A DNA stretch of 64,000 nucleotides. Source: Arenicola marina (lineage: Eukaryota; Annelida; Polychaeta; Arenicolidae). Below the pieces are notes generated by a model. It searched no databases, was not told where the DNA came from, and worked only from the letters and a program-made list of their open reading frames with translations. Position numbers and translations under genes: made by a program. Of this stretch, positions 1 through 64,000 are shown piece after piece (the stretch's first letter is position 1; every line of letters begins with the position of its first letter). Where the stretch lies: the NCBI GenBank assembly GCA_964019135.1, contig OZ025248.1, positions 41,161,670 through 41,225,669 of the forward strand, in the 5' to 3' direction.

Positions 1-352
1 GCTGATACGGCGTCTCTAGTGTCACGTCGTGTGTCACGTCTGCTTGTTGACACAGCGTCTCTAGTGTCACGTCGTGTGTCACGTCTGTTTGCTGACACGG
101 CGTCTCTAGTGTCACGTCGTGTGTCACGTCTGTTTGCTGACACGGCGTCTCTAGTGTCACGTCGTGTGTCACGTCTGCTTGCTGACACAGCGTCTCTAGT
201 GTCACGTCGTGTGTCACGTCTGTTTGCTGACACGGCGTCTCTAGTGTCACGTCGTGTGTTACGTCTGCTTGCTGACACAGCGTCTCTAGTGTCACGTCGT
301 GTGTCACGTCTGTTTGCTGACACGGCGTCTCTTGTGTCACGTCTTGTATCAC
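1..352. repeat. 45-bp minisatellite, about 8 copies, cut by the window edge
   Basis: A 45-bp unit built from the words gtgtcacgtcgtgtgtcac and gctgacacggcgtctcta repeats head to tail from base 1, for example with starts at 19 and 64. Copies differ by a few substitutions and end with a degenerate unit near 352. Since 45 is divisible by three, the array stays open in one frame and translates as a 15-residue Ser/Arg-rich repeat. I read this as a by-product. The array would lie in the first intron of the minus-strand exon at 362-626 if that exon is real. Confidence 0.95.
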
Positions 353-361
353 GTCTGTTAC

Positions 362-626
362 CAGACGATATCTGTGTCGCCCTATCGGGGCCTCGCGCCT
401 CGCCGCCATCGTTAACGTTGGGCTCACGGGACGGAGCTGTGGCCGGCTGGGCGACCTCTCCGCCCGCCCCAACACGCGCCTCCCAGCGGCCGCCGACATC
501 ACCGTCACCGGGGACGGAAATGTCGTCTGCCACTGCTACCTGGTCGCCATTGGCAACCTGTGTTACCCACAGCGCGAGCAACAGAACCAGGCGCAACCGG
601 GTTCCTGGCCAGGAACAGGCTTCCAT
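362..626 (-). CDS. Probable first coding exon of a secreted or type I membrane protein (partial)
   Basis: On the minus strand an ATG at 626 opens 88 codons that end at a splice donor (CTG|GTAACA; GT at 361-360) in phase 1. The N-terminus is a textbook signal peptide: a short basic start (MEACSWPGTRLR), a hydrophobic core (LVLLLALWV) and a likely cleavage site after QVANG. The mature part is acidic and Gly/Ala/Pro-rich, with no domain I recognise. Upstream lie a TATA-like stretch (655-668, minus) and a CCAAT-box core at 643-649. The rest of the gene would lie left of the window. The same GC-rich block is also open on the plus strand (366-674), but that frame has no ATG and no signal peptide, so I prefer the minus reading. 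No family assigned. Confidence 0.45.
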
Positions 627-642
627 CAAACTTGTCGTCTTG

Positions 643-668
643 GCCAATCACTGCAAGTATATTTAATA
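643..668 (-). promoter_or_regulatory. Putative CCAAT/TATA-like core promoter of the 362-626 exon
   Basis: Reading the minus strand, TTAAATATAC lies about 30-40 bp upstream of the ATG at 626, and an ATTGGCCAAT element sits next to it. The spacing suits a short 5' leader. These are common motifs, and the assignment rests on the exon being real. Confidence 0.25.
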
Positions 669-674
669 ACTTGA

Positions 675-1680
675 AACTAGGTCATTACGATACAAACATC
701 CCAATATTGGAGGTATGAATCTACAAAACTATTGCCTACTACTGGAAACTTGGATATGTTTTTATTATGGGGCAGTCTTGCCATGAAGGTCAAGAAGTGC
801 CAGAACGTAACGTTGTTTTGCAGTTTTTTGTCTGCTGCTCTGCAGTCCAAACTTCATTCCATATATTTGCCCAGAAATTGTCCCGCAGAGCAAATGCAAA
901 ACTTAAAAGCAAAACCATATAACGCCAAATAATGTCACTTATCCAAATAAACCACATTGCCTCGAATTCATACACATTCGTCACTTACTGGTTCGTATGA
1001 TGTCAATTTTCGCGGCATCAACAATACGGAACGATATAACATGGAAACCAACTCGGCCATCGCGTTCATATCATTATCAACATTACCAACACGTGCCTCA
1101 GTAAGGTGCCCATGCCTTTGTTTGGGGGGTTAGCGGCCTGATATGGTTTATGCATTGAAGTAAACTAAGGAATGCACTTTCTAAAACGACTACAAAACTG
1201 TACAACACAAGCCATAAGGTATTACAAGACGCAATAGTAAAGTGAACGTTTTGGATACAATCAGGATACAATAGACCGCGTCTCACAGAAACAACGACCA
1301 GGCTTACTCTTTCACGTTCTATGCCATATGGAAACTAAGGACAAATGAGAAAGTAAAGATGTGTATAGATCTATGAAATAATTATGCTTAGAGAGCTTAT
1401 TAAGTACATATCGCAAAAGACAGCAGCAACAACAGCTGAGATTGAGTGGTACTTCATCATACATGTCAGACTAGGTGTGAAGACAGGCGCTAGTAAACCG
1501 AGGCAGTAACGAAATTGAAAATCCTGAAAGACCAACTGCGAGTTTTGGACGACTTTGGCATTCATGACTGACTGAATATCGAAATAGTACGCCAAGAGAA
1601 ACAATAAAGTATAGGATACTATAATATCCATATTAAGACAAAATACTCCCTGGCATTCCTGGAGAATTCATTAAGGTAAG
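675..1680. other. Intergenic or upstream DNA, no gene seen
   Basis: AT-rich unique sequence. Its open frames are short with no recognisable domain. An AATAAA at 946-951 on the plus strand is isolated and I attach no gene to it. Confidence 0.5.
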
Positions 1681-1781
1681 GAGAATGCTCGTGTAACAGT
1701 ACATTCTTGAAAATGAATGTACGAGGCGCAAGCCGAGTACATATCTTTGAATGAAAAATGAACTGTTACACGGGTTTTCTC
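1681..1781. mobile_element. Hairpin (MITE-like) element with imperfect terminal inverted repeats
   Basis: The left end (gagaatgctcgtgtaacagt) and the right end (aactgttacacgggttttctc) are inverted copies, matching at about 19 of 23 positions. Between them is a second near-palindrome (gtacgaggcgcaagccgagtac, 1719-1740). The whole 100 bp can fold back on itself, as in a miniature inverted-repeat transposable element. No clear target-site duplication is visible and there is no coding capacity. Confidence 0.45.
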
Positions 1782-3081
1782 TGACTTAAAGTACGGTAGG
1801 TGAATGTAGCTTGGATAAGAGTTCTTTGAAGATGTACATTGCATCTCTCGCTTCCGAAACCAATAAAATAGCTGACTGAAGCCGGTTCATATTCTATCTG
1901 AGAACCCACGAAATGTATTGTTGTAGCAATGGTAAACTTGAGTCATACGTGAGCTAAGCTCAAACAGTGGGTCGCTCTGACATGGAAGAACGTCGGACGT
2001 TCATCTTCTTTTAGTTCATCTTCAGATTGCAAGAATGAAGTCGTGTTTCGCATCAAGACGCGTAGGCCACTTCGCATGGATTAGGTGTCATTATACAGAC
2101 GATAATGGTCATTTGAATGTGGAATATGATACAATCGTTCAAATTATTGGATACCAAAAGGATATGATACCCAGCGATGTTGCGATGGTGTTTGAAACAA
2201 GTAACACCCATGTGCGTTGTTGATGCATAGGATAGGCTTTGCAAACTGAGTTTCGTGGGATTCACGAGAAAGAAAATGATGTCTTGTGTGATTATAGGTT
2301 ATAAGGAAATGTCGGTATGTATTTTGCATATGAATTACATATGATCTCAAATTCAGTTTCTAAAAGTGGATGTTGTGATTTGCGCTTGTTTTGACGAGAA
2401 ATTTGTATCTGTTTTAGCTGGAGCTTTCCATCGGGCGTCAAGTTCCCACTTCGTCATCCATTGTCATCACAATTCCGGCTTCACTGCCGTAATTTAACTT
2501 TTTAAATATAATATATCTTTTTGTTAACGTTTACACAGTCAGATAAGATGCCAACGACATTTCTCCAAGGAGTCTGAAAATTATAACGTTGGTAAGCTTA
2601 TTAGCAGTTTTAATATTTTGAACTCATGATCTTTACTGACAACTGGTAAGTAACGCAGCTTATCAGCAACATAATACGCTGGGTGATATATAATATAAAG
2701 ATAATTTATTTAATTTGATTTGCATTTATTTACTGCGTATTAAATGGCATTTCTTTAATAATTGAGCATGACGTCATGACAACTTCATCTATATCAATGT
2801 TATCAATCAGACCTATGCAAGCCCTAAGCTACCTAATAGTAACAACCCCGAGTTACATGTATATGACTTGACACAGCGGAAGCAAACTGATCCATTAATG
2901 AACCAAGTTTATTTAGACAGTTTTTATATTTAATTACTTGCAACTTTGTTATCATCAATGTAATTTTTATTGCGATGTCCCAGAAATACCTTATACCATT
3001 TCAGGGAGAACACATCGTTGTAAAGTAATCTGCTTAATATATACGCTTCAACAATTACCTGGTTACAAACCTACAACTTAC
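1782..3081. other. AT-rich DNA, no gene seen
   Basis: Unique AT-rich sequence with no ORF I can support and no tandem repeat. It would be intron or intergenic DNA on the 3' side of the candidate exon at 3082-3136. Confidence 0.5.
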
Positions 3082-3136
3082 CTTAAAAGATCGCTGAAGC
3101 CGCCGAACAAGTCAGAAGGGTGTTTAATGGCAGAAG
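3082..3136 (-). CDS. Candidate 55-bp internal exon
   Basis: Minus strand: a pyrimidine-rich acceptor (cgctcattccccag) precedes 55 bp that end at a strong donor (AAG|GTAAGTTG). Between them the frame is open and reads SAIKHPSDLFGGFSDLL, with phase 1 at the start and phase 2 at the end. The residue mix is protein-like, but the exon is short and no homologue is recognised. Chance occurrence of a good donor in 64 kb is expected, so this is only a candidate. Confidence 0.3.
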
Positions 3137-4390
3137 CTGGGGAATGAGCGCGGAATGGTCTGCCGGGTCACGTGGCCAGGTGTCGTGGCTGGCAGTGGTC
3201 CACAGAGGAGAATATCAAGACGTCCACCGTCCTCTCGCCGCTCAGGTACGTGACTCCGTGGCTGGGGAAGGCGCTTAGCTATCTTATAACTCCAGGTCTG
3301 GCAGGGGACTTTTATCCACCTCGGCTGATGACGCCACAGCAACGGGCAGCCAACCCCCCTCCCCCTCGGCCGCTCCCCTCCCCCGCTCACGCCCCCCTCC
3401 CCCCCCCATGTTGTATCAGCCTCCGGCCTCCCTATCTATGCCCACGTAGCGGCAGCATGCCGGCCCCACGTCAAGCTGGCGATGCTGTCCGTATCTCTTC
3501 TATAGTCTATGATTATTACACCATCTCACTTTTCCCCATGACTGCCTTTAAATTCTAAGCTTATTTTCTCTCCCCCCAATTTCACGCTAATCCATTTTAC
3601 GGCCGCGACCGGACGGCGTGCTTGAGACCGATACCGGGCCCAGTGCCCCCCCCCCCCCTCCCCTCCCCGCGTCTCAATCACCCATCGCGTGTGGAGAGCA
3701 TCCTCTGCCACCCCGCATAGTGGGGTGGGGGAGTGGGCTCGACCTGGTCAATAAATGCCTGTGCGGGGTGGGTGACCAGGGTGGCGATGAGTCCCCACCC
3801 TCCACCCCCCAGGCTGTCTGTCCCCTGTCAGCCTTCACAACCGGCCGGTGATTTCGTTAATCAGAGCGTCATTAACCCCTTCAATCGAGACGGAGTGGCC
3901 ATGCCTTTGTCCCGCCGCCAACTGCGGTTAATGAAACTTTTTGTTTTCCTTTCCCCGTGTGCCGCGCCTGTAAAATTAACTCCTTCTCCTCCAATCCATG
4001 GACCAGACCCTTACCGAGGAGGGTTGGAGAAAGAGGGGGCGGTGTGGTGGGGGGGGGGTGCAATATGGATAGAGGGGTATTAATTATCCGGCGAAGGTCC
4101 TGCCCGGAGATCTCTCTCAGGGCGAGTCGCTCGTCATTACGTGGTTCACCGAAGCGCCGCCTGCTGGATAGTCAAAGTCTGTGTGTGGACATTTCGGGCG
4201 AGATCGCCTCCGGACCCCTCCCCCCCCCCCCCCCAACTCACCCCACCCCGTCACCCCTACCCTCAATGCTGCCCCACTAGCTATCCTAACCTCTCGCGAC
4301 CAGCTACACACAGCTTCTCACCCCAGCAAAACCATTCGCATATGGACGCAGCACCCCTACCGACGAAGTGGGGATGGGTGGCTGTCGATG
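3137..4390. other. GC-rich stretch with homopolymer C/G tracts
   Basis: A CpG-richer, low-complexity-prone region with several poly(C) or poly(G) runs (near 3400, 3645, 4050 and 4220). Its ORFs of 60-130 residues are Pro/Gly-rich readings of these runs, and I do not call them genes. With the X-box/CRE cluster at its right end the region could be a CpG-island promoter. Confidence 0.4.
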
Positions 4391-4404
4391 GTTGTCATGG
4401 TAAC
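4391..4404. promoter_or_regulatory. RFX X-box-like motif 1
   Basis: gttgtcatggtaac is an imperfect inverted repeat matching the RFX X-box pattern (GTNRCC, 0-3 bp, RGYAAC) with one mismatch in the left half. It sits 41 bp from a second X-box-like site and 59 bp from a CRE. Confidence 0.4.
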
Positions 4405-4444
4405 CGTTACACCAGAAGGAGATGTCTCCTCTAGCGTGACAACC

Positions 4445-4459
4445 GTTGTCCACGGCAAC
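4445..4459. promoter_or_regulatory. RFX X-box-like motif 2
   Basis: gttgtccacggcaac fits the X-box with a 3-bp spacer and one mismatch in the left half. Paired sites strengthen the case for real regulatory DNA. Confidence 0.4.
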
Positions 4460-4462
4460 CTG

Positions 4463-4470
4463 TGACGTCA
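4463..4470. promoter_or_regulatory. cAMP-response element (perfect CRE palindrome)
   Basis: tgacgtca, the full palindromic CREB/ATF site, lies 3 bp after X-box 2. X-box and CRE neighbours occur in animal promoters that use RFX with CREB (the MHC-II X1-X2 arrangement is the best-known case). No target gene is identified here. Confidence 0.45.
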
Positions 4471-5453
4471 GTGAAAACGACTTTTGCGTCGGTCTGCTGA
4501 CGCCACATTACTTGAACCCCTTTGCAATTACGGCCTATAATTTGCGGCAATACTTTATCCCAGAGATAAGATATCCCTCTTCTTCATTGGATTAACCTAT
4601 TTTCAATATATATTTGTCTTAATGAAGAAAATAGGCCCAGTTTATTCGGCGCAGTACGGTTAATGGTATTTACTTACCAGTTAGAGAGGAGTATTGTGCG
4701 GAGGAAACCGCACCGAAAGCAGAATGTGCTCAAGAAGTGAATGTTCATTGAGAGTGGGTTCTCCCCCCCCCCCCCCACCCCATCCCGGTCGCAATTTTTA
4801 AAATATCTGCTCTTTAGAGGTATCTTTTTCATCACAAATGTCAGCTCTCAAAAGCATAAATGGGCACCTGCGGAACCCCCGCACCATATTTGTATAATAG
4901 TGCCCCCTCCCCCCCTCCTGGGGGAGGTCTGTACTCCAGGCTTTGAAAACTTGAGCAAGCACTGTTGGGTTTTCAGACTAAATACATACAAGTGACATTT
5001 GGTAGATGCAACGCCATCCCCCCACCCCACAAGCAACGGAATGTTAAGGACTGTTAAAGTCGACCATTTATCAATGCCCCTTATAGAGCAGGAACAGTGC
5101 CGTTTTTTCATGCAAATTCAAGGCCATCTGAGGTGTAGGCGTACCCCCGGTTGTAGAAAAACACCCGCGGTCAATTTCACCCCCCCCCCTCCCCCCCTCA
5201 TATATCTAAAATCCGGAGGCAGCAAAATGCAGCAATATGCGTGAAATTCGTCTGCAGTAACAGTTCATTTTTCATCTCGGGCAGAAAACTGTGCGAAATA
5301 AGCATTCGTTTTGTAAACTTTAATTCTCCCACGTCACCAAATCCCGCATTTACCCAGCAAAGTCGTGATATACGTGGCCCAGGCTTCCATACCGTTTTCA
5401 TCTAGGTCCTTGGGCATTCCACAGCTGCAGCACTTGCTCCTGCCCCCCGCATT
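4471..5453. other. No gene seen; poly(C)-tract-bearing unique DNA
   Basis: Contains C-rich tracts at about 4762-4780, 4905-4918 and 5180-5198 and short ORFs without features. A good minus-strand donor at 4677 (CTG|GTAAGTAA) has a short ATG frame upstream (from 4748). I do not call it an exon. Confidence 0.4.
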
Positions 5454-8400
5454 TGGCGGGTTCTACCTCTGTATAGGGCGGGTCTTACGCCCTGTATAGG
5501 GCGGATCCTACCCCTGTATAGGGCGGGTCCTATCCCCTGTATAGGGCGGGTCTTACGCCCTGTATAGGGCGGATCCTACCCCTGTATAGGGCGGGTCCTA
5601 TCCCCTGTATTGGGCGGGGGTTACCCCATGCATAGGGCGGGCCCTAACCCCTGTATTGGGCGGATCTTATCCCCTGTATAGGGCGGGTCTTACCCCCTGT
5701 ATAGGGCGGGTCCTATCCCCTGTATAGGGCGGGGGTTACCCCATGTATAGGGCGGGTCTTACCCCCTGCATAGGGCGGGTCTTACCCCCTGTATAGGGCG
5801 GGTCCTACCTCCTGTATAGGGCGGATCCTACCCTGTATAGGGCGGGTCTTACCCCCTGTATAGGGCGGATCCTACCCCCTGTATAGGGCGGGTCCTATCC
5901 CCTGCATAGGGAGGTGTCCTACCCTATGTATAGAGCCGGTCTTACCCCCTATATAGGACGGATCCTACCCCTGTATAGGGCGGGTCCTAACCCTGTATAG
6001 GGCGGGTCTTAACCCTGTATAGGGCGGGTCTTACCCCTGTATAGAGCGGGTTTTACCCCCTGTATAGGGCGGGTCTTACCCCTGTATCGGGCGGGTCTTA
6101 CCCCCTGTATAGGGCGGGTCTTAACCCTGCATAGGGCGGGTCTTAACCTTGTATAGGGCGGGTCCTACCCCCTGTATAGGGCGGATCTTACCCCTTGTAT
6201 AGGGCGGGTTTTATACCTTGTATAAGGCGGGTCTTACCTCCTGTATAGGGCGGGCCTACCCCCTGTATAGGGGGGGTCTTACCCCATGTATAAGGCGGGT
6301 CCTACCCCCTGTATATGGCGGGTCCTACCCCCTGTATAGGGCGGGTCTTAACCCTGCATAGGGCGGGTCTTACCCCTGTATAGGGCGAGTCCTACCCCCT
6401 GTATTGGGCGGATCTTACCCATTGTATAGGGCTGGCTTTATTACCTTGTATAGGGAGGATCCTACCTCCTGTATAGGGCGGGTCCTTCCCCCTGTATAGG
6501 GCGGGTCTTACCCCATGTATAGGGCCGGTCTTACCCCCTGTATAAGGCGGGTCCTACTCCCTGTATAGGGCGGGTCTTACCCCCTGTATAGGGCGGGTCT
6601 TACCTCCTGTATAGGGCGGGTCCTACCTCCTTTATAGGGCGGGTCCTACCCCTTGTATAGGGCGGATCCTACCCCTGAATAGGGCGGGTCTTACCCCCTG
6701 TATTGGGCGGGCCCTACCCCAAATATAGGGAGGGTCCTACCCCCTGTATAGGGCGGGTCTTACCCCATGTATAGGGCTGGTCCCACCCCCTGTATAGGGC
6801 GGGTCCTACCCCCGGTTTAAGGCGGGTCTTACCCCCTGTATAGGGCGGGTCATACCCCCTGTACATGGCGGGTCTTACCCTTAGTATAGAGGCGGGTCTT
6901 ACCCCATGTTTAGGGCCGGTCCTACCCCCTGTATAGGGCGGGTTCTACCCCCTGTATAGGGCGGGTCTTACCTCCTGTATAGGGCGGGTCCTACCTCCTG
7001 TATAGGGCGGGTCCTACCCCTTGTATAGGGCGGATCCTACCCCTGTATAGGGCGGGTCTTACCCCCTGTATAGGGCGGGCCCTACCCCAAATATAGGGAG
7101 GGTCCTACCCCCTGTATAGGGCGGGTCTTACCCTATGTATAGGGCCGGTCCCACCCCCTGTATAGGGCGGGTCCTACCCCCTGCATAAGGCGGGTCTTAC
7201 CCCCTCTACAGAGCGGGTCTTACCCCCTGTATAGGGCGGGTCTTACCCCTGTATAGGGCGGGTTCTATACCCTGTATAGGGCGGGTCCTACCCCTGCATA
7301 GGGCGGGTCCTACCTCCTGTATAGGGCGGGCCCTACCCCATGTATAAGGAGGGTCCTACCCCTGTATAGGGCAGGCCTTACCCCCTGTATAGGGCGGATC
7401 TTACCCCTGTATGGGGCGGGTCATGCCCCCTGTATAGGGAGGGTCCTACCCCCTGTACAGGGCGGGTCCTACCCCCAGTATAGGGCGGGTCTTACCTCCT
7501 GTATAGGGAGGGTCCTAGCCTCTATATATGGCGGGTCTTACCCCCTGTACAGGGCGGGTCCTACCCCCAGTATAGGGCGGGTCTTACCTCCTGTATAGGG
7601 AGGGTCCTAGCCTCTATATATGGCGGGTCTTACCCCCTGTATAGGGCGGGTCCTACTCCTTGTATAGGGCGGGTCCTACCCCTTGTATAGGGCGGGTCCT
7701 ACCCTGTATAGGGCGGGTCTTACCCCCTGTATAGGGCGGGTCCTATCCCCTTGTATAGGGCGGGTCCTACCCCCTGTATAGGGCGGGTCCTACCCCCTGT
7801 ATAGGGCGGGTCCTACCCTGTATAGGGCGGATCCTACCCCCTGTATAGGGCGGGTTCTACCCCCTGTATAGGGCGGGTCCTACCCCCTGTATAGGGCGGG
7901 TCCTACCCGCTGTATAAAGCGGGTCCTACCCCCTGTATAGGGGGGGGGGGGCTACCCCCTGTATAACGCGGGTCCTACCCCCTGTATAGGGCGGGTCCTA
8001 CCCCTGTATAGAGCGGGTCTTACCCCTGTATAGGGCGGGTCCTACCCCTGCATAGGGCGGGTCCTACCTCCTGTATAGGGCGGGCCCTACCCCATGTATA
8101 GGGAGGGTCCTACCTCTGTATAGGGCAGGTCTTACACCCTGTCTAGGGCGGGTCCTACCCCTTGTATAGGGAGGTGTCCTACCCCCCGTATAGGGCAGGC
8201 CTTACCCCCTGTATAGGGCGGATCTTACCCCTGTATGGGGCGGGTCATGCCCCCTGTATAGGGAAGGTCCTACCCCCTGTACAGTGCGGGTCCTACCCCC
8301 AGTATAGGGCGGGTCTTACCTCCTGTATAGGGAGGGTCCTAGCCTCTATATATGGCGGATCTTACCCCCTGTACAGGGCGGGTCCTACCCCCAGTATAGG

Positions 8401-11400
8401 GCGGGTCTTACCTCCTGTATAGGGAGGGTCCTAGCCTCTATATATGGCGGGTCTTACCCCCTGTATAGGGCGGGTCCTACTTGTATAGGGCGGGTCCTAC
8501 CCCTGTATAGGGCGGATCCTACACCTGTATAGGGCGGGTCTTACCCCCTGTATAGGGCGGGCCCTACCCCAAATATAGGGAGGGTCCTACCCCCTGTATA
8601 GGCCGGGTCTTACCCCCTGTATATGGAGGGTCGTAGCCCCTGTGTAGGCCGGGTCTTGCCCCCTGTATAGGGCGGGTCCTACCCTGTATAGGGCGGGTCT
8701 TACCCCCTGTATATGGCGGGTCCTACCCCCTGTATAGGGCGGGTCCTACTCCCTGTATAGGGCGGGTCCTACCCCCTGTATAGGGCGGGTCCTACCCCCT
8801 GTATATGACGGGTCCTACCCCCTGTATAGGGCGGGTCCTACCCCCTGTATAGGGCGGGTCCTACCCCTTGTTTAGGGCGGATCCTACCCCTGTATAGGGC
8901 GGGTCCTACCCCCTGTATAGGGCGGTCCTACCCTCTGTATAGGGCGGGTCCTACCCCCTGTATAGGGCGGGTCCTACCCCCTGTATAGGGCGGGTCCTAC
9001 CCTGTATAGGGCGGATCCTACCCCCTGTATAGGGCGGGTCCTACCCCTTGTATAGGGCGGATCCTACCCCTGTATAGGGCGGGTCCTACCCCTTGTATAG
9101 GGCGGATCCTACCCCTGTATAGGGCGGGTCCTACCCCCTGTATAGGGCGGGTCCTACCCCCTGTATAGGGCGGGTCCTACCCCTTGTATAGGGCGGATCC
9201 TACCCCTGTATAGGGCGGGTCCTACCCGCTGTATAGGGCGGGTCCTACCCCCTGTATAGGGCGGGTCCTACCCCCTGTATAGGGCGGGTCCTACCCTGTA
9301 TAGGGCGGGTCTTACCCCCTGTATAGGGCGGGTCCTATCCCCTGTATAGGGCGGGTCCTACCCCCTGTATAGGGCGGGTCCTACCCCCTGTATAGGGCGG
9401 GTCCTACCCTGTATAGGGCGGATCCTACCCCCTGTATAGGGCGGGTTCTACCCCTTGTATAGGGCGGATCCTACCCCTGTATAGGGCGGGTCCTACCCCC
9501 TGTATAGGGCGGTCCTACCCCCTGTATAGGGCGGGTCCTACCCCCTGTATAGGGCGGGTCCTACCCCCTGTATAGGGCGGGTCCTACCCTGTATAGGGCG
9601 GATCCTACCCCCTGTATAGGGCGGGTCCTACCCCTTGTATAGGGCGGATCCTACCCCTGTATAGGGCGGGTCCTACCCCCTGTATAGGGCGGGTCCTACC
9701 CCCTGTATAGGGCGGGTCCTACCCCTTGTATAGGGCGGATCCTACCCCTGTATAGGGCGGGTCCTACCCGCTGTATAGGGCGGGTCCTACCCCCTGTATA
9801 GGGCGGGTCCTACCCCCTGTATAGGGCGGGTCCTACCCTGTATAGGGCGGGTCTTACCCCCTGTATAGGGCGGGTCCTATCCCCTGTATAGGGCGGGTCC
9901 TACCCCCTGTATAGGGCGGGTCCTACCCCCTGTATAGGGCGGGTCCTACCCTGTATAGGGCGGATCCTACCCCCTGTATAGGGCGGGTCCTACCCTGTAT
10001 AGGGCGGATCCTACCCCCTGTATAGGGCGGGTCCTACCCCCTGTATAGAGCGGGTCCTACCTCCTGTATAGGGCGGGTCCTACCCCTGTATATGGCGGGT
10101 CCTACCCGCTGTATAGGGCGGGTCCTACCCCCTGTATAGGGGGGGGGGGCTACCCCCTGTATAACGCGGGTTCTACCCCCTGTATAGGGCGGGTACTACC
10201 CCTGTATAGAGCGGGTCTTACCCCTGTATAGGGCGGATCCTACCCCCTGTATAGGGCGGGTCCTATCCCCTGTATAGGGCGGGTCCTACCCCCTGTACAG
10301 GGCGGGTCCTACCCCCTGTATAGGGCGGGTCCTACCCTGTATAGGGCGGATCCTACCCCCTGTATAGGGCGGGTCCTACCCTGTATAGGGCGGATCCTAC
10401 CCCCTGTATAGGGCGGGTCCTACCCCCTGTATAGGGCGGGTCCTACCTCCTGTATAGGGCGGGTCCTACCCCTGTATATGGCGGGTCCTACCCGCTGTAT
10501 AGGGCGGGTCCTACCCCCTGTATAGGGGGGGGGGGCTACCCTCTGTATAACGCGGGTTCTACCCCCTGTATAGGGCGGGTCCTACCCCTGTATAGAGCGG
10601 GTCTTACCCCTGTATAGGGCGGGTCCTACCCCCTGTATAGGGCGGGTCCTACCTCCTGTATATGGCGGGTCCTATCCCCTGTATAGGGCGGGTCCTACCC
10701 CCTGTATAGGGCGGGTCCTACCCCCTGTATAGAGCGGGTCCTACCTCCTGTATAGGGCGGGTCCTACCCCTGTATATGGCGGGTCCTACCCGCTGTATAG
10801 GGCGGGTCCTACCCCCTGTATAGGGGGGGGGGCTACCCCCTGTATAACGCGGGTTCTACCCCCTGTATAGGGCGGGTCCTACCCCTGTATAGAGCGGGTC
10901 TTACCCCTGTATAGGGCGGATCCTACCCCCTGTATAGGGCGGGTCCTATCCCCTGTATAGGGCGGGTCCTACCCCCTGTACAGGGCGGGTCCTACCCCCT
11001 GTATAGGGCGGGTCCTACCCTGTATAGGGCGGATCCTACCCCCTGTATAGGGCGGGTCCTACCCTGTATAGGGCGGATCCTACCCCCTGTATAGGGCGGG
11101 TCCTACCCCCTGTATAGGGCGGGTCCTACCTCCTGTATAGGGCGGGTCCTACCCCTGTATATGGCGGGTCCTACCCGCTGTATAGGGCGGGTCCTACCCC
11201 CTGTATAGGGGGGGGGGGCTACCCCCTGTATAACGCGGGTTCTACCCCCTGTATAGGGCGGGTCCTACCCCTGTATAGAGCGGGTCTTACCCCTGTATAG
11301 GGCGGGTCTTACCCCCTGTATAGGGCGGGTCCTACCCCTTGTATAGGACGGATCCTACCCCTGTATAGGGCGGGTCCTACCCCCTGTATAGGGCGGGTCT

Positions 11401-11454
11401 TACCTTCTTATAGGGAGGTTCCTAGCCTCTGTATATGGCGGGTCTTACCCCCTG
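5454..11454. repeat. 23-bp minisatellite, about 260 copies, with local higher-order structure
   Basis: The unit tatagggcgggtcctaccccctg repeats for 6 kb with point variants and 1-bp indels in the C or G runs. Each unit is partly self-complementary (TATA ends, GGGT/ACCC core). Multi-unit blocks are re-duplicated. A block containing a poly(G) variant and tataacgcggg recurs at about 10140, 10523, 10823 and 11208 (steps about 384, 300 and 385 bp), with an older copy near 7940. A block of about 540 bp appears at 8.88-9.42 and 9.43-9.96 kb. A block of about 92 bp containing tagcctctatatatgg recurs near 7515, 7607, 8339 and 8430. No coding content. Confidence 0.97.
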
Positions 11455-11805
11455 AATCAGAATCAGAATCGTTTTATTGGGTCAAGCATACATAACAAAA
11501 CGAACAGAAAAAGAAAAACACACACAAAAATTATATAGGGTTGCCTGACCGAGGAGACTCACATTAAGACTGCTAGGCAGTCGCTAACATGTGAGTAACC
11601 TCAAAGAAAAAAAAAACCAAAAAAAAACAGTTACGTTACGCTAAAACGACACTGATTCTAACATATTGTTCCTGAGTTCATATGCACTATATAATTTATT
11701 TACAACAGCAAATATGGTATTTCGAATTTCTGCAACACAGACGATCCAAAGTAAAAGTTTAAGAAGGCTAAATACCTATTCCGTGCGTGCGTGGCAGACA
11801 TAACA

Positions 11806-12397
11806 CTATGAGGCTTCACAACATTCCTTATAACCGATTAATAAATGGTCCTTAATATGAAACGCATAACTTTTCAGCGAATGTGTGGTTGCTTTGCTAA
11901 TTATATGCGGAGGGGTGTTGTTTAGGTGATGGATGAGACTATGTCTCAAGGTAAGTTGACAGAATTTGTGTTTGGTAGTCGGGATATGAAATGTGTGGTT
12001 TTGTCTTGTGTTATGACTATGTAAGTCATTTATCTTGAGGAATGACATGTGTTCGAGCAAGTAAGCTGGTAGGTTATTATTTATGAATTTGTGGTAAAAT
12101 TTAAGTTGTTGTAATGTATGTATATCTTTTAGTTTCAAGATTTTGAGATATTTGAATAGCGGGTCCGTGTGTGCAATATAATGACTTTTTTGTTATAATC
12201 CTAATTGCCCGTTTTCGAATTTTAAATAACCTGTCAACTCGATATCCCTGTGCCAGGATGCAGTAATATAGTTGACTCTGAAACAGTGACATATATATGG
12301 TATACAGTATGTGTTGGGGAAGGAAGTTTCCTAGCCTCTTTAGGATACCAACAACTTTGCTTAATTTTGCAGCAAGTTGTTTGTATGGCTGTGCCAT
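11806..12397 (-). pseudogene. LINE C-terminal region in two shifted frames
   Basis: Two overlapping minus-strand frames (12101-12397 and 11806-12138) continue the polyprotein after the reverse transcriptase. The first begins with the typical post-RT helix region (KLSKVVGILKRL). The second ends with an HNTRQ motif and a short C-terminus such as LINE polyproteins usually carry. The frame change between them and the one before them are inactivating. Confidence 0.85.
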
Positions 12398-14073
12398 GTT
12401 AAATGTTTATCTATAGTTAGTCCTCGCAGATCAAAGGTATCGGCAATGTATAGTTCTGGAATTTTTACTTTTTTCTGGGAATTGTAGAGTACCATGTATT
12501 TGGTTTTTGTTATGTTTAGGCACAGATCATTTACCTTTAACCAATTGTTTATCTTGGATAATTCATCATTTATGTTTTGCGCTTCATTTTTACTCCCAGT
12601 TATTGATGCATCCAGTGTACTAAACAGTGTAGTATCATCAGCGTATACTATAAACTTAAAAACATCACTAGCGTGGGGTAAATCATTGGCATAGATTATA
12701 AAGAGGAGCGGCCCTAGGATTGAACCTTGTGGAACCCCGCGTGTGACAGGCATCTCTTCAGATCGTATATTATCTATCATAACGTACTGTTTGCGATTAT
12801 CTAGATAACTTTTTAGGAGATTTAGGGCAGTTCCAGATACGCCATAGTGATGCAGTTTGTTTAATAAAATGTTATGATTTAATGTATCAAATGCTTTGGA
12901 TAAATCCAGATATATATGAATAGGAATTTTACCTTCATCAAGCTTTTGTATGGTTCTGTCTATCAGTTCTAATGTAGCATGTTCAGTGGAGTACTTCTTT
13001 CTGAACCCATACTGGTTAGAGTTAAAGAGTTTTTGCTTCTGAAAATGGTCATAGAAGAAGGTAAATAGAATTTTCTCGAAGATTTTAGAAATTGCTGGTA
13101 ATAGAGATATTGGTCGATAGTTATCGATATTTGTGTTATCATCTTTTTTGACGACTGGAATTACCTTGGCCAGTTTTAACTGGTCGGGGAAGATCCCTGT
13201 CGTCAGGCATTGATTGATTATCAGAGTAATACTCTCACATAATTCTTCCTTGACTATCTTGAGCAATTTTACGGAAATTCCATCGTGACCTGAATTTGAT
13301 TTGGATTTTAATTCATTTATGGCCCCCAATATCTGGGCTTTATTAACTTCTGTGAAACATAGTTTATTTAATGTGGGTAGAGATTTCAAATAAGACTCGT
13401 AGGGTGTTGAGTTTGCGCAATCTAAATTTCTGCAGATAGTTGTGCCGATATTGACGAAGAAACTATTGAACTCATCTGTTATCAGTTGTCTATTTTCCAT
13501 CGGCTTGCCCTCGATATTAAAATAGTCCGGAAAGTCTTTCGTGTCCTTTTTAATATTCAGTAAGCATTTGATTTCTCTCCATGTTCCCTTAATATCATGT
13601 TTGCACTTGTCAAAGCGTTTAAGGTAATAATCAGTTTTAGCTTGTGCAATCAACTTTTTTAGCATTATGTTATAAGTCTTTAAATTCGTCTTCAATGTTC
13701 CATACTGCATGGAATCTGGTAGCGTTGCTTTTAGCCTCTTGTAAAGTTTGTCTCTAAAGGAAATAGATTTGATAATTCCCTGCGTAACCCAAACCGAATT
13801 CTTATGTTTATGCTTATTAAATTTGACTAGTTTACTTGGCAAGAGATCACGCTTGGCCTTTGTGAGTACATCCTCTAGTATTTGGTAGTTCATGTTTGGA
13901 TCGGCGTGCATATCATTTTCCATTTTACTGCTAATTTCTGCCTTAGCAAGATGTGCTTTAAAGTTAAGAAGGGAACTCTGGTCCCTTTTTTCTACCTGTA
14001 CATGGGTCGGAGTTTTGTGAGAAAGTCGGATATTAAGATTAAAGGAAATAAAATATGGCAAATGGTCAGACAA
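12361..14073 (-). pseudogene. LINE reverse transcriptase (570 codons, broken element)
   Basis: All core RT blocks are visible: YRPISLLP (319-326), the motif A Asp in YLDLSKAFDTLNH (388-400), RGVPQGSILGPLLF (445-458), the catalytic YADD (477-480), and LNITKTKYMVL (519-529). The first residues (SDHLP) are the C-terminal catalytic SDH block of the upstream endonuclease, so a frameshift separates them from the rest of that domain. The RT would prime cDNA synthesis on nicked chromosomal DNA. The domain looks intact, but the element as a whole is not. Confidence 0.93.
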
Positions 14074-14081
14074 ACCTTTGA

Positions 14082-14912
14082 TTAGTATATCAGCAGTTGT
14101 ACTGTGTTCGGAGTCAGTTTACAGAGAAAATTTTCAATTAAAGTTCCCCTATATTTGGACAGTCTTGTTGGGAGAGTTATCAGGGGGAAAAAGCTTCGGG
14201 AAAGAACGGTGTCGAAGTACTCACTTAAAACTGGTTTTTCATTCAGACTGAGAAGATTTATATTATAATCGCCTGCAATGATAACCTCGCAAGGGTTTTT
14301 CTCAAGATGGTGAAGGGTAGAAGATAATTCTTTTGTAAACTGAATATAATTATCATTAATATCACGGGGAGGCCGATATAATATAATTTTTTTCTCTGTG
14401 GAGTGCCGCCCCGCGACTTCTATAAATTGCCCTTCCCATATATCAGATCGAACATGTGGGGAAATAGTTTTGTACTTAAGCTTGTTGTTTAAATATATAA
14501 TCAGTCCACCATGAGCACTACAATACTTCCCAGTAAAGATAAGTGTATAGTTCTCTAAGTTAAACAGTGATAGGTCAGAGTCGTCAGACAGCCAGCTCTC
14601 CTGTAAACATATTGCAGATAATTCAATACCTTTACTTTTTAAAACATCTGTTAACACTTTTAATTCGTCAAATTTTGATGATATGGAGGCGACATTTAAG
14701 CTCATAATAGAGAATTCACCCCGACCCTCACAGAGAGTCGATAAGAATTGGTCTTCTGTGTAATAGGGTGACAGTTGTATGTAATCCACCTCTGAATTGT
14801 TATATCTTACATTTCTATCATTCGACTTCAATGTATTGAGCAGAGAATTCTGCTCAACACCGCCAAATTTCCTCAAAAAATCCTCACTTCCAGTGATATG
14901 CACATCTAACAT
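14082..14912 (-). pseudogene. LINE apurinic-type endonuclease domain (276 codons, frameshifted end)
   Basis: An exonuclease/endonuclease/phosphatase fold is shown by SLNVASISSKFDEL (71-84, Asn at 73), QESWL (104-108, catalytic Glu), an HGGL block (134-137), LYRPP (178-182) and GDYN (214-217, catalytic Asp and Asn). The later TLIEN (257-261) usually has Asp where Glu stands. The frame stops at 276 and the SDH block lies in the next frame, so the domain is broken by a frameshift near 14.1 kb. Confidence 0.9.
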
Positions 14913-15018
14913 TTGAAAAGTACAAGTGTATATTTTTCCATACTACTTTGGTTCTACCATTTGTACTCAGGTCGATCTGAATCAAGCTGATCGTATTTAC
15001 AGCGCAGACTGGTGATAA

Positions 15019-15055
15019 CTACCCCTTGTATAGGGCGGGTCTTAACCCTGTATAT
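15019..15055. repeat. Stranded 23-bp minisatellite units beyond the LINE
   Basis: taccccttgtatagggcggg and one more partial unit match the array that ends at 11454. They show the LINE landed inside the array and left about 1.5 units on the far side. taccccctg (before) and taccccttg (after) could be a target-site duplication, but the array itself supplies such words. Confidence 0.9.
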
Positions 15056-16497
15056 GACATCACGATATGTAGTAATTCTTTGAATGAAATCGAAATGTTT
15101 GATGAAACGATTAGACGCATGGGGCGAATGTCAATTTCATCGAACAACACGCTTGCTTCAAAATGCATTTTTATTTCCCATGTTTGCAGCAGAATTTACA
15201 ATTAACAAACTGCAAGGATGGTGTTGAATTGACCATGAAAAAAAATCCAAAGTGAAATTCGCACAATACAGGATGGGCATGTGAAGGGTAAATAAATAAA
15301 TAGCCAAAGCACTGTTTTCTTCCATATCTCTGTACCCCGCACCATTTGCCTCACCACCTTTGTTGTAACCCACACTCTCCTTACAACTTCTAAACAGCCA
15401 ACACCACTTTCGCGAAAGCCTGCCTCTCTCACCCTTAAACGCATGTGCTTGTACAAATATACATAAACCACATATACTGCAATCATTAGGATAAATTATA
15501 TCAATTCTTTTGATAACCCCGGATATACAATGATCGACATAAGAAAATAATATCATCACAATATGGGTGAGAGGGGCCTAGTGAAACAGGAAAACTAGGA
15601 ACTGATCAGACCATCATGACTAGACTAACAAACCCTCATTGATTAAACCACAAAGATAGAAATTTCTCGTTCATGTTATCCCAAAACTGACAAATACAAG
15701 TTAACAATATAGGATGTTTCTTTGCATGCGCCCAGTTGAAGACCCAGTGAATTTAATACAGCCAGCGCAAAATGTTACCATAATCCAAGGCCAATACAGA
15801 AGCATCGCTAGATAGGATGTTTGTTATATAGAAGACATGTATATATATATATATATATAGTTTGATTATTTATTTATTTCCATACTTAATGCAAATGTTA
15901 TAGCACACGTTCAATCTAAGGCAAATTGTCGGCATTAAGCAACGACTATAGACACGATATATACTTACCCCCCTCTCCTTGACAGCCAGATAGCACACAG
16001 CTTTGTTTACCATTTGCAGTTGTAAATGTTTAGGGTTTTTCACTGTCATTGCTGAATGACATACATGGACTAGTCGGCTATATCGGAGTCTAAATGCATG
16101 CAGTAGGGTGAATTATATAGATGTTTCAAGTAAAGATTTTGATCCGCTAAACCCATAGAAATCAGCAAATGCATGCTTATTTAACATTTTTCACAAAAAC
16201 TTTTTTTCCCAGCCTAGGTATAAATGATCTGTTTTTCATCTACGATATAACTTACAAATATAGCAACTGAATTTTTCGGTAGACTAAATTTCTATTTGCC
16301 ATAAACAGATATTCCAAAACATTTACCTCCTATTAGCACAGTTGGCTATAGTGATACCACACCACTAAGCCTCAACATAATACTCTCTGACCACCATTGG
16401 CGGGACACCCAAAAATTATCACATAGGAAAGCCAAATACCTTAGATACTGATTGCAAATCATGACTTTTGATATTGGCGTTCTATTCTGGTCTGTTC
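15056..16497. other. AT-rich DNA, no gene supported
   Basis: Includes a short (AT)n run at 15839-15860 and a minus-strand frame of 133 codons (15158-15559) without a recognisable domain or codon pattern. A GTAAGT donor on the minus strand near 15964 follows a 15-codon frame and is not called. Probably intron or intergenic. Confidence 0.45.
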
Positions 16498-16563
16498 TCC
16501 CTGCTGAGGATCATCCCTGCTGAGGATCATCCCTAGTGAGGATCACCCTTGGTGCGGATCAAG
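16498..16563. repeat. 17-bp tandem repeat, about 4 copies
   Basis: ctgctgaggatcatccc and three variants stand head to tail just beyond the stop codon of the minus-strand exon at 16559-16797, so they would be in its 3' UTR. Confidence 0.8.
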
Positions 16564-16797
16564 CGATGGAGATAAGATGTTGTTTTGATTCGCTGATACT
16601 GGGGGGTGTGCTTGGCAGAGCTGTTCTTCTGGAGGCCCGGGTGTCTTGCCAGTGTTCCACACACTTACACATCAGACAGAGCGTCGCCGACAGGATGATC
16701 ACACCAACAATCACCAACAAGTAGATCACTCCCACCGGCAGGGGGTGCTTCAGCACGTCACCCCACTCCGTCACGTGACCACCTAGGTCCGCCATTC
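16559..16797 (-). CDS. Last coding exon of a single-pass membrane protein (unknown family)
   Basis: Minus strand: a very good acceptor (ctctttgtccgttgttgcag) is followed by GAATGG and an open frame to a stop at 16559. It encodes a juxtamembrane stretch (MADLGGHVTEWGDVLKHPL), a strong transmembrane segment (VGVIYLLVIVGVIILSATL) and a Cys/Lys-bearing Ser/Thr-rich tail of about 35 residues. The intron upstream would be phase 1 (G|GA). The layout suits the C-terminus of a type I protein or a protein with an additional N-terminal anchor such as the CD36 family, but I see no diagnostic motif. Unspliced, an ATG at 16813 would add six residues and make an 84-residue small membrane protein. Confidence 0.5.
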
Positions 16798-16820
16798 CTG
16801 CAACAACGGACAAAGAGCTT
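16798..16820 (-). other. Probable 3' splice site for the 16559-16797 exon
   Basis: On the minus strand the AG at 799-798 of the 16-kb block is preceded by a 20-bp pyrimidine-rich tract, with a branch-like ttactaaaac about 35-45 bp upstream. Confidence 0.45.
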
Positions 16821-16965
16821 AGTTTTAGTAAGTACGTATGAAAATAGCATAGCGACTAAGTCGGGCGTAATGTGACTGCTGTACCCCTATTAAAGCAACA
16901 GCCATTATAAAATATCCCATTGACCAAAAATTCGATTTATGGGATTAGGGCACAACGATATGATG

Positions 16966-18226
16966 GTATCACAGCTCACTTCACGGTGTGTCTCACAGCT
17001 CACTTCACGGTGTGTACCACAGCTCACTTCACGGTGTGTATCACAGCTCACTTCACGGTGTGTCTCACAGCTCACTTCACGGTGTGTACCACAGCTCACT
17101 TCACGGTGTGTATCACAGCTCACTTCACGGTGTGTCTCACAGCTCACTTCACGGTGTGTCTCACAGCTCACTTCACGGTGTGTATCACAGATCACTTCAC
17201 GGTGTGTATCACAGCTCACCTCACGGTGTGTATCACAGCTCACTTCACGGTGTGTCTCACAGCTCACTTCACGGTGTGTATCACAGCTCACCTCACGGTG
17301 TGTATCATAGCTCACTTCACGGTGTGTCTCACCGCTCACTTCACGGTGTGTATCACAGCTCACTTCACGGTGTGTATCACAGCTCACTTCACAGTGTGTC
17401 TCACAGCTCACTTCACGGTGTGTTTCACAGCTCACTTCACGGTGTGGCTCACAGCTCACTTCACGGTGTGTCTCACAGCTCACTTCACGGTGTGTACCAC
17501 AGCTCACTTCACGGTGTGTATCACCGCTCACTTCACGGTGTGTATCACAGCTCACTTCACAGTGTGTCTCACAGCTCACTTCACGGTGTGTTTCACAGCT
17601 CACTTCACGGTGTGACTCACAGCTCACTTCACGGTGTGTATCACAGCTCACTTCACGGTGTGTATCACAGCTCACTTCACGGTGTGTATCACAGCTCACT
17701 TCACGGTGTGTCTCACAGCTTACTTCACGGTGTGTCTCACAGTTCACTTCACAGTGTGTCTCACAGCTCACTTCACGGTGTGTTTCACAGCTCACTTCAC
17801 GGTGTGTCTCAGCTCACTTTACGGTGTGTCTCACAGCTCACTTCACGGTGTGTACCACAGCTCACTTCACGGTGTGTATCACAGCTCACTTCACGGTGTG
17901 TGTCACAGCTCACTTCACAGTGTGTCTCACAGCTCACTTCACGGTGTGTTTCACAGCTCACTTCACGGTGTGACTCACAGCTCACTTCACGGTGTGTCTC
18001 ACAGCTCACTTCACGGTGTGTATCACAGCTCACTTCACGGTGTGTATCACAGCTCACTTCACGGTGTGTATCACAGCTCACTTCACGGTGTGTCTCACAG
18101 CTCACTTCACGGTGTGTCTCACAGCTCACTTCACGGTGTGTCTCACAGCTCACTTCACGGTGTGTCTCACAGCTCACTTCACGGTGTGTCTCACAGCTCA
18201 CTTCACGGTGTGCCTCACCGCTCAAT
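16966..18226. repeat. 24-bp minisatellite, about 52 copies
   Basis: The unit tcacagctcacttcacggtgtgta repeats with few variants. Because 24 is divisible by three, five or more frames stay open on both strands (8-residue repeats such as CETHREVS on the minus strand). I treat all of these as non-coding artefacts: no start context, splice site or flanking domain supports them. Confidence 0.97.
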
Positions 18227-18648
18227 CCTCAGTGTATGGCTGTTTAGCCCGACCCTCCACTCTATATAACCACCTATCAGATTAACTGAGGCGCAATTCG
18301 CTGCTAAGAAAATCAATATGGGTGGTTTTTGGGAAAATAGCCAGACACGGACAGATTAACTGCTGACTATGCGAATCAAAAAGAGTGGTTTTGGAGAAAT
18401 ATCCAGAACAGTTACTTTCACTTTCGAGGTGGAGGCATATAAGCCAAGAAAAGATATTCCCGGTTTGCCGGTGATCGTTCTGGCGTCTAATTTGTCCAGC
18501 TATATTAATGATCTAATTCAGGAATATATATACTATAGAATCCATAACTTGGTACCCGATGTGTACCGATTGTAACTTGCTACAAAGCGATGGTATCGAC
18601 CGGTATACACTTTTCAATGTCTTTGAGTGTACCTGAATGTCATAGACC

Positions 18649-18795
18649 ATGTTTCGTGCCAGCACTATTTTAGCTGGCAAAATTATTCGCAGTGATCGGC
18701 GGCTGTGGCGCTTGGCAGCGATGGCGGCAAACTCGATTAAACTCGATTCGACGGAGAAACTGCTCTTGGCAAAATTGTTGCTTAGTAAAAAATAG
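18649..18795 (+). CDS. Possible 48-residue basic peptide ORF
   Basis: An ATG frame (MFRASTILAGKIIRSDRRLW, then a Leu/Lys-rich half ending LLLAKLLLSKK) with alternating basic and hydrophobic residues. The composition looks more protein-like than its neighbours, but it is short, has no recognised homologue and overlaps an open frame on the other strand. It could be a decayed exon or chance. Confidence 0.17.
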   Translation: MFRASTILAGKIIRSDRRLWRLAAMAANSIKLDSTEKLLLAKLLLSKK

Positions 18796-20750
18796 AGTAA
18801 TGAGATAAAGAAGATGTATGAAAATTTGCCCTCATAAAGCGGGTTTGCAGGGGGAAAAAACATAAATCGAGCGGGTCTGCATAGACCGGCGACATATATA
18901 TCCGAGCAATGGAAATGAGATACTAGTCCATTTTGGAGGCTTCATGCTCCAGCTTTTTTAGCCCCCCCCCCCCTCCCCACCGGACCACAACCCTACAGCA
19001 TGTTATCCCCCACCAGCGATCAAAACAAGTTATAATCCACTCACTGGAATTAGGTAATCCAAATAAAATATCACATATCATTTGAATCCTAGGTAGCATT
19101 TTGCCAGGCAGGATCCCCCTCCCCTCTCTTTGAGGAAGAATACCGTTTGTCAATAGCGACCAGGCGTGTCGAACGGGAAGTCAAACAGATAGGACTGGTA
19201 AACTGTTCTTAAACATACTTTATATACAAGAAACTGGTTTCAAGGTATAAAGCAACCGAGAATGGCTATAAGACATGACGTTCTGGGCTAATTAGGTCGA
19301 TGTACGGTATATAGTAAACACAAAATCAGTGACTTTTTCTAAATGCCCCCTAAGGTAGACTCATGCAGGTACCCAAAATGCATAATTTAGGACCCATAAT
19401 TTAGGACCCATAATTTAAGACCCATTGGCGTGCCACAATGCACGAAACAGACATTCTTTTTCAGCGGCACGTCCCCAGCGGTCAATTACCTTGAGCATTT
19501 TGAGATCACCGCCGCCGCCCCCCCCCCCCCCCCCCCGGGGAATGTAAGCTATGATTCCATTATATAATATAACTGCTTACAGGAAAGTTTATAGAGACAT
19601 TTTGTGTGTTTGTTCTGTGAATAACAATGCCATAGAGCCAAGCCCTGACAAAAGACACGTTGAAGCCTTGAACCTGAACCAGCAGCATACTTAGTCATGC
19701 GGGCAAACGCATGCGGGAATCGGTTTTCTGGGCCAAAACACGCCGTGTCTATTTCTGACGATAGGGGTATGTGCAACGGTCTCTTGAATGCAATGTTCGT
19801 GTTTTAGGCCATAACTGAACACATGAAGGCCAAGATGGGGCCCGGGACACTGCAATGTGGTTGATTGAAACATGCCCCATCTGCAGGTGTTAGGACCCGA
19901 ACACATCGCCTGTTGGTCACGTGATAGGCTGATGGGTCACGTCACACGCATTTAAGTGCGACAGCCTACCTTTTCGATCTGTGTGAGAGACTCGAGGTTT
20001 GCTCCGGATGGCCTCAAACACTTGATTTCACGTCACTTCATGGTAATCTGGAAGTGACACAGTAATCCCGGCAGGTGGCGTTCCTCGTCCTGTAATGCGC
20101 GTTACGCGTCCCGTGTTGCGCGTTACGCGGTCTCGATCTAGCTTATTAATTATGTTTTGGATCGAGGCTCCTCGTCGCCTCCCCTTGTAACACTGACACT
20201 GGATCCCTCTCCGCGTGGGAATGGAGGGGATAGTCGATGAGGCAGGGCAGTGGGGGGGGGGGGGCTGGCGCTGGCCGCCCCACCACGCTCCCTCCGGCTG
20301 GCCAGCCACCGTCCTCAGCCGTCTAACTAACGTGTCTCTTCACATCGGAACTAACGCGCAGTTTGTGCGTGTCCTGTACGAGTGTAGGGAGGGGGGTCGG
20401 GGGGTGGGCTGTGGGGTCCGACCCAGTCACCCAGACTACCCACTCACTGCGCTTTATTTAAAGGCGGCTCGGAGGTGGGGTGGGGTGGGGTGTGGTCTCG
20501 GACACAGTCGCCCCCACACTACCCACTCACTATAAGCGGTCCCGGTCTGTTGTCCGCTGGACCGCTCTGGTGTCTTAGGCCACTTTTGTGCACATGAAGG
20601 TTATACCGGGCCAACGACCTTCCGCGACGCTGACATAGGGTCGGTGGAACCTGCACTGGATATCAGCAGTTTCCAGAACCAACTGCTCACATATTGATCT
20701 GCAGCAGAGCGGCTCGCCGACTGGCCTAGAGGGAAACCCTAGAGTCTGAC

Positions 20751-20766
20751 GTGAAAGTGAAAGTGG
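20751..20766 (+). promoter_or_regulatory. IRF/ISRE-like element
   Basis: gtgaaagtgaaagtgg contains GAAAGTGAAAGT, matching the interferon-regulatory-factor pattern GAAANNGAAA. No adjacent gene start is recognised, so its role is unknown. Confidence 0.3.
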
Positions 20767-20954
20767 AGGTTCGTGTGTCTCGCCGCCTGTGGGCACCAAC
20801 CAGGTCACACAGTTCACCCAAATCAGCCTTCTGGTAGACTGCACTGCTCGGCGGGGAGCTCACGGAACATATCTGTAGGGAAAACATTCGTTTTCGGTGT
20901 TCGAAGAAAACTTCAGATTCCGAATTATGCTCTCGTTCGGAGATTCAGAGCAGA

Positions 20955-22100
20955 GCCGCCACTGATCCATTATGAGTCACCACTGATCCATTGTGAGCGG
21001 CCACTGATCCATTGTGAGCCATCACTGATCGATTGTGAGCCATCACTGATCCATTATGAGTCACCACTGATCCATTGTTAGTCACCACTGATCCATTGTT
21101 AGTCATCACTGATCCATTGTGAGTCACCACTGATCCATTGTGAGTCACCACTGATCCACTGTTAGTCACCACTGATCCATTGTTAGTCACCACTGATCCA
21201 TTGTGAGCCATCACTGATCCATTGTGAGCCATCACTGATCCATTATGAGTCACCACTGATCCATTGTTAGTCACCACTGATCCATTGTTAGTCACCACTG
21301 ATCCATTGTTAGTCACCACTGATCCATTGTTAGTCACCACTGACCCATTGTGAGCCATCACTGATCCATTGTGAGCCATCACTGATCCATTATGAGTCAC
21401 CACTGATCCATTGTGAGTCACCACTGATCCATTGTGAGCCATCACTGATCCATTGTTAGTCACCACTGATCCATTGTTAGTCATCACCGATCCATTGTGA
21501 GTCACCACTGATCCATTATGAGCCACCACTGATCCATTGTGAGCCGCCACTAATCCATTGTGAGCCATCACTGATCCATTGTGAGCCATCACTGATCCAT
21601 TTTGAGTCACCACTGATCCATTGTTAGTCACCACTGATCCATTGTTAGTCATCACTGATCCATTGTGAGTCACCACTGATCCATTGTTAGTCATCACTGA
21701 TCCATTGTGAGTCCCCACTGATCTATTATGAGCCACCACTGATCCATTGTGAGTCACCACTGATCCATTATTAGTCACCACTGATCCATTGTGAGTCACC
21801 ACTGATCCATTATGAGCCATCACTGATCCATTGTGAGTCACCACTGCTCCATTGTTAGTCATCACTGATCCATTGTGAGTCCCCACTGATCCATTATGAG
21901 TCACCACTGATCCATTGTGAGCCACCACTGATCCGTTATGAGTCACCACTGATCCATTGTGAGTCATCCCTGATCCATTATGAGCCTCCACTGATCCATT
22001 GTGAGTCGCTACTGATCCATTGTGAGCCGCCACTGATCCATTGTGAGCCGTCACTGATCCATTGCTAGTCGCTACTGATCCATTGTGAGTCATCACTGAT
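20955..22100. repeat. 21-bp minisatellite, about 54 copies
   Basis: The unit ccactgatccattgtgagtca repeats with transitions at a few positions (gtgag/gttag/atgag). It reads on the minus strand as a 7-residue repeat (HNGSVVT) for 383 codons, again a consequence of the period. No gene signals flank it. Confidence 0.97.
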
Positions 22101-22112
22101 TCAGTGAATTAG

Positions 22113-22391
22113 GCTGATGGTGTAGTTTACTGGTCCAACTCTTGTGTGGATGTGGCTGATGGTGTAGTTTACTGGTTCAACTGTTGTGTGGATGGGGCTG
22201 ATGGTGTAGTTTACTGGTTCAACTGTTGTGTGGATGTGGCTGATGGTGAAGTTTACTGCTCCTGATGAGGCTAATGGTGTAGTTTACTGGTCCAACTGTT
22301 GTGTGGATGTGGCTGGTGGTGTAGTTTACTGGTCCAACTGTTGTGTGGATGTGGCTGAATGTGAAGTTTACTGGTCCAACTGTTGTGTGGA
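22113..22391. repeat. 42-bp minisatellite, about 6-7 copies
   Basis: gctgatggtgtagtttactg plus gttcaactgttgtgtggatgtg repeat with starts at 22113 and 22155. One unit is shortened near 22250. It lies only 12 bp from the 21-bp array and is unrelated to it in sequence. Confidence 0.93.
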
Positions 22392-23490
22392 TTAGTGAGG
22401 ATGATGGTATTGCATAACATTGTAACTATTCTTGGCGACACCAAGAAAACATAAATGTGATAGAGTGTTAAGGGCTGAAACCGCTACGAAGTATCGAGTA
22501 CGGATTATACGAAAAGTGAACAAATGACAGAAGAGCGCACAAACTGCCATACTATACAGACCTGCTATGGGGCCGACCAATTCAGTTGTAACATTTCCAC
22601 AATACATATAGTGAGTTGGTAGTTAAACCCTAAGACGGATAGACAACCGAAAGAACTAAAAATACTCTAGTTGAGGACACAGCGAGATTTATCTTTAATT
22701 TATAGACACATAGTACAACAATATTATAACTAATTATCCCTGTTAATTGGTTGCTTTATTAAATCAATGCTATGATGCTATCAACGTATAAACGTCACAC
22801 TAGAAAGTATTAGTACATTGCCCGCGAAAGTGATTTTAAGTCAAGTTGCCATGACAACATCGTATCTTCACATATTGTGGCAATAAGATATTACCAAGCA
22901 CCTTTTGCACTGATAAGTTTTTGTATCCAAGATATCTTAAGCAATTGCAAGAACGTCAGAATATGGAGAAAATGAATTACACCGTTTTACTCTGGTTAAA
23001 CAGTTTTATTGATAACAATTGTAGAGCGAGGGTCACTGTGGCGCTAGCCTTTGCTTGCCGACGAGACCCCCGCAGTGTATATAGTGTATAAACAATAAAC
23101 GGGTCCAGTGTATGTAGTGTATAAATAGTGCTACCCGATGCGATCGATAGGACTAATATACAAATGCATTGATGATATTCTTATATAATAAGTCTTCTTT
23201 AGTAATAGTCTTCTTTAATAATAATCTTCCTTAATAAATATTCGAGTTACTCCTGAAACAAAGACAAATCCCTGCCACAATTCAGGAAGGGAGGCTTCAC
23301 TGAGAATATGCTGACCGTGCCATGAAGTCAGACACTTACTTGCTATCGCTTTCGCCCACCGCCTGTTTACCACTATTTGGCCGCCTGACATCAGCCGGGA
23401 TCCGCCCCCCCCCCCTCCCCACCAACATCATTCCACTTGAAAATGACGGACAGATATATGGACACAGAGAGGCCCACGGTATATTGGCGG
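22392..23490. other. AT-rich DNA, no gene supported
   Basis: Unique sequence with short ORFs. A poly(C) run near 23406 and a minus-strand GTAAGT donor near 23340 that ends a 17-codon ATG frame are noted but not called. Confidence 0.4.
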
Positions 23491-23695
23491 CGGTGGCATG
23501 ATTACAATGACAATAGTGCTGACGACATGATTACACTAAAATAGGGCTGACGACATGATTACACTAAAATAATGCTGACGACATGATTACACTAACAATA
23601 GTGATGACGGCATGATTACACTAACAATAGTGCTGACGGCATGATTACACTAACCGTAATGCTGACGACATGATTACACTAAAAGTAAATACAAG
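23491..23695. repeat. 28-bp minisatellite, about 7 copies
   Basis: gctgacgacatgattacactaaaatag-type units recur every 28 bp (gacgacatg at 23521, 23549 and 23577). Confidence 0.92.
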
Positions 23696-23698
23696 AGC

Positions 23699-23737
23699 AG
23701 TTTATATTTATATTTATATTTATATTTATATTTAAGA
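23699..23737. repeat. TTTATA hexanucleotide microsatellite
   Basis: Six copies of ttatat/tttata directly after the 28-bp array. Confidence 0.9.
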
Positions 23738-24233
23738 CGCCAAAAAGCCGAAGTACATGTTACGCTAAAACGGACGTTCACACTCAAAAGCCACAGCCCC
23801 GGTTTTGCCAATATGAGGTGGCCTCCCTGAAATAATGGTTGGCGCATTATGTTACGCCACAGATCCACAACCGAGTGGCAAAAGCGGCTTAAAACAGCGA
23901 TTCATTTCAGTTTCCCAGTAGGATGGTGCAGCTTGCGGCGCGCAACCATACAGCTCCACCCTGCGGGCCAAGTTCGCTGAGGATGTTATATTACGGGTGA
24001 GAATAACTCCGAGAGTTTTTTTTGGAAGATAGATAGGGTTTAATACGCAATACAATAGGCTACCATGTATAATTGACATATAAACTTAGGTCGGAGGCAT
24101 CATGAAGAAATAGCTTTGGCGTTGGGGTGGAGCGCGCTGGGGGATGGCACACAAGTAACTGACGACCGTATATAGTCACATGGTTTAAACGTTTTAAACA
24201 TGAAAAGCATTGCCATACGTACCGGGTTTCGTG
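23738..24233. other. No gene supported
   Basis: Unique sequence. Two minus-strand frames of 64-75 codons overlap here and show no domain. Confidence 0.4.
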
Positions 24234-24437
24234 TGCCAGGACCTATCGTGGCCTGTCTTGTTGACAGCTGTGTCGTGTGTCAGGAGCTATCGTGGCCTGT
24301 CGTGTTGACAGCGGTGTCGTGTTCCAGGAGCTATCGTGGCCTGTCGTGTTGACAGCTGTGTCGTGTTCCAGGAGCTATCGTGGCCTGTCTTGTTGACAGC
24401 TGTGTCGTGTTCCAGGAGCTATCGTGGCCTGTCGTGT
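24234..24437. repeat. 44-bp minisatellite, about 4-5 copies
   Basis: Units built on gtgtcgtgttccaggagctatcgtggcctg and tcgtgttgacagct recur every 44 bp (ctatcg at 24243 and 24287). Confidence 0.92.
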
Positions 24438-24931
24438 GACTTCCGGCGCAATTCGCCACTTCCCGTGAGTACGGCCTACAGCGGCGTCCTCTAGTCTCAA
24501 GTGCGTTGTTGATGTTCGTCAATACAGGATATTCGCAGACCAATGTGACGACGCCCTTGCTATTGGCTCGACAACGGGTACGCGGTTGTAACCAGACGGC
24601 CCAAGTCGGGGCGTCCGTATATGTGTTGACCGACTTCAACCCATTATCAGTTTTTTATCTGACATAAGCAGGGAGCATACTGGAAAGCCCGACACGTTGG
24701 TGTAGGTTAGTGGTTCACACCGTGAGCGTGCACTTGTGATAAACATCTCGTTTAGGTTGTCTTTATAGCACAATTCCTGATAAGAAATAAAAAGTATAAA
24801 GTCTACATTGAATAGACAGGTGCCGGTCCGCTCTTTAAATTAACGAGGCCGACAGTAACAAGCCAAGTGAGCAGGGCAGACACAGATCACTAAGTGTTAC
24901 AGGTTCAGTTTAGCAAAGATTCACGTTTGGT

Positions 24932-24967
<36 letters not shown>

Positions 24968-27093
24968 ACCTACTAAACCGTGAGACGGAGAGCCAACTGA
25001 CCTGATAGTCCTAGCTAAATGACCCTGGGCCTCGCAGTAAGGAAAATTCCTTCTTTTAGTTCTACTATTTACTTCTTTTGTTTAGTTCACGGAAGTAAAA
25101 TGAAGTTAATCTCTGGCTCTCTTTCCTGTCCTCCAGTATCCACCCCCCCCCCCCCCCCCCAAGTTACTCGATCCATAATTAGTCCTAAATTCCGAAATCG
25201 ACCCATAAGAAATATCCCGCACTGATCAAAGGAATGGGCTTGTTTCATGCAAATATAATAGTCCGTCAGAACTGTGTCAGAATTGGCTAATAGGGTTTCA
25301 ATGTCCCCTTCTTCAGTTAAAAATTAAAAAAAACACCGGCCTCCCATGTAGCACATATGAAATTACAATAAAAATCATCATTTTGATGATTCCAAGAATT
25401 AAACAAAACGTATTTTACTAAACCAGTGTCTTTAAAGTTTTGCAAAACATCAAATCCATGGATAAAAAGTTTTTATGGCAGATGTGGTGACCTTATATAA
25501 TGCCAGACGTTTTCAGTTTATTTTGAGTATCAAGGGTAGGCCTACGTTCATACCTGGGAAGCCTTTTCGATTCTCTGTGTCTGTCTCTTAGACCCTGTCG
25601 CTTTCGTCTTGTTACACTGCCAAAACGCTCCCCTCGTAGTCTAATAATGGACATGTTTTGTTTCCCATATTATCGCTCAGTTTCGAAGCGGGTAACACGG
25701 GCGGCCACATGTAGGCGCCAGTGGTCCCTGTCGCTGGCAGCCAATACCCTCGTTGGAGTGCCTGGACTAAAACATGGTGCTGTGGTTACCCAGGGTGCTC
25801 CGTTATTCAGGGGTTTAGAATGGGGCCAAGTAGACAATATATAAACGAGGTAGCCAGGTCATAGTATATATACGACGCGTAAAGGCTAAAGAACAGCCTG
25901 AAGGGTTTAAAGGGTACAAAAAACTCCTTGTTATGCGGCTGGCCTGGATCCAAAACCACTTCATGACGTCGTAGCGTTCTGTATCTGCAAGATAGAGTAG
26001 GCGATGTAGGTTCAAAATAAAAAAAACATATATAGGCCTACTCCCGTGGATACACAGGACAAATTAGTCATCTATGCAGTAAGACCTCTTTCCTTCTGTA
26101 ACTTGCACTTGGCCAGCTAGTGTCAATAACATATGCCAACATGCACTGATGGTACATTAATGCACGTCAATAAAAGACAGACAGCACACCTGACGATTTC
26201 TGAACGATTTCTGAACCTATTTCTGAACGCTGAACGCCACGAGCTGCAGATTAATGGTCCAGGACAGATATATACAAATGCTGTCATGAAATACGTTTTG
26301 TGTTCTACTTGTCTCTTTACACTATGGTGGACGTGTCAGCGCATTATCCTGTATTAACCAGTTGTGTTTCATCTCTTGTTTAAACAGTTGATGAAAATAT
26401 ATTTGTTTGAAAAGTACGGTATACCTTCATTCGTTGTATTGTCGAGAACCCCCGTGAAAGAGGGGGCACCAGACCACCGTGTGGGAATATTTCACATAAA
26501 CAACTCACTTGAACAACGCTTTTCCCGTTCCTGAAAGTCCTCCGGCTCCTCCCCCTCCCCCACCTGGATCCGCCACTGCCCCCACCCCCCTCCCCCCATC
26601 CTCTCCATGTCAGCGCAGCAAGTAATAACTTGTACCATGGGGTGGGTGTTGTTTGAAACCCTGCAAGAATGCCTCATGACGCTTAGCAAGAATCATTTCG
26701 AATGGAGAGATCACTGACTCTACGCGACGTAACATCTGGACAAATATTGTAACAGTTATGGCAGTTTTTGTCGCTCATTTATTCTTGAGAAAATGTCTGC
26801 ACAGTAGCATTGTACGTTACCACAATATGTCCAATCTTAGATCAACCAAGGTGTGCCATCTGATAAATCTGTCCCGAAAATTTAAAAAAAGACAGCGTTC
26901 GTCCGGCACCATAATGTTACGGGATGTTTCTTAGTTAGAAAAAATGGATTAACATCATATGTATTTGATTCTAAACTTCCAACTATGTTCTTCAGCAGTT
27001 GACAATTGTTTCTGAAATTTATTTCCACATAATATAATAATATTGATCCGATGCGAGGCTCTAACTAAATACACTATTGCCGTACCTAGCGCC
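24438..27093. other. Long unique stretch, no gene supported
   Basis: Contains an interrupted (AT)n microsatellite (24937-24966), an 18-bp poly(C) run (25143-25160) and, at about 26500-26580, a minus-strand sequence reading cagtggcggatccaggtggg, which resembles transposon ends widespread in animals (hAT-like CAGTGGCGGATC). The ORFs here are short and featureless. Confidence 0.4.
26500..26580 (-). mobile_element. Possible DNA-transposon end (CAGTGGCGGATC type)
   Basis: The minus strand reads cagtggcggatccaggtggg followed by a G-rich segment. A similar ggcggatctatgaatggggg occurs at about 27633-27652 on the plus strand. The pair could be remnants of an hAT-like or MITE family. No transposase is visible and the 1.1 kb between them contains an unrelated minisatellite. 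Confidence 0.25.
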
Positions 27094-27378
27094 TTGTGGC
27101 ATATGGCGCCACCTGGTGGCATATGGAGCCACCTGGTGCCATATGGCGCCACCTAGCGCCTGCTGGCGTACGGCGCCACCTAGCGCCTGCTGGCATATGG
27201 CGGCACCTAGCGCCTGCTGGCATATGGCGCTACCTAGCGCCTGCTGGCATATGGCGGCACCTAGCGCCTGCTGGCATATGGCGCCACCTAGTGCCTGCTG
27301 GCATATGGCGGCACCTAGCGCCTGCTGGCATATGGCGGCACCTAGCGCCTGCTGGCATATGGCGCCATCTAGCGCCGG
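27094..27378. repeat. 27-bp minisatellite, about 10 copies
   Basis: cgcctgctggcatatggcggcacctag recurs every 27 bp with g/c exchange at one site. The first two units are degenerate. Open frames on both strands are by-products of the 9-codon period. Confidence 0.95.
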
Positions 27379-29599
27379 ATGATGGCAATGGATGCTTGAC
27401 ACCGACAAAACATAGATGTACAAGACGGCATTATGATATAGGCTTATATCCGACATCGCAGACCAATACCCTGCGACCTATTGGCTGGGCGGGCAAGATT
27501 TCTAGAAGCAATGTGTTGACAGGTAGTTTACCTGCAAACCCATAATGAAAATGAATCGTAATTATATATTTTTATTATCAGTATTGATAATGGGTGACAT
27601 AGTCAAAATTGTCATCCACGGAAAGACGCAAGGGCGGATCTATGAATGGGGGACAAGGGGGGGGGGAGGTCCGCTTCGAGTGGGATGAGTATTGGACAGT
27701 TAGGATCACAAGAGGGATGGGGGCACCTTAAAGCGGGCTTATCGACAAGAGGGGCACGGGATCGCATAAATATCCCATTATACAAACATAAAGCACAAGA
27801 ACTCAAGTACACATTAGTTTAATTCCAGAAAACTGGTTCTTCTTGGTTACATGTTCTTAAAGCCTAAAGGTCCGTTGGCCCTATTGACCCCGCGGAACAA
27901 ACGTGTTCTCTCAAGGGAGCAAAACTGGTGACATAGCGGAAATTACTTTAACGCGAAGCCGACACATAACGCGGACCCTTTTCCTATTTACCCCAACCCA
28001 TTATAGCAGTCTGCGAAATCGCGATATCACCGTTTAGTCGGGTTTTTTGGCGCCCAGCTGTAAAATGTTCAAAGAGTTTCTTAGAGTTTCGATATCGCTC
28101 TCTCTAATTCTTGGGAAGTCGCCCCCCCCCCACCCCACCTCCCATACAACAATGTTTCCTATGACAAACATGTTTATTATTGCATCAAGATAATGTTATG
28201 ATGATACAAATTTGAAAGTCGTCCTGCGCTTATAATTAAAGCAGCTTACTGACATGCGCCATCGTAATGTTTTTACGTTTCAGAAACAGGACTAAAAGTA
28301 TCTAAAAATGATGATGCATATGTTTTATATCTCGTTGAGTCAGTAAAACAACAATTTTGGGCTCGCGCGCGGACGTCCTAGCGAGTCGCGGTCGACGCAG
28401 GGATCCGGCCACCGCCTCATGCTCCCGTGAACAAATTAGCTTGTCGCCGGATAGTCCACAGGCTTTCAGGATTTAAATTCAAGACAGATTATACTTATTT
28501 GACACGGAGAAGAGGTTGCTAATACAAGAATTATTGAACATATTACTTTCAAGTATGTATTGTCTCTTTTTGGTGAAGGAAATATTAAAAAGATACCATC
28601 GAAAGTGAACGCTACTCTGTCATTGATTTTTGGTATGTCAAGCCAGTGTGAGTTTCACGCCTTCACCAATGCTGTAATAAGTAAACCAAATGTGTTAACA
28701 TACTATGTAAAGATCGTAAGTGTGTGCGTGAAACTGAAACGTCAGAAATCAACCCACTACATGACTTTTCTTTCCCATGGCTTTGGTAGGTAAGAAATAC
28801 GGACACTGTTAGTGGGAAGGACACCCATGTTAATACAATCCTCACGTGGCTTATACCATTTATGTATCATGTTAAGAGACATATTTTGGTATCAAAATGG
28901 AGAAATACAATTCCAACTTTCCAAGGGGCAATAAATGTAATAAAATTTTTACACGAAAAGGTATATTGCTCAGAGTCACGGCTGGAATCAAGTTAGGTTG
29001 ATTTGATTGGAGCTTAACGGCAGAATCAAGTTAGGAAATTTCAGACTAAGTGTCGACCCATTGAAAAAAAATTGATATAGGACAAGCTGTTTTATTTTAA
29101 TGTTATGTACATTGAACGTGATGTAACTTTATAATATGTCCTGTAATTGAAATGAAAAAAAATACAAAATATATGTATCATATATTTTTTTACCAAAGAC
29201 ATGTTCTGTACCAGTTGTCGATCTAGTACGGAAGCCCGTTGGTGGCGAGAAATGACTTGGCTTTATTTGCAGATTGTCTGGCGGCCGCCACATAATTATC
29301 TTCCGAAACCTAGTAGGATGCATTAGGCATGCAACTCGATTCGTAAACGAAAAATCTATGAGTCACAGCATGTCGTTTCCTTTCATGTCCCAGCATTTGC
29401 GGTTGTCAGTGGACAGTGGTGGCATTTCTTTAGTAACCGAAGTATATCCTCAAGGTAATTTAACCGCATACGCACATTACGCACCGGTATACCTGCGGAT
29501 GCTCCTTTCACCCAGGTCGGGTGCACGCGCATCCATTCGGCATGCTGATGGTGCCTCGTTTAAAACAGCACGGGACATTCGGAAGAATATGGCGGCTGA
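27379..29599. other. Unique DNA, no gene supported
   Basis: Includes G and C runs (27658-27668 and 28122-28136). The 109-codon plus frame at 29274-29603 and a 77-codon plus frame at 28560-28793 have no domain, signal peptide or splice context I can point to. Confidence 0.4.
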
Positions 29600-29779
29600 T
29601 TAAAAAGGTTTGGTTCCGTGGCCCTTAAACCCGGACGTGACCGGTGTGAACATTTTTTTGGCATACGGCGTAGCCCCATGGCCACAACCGGAAGAGTTGT
29701 TTTTTGTATTGTATCCATAACAGTAAGAGGAAGAGGTTGAATAACAGGCGGAATAACAGGCGGCATAACCGTCCTGCAT
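29600..29779 (-). CDS. Possible small Tyr/Cys/Gly-rich peptide (59 residues)
   Basis: A minus-strand ATG at 29779 (or 29812, 11 residues longer) opens a frame with an unusual composition: ACYSACYSTSSSYCYGY near the start, then SSGCGHGATPY and a basic tail. The clean alternation of Tyr, Ser, Cys and Gly recalls low-complexity secreted matrix peptides, but no signal peptide is evident and other frames overlap. The array of ETS-like sites lies immediately upstream on this strand. Confidence 0.18.
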   Translation of the reverse strand: MQDGYAACYSACYSTSSSYCYGYNTKNNSSGCGHGATPYAKKMFTPVTSGFKGHGTKPF

Positions 29780-29802
29780 AGACAAAAGAAATGCACCCGG
29801 TG

Positions 29803-29914
29803 GTACGTTCAACTGGAAGTACGTTCAAACGGAAGTACGTTCAACCGGAGGTACGTTCAACCGGGAGTACGTTCAACCGGAAGTACGTTCAACCAGAAGT
29901 ACGTTCAACCGGAA
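29803..29914. repeat. 16-bp tandem repeat (7 copies) carrying ETS-like sites
   Basis: gtacgttcaaccggaa repeats seven times. Four of the seven junctions read GGAAGT, and the commonest form ACCGGAAGT equals the ETS-family consensus. The array ends in gtagtctg. It may act as a homotypic binding cluster or be a chance result of the repeat unit. Confidence 0.85.
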
Positions 29915-30239
29915 GTAGTCTGATAGAGTGTGAGCGTCGTATGCGCCCGTGACATGACACATTCCAACTTAAAGCACGGATCAGAATCACAGCACAAGAA
30001 AGTGGATAGACGTTGAGAGGTTAGCAATACGTGGGATAAATGTATAATATAAATTATTATATCAGGAGTCATATATAAATGAACTGGACGAAACTGGACT
30101 GGACAAATAGCTGAGGCCATTTGTCGTCAACGTTGATTGTGTCAGTGGGCAGCGCGCTGCAAGAGATTCACCGGAAGTAATATCCGTCGAGGACACCAGA
30201 CGGCGCTGAGGCCACGACTGTCGGGTTCAAACATGCAGC
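29915..30239. other. Spacer, no gene seen
   Basis: 325 bp of unique sequence between the 16-bp and 54-bp arrays, with no ORF worth listing. Confidence 0.45.
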
Positions 30240-31372
30240 GAGGATATCATACAATGTACCATGGCCCCGGGCCAGGGACGTGTCCCAAGTGGCCAGGATG
30301 TCATACAATGTACCATGGCCCCGGGCCAGGGACGTGGCCCAAGTGGCCAGGATGTCATACAATGTACCATGGCCCCGGGCCAGGGACGTGGCCCAAGTGG
30401 CCAGGATGTCATACAATGTACCATGGCCCCGGGCCAGGGACGTGGTCCATGTAGTCAGGATGTCATACAATGTACCATGGCCCCGGGCCAGGGACGTGGC
30501 CCAAGTGGCCAGGATGTCATACAATGTACCATGGCCCCGGGCCAGGGACGTGGTCCATGTAGTCAGGATGTCATACAATGTACCATGGCCCCGGGCCAGG
30601 GACGTGGCCCAAGTGGCCAGGATGTCATACAATGTACCATGGCCCCGGGCCAGGGACGTGGCCCAAGTGGCCAGGATGTCATACAATGTACCATGGCCCC
30701 GGGCCAGGGACGTGGCCCAAGTGGCCAGGATGTCATGCAATGTACCATGCCCCGGGCCAGGGACGTGGCCCAAGTGGCCAGGATGTCATACAATGTACCA
30801 TGGCCCCGGGCCAGGTATGTGGTCCAAGTGGCCAGGATGTCATACAATGTACCATGGCCCCGGGCCAGGGACGTGGCCCAAGTGGCCAGGATGTCATACA
30901 ATGTACCATGCCCCGGGCCAGGGACGTGGCCCAAGTGGCCAGGATGTCATACAATGTACCATGGCCCCGGGCCAGGGACGTGGCCCAAGTGGCCAGGATG
31001 TCATACAATGTACCATGCCCCGGGCCAGGGACGTGGCCCAAGTGGCCAGGATGTCATACAATGTACCATGGCCCCGGGCCAGGGACGTGGCCCAAGTGGC
31101 CAGGATGTCATGCAATGTACCATGCCCCGGGCCAGGGACGTGGCCCAAGTGGCCAGGATGTCATACAATGTACCATGGCCCCGGGCCAGGTATGTGGTCC
31201 AAGTGGCCAGGATGTCATACAATGTACCATGGCCCCGGGCCAGGGACGTGGTTCAAGTGGCCAGGATGTCATACAATGTACCATGGCCCCGGGCCAGGGA
31301 CGTAGTCCAAGTGGCTAGGATGTCATACAATGTACCATGGACCCGTGCCAAGGACGTAATCCAAGTGGCCTG
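30240..31372. repeat. 54-bp minisatellite, about 21 copies
   Basis: The unit contains ggatgtcatacaatgtacca, tggccccgggcca (a 13-bp perfect dyad) and gggacgtggcccaagtggcca. Some units lack one base (ccatgccccggg, 53 bp), which moves long open frames from one reading frame to another. This shows there is no selection on reading frame. Blocks of several units are duplicated, for example the 53-bp variants near 30750, 30910, 31015 and 31120. Confidence 0.97.
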
Positions 31373-31786
31373 GTGAAGTTGGAGGTTATTTCCGATGAGG
31401 GCATAGGATAACCTTTAAGTGATATCAGATAGACGCCCTGAGGGTTCGTTTGCTATCTAAAACAGAGAAGATTGACAACGTGTCATACAACCAACTTCAC
31501 AGGATATGATAATCTTGGCAATCTCTCGTCGCGTTGCACATATAAGCATCACACGCAGCTAGATACTTGGAAGCCTTGCTTGAGGGGCATCTGCGGAAGT
31601 TCGTCATATTGGTAGAACTCACTGCCACTGCCACTGTAGTTATGACTCTGTATCAGTGTCCATCATATGTTGGATGGGCTGGTTTGTCCACCCGTGGGTC
31701 TGTCTGTCTATGTGTGTGTGTTTCTGTTGTCTGCATATCGAAAAACACACGACGTCGAAAAACGTAGCCAGTCAATGTAACATTTG
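31373..31786. other. Spacer, no gene seen
   Basis: Unique sequence with a short GT-rich run near 31705. No supported feature. Confidence 0.4.
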
Positions 31787-32240
31787 AACTGAATTGAATT
31801 GAATCGGTTTATTGTTCTCTTAAATCAGTTACACTTGTTCGACAAGCCTATACAACATGAAGAGGGAATAATATTAAACAAATTAACAGCAGCGGAAGAA
31901 GGGCTTATTACCTGCAGAGCTCATACAAAATGTTACATATCTTTCCCATATCAGCTAGACTAGATGAAAATCATGGCAAAAAATAACAAAACGAATAAAT
32001 AGAACAGAAAAGGCTTATTTCATGGTAAGTCAGTTGCACCTCATGAATTTTGGTGATGGACAAATATTTTGGGGTTTCGTTTATACACTTCTATTGAATC
32101 GGCGTTGAAATTTACTCTATTGCACCATTCGCTGTACACTATACTACCTCTAAACTTTACAGTCTTCCGTATATAATTTGTTCTGGTCTTAGGCGTGTGG
32201 TATAACGTAGATCCTCGAGCACCATAACCGTGTATTTGTA
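31787..32240 (-). mobile_element. 5'-truncated LINE: last 65-70 codons plus 3' UTR
   Basis: On the minus strand a frame from about 32240 to its stop at 32041 reads HGYGARGSTL, then RTNYIRKTVKFRG, then a Ser/Lys-rich end. That is the C-terminal pattern of CR1/L2-type LINE polyproteins (H-Y-x-T-R-G, then R-T-x-Y-x-x-x-S). A 3' UTR follows to AATAAACCGATTCAATTCAATTCAG at 31787-31815, a short ATTCA repeat tail. It is a different family from the 11-15 kb element (different tail and C-terminus). Confidence 0.7.
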
Positions 32241-32484
32241 TTTGAAATAGCCCGGGCAGAACCTGTAGGTCAACAGTCCAGCACGTTACGTAAACAGGTC
32301 CGGACGCCAGCGCGTATTGGAGCTCTCCTGTGTGGAGGCAAACTGACGTCCTCCCATCTGGACGTATCGGGGTCTTCGATGAAACCATCAGCCGTTTTTG
32401 ACGTCCGGCCACCGGGACGTCAGTCGAAAACCATTGCATACATTCACGTCCGGACGGCTTCACGTCCCAACACGTTACAATTTT

Positions 32485-32661
32485 AAATATGTGTAGTGCA
32501 TTGTCTTTTGAACAAGCCGACAAGAGACATGTGTATGGCGTCGTTTAATATGGTGTTCTTGAGCTTAGCGTCCCCAAACTTGACCCCCGCTCGCATTCCC
32601 ACACCGTGAGGCGCCGGGAAGATAAAGAACATAGCGATCACCAGACAGATCATGGAAATGC
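32485..32661 (-). CDS. Candidate exon with a transmembrane segment
   Basis: Minus strand: acceptor ggtgtgtttcgcag precedes an open frame that starts in phase 1 and reads ISMICLVIAMFFIFPAPHG, then a hydrophilic stretch with KFGDAKLKNTILNDAI, to a stop at about 32483. No strong donor lies inside, so it could be a last exon, or a weak donor near the end is used. Joined to the candidate exon at 34924-34966 (phase 1 donor), the two hydrophobic halves would form one membrane segment of about 25 residues. No family recognised. Confidence 0.33.
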
Positions 32662-32663
32662 CT

Positions 32664-34923
32664 GCGAAACACACCTAATTGTCCGTTATCTGTTTCATAT
32701 TTAATTAGCCAATAAGAAATTAACCCGTTCAGCGACTAAAAAAAGTGTTGCTATCCACCCCCACAGCCGCCCACCACTCTTGTCCCTCCGACCCACACCC
32801 ATCCACCAGACTGCTGCACTGCATACACTGTCCCACTGCGATGATCCAAAATGTCAACTTCACTCTCCTCTCACACTTATATCTCACCCCACCTCCACTC
32901 TCTCACCCCACTACCCCTTGTTGTCCCACTACCATCCACCCACTATGTTGTCTCTTTACCCTCCACCCCTCTCTTGTCTCATTCTCCACCGCCTTTCTCA
33001 CCCCACCTCTTATACCTTCTCCTTCTCTTTTCTATCGCACTCCCACCTCTCTTGTACCGCCCCACTACCTTCTCCTCTCCCCACCAGCCTTTCCTTACCC
33101 CCACCAGCCCTCTCCTGGCCTACCACATACCACCCTTTTCTTGACAATTAAAGCGGTGTTGTCAGAATTTAGCCCAACACAAACTGTTAACATACGAGAC
33201 ATATTTTGAGAACAATTTAATTTGTAGGGTTCGCAAAAAAGAAAAGAAATGGAAATTGGCTGACAAGGTGCGCAATGTTCCTGGTGGGTCGGAGGCTTTT
33301 AAGCGGCCGGTTTTGGGGGTCGACGATATATGGGGTGGATAAACCGACTGTATGTGTTGGGGAGTTGGGATATAAATACCCTGCGTCATAAAACGTCATG
33401 AAACTTCAACATTGGATTTATTATTGGTCATCGTATCGCCTCTTAGTGACTAACGATTTGTAACAACTACATGTTCTCGCTATCGTTCTTGCATCCACTT
33501 CCCTCTGTAACAATGTGACATTGCCTTTTCATATACTATAACAATTGCATTACGATACGTAATACCCCCCTCCCCATACTTTTCTCATCTTTTCTATACC
33601 TCATCGTTCTATAATTATGTGTGCCCTATTTCCCCTTTAACTCGATGCCTCTCCTGTCTTTCACATTCTTATCACCGTCTCTGCTGCCCCTTTTTATGTC
33701 CCACCCCCCCTCCGCTGCTTTCTCATTTGCATGCTCCTATTTTTCCCTTTCTCCCTTTGCCAAATTATCCGCTTGTTGCTTCCCACCATCTCTCTCTTTT
33801 CCCTATTCCTCTCCTTATTTCTTTCTCTGTTACGCTGCCTCTTACTGGGCGACGGCCGCCGCTGTCACCTCGCATATTGGTAAATTGCGTTTCCCAGTGT
33901 TTTCCGTACAAAAATGTTGCATTAGCGCTGATGACGCTCTCTGTGTGTGTTGATCGACCCTAGTGTTTGACGCCTGGCATTCCCCACGTCACCACAGAGC
34001 ACCTCGCAATGCCGCATCTCGAAGAGTAAGGAGACCACGCCACGGGAACGCACGCCACTAGAGGTCGACATGGGCCGTCAGGCCGTCAACGCTGGGTTAA
34101 AATGGCAGCTAATTGGAGACCCGGATGTGACTTTTGCCCGGCTGTGCTGAATCGTGAAATGCCTGCACCCAGGTGACATCTTGCAAGAGGTCATAGATGT
34201 GTGGCACTCTAACTTCGCACGGATGATAATATTGCTGAAAAGCCAGACTGCTAGTCTTTTTTTTAATATATCTATACGACCGTTGACGGGCTAAAAGTCA
34301 ACACATCAATGTTTTCTGTACCCCAAATATTCATTTGATGTTTTCACGATCTTTCACATGCTGTATAGTACATATTGATATGTAGTATGTCATTCGATAT
34401 GATGAATTGTGACAGGGGACGTGAGTGACCCTCCCTCAACCAAGACTCTCAGCACCACTAGCCACACGAAAGCACATCCCTTCACCGACCCCTTGTAATC
34501 GCATCGGGCCGGGCAAAACACATGCCGCTTGGCTGGCCGCTAGATGGAGCCACTACATGTGCCCAACAGAAGGGCGTTTTCTGCTCCAGCTAACGAGAGG
34601 CTGCGAGCGGAAGACATCTCACCAGGTGTGAATAACTGAGCCTGACACTTCATCAATGGTGACCATCCCCTAAAGGACCATTTCTTCTACCCTCTGGTGG
34701 CCTCTCTGGGGTCACCGTTCGCCGTTATTGGATATAGCGGTCGAGAAATGTTGTCTCCCTTCCGACTGAGTGCCAAATGCGCTTACATCGTAGGCGGAGG
34801 GCATGGAACCAGCCATACCCATATGCCCCCCCCCCCCCGTTCTACCCACACTGTAGATGGCGCTATGTAATCCTTGTTTTAGTTCCTCTGCCACACACCG
34901 CATCTGTGCTATTTTGTACTTAC
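32664..34923. other. Unique DNA with two pyrimidine-rich blocks
   Basis: Plus-strand C/T bias is extreme at about 32755-33145 and 33560-33840 (tracts such as caccccacctcc). Several plus frames stay open through these blocks with Pro/Ser/Leu-rich products, which I do not regard as genes. The rest is unremarkable; a poly(C) run lies at 34827-34838. Confidence 0.5.
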
Positions 34924-34966
34924 TTAATGTGAAAAAGACTGTCAGCATCAGTAAATCGCCCGCCAT
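34924..34966 (-). CDS. Candidate first coding exon (short, hydrophobic)
   Basis: A minus-strand ATG at 34966 encodes MAGDLLMLTVFFTL and runs into a very strong donor (TTAA|GTAAGTAC; GT at 34923-34922) in phase 1. If spliced to the acceptor at 32661 the frame continues and doubles the hydrophobic stretch into a signal anchor. The frame is also open a few codons upstream of the ATG. Shortness keeps this speculative. Confidence 0.3.
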
Positions 34967-35489
34967 GTAATCGTACCTTGTCGGAGTAATTAGGCGGCCT
35001 ATAGCGGAGGCAGTACCGAGTTTCCACAGGTTGCAGATTACCTTTCATGTCTTAAGGCAAAGGAAGACGACTCAACTGGCAAAGAAAAAATAGATCAGAA
35101 ACCGCATTCGACAAACTAATTTTTTTATTATTTTTTTGGCGGAGGCCTACCTTTAAGAGAATCACAAAGGCCTGAGGTACGTCACATTGGGAAGGGCGTT
35201 ATATTAGTTTACCGCTAGAGGCGAGGCAGAAGTTTTACTGTCGCGTTTTCACCTTTATTCAGGATACAGCAGCCATAAAAACGCAAGGAGGAAGCTAAGA
35301 CGGCTTGACGGAAAGCTAGACAAAGTCATCCCCGGCTCGTCGTTCTCAATGATACAACATGAGGCCTGAAGGGAAGTTAGGCTGAGAACTGGGGAGGAGG
35401 GGTTCATCTTCTCCGGGTGGCTAGGTAGGGGTCTAGGTATGAGTGCACTTCTCTCACTGACGAGATTCCATGTCATTGCCACGTGGCTG
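34967..35489. other. Spacer before the 59-bp satellite, no gene supported
   Basis: Unique sequence with an A/T-rich run near 35110. A 75-codon minus frame (35255-35482) has no recognisable feature. Confidence 0.4.
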
Positions 35490-36541
35490 TCGATGTCTAG
35501 TCGGGCCTCCTGTTTTACATTGCGGGCGGGGCTATCACGGTGTCTATATAGATGTCTAGTGAGGCCTCCTGTTTTACATTGCGGGCCGGGCTATCACGGT
35601 GTCTATATAGATGTCCAGTGAGGCCTCCAGTTTTACATTACGGGCGGGCTATCACGGTGTCTATATAGATGTCTAGTCCGGCCTCCTGTTTTTCATTGCA
35701 AGCGGGGCTATCACGGTGTCTATATCGATGTCTAGTGAGGCCTCCTGTTTTACATTACGGGCGGGGCTATCACGGTGTCTATATAGATGTCTAGTCGGGC
35801 CTCCTGTTTTACATTACGGGCGGGGCATTCCCGGTGTCTATATAGATGTCTAGTGAGGCCTCCTGTTTTACATTGCGGGCCGGGCTATCACGGTGTCTAT
35901 ATAGATGTCTAGTGAGGCCTCCAGTTTTACATTACGGGCGGGGCTATCACGGTGTCTATATATATGTCTAGTCCGGCCTCCTGTTTTACATTGCGGGCAG
36001 GGCTGTCACGGTGTCTACATCGCTGTTTAGTCGGGCCTCCTGTTTTACATTGCGGGCGGGGCTATCACGGTGTCTATATCGATGTCTAGTGAGGCCTCCT
36101 GTTTTACATTACGGGCGGGGCTATCACGGTGTCTATGTCGATGTCTAGTCGGGCCTCCTGTTTTATATTGCGGGCAGGGCTGTCACGGTGTCTATATAGA
36201 TGTCTAGTTGGGCCTCCTGTTTTACATTACGGGCGGGGCTATCACGGTGTCTATATATATGTCTAGTCCGGCCTCCTGTTTTACATTGCGGGCAGGGCTG
36301 TCACGGTGTCTACATCGCTGTCTAGTCGGGCCTCCTGTTTTACATTACGGGCGGGGCTATCACGGTGTCTATATCGATGTCTAGTGAGGCCTCCTGTTTT
36401 ACATTACGGGCGGGGCTATCACGGTGTCTATATCGCTGTCTAGTCGGGCCTCCTGTTTTACATTGCGGGTGGGGCAATCACGGTGTCTATATAGATGTCT
36501 AGTCCGGCCTCCTGTTTTACATTACGGGCGGGGCTATCACG

Positions 36542-39500
36542 GTGTCTATATCGATGTCTAGTCGGGTTTCCTGTTTTACATTACGGGCGGGGCTATCACG
36601 GTGTCTATATCGATGTCTAGTGAGGCCTCCTGTTTTACATTACGGGCTGGGCTATCACGGTGTCTATATAGATGTCTACTCGGGCCTCCTGTTTTACATT
36701 ACGGGCGGGGCTATCACTGTGTCTATATCGATGTCTAGTGAGGCCTCCTGTTTTACATTACGGGCGGGGCTATCACGGTGTCTATATCGATGTGTAGTCG
36801 GGCCTCCTGTTTTACATTACGGGCGGGGCTATCACGGTGTCTATATCGATGTCTAGTGAGGCCTCCTGTCTTACATTACGGGCGGGGCTATCAAGGTGTC
36901 TATATCGATGTCTAGTGAGGCCTCCTGTTTTACATTACGGGCGGGGCTATCACGGTGTCTATATCGATGTCTAGTGAGGCCTCCTGTTTTACATTACGGG
37001 CGGGGCTATCACGGTGTCTATATCGATGTCTAGTGAGGCCTCCTGTTTTACATTACGGGCGGGGCTATCACGGTGTCTATATCGATGTCTAGTGAGGCCT
37101 CCTGTTTTACATTACGGGCGGGGCTATCACGGTGTCTATATCGATGTCTAGTGAGGCCTCCTGTTTTACATTACGGGCGGGGCTATCACGGTGTCTATAT
37201 CGATGTCTAGTGAGGCCTCCTGTTTTACATTACGGGCGGGGATATCACGGTGACTATTTCGATGTCTAGTGAGGCCTCCTGTTTTACATGACGGGCGGGG
37301 CATTCCCGGTGTCTATATAGATGTCTAGTGAGGCCTCCAGTTTTACATTACGGGCGGGGCTATCACGGTGTCTATATATATGTCTAGTCCGGCCTCCTGT
37401 TTTACATTGCGGGCAGGGCTGTCACGGTGTCTACATCGCTGTTTAGTCGGGCCTCCTGTTTTACATTGCGGGCGGGGCTATCACGGTGTCTATATCGATG
37501 TCTAGTCAGGTTTCCTGTTTTACATTACGGGCGGGGCTATCACGGTGTCTATATAGATGTCTAGTCAGGTTTCCTGTTTTACATTACGGGCGGGGCTATC
37601 ACGGTGTCTATATCGATGTCTAGTGAGGCCTCCTGTTTTACATTACGGGCGGGGCTATCACGGTGTCTATATCGATGTCTAGTGAGGCCTCCTGTTTTAC
37701 ATTACGGGCGGGGATATCACGGTGACTATTTCGATGTCTAGTGAGGCCTCCTGTTTTACATGACGGGCGGGGCATTCCCGGTGTCTATATAGATGTCTAG
37801 TGAGGCCTCCTGTTTTACATTGCGGGCCGGGCTATCACGGTGTCTATATAGATGTCTAGTGAGGCCTCCAGTTTTACATTACGGGCGGGGCTATCACGGT
37901 GTCTATATATATGTCTAGTCCGGCCTCCTGTTTTACATTGCGGGCAGGGCTGTCACGGTGTCTACATCGCTGTTTAGTCGGGCCTCCTGTTTTACATTGC
38001 GGGCGGGGCTATCACGGTGTCTATATCGATGTCTAGTGAGGCCTCCTGTTTTACATTACGGTGGGGGCTATCACGGTGTCTATGTCGATGTCTAGTCGGG
38101 CCTCCTGTTTTATATTGCGGGCAGGGCTGTCACGGTGTCTATATAGATGTCTAGTTGGGCCTCCTGTTTTACATTACGGGCGGGGCTATCACGGTGTCTA
38201 TATATATGTCTAGTCCGGCCTCCTGTTTTACATTGCGGGCAGGGCTGTCACGGTGTCTACATCGCTGTCTAGTCGGGCCTCCTGTTTTACATTACGGGCG
38301 GGGCTATCACGGTGTCTATATCGATGTCTAGTGAGGCCTCCTGTTTTACATTACGGGCGGGGCTATCACGGTGTCTATATCGCTGTCTAGTCGGGCCTCC
38401 TGTTTTACATTGCGGGTGGGGCTGTCACGGTGTCTATATAGATGTCTAGTCCGGCCTCCTGTTTTACATTACGGGCGGGGCTATCACGGTGTCTATATCG
38501 ATGTCTAGTCGGGTTTCCTGTTTTACATTACGGGCGGGGCTATCACGGTGTCTATATCGATGTCTAGTGAGGCCTCCTGTTTTACATTACGGGCTGGGCT
38601 ATCACGGTGTCTATATAGATGTCTACTCGGGCCTCCTGTTTTACATTACGGGCGGGGCTATCACTGTGTCTATATCGATGTCTAGTGAGGCCTCCTGTTT
38701 TACATTACGGGCGGGGCTATCACGGTGTCTATATCGATGTGTAGTCGGGCCTCCTGTTTTACATTACGGGCGGGGCTATCACGGTGTCTATATCGATGTC
38801 TAGTGAGGCCTCCTGTCTTACATTACGGGCGGGGCTATCAAGGTGTCTATATCGATGTCTAGTGAGGCCTCCTGTTTTACATTACGGGCGGGGCTATCAC
38901 GGTGTCTATATCGATGTCTAGTGAGGCCTCCTGTTTTACATTACGGGCGGGGCTATCACGGTGTCTATATCGATGTCTAGTGAGGCCTCCTGTTTTACAT
39001 TACGGGCGGGGCTATCACGGTGTCTATATCGATGTCTAGTGAGGCCTCCTGTTTTACATTACGGGCGGGGCTATCACGGTGTCTATATCGATGTCTAGTG
39101 AGGCCTCCTGTTTTACATTACGGGCGGGGCTATCACGGTGTCTATATCGATGTCTAGTGAGGCCTCCTGTTTTACATTACGGGCGGGGATATCACGGTGA
39201 CTATTTCGATGTCTAGTGAGGCCTCCTGTTTTACATGACGGGCGGGGCATTCCCGGTGTCTATATAGATGTCTAGTGAGGCCTCCAGTTTTACATTACGG
39301 GCGGGGCTATCACGGTGTCTATATATATGTCTAGTCCGGCCTCCTGTTTTACATTGCGGGCAGGGCTGTCACGGTGTCTACATCGCTGTTTAGTCGGGCC
39401 TCCTGTTTTACATTGCGGGCGGGGCTATCACGGTGTCTATATCGATGTCTAGTCAGGTTTCCTGTTTTACATTACGGGCGGGGCTATCACGGTGTCTATA

Positions 39501-42500
39501 TAGATGTCTAGTCAGGTTTCCTGTTTTACATTACGGGCGGGGCTATCACGGTGTCTATATCGATGTCTAGTGAGGCCTCCTGTTTTACATTACGGGCGGG
39601 GCTATCACGGTGTCTATATCGATGTCTAGTGAGGCCTCCTGTTTTACATTACGGGCGGGGATATCACGGTGACTATTTCGATGTCTAGTGAGGCCTCCTG
39701 TTTTACATGACGGGCGGGGCATTCCCGGTGTCTATATAGATGTCTAGTGAGGCCTCCTGTTTTACATTGCGGGCCGGGCTATCACGGTGTCTATATAGAT
39801 GTCTAGTGAGGCCTCCAGTTTTACATTACGGGCGGGGCTATCACGGTGTCTATATATATGTCTAGTCCGGCCTCCTGTTTTACATTGCGGGCAGGGCTGT
39901 CACGGTGTCTACATCGCTGTTTAGTCGGGCCTCCTGTTTTACATTGCGGGCGGGGCTATCACGGTGTCTATATCGATGTCTAGTGAGGCCTCCTGTTTTA
40001 CATTACGGGCGGGGCTATCACGGTGTCTATGTCGATGTCTAGTCGGGCCTCCTGTTTTATATTGCGGGCAGGGCTGTCACGGTGTCTATATAGATGTCTA
40101 GTTGGGCCTCCTGTTTTACATTACGGGCGGGGCTATCACGGTGTCTATATATATGTCTAGTCCGGCCTCCTGTTTTACATTGCGGGCAGGGCTGTCACGG
40201 TGTCTACATCGCTGTCTAGTCGGGCCTCCTGTTTTACATTACGGGCGGGGCTATCACGGTGTCTATATCGATGTCTAGTGAGGCCTCCTGTTTTACATTA
40301 CGGGCGGGGCTATCACGGTGTCTATATCGCTGTCTAGTCGGGCCTCCTGTTTTACATTGCGGGTGGGGCAATCACGGTGTCTATATAGATGTCTAGTCCG
40401 GCCTCCTGTTTTACATTACGGGCGGGGCTATCACGGTGTCTATATCGATGTCTAGTCGGGTTTCCTGTTTTACATTACGGGCGGGGCTATCACGGTGTCT
40501 ATATCGATGTCTAGTGAGGCCTCCTGTTTTACATTACGGGCTGGGCTATCACGGTGTCTATATAGATGTCTACTCGGGCCTCCTGTTTTACATTACGGGC
40601 GGGGCTATCACTGTGTCTATATCGATGTCTAGTGAGGCCTCCTGTTTTACATTACGGGCGGGGCTATCACGGTGTCTATATCGATGTGTAGTCGGGCCTC
40701 CTGTTTTACATTACGGGCGGGGCTATCACGGTGTCTATATCGATGTCTAGTGAGGCCTCCTGTCTTACATTACGGGCGGGGCTATCAAGGTGTCTATATC
40801 GATGTCTAGTGAGGCCTCCTGTTTTACATTACGGGCGGGGCTATCACGGTGTCTATATCGATGTCTAGTGAGGCCTCCTGTTTTACATTACGGGCGGGGC
40901 TATCACGGTGTCTATATCGATGTCTAGTGAGGCCTCCTGTTTTACATTACGGGCGGGGCTATCACGGTGTCTATATCGATGTCTAGTGAGGCCTCCTGTT
41001 TTACATTACGGGCGGGGCTATCACGGTGTCTATATCGATGTCTAGTGAGGCCTCCTGTTTTACATTACGGGCGGGGCTATCACGGTGTCTATATCGATGT
41101 CTAGTGAGGCCTCCTGTTTTACATTACGGGCGGGGATATCACGGTGACTATTTCGATGTCTAGTGAGGCCTCCTGTTTTACATGACGGGCGGGGCATTCC
41201 CGGTGTCTATATAGATGTCTAGTGAGGCCTCCTGTTTTACATTGCGGGCCGGGCTATCACGGTGTCTATATAGATGTCTAGTGAGGCCTCCAGTTTTACA
41301 TTACGGGCGGGGCTATCACGGTGTCTATATATATGTCTAGTCCGGCCTCCTGTTTTACATTGCGGGCAGGGCTGTCACGGTGTCTACATCGCTGTTTAGT
41401 CGGGCCTCCTGTTTTACATTGCGGGCGGGGCTATCACGGTGTCTATATCGATGTCTAGTCAGGTTTCCTGTTTTACATTACGGGCGGGGCTATCACGGTG
41501 TCTATATAGATGTCTAGTCAGGTTTCCTGTTTTACATTACGGGCGGGGCTATCAAGGTGTCTTTATCGATGTCTAGTGAGGCCTCCTGTTTTACATTACG
41601 GGCGGGGCTATCACGGTGTCTATATCGATGTCTAGTGAGGCCTCCTGTTTTACATTACGGGCGGGGCTATCACGGTGTCTATATAGATGTCTAGTCGGGC
41701 CTCCTGTTTTACATTACGGGCGGGGCATTCCCGGTGTCTATATAGATGTCTAGTGAGGCCTCCTGTTTTACATTGCGGGCCGGGCTATCACGGTGTCTAT
41801 ATAGATGTCTAGTGAGGCCTCCAGTTTTACATTACGGGCGGGGCTATCACGGTGTCTATATATATGTCTAGTCCGGCCTCCTGTTTTACATTGCGGGCAG
41901 GGCTGTCACGGTGTCTACATCGCTGTTTAGTCGGGCCTCCTGTTTTACATTGCGGGCGGGGCTATCACGGTGTCTATATCGATGTCTAGTGAGGCCTCCT
42001 GTTTTACATTACGGGCGGGGCTATCACGGTGTCTATGTCGATGTCTAGTCGGGCCTCCTGTTTTATATTGCGGGCAGGGCTGTCACGGTGTCTATATAGA
42101 TGTCTAGTTGGGCCTCCTGTTTTACATTACGGGCGGGGCTATCACGGTGTCTATATATATGTCTAGTCCGGCCTCCTGTTTTACATTGCGGGCAGGGCTG
42201 TCACGGTGTCTACATCGCTGTCTAGTCGGGCCTCCTGTTTTACATTACGGGCGGGGCTATCACGGTGTCTATATCGATGTCTAGTGAGGCCTCCTGTTTT
42301 ACATTACGGGCGGGGCTATCACGGTGTCTATATCGCTGTCTAGTCGGGCCTCCTGTTTTACATTGCGGGTGGGGCAATCACGGTGTCTATATAGATGTCT
42401 AGTCCGGCCTCCTGTTTTACATTACGGGCGGGGCTATCACGGTGTCTATATCGATGTCTAGTCGGGTTTCCTGTTTTACATTACGGGCGGGGCTATCACG

Positions 42501-45500
42501 GTGTCTATATCGATGTCTAGTGAGGCCTCCTGTTTTACATTACGGGCTGGGCTATCACGGTGTCTATATAGATGTCTACTCGGGCCTCCTGTTTTACATT
42601 ACGGGCGGGGCTATCACTGTGTCTATATCGATGTCTAGTGAGGCCTCCTGTTTTACATTACGGGCGGGGCTATCACGGTGTCTATATCGATGTGTAGTCG
42701 GGCCTCCTGTTTTACATTACGGGCGGGGCTATCACGGTGTCTATATCGATGTCTAGTGAGGCCTCCTGTCTTACATTACGGGCGGGGCTATCAAGGTGTC
42801 TATATCGATGTCTAGTGAGGCCTCCTGTTTTACATTACGGGCGGGGCTATCACGGTGTCTATATCGATGTCTAGTGAGGCCTCCTGTTTTACATTACGGG
42901 CGGGGCTATCACGGTGTCTATATCGATGTCTAGTGAGGCCTCCTGTTTTACATTACGGGCGGGGCTATCACGGTGTCTATATCGATGTCTAGTGAGGCCT
43001 CCTGTTTTACATTACGGGCGGGGCTATCACGGTGTCTATATCGATGTCTAGTGAGGCCTCCTGTTTTACATTACGGGCGGGGCTATCACGGTGTCTATAT
43101 CGATGTCTAGTGAGGCCTCCTGTTTTACATTACGGGCGGGGATATCACGGTGACTATTTCGATGTCTAGTGAGGCCTCCTGTTTTACATGACGGGCGGGG
43201 CATTCCCGGTGTCTATATAGATGTCTAGTGAGGCCTCCAGTTTTACATTACGGGCGGGGCTATCACGGTGTCTATATATATGTCTAGTCCGGCCTCCTGT
43301 TTTACATTGCGGGCAGGGCTGTCACGGTGTCTACATCGCTGTTTAGTCGGGCCTCCTGTTTTACATTGCGGGCGGGGCTATCACGGTGTCTATATCGATG
43401 TCTAGTCAGGTTTCCTGTTTTACATTACGGGCGGGGCTATCACGGTGTCTATATAGATGTCTAGTCAGGTTTCCTGTTTTACATTACGGGCGGGGCTATC
43501 ACGGTGTCTATATCGATGTCTAGTGAGGCCTCCTGTTTTACATTACGGGCGGGGCTATCACGGTGTCTATATCGATGTCTAGTGAGGCCTCCTGTTTTAC
43601 ATTACGGGCGGGGATATCACGGTGACTATTTCGATGTCTAGTGAGGCCTCCTGTTTTACATGACGGGCGGGGCATTCCCGGTGTCTATATAGATGTCTAG
43701 TGAGGCCTCCTGTTTTACATTGCGGGCCGGGCTATCACGGTGTCTATATAGATGTCTAGTGAGGCCTCCAGTTTTACATTACGGGCGGGGCTATCACGGT
43801 GTCTATATATATGTCTAGTCCGGCCTCCTGTTTTACATTGCGGGCAGGGCTGTCACGGTGTCTACATCGCTGTTTAGTCGGGCCTCCTGTTTTACATTGC
43901 GGGCGGGGCTATCACGGTGTCTATATCGATGTCTAGTGAGGCCTCCTGTTTTACATTACGGTGGGGGCTATCACGGTGTCTATGTCGATGTCTAGTCGGG
44001 CCTCCTGTTTTATATTGCGGGCAGGGCTGTCACGGTGTCTATATAGATGTCTAGTTGGGCCTCCTGTTTTACATTACGGGCGGGGCTATCACGGTGTCTA
44101 TATATATGTCTAGTCCGGCCTCCTGTTTTACATTGCGGGCAGGGCTGTCACGGTGTCTACATCGCTGTCTAGTCGGGCCTCCTGTTTTACATTACGGGCG
44201 GGGCTATCACGGTGTCTATATCGATGTCTAGTGAGGCCTCCTGTTTTACATTACGGGCGGGGCTATCACGGTGTCTATATCGCTGTCTAGTCGGGCCTCC
44301 TGTTTTACATTGCGGGTGGGGCAATCACGGTGTCTATATAGATGTCTAGTCCGGCCTCCTGTTTTACATTACGGGCGGGGCTATCACGGTGTCTATATCG
44401 ATGTCTAGTCGGGTTTCCTGTTTTACATTACGGGCGGGGCTATCACGGTGTCTATATCGATGTCTAGTGAGGCCTCCTGTTTTACATTACGGGCTGGGCT
44501 ATCACGGTGTCTATATAGATGTCTACTCGGGCCTCCTGTTTTACATTACGGGCGGGGCTATCACTGTGTCTATATCGATGTCTAGTGAGGCCTCCTGTTT
44601 TACATTACGGGCGGGGCTATCACGGTGTCTATATCGATGTGTAGTCGGGCCTCCTGTTTTACATTACGGGCGGGGCTATCACGGTGTCTATATCGATGTC
44701 TAGTGAGGCCTCCTGTCTTACATTACGGGCGGGGCTATCAAGGTGTCTATATCGATGTCTAGTGAGGCCTCCTGTTTTACATTACGGGCGGGGCTATCAC
44801 GGTGTCTATATCGATGTCTAGTGAGGCCTCCTGTTTTACATTACGGGCGGGGCTATCACGGTGTCTATATCGATGTCTAGTGAGGCCTCCTGTTTTACAT
44901 TACGGGCGGGGCTATCACGGTGTCTATATCGATGTCTAGTGAGGCCTCCTGTTTTACATTACGGGCGGGGCTATCACGGTGTCTATATCGATGTCTAGTG
45001 AGGCCTCCTGTTTTACATTACGGGCGGGGCTATCACGGTGTCTATATCGATGTCTAGTGAGGCCTCCTGTTTTACATTACGGGCGGGGATATCACGGTGA
45101 CTATTTCGATGTCTAGTGAGGCCTCCTGTTTTACATGACGGGCGGGGCATTCCCGGTGTCTATATAGATGTCTAGTGAGGCCTCCAGTTTTACATTACGG
45201 GCGGGGCTATCACGGTGTCTATATATATGTCTAGTCCGGCCTCCTGTTTTACATTGCGGGCAGGGCTGTCACGGTGTCTACATCGCTGTTTAGTCGGGCC
45301 TCCTGTTTTACATTGCGGGCGGGGCTATCACGGTGTCTATATCGATGTCTAGTCAGGTTTCCTGTTTTACATTACGGGCGGGGCTATCACGGTGTCTATA
45401 TAGATGTCTAGTCAGGTTTCCTGTTTTACATTACGGGCGGGGCTATCACGGTGTCTATATCGATGTCTAGTGAGGCCTCCTGTTTTACATTACGGGCGGG

Positions 45501-48500
45501 GCTATCACGGTGTCTATATCGATGTCTAGTGAGGCCTCCTGTTTTACATTACGGGCGGGGATATCACGGTGACTATTTCGATGTCTAGTGAGGCCTCCTG
45601 TTTTACATGACGGGCGGGGCATTCCCGGTGTCTATATAGATGTCTAGTGAGGCCTCCTGTTTTACATTGCGGGCCGGGCTATCACGGTGTCTATATAGAT
45701 GTCTAGTGAGGCCTCCAGTTTTACATTACGGGCGGGGCTATCACGGTGTCTATATATATGTCTAGTCCGGCCTCCTGTTTTACATTGCGGGCAGGGCTGT
45801 CACGGTGTCTACATCGCTGTTTAGTCGGGCCTCCTGTTTTACATTGCGGGCGGGGCTATCACGGTGTCTATATCGATGTCTAGTGAGGCCTCCTGTTTTA
45901 CATTACGGGCGGGGCTATCACGGTGTCTATGTCGATGTCTAGTCGGGCCTCCTGTTTTATATTGCGGGCAGGGCTGTCACGGTGTCTATATAGATGTCTA
46001 GTTGGGCCTCCTGTTTTACATTACGGGCGGGGCTATCACGGTGTCTATATATATGTCTAGTCCGGCCTCCTGTTTTACATTGCGGGCAGGGCTGTCACGG
46101 TGTCTACATCGCTGTCTAGTCGGGCCTCCTGTTTTACATTACGGGCGGGGCTATCACGGTGTCTATATCGATGTCTAGTGAGGCCTCCTGTTTTACATTA
46201 CGGGCGGGGCTATCACGGTGTCTATATCGCTGTCTAGTCGGGCCTCCTGTTTTACATTGCGGGTGGGGCAATCACGGTGTCTATATAGATGTCTAGTCCG
46301 GCCTCCTGTTTTACATTACGGGCGGGGCTATCACGGTGTCTATATCGATGTCTAGTCGGGTTTCCTGTTTTACATTACGGGCGGGGCTATCACGGTGTCT
46401 ATATCGATGTCTAGTGAGGCCTCCTGTTTTACATTACGGGCTGGGCTATCACGGTGTCTATATAGATGTCTACTCGGGCCTCCTGTTTTACATTACGGGC
46501 GGGGCTATCACTGTGTCTATATCGATGTCTAGTGAGGCCTCCTGTTTTACATTACGGGCGGGGCTATCACGGTGTCTATATCGATGTGTAGTCGGGCCTC
46601 CTGTTTTACATTACGGGCGGGGCTATCACGGTGTCTATATCGATGTCTAGTGAGGCCTCCTGTCTTACATTACGGGCGGGGCTATCAAGGTGTCTATATC
46701 GATGTCTAGTGAGGCCTCCTGTTTTACATTACGGGCGGGGCTATCACGGTGTCTATATCGATGTCTAGTGAGGCCTCCTGTTTTACATTACGGGCGGGGC
46801 TATCACGGTGTCTATATCGATGTCTAGTGAGGCCTCCTGTTTTACATTACGGGCGGGGCTATCACGGTGTCTATATCGATGTCTAGTGAGGCCTCCTGTT
46901 TTACATTACGGGCGGGGCTATCACGGTGTCTATATCGATGTCTAGTGAGGCCTCCTGTTTTACATTACGGGCGGGGCTATCACGGTGTCTATATCGATGT
47001 CTAGTGAGGCCTCCTGTTTTACATTACGGGCGGGGATATCACGGTGACTATTTCGATGTCTAGTGAGGCCTCCTGTTTTACATGACGGGCGGGGCATTCC
47101 CGGTGTCTATATAGATGTCTAGTGAGGCCTCCTGTTTTACATTGCGGGCCGGGCTATCACGGTGTCTATATAGATGTCTAGTGAGGCCTCCAGTTTTACA
47201 TTACGGGCGGGGCTATCACGGTGTCTATATATATGTCTAGTCCGGCCTCCTGTTTTACATTGCGGGCAGGGCTGTCACGGTGTCTACATCGCTGTTTAGT
47301 CGGGCCTCCTGTTTTACATTGCGGGCGGGGCTATCACGGTGTCTATATCGATGTCTAGTCAGGTTTCCTGTTTTACATTACGGGCGGGGCTATCACGGTG
47401 TCTATATAGATGTCTAGTCAGGTTTCCTGTTTTACATTACGGGCGGGGCTATCAAGGTGTCTTTATCGATGTCTAGTGAGGCCTCCTGTTTTACATTACG
47501 GGCGGGGCTATCACGGTGTCTATATCGATGTCTAGTGAGGCCTCCTGTTTTACATTACGGGCGGGGCTATCACGGTGTCTATATCGATGTCTAGTGAGGC
47601 CTCCTGTTTTACATTACGGGCGGGGATATCACGGTGACTATTTCGATGTCTAGTGAGGCCTCCTGTTTTACATGACGGGCGGGGCATTCCCGGTGTCTAT
47701 ATAGATGTCTAGTGAGGCCTCCTGTTTTACATTGCGGGCCGGGCTATCACGGTGTCTATATAGATGTCTAGTGAGGCCTCCAGTTTTACATTACGGGCGG
47801 GGCTATCACGGTGTCTATATATATGTCTAGTCCGGCCTCCTGTTTTACATTGCGGGCAGGGCTGTCACGGTGTCTACATCGCTGTTTAGTCGGGCCTCCT
47901 GTTTTACATAGCGGGCGGGGCTATCACGGTGTCTATATCGATGTCTAGTGAGGCCTCCTGTTTTACATTACGGGCGGGGCTATCACGGTGTCTATGTCGA
48001 TGTCTAGTCGGGCCTCCTGTTTTATATTGCGGGCAGGGCTGTCACGGTGTCTATATAGATGTCTAGTTGGGCCTCCTGTTTTACATTACGGGCGGGGCTA
48101 TCACGGTGTCTATATATATGTCTAGTCCGGCCTCCTGTTTTACATTGCGGGCAGGGCTGTCACGGTGTCTACATCGCTGTCTAGTCGGGCCTCCTGTTTT
48201 ACATTACGGGCGGGGCTATCACGGTGTCTATATCGATGTCTAGTGAGGCCTCCTGTTTTACATTACGGGCGGGGCTATCACGGTGTCTATATCGCTGTCT
48301 AGTCGGGCCTCCTGTTTTACATTGCGGGTGGGGCAATCACGGTGTCTATATAGATGTCTAGTCCGGCCTCCTGTTTTACATTACGGGCGGGGCTATCACG
48401 GTGTCTATATCGATGTCTAGTCGGGTTTCCTGTTTTACATTACGGGCGGGGCTATCACGGTGTCTATATCGATGTCTAGTGAGGCCTCCTGTTTTACATT

Positions 48501-50465
48501 ACGGGCTGGGCTATCACGGTGTCTATATAGATGTCTACTCGGGCCTCCTGTTTTACATTACGGGCGGGGCTATCACTGTGTCTATATCGATGTCTAGTGA
48601 GGCCTCCTGTTTTACATTACGGGCGGGGCTATCACGGTGTCTATATCGATGTGTAGTCGGGCCTCCTGTTTTACATTACGGGCGGGGCTATCACGGTGTC
48701 TATATCGATGTCTAGTGAGGCCTCCTGTCTTACATTACGGGCGGGGCTATCAAGGTGTCTATATCGATGTCTAGTGAGGCCTCCTGTTTTACATTACGGG
48801 CGGGGCTATCACGGTGTCTATATCGATGTCTAGTGAGGCCTCCTGTTTTACATTACGGGCGGGGCTATCACGGTGTCTATATCGATGTCTAGTGAGGCCT
48901 CCTGTTTTACATTACGGGCGGGGCTATCACGGTGTCTATATCGATGTCTAGTGAGGCCTCCTGTTTTACATTACGGGCGGGGCTATCACGGTGTCTATAT
49001 CGATGTCTAGTGAGGCCTCCTGTTTTACATTACGGGCGGGGCTATCACGGTGTCTATATCGATGTCTAGTGAGGCCTCCTGTTTTACATTACGGGCGGGG
49101 ATATCACGGTGACTATTTCGATGTCTAGTGAGGCCTCCTGTTTTACATGACGGGCGGGGCATTCCCGGTGTCTATATAGATGTCTAGTGAGGCCTCCTGT
49201 TTTACATTGCGGGCCGGGCTATCACGGTGTCTATATAGATGTCTAGTGAGGCCTCCAGTTTTACATTACGGGCGGGGCTATCACGGTGTCTATATATATG
49301 TCTAGTCCGGCCTCCTGTTTTACATTGCGGGCAGGGCTGTCACGGTGTCTACATCGCTGTTTAGTCGGGCCTCCTGTTTTACATTGCGGGCGGGGCTATC
49401 ACGGTGTCTATATCGATGTCTAGTCAGGTTTCCTGTTTTACATTACGGGCGGGGCTATCACGGTGTCTATATAGATGTCTAGTCAGGTTTCCTGTTTTAC
49501 ATTACGGGCGGGGCTATCAAGGTGTCTTTATCGATGTCTAGTGAGGCCTCCTGTTTTACATTACGGGCGGGGCTATCACGGTGTCTATATCGATGTCTAG
49601 TGAGGCCTCCTGTTTTACATTACGGGCGGGGCTATCACGGTGTCTATATCGATGTCTAGTGAGGCCTCCTGTTTTACATTACGGGCGGGGATATCACGGT
49701 GACTATTTCGATGTCTAGTGAGGCCTCCTGTTTTACATGACGGGCGGGGCATTCCCGGTGTCTATATAGATGTCTAGTGAGGCCTCCTGTTTTACATTGC
49801 GGGCCGGGCTATCACGGTGTCTATATAGATGTCTAGTGAGGCCTCCAGTTTTACATTACGGGCGGGGCTATCACGGTGTCTATATATATGTCTAGTCCGG
49901 CCTCCTGTTTTACATTGCGGGCAGGGCTGTCACGGTGTCTACATCGCTGTTTAGTCGGGCCTCCTGTTTTACATTGCGGGCGGGGCTATCACGGTGTCTA
50001 TATCGATGTCTAGTGAGGCCTCCTGTTTTACATTACGGGCGGGGCTATCACGGTGTCTATGTCGATGTCTAGTCGGGCCTCCTGTTTTATATTGCGGGCA
50101 GGGCTGTCACGGTGTCTATATAGATGTCTAGTCGGGCCTCCTGTTTTACATTACTGGCGGGGCTATCACGGTGTCTATATATATGTCTAGTCCGGCCTCC
50201 TGTTTTACATTGCGGGCAGGGCTGTCACGGTGTCTACATCGCTGTCTAGTCGGGCCTCCTGTTTTACATTACGGGCGGGGCTATCACGGTGTCTATATCG
50301 ATGTCTAGTCGGGCCTCCTGTTTTATATTGCGGGCAGGGCTGTCACGGTGTCTACATCGCTGTCTAGTCGGGCCTCCTGTTTTACATTGCGGGTGGGGCA
50401 ATCACGGTGTCTATATAGATGTCTAGTCCGGCCTCCTGTTTTACATTACGGGCCGGGCTATCACG
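36542..50465. repeat. Higher-order-repeat core: seven consecutive units
   Basis: Seven units with lengths that are whole multiples of 59 bp. A 315-bp marker at the start of each unit translates identically in the first seven marker copies, so the units are nearly identical. Length variants arise by gain of whole monomers, for example an extra tgcgggccgggc monomer near 41.2 kb, which is what unequal crossover in register would give. Confidence 0.93.
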
Positions 50466-50799
50466 GTGTCTATATAGATGTCTAGTCAGGTTTCCTGTTT
50501 TACATTACGGGCGGGGCTATCACGGTGTCTATATCGATATCTAGTGAGGCCTCCTGTTTTACATTACGGGCTGGGCTATCACGGTGTCTATATAGATGTC
50601 TACTCGGGCCTCCTGTTTTACATTACGGGCGGGGCTATCACGGTGTCTATATCGATGTCTAGTGAGGCCTCCTGTTTTACATTACGGGCGGGGCTATCAC
50701 GGTGTCTATATCGATGTGTAGTCGGGCCTCCTGTTTTACATTACGGGCGGGGCTATCACGGTGTCTATATCGATGTCTAGTGAGGCCTCCTGTTTTACA

Positions 50800-52836
50800 T
50801 TACGGGCGGGGCTATCAAGGTGTCTATATCGATGTCTAGTGAGGCCTCCTGTTTTACATTACGGGCGGGGCTATCACGGTGTCTATATCGATGTCTAGTG
50901 AGGCCTCCTGTTTTACATTACGGGCGGGGCTATCACGGTGTCTATATCGATGTCTAGTGAGGCCTCCTGTTTTACATTACGGGCGGGGCTATCACGGTGT
51001 CTATATCGATGTCTAGGGAGGCCTCCTGTTTTACATTACGGGCGGGGCTATCACGGTGTCTATATCGATGTCTAGTGAGGCCTCCTGTTTTACATTACGA
51101 GCGGGGCTATCAAGGTGTCTTTATCGATGTCTAGTGAGGCCTCCTGTTTTACATTACGGGCGGGGCTATCAAGGTGTCTTTATCGATGTCTAGTGAGGCC
51201 TCCTGTTTTACATTACGGGCGGGGCTATCACGGTGTCTATATCGATGTCTAGTGAGGCCTCCTGTTTTACATTACGGGCGGGGATATCACGGTGACTATT
51301 TCGATGTCTAGTGAGGCCTCCTGTTTTACATTACGGGCGGGGCTATCACGGTGTCTATATCGATGTCTAGTGAGGCCTCCTGTTTTACATTACGGGCGGG
51401 GCTATCACGGTGTCTATATCGATGTCTAGTGAGGCCTCCTGTTTTACATTACGGGCGGGGCTATCACGGTGTCTATATCGATGTCTAGTGAGGCCTCCTG
51501 TTTTACATTACGGGCGGGGCTATCAAGGTGTCTATATCGATGTCTAGTGAGGCCTCCTGTTTTACATTACGGGCGGGGCTATCAAGGTGTCTATATCGAT
51601 GTCTAGTGAGGCCTCCTGTTTTACATTACGGGCGGGGCTATCACGGTGTCTATATCGATGTCTAGTGAGGCCTCCTGTTTTACATTACGGGCGGGGCTAT
51701 CAAGGTGTCTATATCGATGTCTAGTGAGGCCTCCTGTTTTACATTACGGGCGGAGCTATCACGGTGTCTATATCGATGTCTAGTGAGGCCTCCTGTTTTA
51801 CATTACGGGCGGGGCTATCACGGTGTCTATATTGATGTCTAGTGAGGTCTCCTGTTTTACATTACGGGCGGGGATATCAAGGTGTCTATATCGATGTCTA
51901 GTGAGGGCTCCTGTTTTACATTACGGGCGGGGCTATCACGGTGACTATTTCGATGTCTAGTGAGGCCTCCTGTTTTACATTACGGGCGGGGCTATCACGG
52001 TGTCTATATCGATGTCTAGTGAGGCCTCCTGTTTTACATTACGGGCGGGGCTATCAAGGTGTCTATATCGATGTCTAGTGAGGCCTCCTGTTTTACATTA
52101 CGGGCGGGGCTATCACGGTGTCTATATCGATGTCTAGTGAGGCCTCCTGTTTTACATTACGGGCGGGGCTATCCCGGTGTCTATATCGATGTCTAGTGAG
52201 GCCTCCTGTTTTACATTACGGGCGGGGCTATCACGGTGTCTATATCGATGTCTAGTGAGGCCTCCTGTTTTACATTACGGGCGGGGCTATCAAGGTGTCT
52301 ATATCGATGTCTAGTGAGGCCTCCTGTTTTACATTACGGGCGGGGCTATCACGGTGTCTATATCGATGTCTAGTGAGGCCTCCTGTTTTACATTACGGGC
52401 GGGGATATCACGGTGACTATTTCGATGTCTAGTGAGGCCTCCTGTTTTACATTACGGGGCGGGGCTATCACGGTGTCTATATCGATGTCTAGTGAGGCCT
52501 CCTGTTTTACATTACGGGCGGGGCTATCACGGTGTCTATATCGATGTCTAGTGAGGTCTCCTGTTTTACATTACGGGCGGGGATATCAAGGTGTCTATAT
52601 CGATGTCTAGTGAGGCCTCCTGTTTTACATTACGGGCGGGGCTATCACGGTGTCTATATCGATGTCTAGTGAGGCCTCCTGTTTTACATTACGGGCGGGG
52701 CTATCACGGTGTCTATATCGATGTCTAGTGAGGTCTCCTGTTTTACATTACGGGCGGGGATATCACGGTGACTATTTCGATGTCTAGTGAGGCCTCCTGT
52801 TTTACATTACGGGGCGGGGCTATCACGGTGTCTATA
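50800..52836. repeat. Monomeric right flank of the 59-bp satellite
   Basis: Here most monomers are of one type (gtgaggcctcctgttttacattacgggcggggc in overlapping reading) with private changes, including two 60-bp monomers with an added G (near 52456 and 52812). No 33-mer order is seen. The array stops abruptly inside a monomer at 52836. Confidence 0.85.
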
Positions 52837-53062
52837 GAAGGACCAATAATCTGAATTATTTGCACACTTCTCTGCTTATAGCTGTAAACATATTTTATAT
52901 TTTATAAGCATATTCACATATATTTTACTTCAATGTAACATGCACTAAAACAATGCCTACACATAGAAATGATGCTCGTCACTTGTTCACGTCTACTAAG
53001 GCAATTTACAATTAGCATTTGTTTTATTTTTGACCATAGCTTACTATATATTGTATATTATA
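52837..53062 (-). other. 3' flank/UTR of the DUF229-like gene
   Basis: AT-rich 226-bp spacer between the gene's stop codon and the satellite, containing its poly(A) signal. Confidence 0.6.
53023..53028 (-). terminator. Poly(A) signal AATAAA of the DUF229-like gene
   Basis: AATAAA on the minus strand begins 35 bp past the stop codon at 53063, giving a short 3' UTR. The satellite begins only 186 bp further on. Confidence 0.6.
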
Positions 53063-56000
53063 TTAGAAAAGGCGCATCTTGCTCGAATCGTGTCCTTCAT
53101 ACGGGTACACAGAGAAGTCGGTTTTGAATCCCAGTTGAGTGGCTATCCGACTATAGAACTGTTTCCACGAGACGGCCAGAAATGCCCCCTGGTGAGGTTG
53201 CAACGTCCTCTCGACCGGGTAATACTCGCTAGATGTCGCCATGTGTTGCGTGAACAGATACAGACGGACCGTGTAAGTTCTGTCCGGACAAATATTGAAC
53301 GCTTGGAATGTATAGGTATGCGAGGCGTAGTTCCGTATGCAGAGATACAGGCACCGATCATGGAGGTCCCGGACCATCCCACTGACCCCGAAGTGAGGCC
53401 GCGTAATGTACTGCAGTATTTCAAGTTTGGATTGTTTGACAAGGAAATTACACAGAGTCTGAATTTTCCTCTCCAGCACGCTATGATCCAGTGTTTCCAT
53501 AGAAAGATATTTCCACGTGAGCATTGACACATTGCCTCGGAAATTGTCCAGCAGTTGTACGTCAACTCTTATGACGTCATCGCCATGTTTGGCTTTGGCG
53601 TATGGCGTGAGGTGAAAAGCCATATCCAGCGTCAATCCGGTGACCAGACCAGACTGCGACAGCGATAATTGTACATCAGTAAATGCCAAACCTGACGCCA
53701 TGCGACAAATGGCCACGGAGTTAACCGGAAGTGCTGTATTACAGCCCCCTTTCCCGCAGTTAGCGCCTGGCTCCAATTGCCTCATGAACTGAGCATGCGC
53801 GTAAGTCGCCATGGCAACCTGTACGGTGTCATTGGGGAAGGCGGTCGGTTGCCGGGAGCAGAGGCAGAGGTTGGGAGTCTCCAAGGTCAGGTCTCGGCAG
53901 GGCCTCGCTTCCGGCAAGCTGTCGAACAGAGAGAAAGCTTTCGATATGGCGTGCGTCTCGCCATCACTGCCATTGTCGCTAATGGGTGTGGCGGCGGGGG
54001 GCTGAGCGGAGCCTTTGTCCGGCGTGGGAAGGTCTTGATTGGCCGGCGGGTGGGCTCCGTAAATTGCCGGCCCACCAGACGAGGGCCAGTTTAAGAGATC
54101 AAGGAGTGTACCGTGCAGGTCGCCGACCGCGACCGGCAGAAACTGGTTGCGGTACATCGTCTGATGCCTCGGGGGGTCGGAGTCGGGGTCGGGGTCGGGA
54201 TCGGGGTCATTGGGGTGGGGATGGGAGCCGGGGTGTTGGTGGGGGCGGTGGGAGGAGGGGTGCTTCTTTAACTTTATCTCTCCGGGGAGGATCATCATCA
54301 GCAGTGGGTTGAACTGCTCGGCGTAGAGTAGCCGGGCGGAGGAGTAGTGGCGCCCCCTGCTGGCCTGTCCCCGCCGCCGCCGCCGCCGCTGGGGGGGACG
54401 TTGACCCCCGTCCTCCCCACCTATATCGGCCCTCCCCCCTCCGCCCCCCGTATCGCTGACGAGGACAGTGACAGTCTCCGGACGTCTGCTGGTGGCATTG
54501 ATGTGTCTGGAGAGCAGGATGTCGACGTCAGCGGACACCGAGAGTCCGGCTTCGAGAAGCGGCTCCAGAATACTCAACACGAAGCGGGGTTCTTCAGACC
54601 CAACACTGCTCGCGACACGCAGGGTGAGATCGGTGCACCATAGCGTCTGACATGGCATGCCGCTGGGGGGCGCCACATCGACGTATCCATGGAGACGTTT
54701 ATCTTTACCCGCCTGATCGATAGCTTCCTTGCTATTACCATCGGACGCGTGACCACTCCAATTAGGCTGGGGAAAAACCCGAGTCCCCTTGAGTTCCGGG
54801 TTTGACCGCTGGGTGTCGCTGGTGACATTACGGCGGCGGATCTGAGGTATGACCTTTCGACGCCCTTGCGGAAACTCCTGCGTCGTGGCGTGACAAGCAT
54901 GGCAAAGGTGGCCATAGAGTGGGCACGGACAGAGGAGGACTTCCGGCCGCTCCGGGCTAATCCAGCCGGCGTAATTGGGGTGCCGGTCGTGGCATGCGTC
55001 GCCCAACAAGGTCACGTGATAGCCCCGCCGCTGCAGTTCTCTGTAGAGAGGCGAGCCACTCAGGTCACCCTCGCCACCGAATATGGCCGCCAGGTTGGCC
55101 GGGAGACGACCGCTGAGGGCCTGGACGTAGCGGTAGTCCAGGCGGAGTCTGGCGGGGAGGGCCTGGACCAGGCCAGCGGTCAGAGGCAGGTTCCTGTAGA
55201 AAGCCCCACGGGAAATACCGCGCAAATAGATGAGATTAACGCTGAGTGTCGCGCTGGGGTCAGATGACGCGCCCACGTTTTCGTTTTGACTCTCCCCTTT
55301 TCTACTTCCGGTTTGTGGCATTTTTATTTTCGCCGCACGTGTCACTGTTTGATTTTGATTCAATTGACTGGACCGTTCTTTACACACAGCGTTCTTTACA
55401 CGCTTGTTCTGACCGCTATGTTGATGGGGTAATTCGTCCCTGGCTGTGGTACGCTCCTGGTGACCCGCTGCCCTCACCCCTGAACTCTCCAACACAGTCG
55501 CCGCCATTTTGTTTCTGCTTGGCGCGTGTCGTCGCTTCCTCTCCTTTACATCGGGCGTCCTTGTCACGGCCACGTGGTCCTTCTGATCGCTCTGATGGGC
55601 GATATTAAGGAGAACAAGCAGGTCCCGCGAGGTAGCCGCGAAGTCTGTCCCCGGCGTAATTGCTCCCGCGGTATCCCCCACACAGACAGCTCCCCACGTC
55701 TCCCTCTCGCCACACCCAAGGCGCTGGCAGCTCGGGAAAACCTGGCCAAAAGAGCCATTGACCTGCAGGCGGGGCCCACTGGGGAGTGAGATGTTTGCCA
55801 ATTGTCCCACCCATCCACCCTCGGCGCCACGACTCGGACAATCGTAGCAGTAACAATAAAAGCGCCCTTCAGTGGCAGAGTTGAGGTTTTGCGCCAGACA
55901 CCTTTGAAGACCGCGCTCGGACCACTCAAAATCCGGGCACTTGAGGGTTCGCGTCCGCGTCGCCATCTTGAACAGGCACTCAGAACGCCGAGGTGAGTTT

Positions 56001-56371
56001 AACACTCGCGCGTTTTCTCGTTCCTCTCGATGTTCTCTGTTCAGCGCTTTGCATTCGTCGTGCGTGGCCACTATGGCTGGACAAGTGGTCACCGAGAAGT
56101 GGGGCGAGCTACTGGGGTCTTCTGCGATCCCCGAGGGGTAACCTGGATGGCACACTGCAATGTCCGGCCACACACCGCCTTGGGTCTCTCTGGTCACACG
56201 CCGGGCGCCGTCATCTCGCGAGAGGCCCACGAGAAAACTCGTGACGGTCCCCACACAATCCGGCCGCCACGCCGTCAGTGACGTCACCAAGACTGCCGCG
56301 CACACACACACCGCCACAGGAACAGTTTTCACTCGCCGTCCGAAGCGACCGTCCGACTTGAAGCCAGCCAT
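53063..56371 (-). CDS. DUF229-like (alkaline phosphatase/sulfatase superfamily) type II membrane protein, probable pseudoenzyme
   Basis: An intronless frame of 1102 codons from the ATG at 56371 (an in-frame ATG at 56464 would add 31 residues, but a TATA box lies between). Basic residues precede a signal anchor at about 16-35, so the bulk is lumenal or extracellular. A Cys-rich stem with Asn-glycosylation sites follows, then a basic linker, then the DUF229-like domain from about 379: NLIYLRGISRGAFYR (379-393), VLVSDTGG (636-643), VAVGDLHGTLLDLL (747-760) and FSLFDSLPEARPC...CLC (813-838). In the family the first block has a metal-binding Asp where Arg384 stands, and the SDHG block has His where Thr641 stands. 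The usual SHDD-type block is not evident. An insertion at about 644-735 carries six Arg, a His-rich run and (DP)n. The rest is free of frameshifts, so it is likely expressed but not catalytic. The tandem copy at 59.2-59.6 kb is truncated. Confidence 0.8.
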   Translation of the reverse strand: MAGFKSDGRFGRRVKTVPVAVCVCAAVLVTSLTAWRPDCVGTVTSFLVGLSRDDGARRVTRETQGGVWPDIAVCHPGYPSGIAEDPSSSPHFSVTTCPAIVATHDECKALNREHREERENARVLNSPRRSECLFKMATRTRTLKCPDFEWSERGLQRCLAQNLNSATEGRFYCYCYDCPSRGAEGGWVGQLANISLPSGPRLQVNGSFGQVFPSCQRLGCGERETWGAVCVGDTAGAITPGTDFAATSRDLLVLLNIAHQSDQKDHVAVTRTPDVKERKRRHAPSRNKMAATVLESSGVRAAGHQERTTARDELPHQHSGQNKRVKNAVCKERSSQLNQNQTVTRAAKIKMPQTGSRKGESQNENVGASSDPSATLSVNLIYLRGISRGAFYRNLPLTAGLVQALPARLRLDYRYVQALSGRLPANLAAIFGGEGDLSGSPLYRELQRRGYHVTLLGDACHDRHPNYAGWISPERPEVLLCPCPLYGHLCHACHATTQEFPQGRRKVIPQIRRRNVTSDTQRSNPELKGTRVFPQPNWSGHASDGNSKEAIDQAGKDKRLHGYVDVAPPSGMPCQTLWCTDLTLRVASSVGSEEPRFVLSILEPLLEAGLSVSADVDILLSRHINATSRRPETVTVLVSDTGGGGGRADIGGEDGGQRPPQRRRRRRGQASRGRHYSSARLLYAEQFNPLLMMILPGEIKLKKHPSSHRPHQHPGSHPHPNDPDPDPDPDSDPPRHQTMYRNQFLPVAVGDLHGTLLDLLNWPSSGGPAIYGAHPPANQDLPTPDKGSAQPPAATPISDNGSDGETHAISKAFSLFDSLPEARPCRDLTLETPNLCLCSRQPTAFPNDTVQVAMATYAHAQFMRQLEPGANCGKGGCNTALPVNSVAICRMASGLAFTDVQLSLSQSGLVTGLTLDMAFHLTPYAKAKHGDDVIRVDVQLLDNFRGNVSMLTWKYLSMETLDHSVLERKIQTLCNFLVKQSKLEILQYITRPHFGVSGMVRDLHDRCLYLCIRNYASHTYTFQAFNICPDRTYTVRLYLFTQHMATSSEYYPVERTLQPHQGAFLAVSWKQFYSRIATQLGFKTDFSVYPYEGHDSSKMRLF

Positions 56372-56624
56372 AATTGACCCAAAACTGATATCAATAGTCA
56401 TACTTTTTATATACGTGGTAATCCTAAGAACACTAAGGGTCCTAATCCTAATCCTAAGGGTCAAATAGAACTGGTCGCGTCAGTATGACGGTTCCCATGG
56501 TGATAAAATAGACATTCAAATCTGCAGCGAGGGCAACTCGGTCAGCGCTAATGGCTTACCTAATGCATACAACATTAGTTGTGTTTTCACCGCCTGGGAA
56601 TATTATCCAGGGATCTACTGCTTC
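56091..56624. repeat. Segmental duplication, block A (original)
   Basis: The first about 93 codons of the DUF229-like gene, its TATA region and about 250 bp upstream recur at 59237-59768 (offset 3145) with few differences. The left breakpoint is at caccgagaag and the right one at ggatctactgc. Confidence 0.93.
56404..56413 (-). promoter_or_regulatory. TATA box of the DUF229-like gene
   Basis: TATATAAAAA on the minus strand lies 33-42 bp upstream of the ATG at 56371, implying a very short leader. It sits inside the longer frame that starts at 56464 and is the reason I prefer the internal start. The duplicated copy has the same box at 59549-59558. Confidence 0.4.
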
Positions 56625-57102
56625 CACGAACTACCCCCGGCGAGAGGACAACAACGTGAGGTCAAACTTCACACGCCGAGTGCATTCACCCGATAAGAAC
56701 ATCCGGCATAGGGCATTATGGGTGGCTTCCTGTGTCGAGGCGGGTGGCTGGGGGGGGGGGGGACAGACGGTGCTTGGCCCCACGTCCGATGGGCCGTGTG
56801 AACCCTGAGAGTCACTCCCACCTTGACGACAGGTATGGGGGCTGTGGGGAGAGGCTACACCGGCTTACACCTCACGACACCAAAGAATGTCCCCACTGTT
56901 GAAATAGATAGTGACATTGGATGGCGGCGTTGTTATTATCACTTTTATCACAAATACTCTCCTGTTTTTCCTGTTACGTATATTGGGTCTTGTATACAAC
57001 TTCGCTATGCCTTCACATAGTGTTCCGGCCTATTATGGTAATACATAAACACTAGCGCCCTGTCGACATCATGAGGCGACAGGACACGGATTCTGTCGCC
57101 AC
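56625..57102. other. Spacer, no gene seen
   Basis: Unique sequence including a poly(G) run near 56752-56762. It is absent between the second copies of blocks A and B. Confidence 0.5.
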
Positions 57103-57742
57103 CGTGATGGTCGGATGCTGTCGAGACTATACCGCATTTATGCTATCGTCACTGTGGCGACCGGATGCTGCCGACACTATGCCGTAACTGTGGCAACCGG
57201 ATTCTGGCGTCACTATGTTGCCGTAACTGTGGCGACCGGATGCCGTCTCTATGCCGTAACTGGGGCGACCGGATGCTGTCTGGATGCCGTACCTGTGGTG
57301 CCCGTCAACACTGTGCCGCTTTATGTCGCCGCAACTGTGGCGACAGTCGACACTATGCCGCTTTATGTCGCCGTAACCGTGGCGACAGTCGACACTATGC
57401 CGCCTTTATGTCGCCGTAACTGTGGCGACAGTCGACACTATGCCGCTTTATGTCGCCGTAACTGTGGCGACAGTCGACACTATGCCGCTTTATGTCGCCG
57501 TAACTGTGGCGACAGTCGACACTATGCCGCTTTATGTCGCCGTAACTCTGGCGACAGTCGACACTATGCCGCTTTATGTCGCCGTAACTGTGGCGACAGT
57601 CGACACTATGCCGCTTTATGTCGCCGTAACTGTGGCGACAGTCGACACTATGCCGCCTTTATGTCGCCGGAGCTGTGGCGACCGGATGCTGTCGACTCTA
57701 TGTTGCCGTAACTGTGGCGACCGGATGCTGTCGAATCTATAA
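57103..57742. repeat. 42-bp minisatellite, about 14-15 copies, left part degenerate
   Basis: cgacactatgccgctttatg plus tcgccgtaactgtggcgacagt recur every 42 bp (43 in units with gccgcctttatg). Left-hand units (57103-57340) are older and diverged (ggatgctgtcgagactat). Long frames through it have no gene signals. Confidence 0.93.
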
Positions 57743-57799
57743 CAAGGTAAAAACGACATAGAGAGAATAAGATTTCAAGGCAGAATGAGAAGGAGAGAA

Positions 57800-58170
57800 T
57801 TTGTAATGTTGTCTATAGGCTACTCGTGATAGAGTGTACTTTCGCGAAGACAAGTGAATCGAAATGGGAAGAGAAGGTCAACCAGGATATTGATGAATAC
57901 CAATGGCGAACAAGTTACACTTGACCTCCACACTGGACAAACGACTGCGGAGTTTCCAGTATAGTTTTTTGTGTAGCAATATGGTTACCAACTCCCACTT
58001 GTTTTTGTGTAAATTGGCTGAATCAAAAAGATGTACCTTGTGTAACCAGAATGACGAAACAATACAACATATGTTTTGGGATTGTGTCACAGTAAAACAG
58101 ATATGGGAAAACATAGGCGCATGGCTATATGAGTCAAGCCGACCAAACCTTAGTATAATATATTAAAGTA
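57800..58170 (+). pseudogene. LINE C-terminal fragment with a zinc-knuckle (zf-RVT-like) motif
   Basis: A plus frame reads SKWEEKVNQDIDEYQW (57859 on), then KRLRSFQYSFLCSNMVTN, then CTLCNQNDETIQHMFWDC and VKQIWENIGAWL. This is the C-x2-C ... E-T-x-x-H-x-x-x-x-C finger with following V-x-x-x-W found after the RT in L1/Tx1-type LINEs. Only this end is present, so it is a 5'-truncated remnant, and of a third LINE type in this window. Confidence 0.75.
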
Positions 58171-58215
58171 TAAACTTCATATCTGTCATGCTCGGGGCAG
58201 CTTCACCACATAAAA

Positions 58216-59236
58216 AAACACAAAAACATACAGAGCCCACACTTTCACAGGTCTGGAGACGATTATTTGCTTATGCTTGTGAAAACAAAACTGATTAACC
58301 TAAGTTGAGATATTTATAGAGAGTATCATGTATGTGAATCGCCCATAAGCTTACCGGACTTTTGTACACGAATATATCTTTTCTATTTTATACTCATTAA
58401 TTAGATGTTGGGATATAAGTTTTTTAACCTATAAGAAAATAATGACTTGCATCACTGTATCTGTTCCTGTAAAACGTTGATCAGAGCGGGCTAGAGGAAG
58501 GAGTGGGTTCCAAAGGGATACTTTTTTTATTCTATTATATATGATTATAAGGAAGCAGATGTTTTATCTGCTCAGTCGTTGACCATTTATGGGTTTTCTG
58601 TGGTGAGAGTGGTGGCTCTAATGGGATACTCCCCACCAAGTCTTGCAATGTTGAAAGGTTTATTGTACTTCCGTTGCTGCCCGTGGTTTCACGGCCATGT
58701 AAACATGTCCTGAGCTTCAGAGCCTGGCGGTCTCACTGGACAGTAGACCAGACAGGCTCTACATACGCCAAGACAAATGGGAATGTACCTCAATAAAACA
58801 GCAGGTTCCCAAAGAGAATACCGATAGAGACCCCAAGGTGAGGTCATTTCTCCGTCGGTTCGTGCGCCGTCGGCAGACTGAGGAGTATTTCGGCCTTTAG
58901 CATTATCCCGCCGCAAATCACCATGTAGTGCATATGGCGTAAATAAATATAAATTGGAATATTCTTTTTAAAAATATATATGTATTTGTAAGTGGAAAGG
59001 TGATACGCCAAAGGTAATGGCTATAATTCGTCGTATAAAATAATATTTCGAGCTAGAGAGCAGAGTGGCAGAAACGCCGGAAAGAGCGAGGAAGAGTTTT
59101 AAAGCCAAGTTGGACCCAATATATGATGTAATCGCTGATGTGACGTTGGTAGGTTTGCATATTTGTGTACAGATATTGTCAATGTGTTATATGCCGCTTT
59201 TCGAAAAATAAAAGCATTACAAAAGCATTACCCTCA
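58216..59236. repeat. Segmental duplication, block B (first copy)
   Basis: About 1 kb of mostly unique DNA, repeated at 59766-60648 with few substitutions. The second copy lacks about 125 bp (near 58290-58415). It contains a 75-codon minus frame (58689-58916) kept open in both copies, with no recognised domain. Confidence 0.92.
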
Positions 59237-59609
59237 CCGAGAAGGGGGGCGAGCTACTGGCGTCTTCTGCGATCCCCGAGGGGTAACCTGGATGGCACAC
59301 TGCAATGCCCGGCCACACACCGCCTTGGGTCTCTCTGGTCACACGCCGGGCGCCGTCATCTCGCGAGAGGCCCACGAAAAAACTCGTGGTGGTCCCCACA
59401 CACTCCGGCCGCCACGCCGTCAGTGACGTCACCAAGACTGCCGCGCACACACACACCGCCACAGGAACAGTTTTCACTCGCCGTCCGAAGCGACCGTCCG
59501 ACTTGAAGCCAGCCATAATTGACCCAAAACTGATATCAATAGTCATACTTTTTATATACGTGGTAATCCTAAGAACACTAAGGGTCCTAATCCTAATCCT
59601 AAGGGTCAA
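59217..59609 (-). pseudogene. Truncated tandem copy of the DUF229-like gene (promoter, anchor, start of stem)
   Basis: The frame matches the parent's first about 120 codons with a handful of substitutions (for example RPDC to RPEC) and then runs into block B sequence and stops. From the ATG equivalent at 59516 it would give a membrane anchor plus about 65 lumenal residues and none of the DUF229 domain. TATA box and upstream DNA are retained, so it may still be transcribed. Breakpoint at 59237. Confidence 0.85.
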
Positions 59610-59768
59610 ATAGAACTGGTCGCGTCAGTATGACGGTTCCCATGGTGATAAAATAGACATTCAAATTTGCAGCGAGGGCAACTCGGTCAGCGCTATTGGC
59701 TTTCCTAATGCATACAACATTAGTTGTGTTTTCACCGCCAGGGTATATTATCCAGGGATCTACTGCAC
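59237..59768. repeat. Segmental duplication, block A (second copy)
   Basis: Copy of 56091-56624, joined directly to block B copy 2 at ggatctactgcacaaaaac. Confidence 0.93.
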
Positions 59769-60648
59769 AAAAACATACACAGCCCACACTTTCACAGGTC
59801 TGGAGACGATTATTTACTTATGCTTGTGAAAACAAAACATTAGTTTTTTAACCTATAATAAATAATGACTTGCATCACTGTATCTGTTCCTGTAAAACGT
59901 TGATCAGAGCGGGCTGGAGGAAGGAGTGGGTTCCAAAGGGATACTTTTTTTATTCTATTATATATGATTATAAGGAAGCAGATGTTTTATCTGCTCAGTC
60001 GTTGACCATTTATGGGTTTTCTGTGGTGAGAGTGGTGGCTCTAATGGGATACTCCCCACCAAGTCTTGCAATATTGAAAGGTTTATTGTACTTCTGTTGC
60101 TGCCCGTGGTTTCACGGCCATGTAAACATGTCCTGAGCTTCAGAGCCTGACGGTCTCACTGGACAGTACACCAGACAGGCTCTACATACGCCAAGACAAA
60201 TGGGGATGTACCTCAATAAAACAGCAGGTTCCCAAAGAGAATACCGATAGAGACCCCAAGGTGAGGTTATTTCTCCGTCGGTTCGTGCGCCATCGGCAGA
60301 CTGAGGAGTATTTCGGCCTTTAGCATTATCCCGCCGCAAATCACCATGTAGTGCATATGGCGTAAATAAATATAAATTGGAATATTCTTTTTAAAAATAT
60401 ATATGTATTTGTAAGTGGAAAGGTGATACGCCAAAGGTAATGGCTATAATTCGTCGTATAAAATAATATTTCGAGCTAGAGAGCAGAGTGGCAGAAACAC
60501 CGGAAAGAGCGAGGAAGAGTTTTAAAGCCAAGTGGGACCCAATATATGATGTAATCGCTGATGTGACGTTGGTAGGTTTGCATATTTGTGTACAGATATT
60601 GTCAATGTGTTATATGCCGCTTTTCGAAAAACAAAAGCATTACAAAAA
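59766..60648. repeat. Segmental duplication, block B (second copy)
   Basis: Copy of 58216-59226 with the 125-bp deletion. It ends at gcattacaaaa, where the two copies diverge into block A copy 2 (first) and unique DNA leading to the 22-bp array (second). Confidence 0.92.
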
Positions 60649-60689
60649 GATAAGAAGAAAAGAGAGGTCAAAACGACACATTATCTGAA

Positions 60690-62482
60690 GGCCAGTATGG
60701 TAATATCTGAAGGCTGATATGGTACTATGTGAGGGCTAACATGGTATTATGTAAGGGCTAAAATAGTACTATGTGGTTTGGCATCCGTCCGTCTACGAAA
60801 GACGATGGATTTTGCAGCTTTGTTAGATTTCAAGTTATAGGATTTGCGTCGCGGCATCTGCGCTTATGACTGAACAAGCCTATCTGCGACCGACAGAGCT
60901 TGCCGCAGTCGTCGCATCGATGACCTGTCGATAGGTCTTGGTTTATAATGTACAATGTACTATGTAGGGGCTAAAATAGTGTAAGGACTAACATGGTACT
61001 ATGTAAGAGCTAAAATACTACTATGTAAGGGCTAATATGGTACTATCCAAGGGCTAACATGGTACTATGTAAGGGCTAACATGGTACTATGTAAGGGCTA
61101 ATATGGTACTATCCAAGGGCTAACATGGTACTATGTAAGGGCTAATATAGTAGTATCCAAGGGATAACGTGGTACTATGTAAGGACTAACATGGTATTAT
61201 GTAAGGGCTAACATGGTACTATGTAAGGGCTAAAATAGTACTATGTCAGGGCTAACATGGTACTATGTAAGGACTAAAATAGTACTATGTCAGGGCTAAC
61301 ATGGTCCTATGTAAGGGCTAACATGGTACTATGTAAGGGCTAACATGGTACTATGTAAGGGCTAACATGGTACTATGTAAGGGCTAAAATAGTACTATGT
61401 CAGGGCTAACATGGTACTATGTAAGGGCTAACATGGCACTATGTAAGGACTAAAATAGTACTATGTCAGGGCTAACATGGTACTATGTAAAGGCTAACAT
61501 GGTACTATGTAAGGGCTAATATGGTACTATGTAAGGGCTAAAGTAGTACTATGTAAGGGCTAACATGGTACTATGTAAGGGCTAAAATAGTACTATGTCC
61601 GGGCTAACATGGTACTATGTAAGGGCTAACATGGTACTATGTAAGAACTAAAATAGTACTATGTCAGGGCTAACATGGTACTATGTAAAGGCTAACATGG
61701 TACTATGTAAGGGCTAATATGGTACTATGTAAGGGCTAAAATAGTACTATGTAAGGGTTAACATGGTACTATGTAAGGGCTAACATGGTACTATGTCAGG
61801 GCTAACATGGTACTATGTCAGGGCTAACATGGTACTATGTAAGGGCTAACAGGGTTAATATAGTAATATGTAAGGGTTCATATAGTGATATGTAAGGGTT
61901 AACATGGTAATATGTAAGGGTTAACATGGTAATATGTAAGGGCTAACACGGTAATATGTAAGGGTTAATATAGTAATATGTCAGGGTTAATATAGTAATA
62001 TGTAAGGGTTAACATGGTAATATGTAAGGGCTAACACGGTAATATGTAAGGGTTAATATAGTAATATGTAAGGGTTATCATGGTAATATGTAAGGGCTAA
62101 CCTGGTAATATGAAACGGTTAATATAGTAATATGTAAGGGTTAATATAGTAAAATGTAAGGGTTAACATTGTCATATGTAAGGGCTAATATGGTACTATG
62201 GAAGGGTTAATATAGTAATATGTAAGGGTTAACATGGTAATATGTTAGGGCTAACCTGGTAATATGAAACGGTTAATATAGTAGCATGTAAGGGTTAATA
62301 TAGTAAAATGTAAGGGTTAATATGGTCATATGTAAGGGCTAATATGGTACTATGTAAGGGCTAACATGATACTATGTAAGGGTTAATATAGTAATATGTA
62401 AGGGTTGATATGGTAATATGTAAGGGTAAAGATAGTAATATGCAAGGCTTAATATAGTAATATGTAAGGGCTAACATGGTAA
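60690..62482. repeat. 22-bp minisatellite, about 73 copies, two subfamilies
   Basis: taagggctaacatggtactatg dominates to about 61.85 kb. From there a second subfamily, taagggttaatatagtaatatg, takes over with some mixing. A 182-bp non-repeat segment interrupts the left part. Confidence 0.96.
60775..60956. mobile_element. 182-bp insertion inside the 22-bp array (unidentified)
   Basis: Sequence unrelated to the array (gcatccgtccgtctacgaaa ... ctgtcgataggtcttgg) sits between repeat units. Its first 30 bp can form a hairpin (atccgtccgtct / agacgatggat). It could be a SINE or MITE insertion, but no A/B box, tail or target duplication is clear. Confidence 0.4.
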
Positions 62483-62721
62483 CAGCGACGAATTATCTGA
62501 CGACCAATATGGTGGTAGGGCTCGATAGTCGGTGGCAATCTTATAATCTTCTGAATGGAGAATGACGAAAGGTCGTATGACATTGATCAAAGGAAGTTAC
62601 GTTTTGTCAAATAGATTCCCAATTTAGGGAGAAACGTCAGAAGAATGAATCGCATGAGCCGAGGCGAGCACGTGTGACCGTGTCGTTGAATTTATGCATC
62701 AGTCAGCCTCCCAGGAAGCCC
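62483..62721. other. Short spacer, no gene seen
   Basis: Unique sequence between the 22-bp and 18-bp arrays. Confidence 0.4.
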
Positions 62722-63562
62722 CTGAACCCTGGACCCACAGTCGCCCCTGGACCCATGGTCGCCCCTGGACCCACGGTCGCTCGTGGATCCATGGTCGCCC
62801 CTGGACCTACGGTCGCCCCTGGACCCACGGTCGCTCGTGGATCCACAGTCGCCCCTGGACCCATGGTCGCCCCTGGACCCACGGTCGCTCGTAGATCCAC
62901 AGTCGCCCCTGGACCCATGGTCGCCCCTGGACCCACAGTCGCCCCTGGACCCACGGTCGCTCGTGGATCCACAGTCGCCCCTGGACCCACGGTCGCCCCT
63001 GGACCCACGGTCGCCCCTGGACCCACGGTCGCCCCTGGACCCATGGTTCCCTCTGGACCCACGGTCGCTCGTGGATCCACAGTCGCCCCTGGACCCACGG
63101 TCGCCCCTGGACACATGGTCGCCCCTGGACCCACGGTCGCTCGTGGATCCACAGTCGCCCCTGGACCCACGGTCGCCCCTGGACCCATGGTCGCCCCTGG
63201 ACCCACGGACGCCTCTAGACCCATGGTCGCTCCTGGACCCACAGTCGCTCGTGGACCTACGGTCGCCCCTGGACCCATGGTCACCCTTGAACCTATGGTC
63301 GCCCCTGGACCCACAGTCGCCCCTGGACTAATGGTCGCCCCTGGACCCACAGTCGCCCCTGGACTAATGGTCGCCCCTGGACCCACGGTCGCCCCTGGAC
63401 CCACGGTCGCCCCTGGACCCACAGTCGCCCCTGGACCCATGGTCACCCTTGAACCTATGGTCGCCCCTGGTCCCACAGTCGCACCTGGACCCATGGTCGC
63501 CCCTGGACCCACGGTCGCCCCTGGACCCATGGTCGCCCCTGGACCCACGGTCGCTCGTGGCA
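62722..63562. repeat. 18-bp minisatellite, about 47 copies
   Basis: cctggacccacggtcgcc repeats with a/t and c/t exchange and with cgctcgtgg variants every few units. Six-codon periodicity leaves frames open on both strands (VAPGPT, and GPGATV on the minus strand). The plus frame from 62674 ends at 63579 soon after the array. No signal peptide precedes it, so I do not call a protein. Confidence 0.96.
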
Positions 63563-63864
63563 GCAGAGAGCTGGCCTAACGCATAATCTGCTTCATTGGA
63601 TCTCTCCCGGAATTTGTGTTTGTCAAGCCGACATAAAAGGGTAAGTTGTGCCCCCCTGGTGTCTGCGCCATTGGAATATACGCCAGGATGTAAGTCTAGT
63701 ATCAGTGTAGGGGCGGAATGGGTGGAAAGGTTGATCAGCATAAGGCGGATATCCCATGTATTATATCTGTGTTTCTAATTCCTGTGCGTATTCGAAATTC
63801 TAATTTTGTGGTGTGTATCGTGAGAATGCATTATATATGCACAATGGTATAAGAAATACCTTAC
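63563..63864. other. Spacer or intron, no gene seen
   Basis: About 300 bp of unique sequence. On the minus strand it would be the start of the intron downstream of the candidate exon at 63865-63970. Confidence 0.4.
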
Positions 63865-63970
63865 CTGTGACAGCAGGAGGGTCGGCCGTTTGTTTGCCCA
63901 ATGTGATAGCCATTAAGATGTCAAAAGTAAAGTAGCATGTCCAATCATCCGATATTGTAAGAAAAACAAT
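63865..63970 (-). CDS. Candidate internal exon of a membrane protein
   Basis: Minus strand: an acceptor with a long pyrimidine tract (cttcttgtcttctgtcagtag) is followed by 35 open codons plus one base, ending at an almost ideal donor (CACAG|GTAAGG). It encodes ISDDWTCYFTFDILMAITLG followed by a short polar stretch ending PPAVT. The hydrophobic piece could be a membrane segment. It starts in phase 0 and ends in phase 1. An in-frame TAG just before the ATT codon means the TAG must be the acceptor. No family recognised. The downstream exon is unknown; the phase-1 acceptors at 32661 and 16797 are compatible but very distant. Confidence 0.42.
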
Positions 63971-64000
63971 CTACTGACAGAAGACAAGAAGACTGTTTAT

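What the first reader, a model, noticed from the sequence alone, without database searches (positions are those of the whole stretch)
35490..52836. 59-bp satellite organised as a 33-35-monomer higher-order repeat with exact monomer register
Marker starts step by exactly 33, 33, 34, 33, 33, 35 and 35 monomers over 13.9 kb, with no off-register indel between markers. Units look nearly identical to each other while monomers inside a unit differ. This is the pattern of alpha-satellite-type higher-order arrays, but with an unusually short monomer and a long unit (1.95-2.07 kb), sitting on a chromosome arm beside a gene. It implies recent amplification by in-register unequal exchange. A centromeric or other structural role is possible but only inferred.
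Basis: partly seen in the sequence, partly recalled or inferred. Interest (0 to 1): 0.8.

Follow-up and report, generated by a model that had tools for sequence, protein, structure and literature searches.

The report
Private minisatellite with nested repeats
A 17-kb run of a 59-base repeat, arranged in near-identical blocks of 33-35 copies, is real, but it was found only at this spot in an animal genome rich in such private repeats, so it looks like ordinary neutral repeat turnover and not a centromere.

Summary
294 tandem 59-bp monomers fill 35490-52836. Units start at 35843, 37790, 39737, 41743, 43690, 45637, 47702 and 49767: 33, 33, 34, 33, 33, 35, 35 monomers over 13,924 bp without indel. 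Units differ by 0-13 nt in about 1,947; monomers inside a unit differ by about 8.4%. There is also a second level: units 1-3 (100 monomers, 5.9 kb) recur as units 4-6 with 5 mismatches and one 59-nt gap.

The centromere-type reading is not supported. The monomer is private to this locus: 109 of 109 exact 44-mer hits and 268 of 268 30-mer hits (up to 3 mismatches) in the 867-Mb assembly are accounted for by this array. The genome, probably annelid by mitochondrial gene order, is 39% minisatellite in 24 sampled stretches; 7 of 15 other arrays of 2 kb or more have a long-range index of at least 0.5 (focal 0.83). The likeliest mechanism is neutral in-register exchange of multi-monomer blocks. A simulation of that comes close to the pattern; blocks of one or two monomers do not. 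The unusual thing is the genome-wide background, not this array.

The parts
35490..52836 (+). 59-bp minisatellite array, 294 monomers
35490..35842 (+). left edge: 6 monomers (one of 58 bp), the last two (A, W) as at the end of unit 3
35843..37789 (+). unit 1, 33 monomers
37790..39736 (+). unit 2, 33 monomers (X variant)
39737..41742 (+). unit 3, 34 monomers (ends in W)
41743..43689 (+). unit 4, 33 monomers, identical to unit 1
43690..45636 (+). unit 5, 33 monomers (X variant, pairs with unit 2)
45637..47701 (+). unit 6, 35 monomers
47702..49766 (+). unit 7, 35 monomers, 1 nt from unit 6
35843..41742 (+). second-level unit, copy 1 (units 1-3, 100 monomers, 5,900 bp)
41743..47701 (+). second-level unit, copy 2 (units 4-6, 5,959 bp; 5 mismatches and one 59-nt gap from copy 1)
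49767..51182 (+). diverged partial unit, 24 monomers, 25 of 1,416 nt different from unit 7
51183..52836 (+). 28 monomers close to consensus, without the unit pattern (two are 60 bp)
53063..56479 (-). neighbouring 1,138-aa open frame with a weak DUF229 match; its stop lies 226 bp from the array, AATAAA at 53023-53028 on the - strand. A neighbour, not part of the array

Best explanation
This is a non-coding minisatellite private to one locus. Its order is most likely a by-product of neutral turnover. A short 59-bp array grew and its monomers diverged to about 8%. Repeated unequal exchange (sister-chromatid or homologous crossing-over, or gene conversion) in 59-bp register then duplicated and deleted blocks. 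A 25-monomer and a 10-monomer segment became a 35-mer. Single-monomer losses (V+A fused to U; loss of G) gave the 33-mer. A three-unit block of 100 monomers was duplicated, and the edges, which exchange less, stayed diverged. Shown: the anatomy, a monomer that reads as a fusion of two neighbours, the privacy of the monomer, and that block exchange comes close to the pattern in simulation. Inferred: the order of events, the recombination pathway and the absence of function.
For: Exact register and nested units. U equals the left part of V joined to the right part of A, which follow each other in the 35-mer; 74 of 276 informative site pairs fail the four-gamete test, as expected from exchange inside monomers. 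The right edge carries a diverged unit and monomers without the unit pattern. Genome hits of the monomer equal those in the array: 109 and 109, 268 and 268. Two other arrays tested with exact patterns are confined to one place each: 7 of 7 hits within 19.1 kb of C1, 4 of 4 within 38 kb of C4. 7 of 15 other arrays of at least 2 kb have H of at least 0.5. Simulated neutral block exchange (12 runs a setting) gives mean H 0.68-0.77 with 43-45 types at mean blocks of 20-40 monomers and 0.5 mutations per event, against 0.82 and 46 labels observed; mean blocks of 1-2 give 0.01-0.21. Longest stop-free run in the array 117 codons; no Rfam match at gathering score in the window; a dimer folds no better than shuffles as single-stranded DNA (z +0.84 and +1.14).
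Against: No reads, no second individual and no relative were available, so rate, polymorphism and mechanism are untested. Some four-gamete failures may be recurrent mutation. Ten monomer types can be written as a fusion of two adjacent types, several of them trivially (the near-consensus ones), so one fusion alone is modest evidence; W could not be so written. The simulation uses parameters I chose; no tested setting matched both H and type number exactly, and I did not measure whether simulated unit lengths are as regular as 33-35. Four of the 15 comparison arrays show no long-range order at all.
Confidence: 0.82

Rival explanations
1. Part of the higher-order pattern is an assembly product: two haplotypes of the array were joined end to end, so units 4-6 are an allele of units 1-3.
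For: Units 1-3 and 4-6 differ by only 5 mismatches and one 59-nt gap over 5.9 kb; units 1 and 4 are identical. The read data cannot be seen.
Against: The 33-mer period is also present inside each half (units 1, 2, 3) and in units 6-8, so the first-level units would remain. The window holds no N, and 17 kb is a length that long accurate reads can span (general knowledge). Other arrays show long-range order too, though the same doubt could apply to them.
Confidence: 0.12
2. The array is (part of) a centromere or another chromosome-structural satellite.
For: Higher-order organisation resembles alpha satellite; the window lies near the middle of the 77-Mb contig.
Against: No hit of the monomer core (30-mer, up to 3 mismatches) anywhere else in the assembly; the array is only 17 kb; the flanking 20 kb on each side holds other, unrelated minisatellites at 30-56%, like the sampled genome; a retrotransposon and a 1,138-aa frame lie in the window.
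Confidence: 0.03
3. The array has a local regulatory or transcriptional role for the neighbouring open frame (53063-56479, minus strand).
For: It begins 226 bp past the stop codon and about 190 bp past a possible poly(A) signal of that frame.
Against: 39% of sampled sequence is minisatellite, so adjacency is expected by chance; no RNA family and no unusual single-strand DNA fold. Neither excludes a role.
Confidence: 0.05

Closest known systems
Human and primate alpha-satellite higher-order repeats
   Same: Multi-monomer units more alike than the monomers within them. The review PMC8122249 (passages seen) gives monomers about 70% alike and units 97-100% alike. Diverged edges of such arrays: recalled.
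   Different: 171-bp (start of the abstract of PMC4585704, listing) versus 59-bp monomer; many chromosomes versus one 17-kb locus; monomers here are about 92% alike; no centromeric evidence.
Classical minisatellites / VNTRs with variant-repeat maps
   Same: Monomer in the 11-60 bp range (definition seen in passages of PMC12692304), single locus, mosaic variants (variant-repeat maps recalled).
   Different: 17 kb is far longer than the few hundred bp that the same review calls usual, and the variants are ordered in nested units.
Smith-type neutral tandem arrays under unequal crossing-over (theory named in passages of PMC8122249; details recalled)
   Same: Expected outcome, including homogenised core and diverged edges.
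   Different: Nothing in conflict was found; rates could not be tested.

Membership tests
Higher-order repeat array (general) | Units of several monomers more alike to each other than the monomers inside | tested here: met
   0-13 nt per about 1,947 versus about 8.4%
Higher-order repeat array (general) | Fixed monomer register through the units | tested here: met
   236 monomers in exactly 13,924 bp
Alpha-satellite-type centromeric satellite | Monomer family present on several or all chromosomes | tested here: not met
   109 of 109 and 268 of 268 hits accounted for by one locus
Alpha-satellite-type centromeric satellite | Binds CENP-A / forms the kinetochore | not testable with these tools
   no ChIP or CUT&RUN data
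Minisatellite locus | Monomer of about 11-60 bp (PMC12692304, passages) | tested here: met
   59 bp
Minisatellite locus | Single locus, mainly in euchromatin | tested here: inconclusive
   single locus shown; chromatin state unknown
Minisatellite locus | Copy-number polymorphism between individuals | not testable with these tools
   one assembly only

The most novel reading that the evidence does not exclude
In this animal, in-register exchange between minisatellite monomers is unusually active across the whole genome, so that some two-fifths of the chromosomes consist of thousands of unrelated, locus-private arrays, a large share of which have independently evolved higher-order units. The genome would then be a natural replicate experiment on how higher-order repeats arise without centromeric selection. 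(The two-fifths and the thousands are extrapolated from 24 stretches, 224 kb.)
Probability: 0.35. Interest if true: 0.6.

Novelty: new member of a known kind. Interest (0 to 1): 0.33.

Why it matters
It suggests that a hallmark of centromeric satellites, nested near-identical units in strict register, also appears at a single locus with no sign of centromeric function, so it should not be read as a sign of a centromere by itself. If the genome-wide background holds up, many independent arrays in one genome would let the neutral theory of higher-order repeats be tested with replication.

Tried and rejected
A protein-coding repeat was rejected: 59 is not a multiple of 3 and the longest stop-free run in the array is 117 codons. 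A structured RNA or a folding motif found no support: no Rfam match at gathering score, and a dimer folds no better than shuffles as DNA. CpG decay as a methylation mark was inconclusive: among distinct monomers, 4 kinds of transition at the 8 CpG positions versus 13 at the 51 others. The four tRNA hits in the window all fall inside the 23-bp minisatellite and were set aside as likely chance. A first genome search with 301 bases of the array could not be scored, having too many candidates, so short patterns were used. The eukaryotic SSU rRNA search got no usable answer. Seven paper searches showed no title or abstract start describing such an array in an annelid or a genome two-fifths private minisatellites; except for the listings were capped (15 of 33, 25 of 57, 15 of 164, 15 of 45, 12 of 61, 12 of 2,432), so this is no proof of absence. 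Of papers, only passages of PMC8122249 and PMC12692304 were read.

Full report
What is there. Tandem Repeats Finder reports one array at 35490-52836 with period 59 and 294 copies. Cut in register it has 294 monomers and 44 distinct sequences, the commonest present 77 times (one search printed 46 labels because it mis-cut the last 60-bp monomer). The three off-length monomers lie outside the span of the seven units. Pairwise unit differences range from 0 (units 1 and 4) to 13 nt (units 2 and 3) in about 1,947 aligned bases, not counting gaps of one or two whole monomers, while monomers within a unit differ by 8.2-8.6% on average. Shuffling the order of the first 250 labels 1,000 times never gave a label match at any lag from 10 to 119 above 0.185; the observed best is 0.69 at lag 100.

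Nested order. The best label lag is 100, because units 1-3 recur as units 4-6 with 5 mismatches and one 59-nt gap; by nucleotides the best lag over the whole array is 1,947 (0.933), then 5,900 (0.928). The 35-mer itself reads as a 25-monomer and a 10-monomer part, each beginning with the same four monomers (G, C, B, E) and ending with the same two (D, F) (my reading of the letters). The 33-mer differs from the 35-mer by two single-monomer losses, if the 35-mer is older. One of them would have left monomer U, equal to the left part of V and the right part of A. Of 276 pairs of informative sites among 42 distinct 59-bp monomers, 74 fail the four-gamete test (four of 295 cut pieces were dropped before this count: the 58-bp and one 60-bp monomer, the mis-cut last monomer and its 1-nt remainder). 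The right side runs out into a diverged partial unit (25 of 1,416 nt from unit 7; units 6 and 7 differ by 1 over the same span) and then 28 monomers close to consensus.

Where it is. The window is 41,161,670-41,225,669 of contig C1, 77,012,514 bp, in an assembly of 867,369,267 bp in 762 contigs. The mitochondrial contig C762 (15,942 bp; cox1 by Pfam) reads K, nad3, S, nad2, cox1, N, cox2, D, atp8, Y, G, cox3, Q, nad6, cob over the two stretches read. S, N, D, Y, G and Q were called by ARAGORN with invertebrate mitochondrial settings (with bacterial settings it found none on the first stretch). K and the protein genes other than cox1 were recognised by eye. That is the annelid ground order as I recall it, so the animal is probably an annelid; no call names it.

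Privacy. An exact 44-mer of the monomer has 109 hits in the assembly and 109 in the window, all in the array. A 30-mer with up to 3 mismatches has 268 and 268. No reverse-strand hit was found. The printed lists stop at about 100 places, so confinement rests on the equal counts. More diverged relatives of the monomer, and copies missing from the assembly, are not excluded.

Base rate. I read 24 stretches at round coordinates on nine contigs (C1-C8 and C10; 224,000 bases, an arbitrary and not a random sample): 88,123 bases, 39.3%, are tandem repeats of period 10 or more. Single stretches range from 2% to 100%. The four flanking 10-kb stretches have 30-56% and the window 50%. A long-range index H (the share of an array covered by exact words of six periods that recur at least five periods away) was computed for the 17 arrays of at least 2 kb: the focal array has 0.83, rank 4 of 17. 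Of the 15 outside the window (12 in the 24 stretches, 3 in the flanks), 7 have H of at least 0.5 and 10 at least 0.25; shuffled controls (20 each) reach at most 0.14. One of the seven, L031, is a very homogeneous array (97% matches), so its index is weaker evidence for units. Four of the 15 have H of 0.00. Arrays cut by stretch ends are undercounted. Among 69 consensus entries of arrays of at least 500 bp, none was shared between different places, apart from one array crossing the border of two adjoining stretches and neighbouring arrays inside L016 and inside L031. Exact patterns from two other arrays hit one place each: 7 of 7 over 19.1 kb, 4 of 4 over 38 kb, which suggests that some arrays are longer than the focal one; I read only part of each.

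Mechanism. In a simple simulation with one block duplication or deletion per step and occasional new variants (12 runs a setting), mean H passes 0.5 only when the mean block is 5 monomers or more. With means of 20-40 and 0.5 mutations per event it gives 0.68-0.77 and 43-45 types, near the observed 0.82 and 46 labels; with 0.1 mutations per event H is 0.87-0.90 but only 12-15 types remain; with means of 1-2 it gives 0.01-0.21. This favours recombination-sized blocks over single-monomer slippage. It does not tell crossing-over from gene conversion. An age is not given: 5 mismatches in 5.9 kb suggests recent, but the rate is unknown and conversion resets the clock.

Function. No evidence of any was found. 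The array is non-coding, the window has no Rfam match at gathering score and a dimer has no special fold. The nearest long open frame (53063-56479, minus strand, DUF229 at E 6e-4, below Pfam's cut-off: 19.1 against 25 bits) ends 226 bp away. In a genome so rich in minisatellites such a neighbour is expected.

Verdict. Its analogy holds for the likely mode of evolution, and is not supported for the role. The array is one ordinary example in a remarkable background.

Noticed in passing
genome-wide sample, L005-L020 and L030-L037: 39% of 224 kb sampled is minisatellite, each array apparently with its own monomer; five of the 24 stretches (L008, L015, L017, L031, L034) are array over 99-100% of their length.
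   Followed up: partly
L008 (C1, 20.00 Mb): A 52-bp array filling the stretch, with repeated blocks 2,560 and about 4,443 bp apart and H 0.97, higher than the focal array; exact hits of its pattern span 19.1 kb.
   Followed up: partly
window 5455-11454: A 6-kb, 23-bp minisatellite with weaker long-range blocks (542 and 683 bp apart; H 0.34); ARAGORN calls four tRNAs inside it, probably false.
   Followed up: partly
window 12361-14942: Two minus-strand frames with reverse transcriptase and endonuclease domains, by my reading a non-LTR retrotransposon.
   Followed up: no
window about 58451-59200 and 59874-60623: A direct duplication of about 0.75 kb at an offset of 1,423 bp, 48-50 of 50 bases matching in every 50-base step.
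   Followed up: partly
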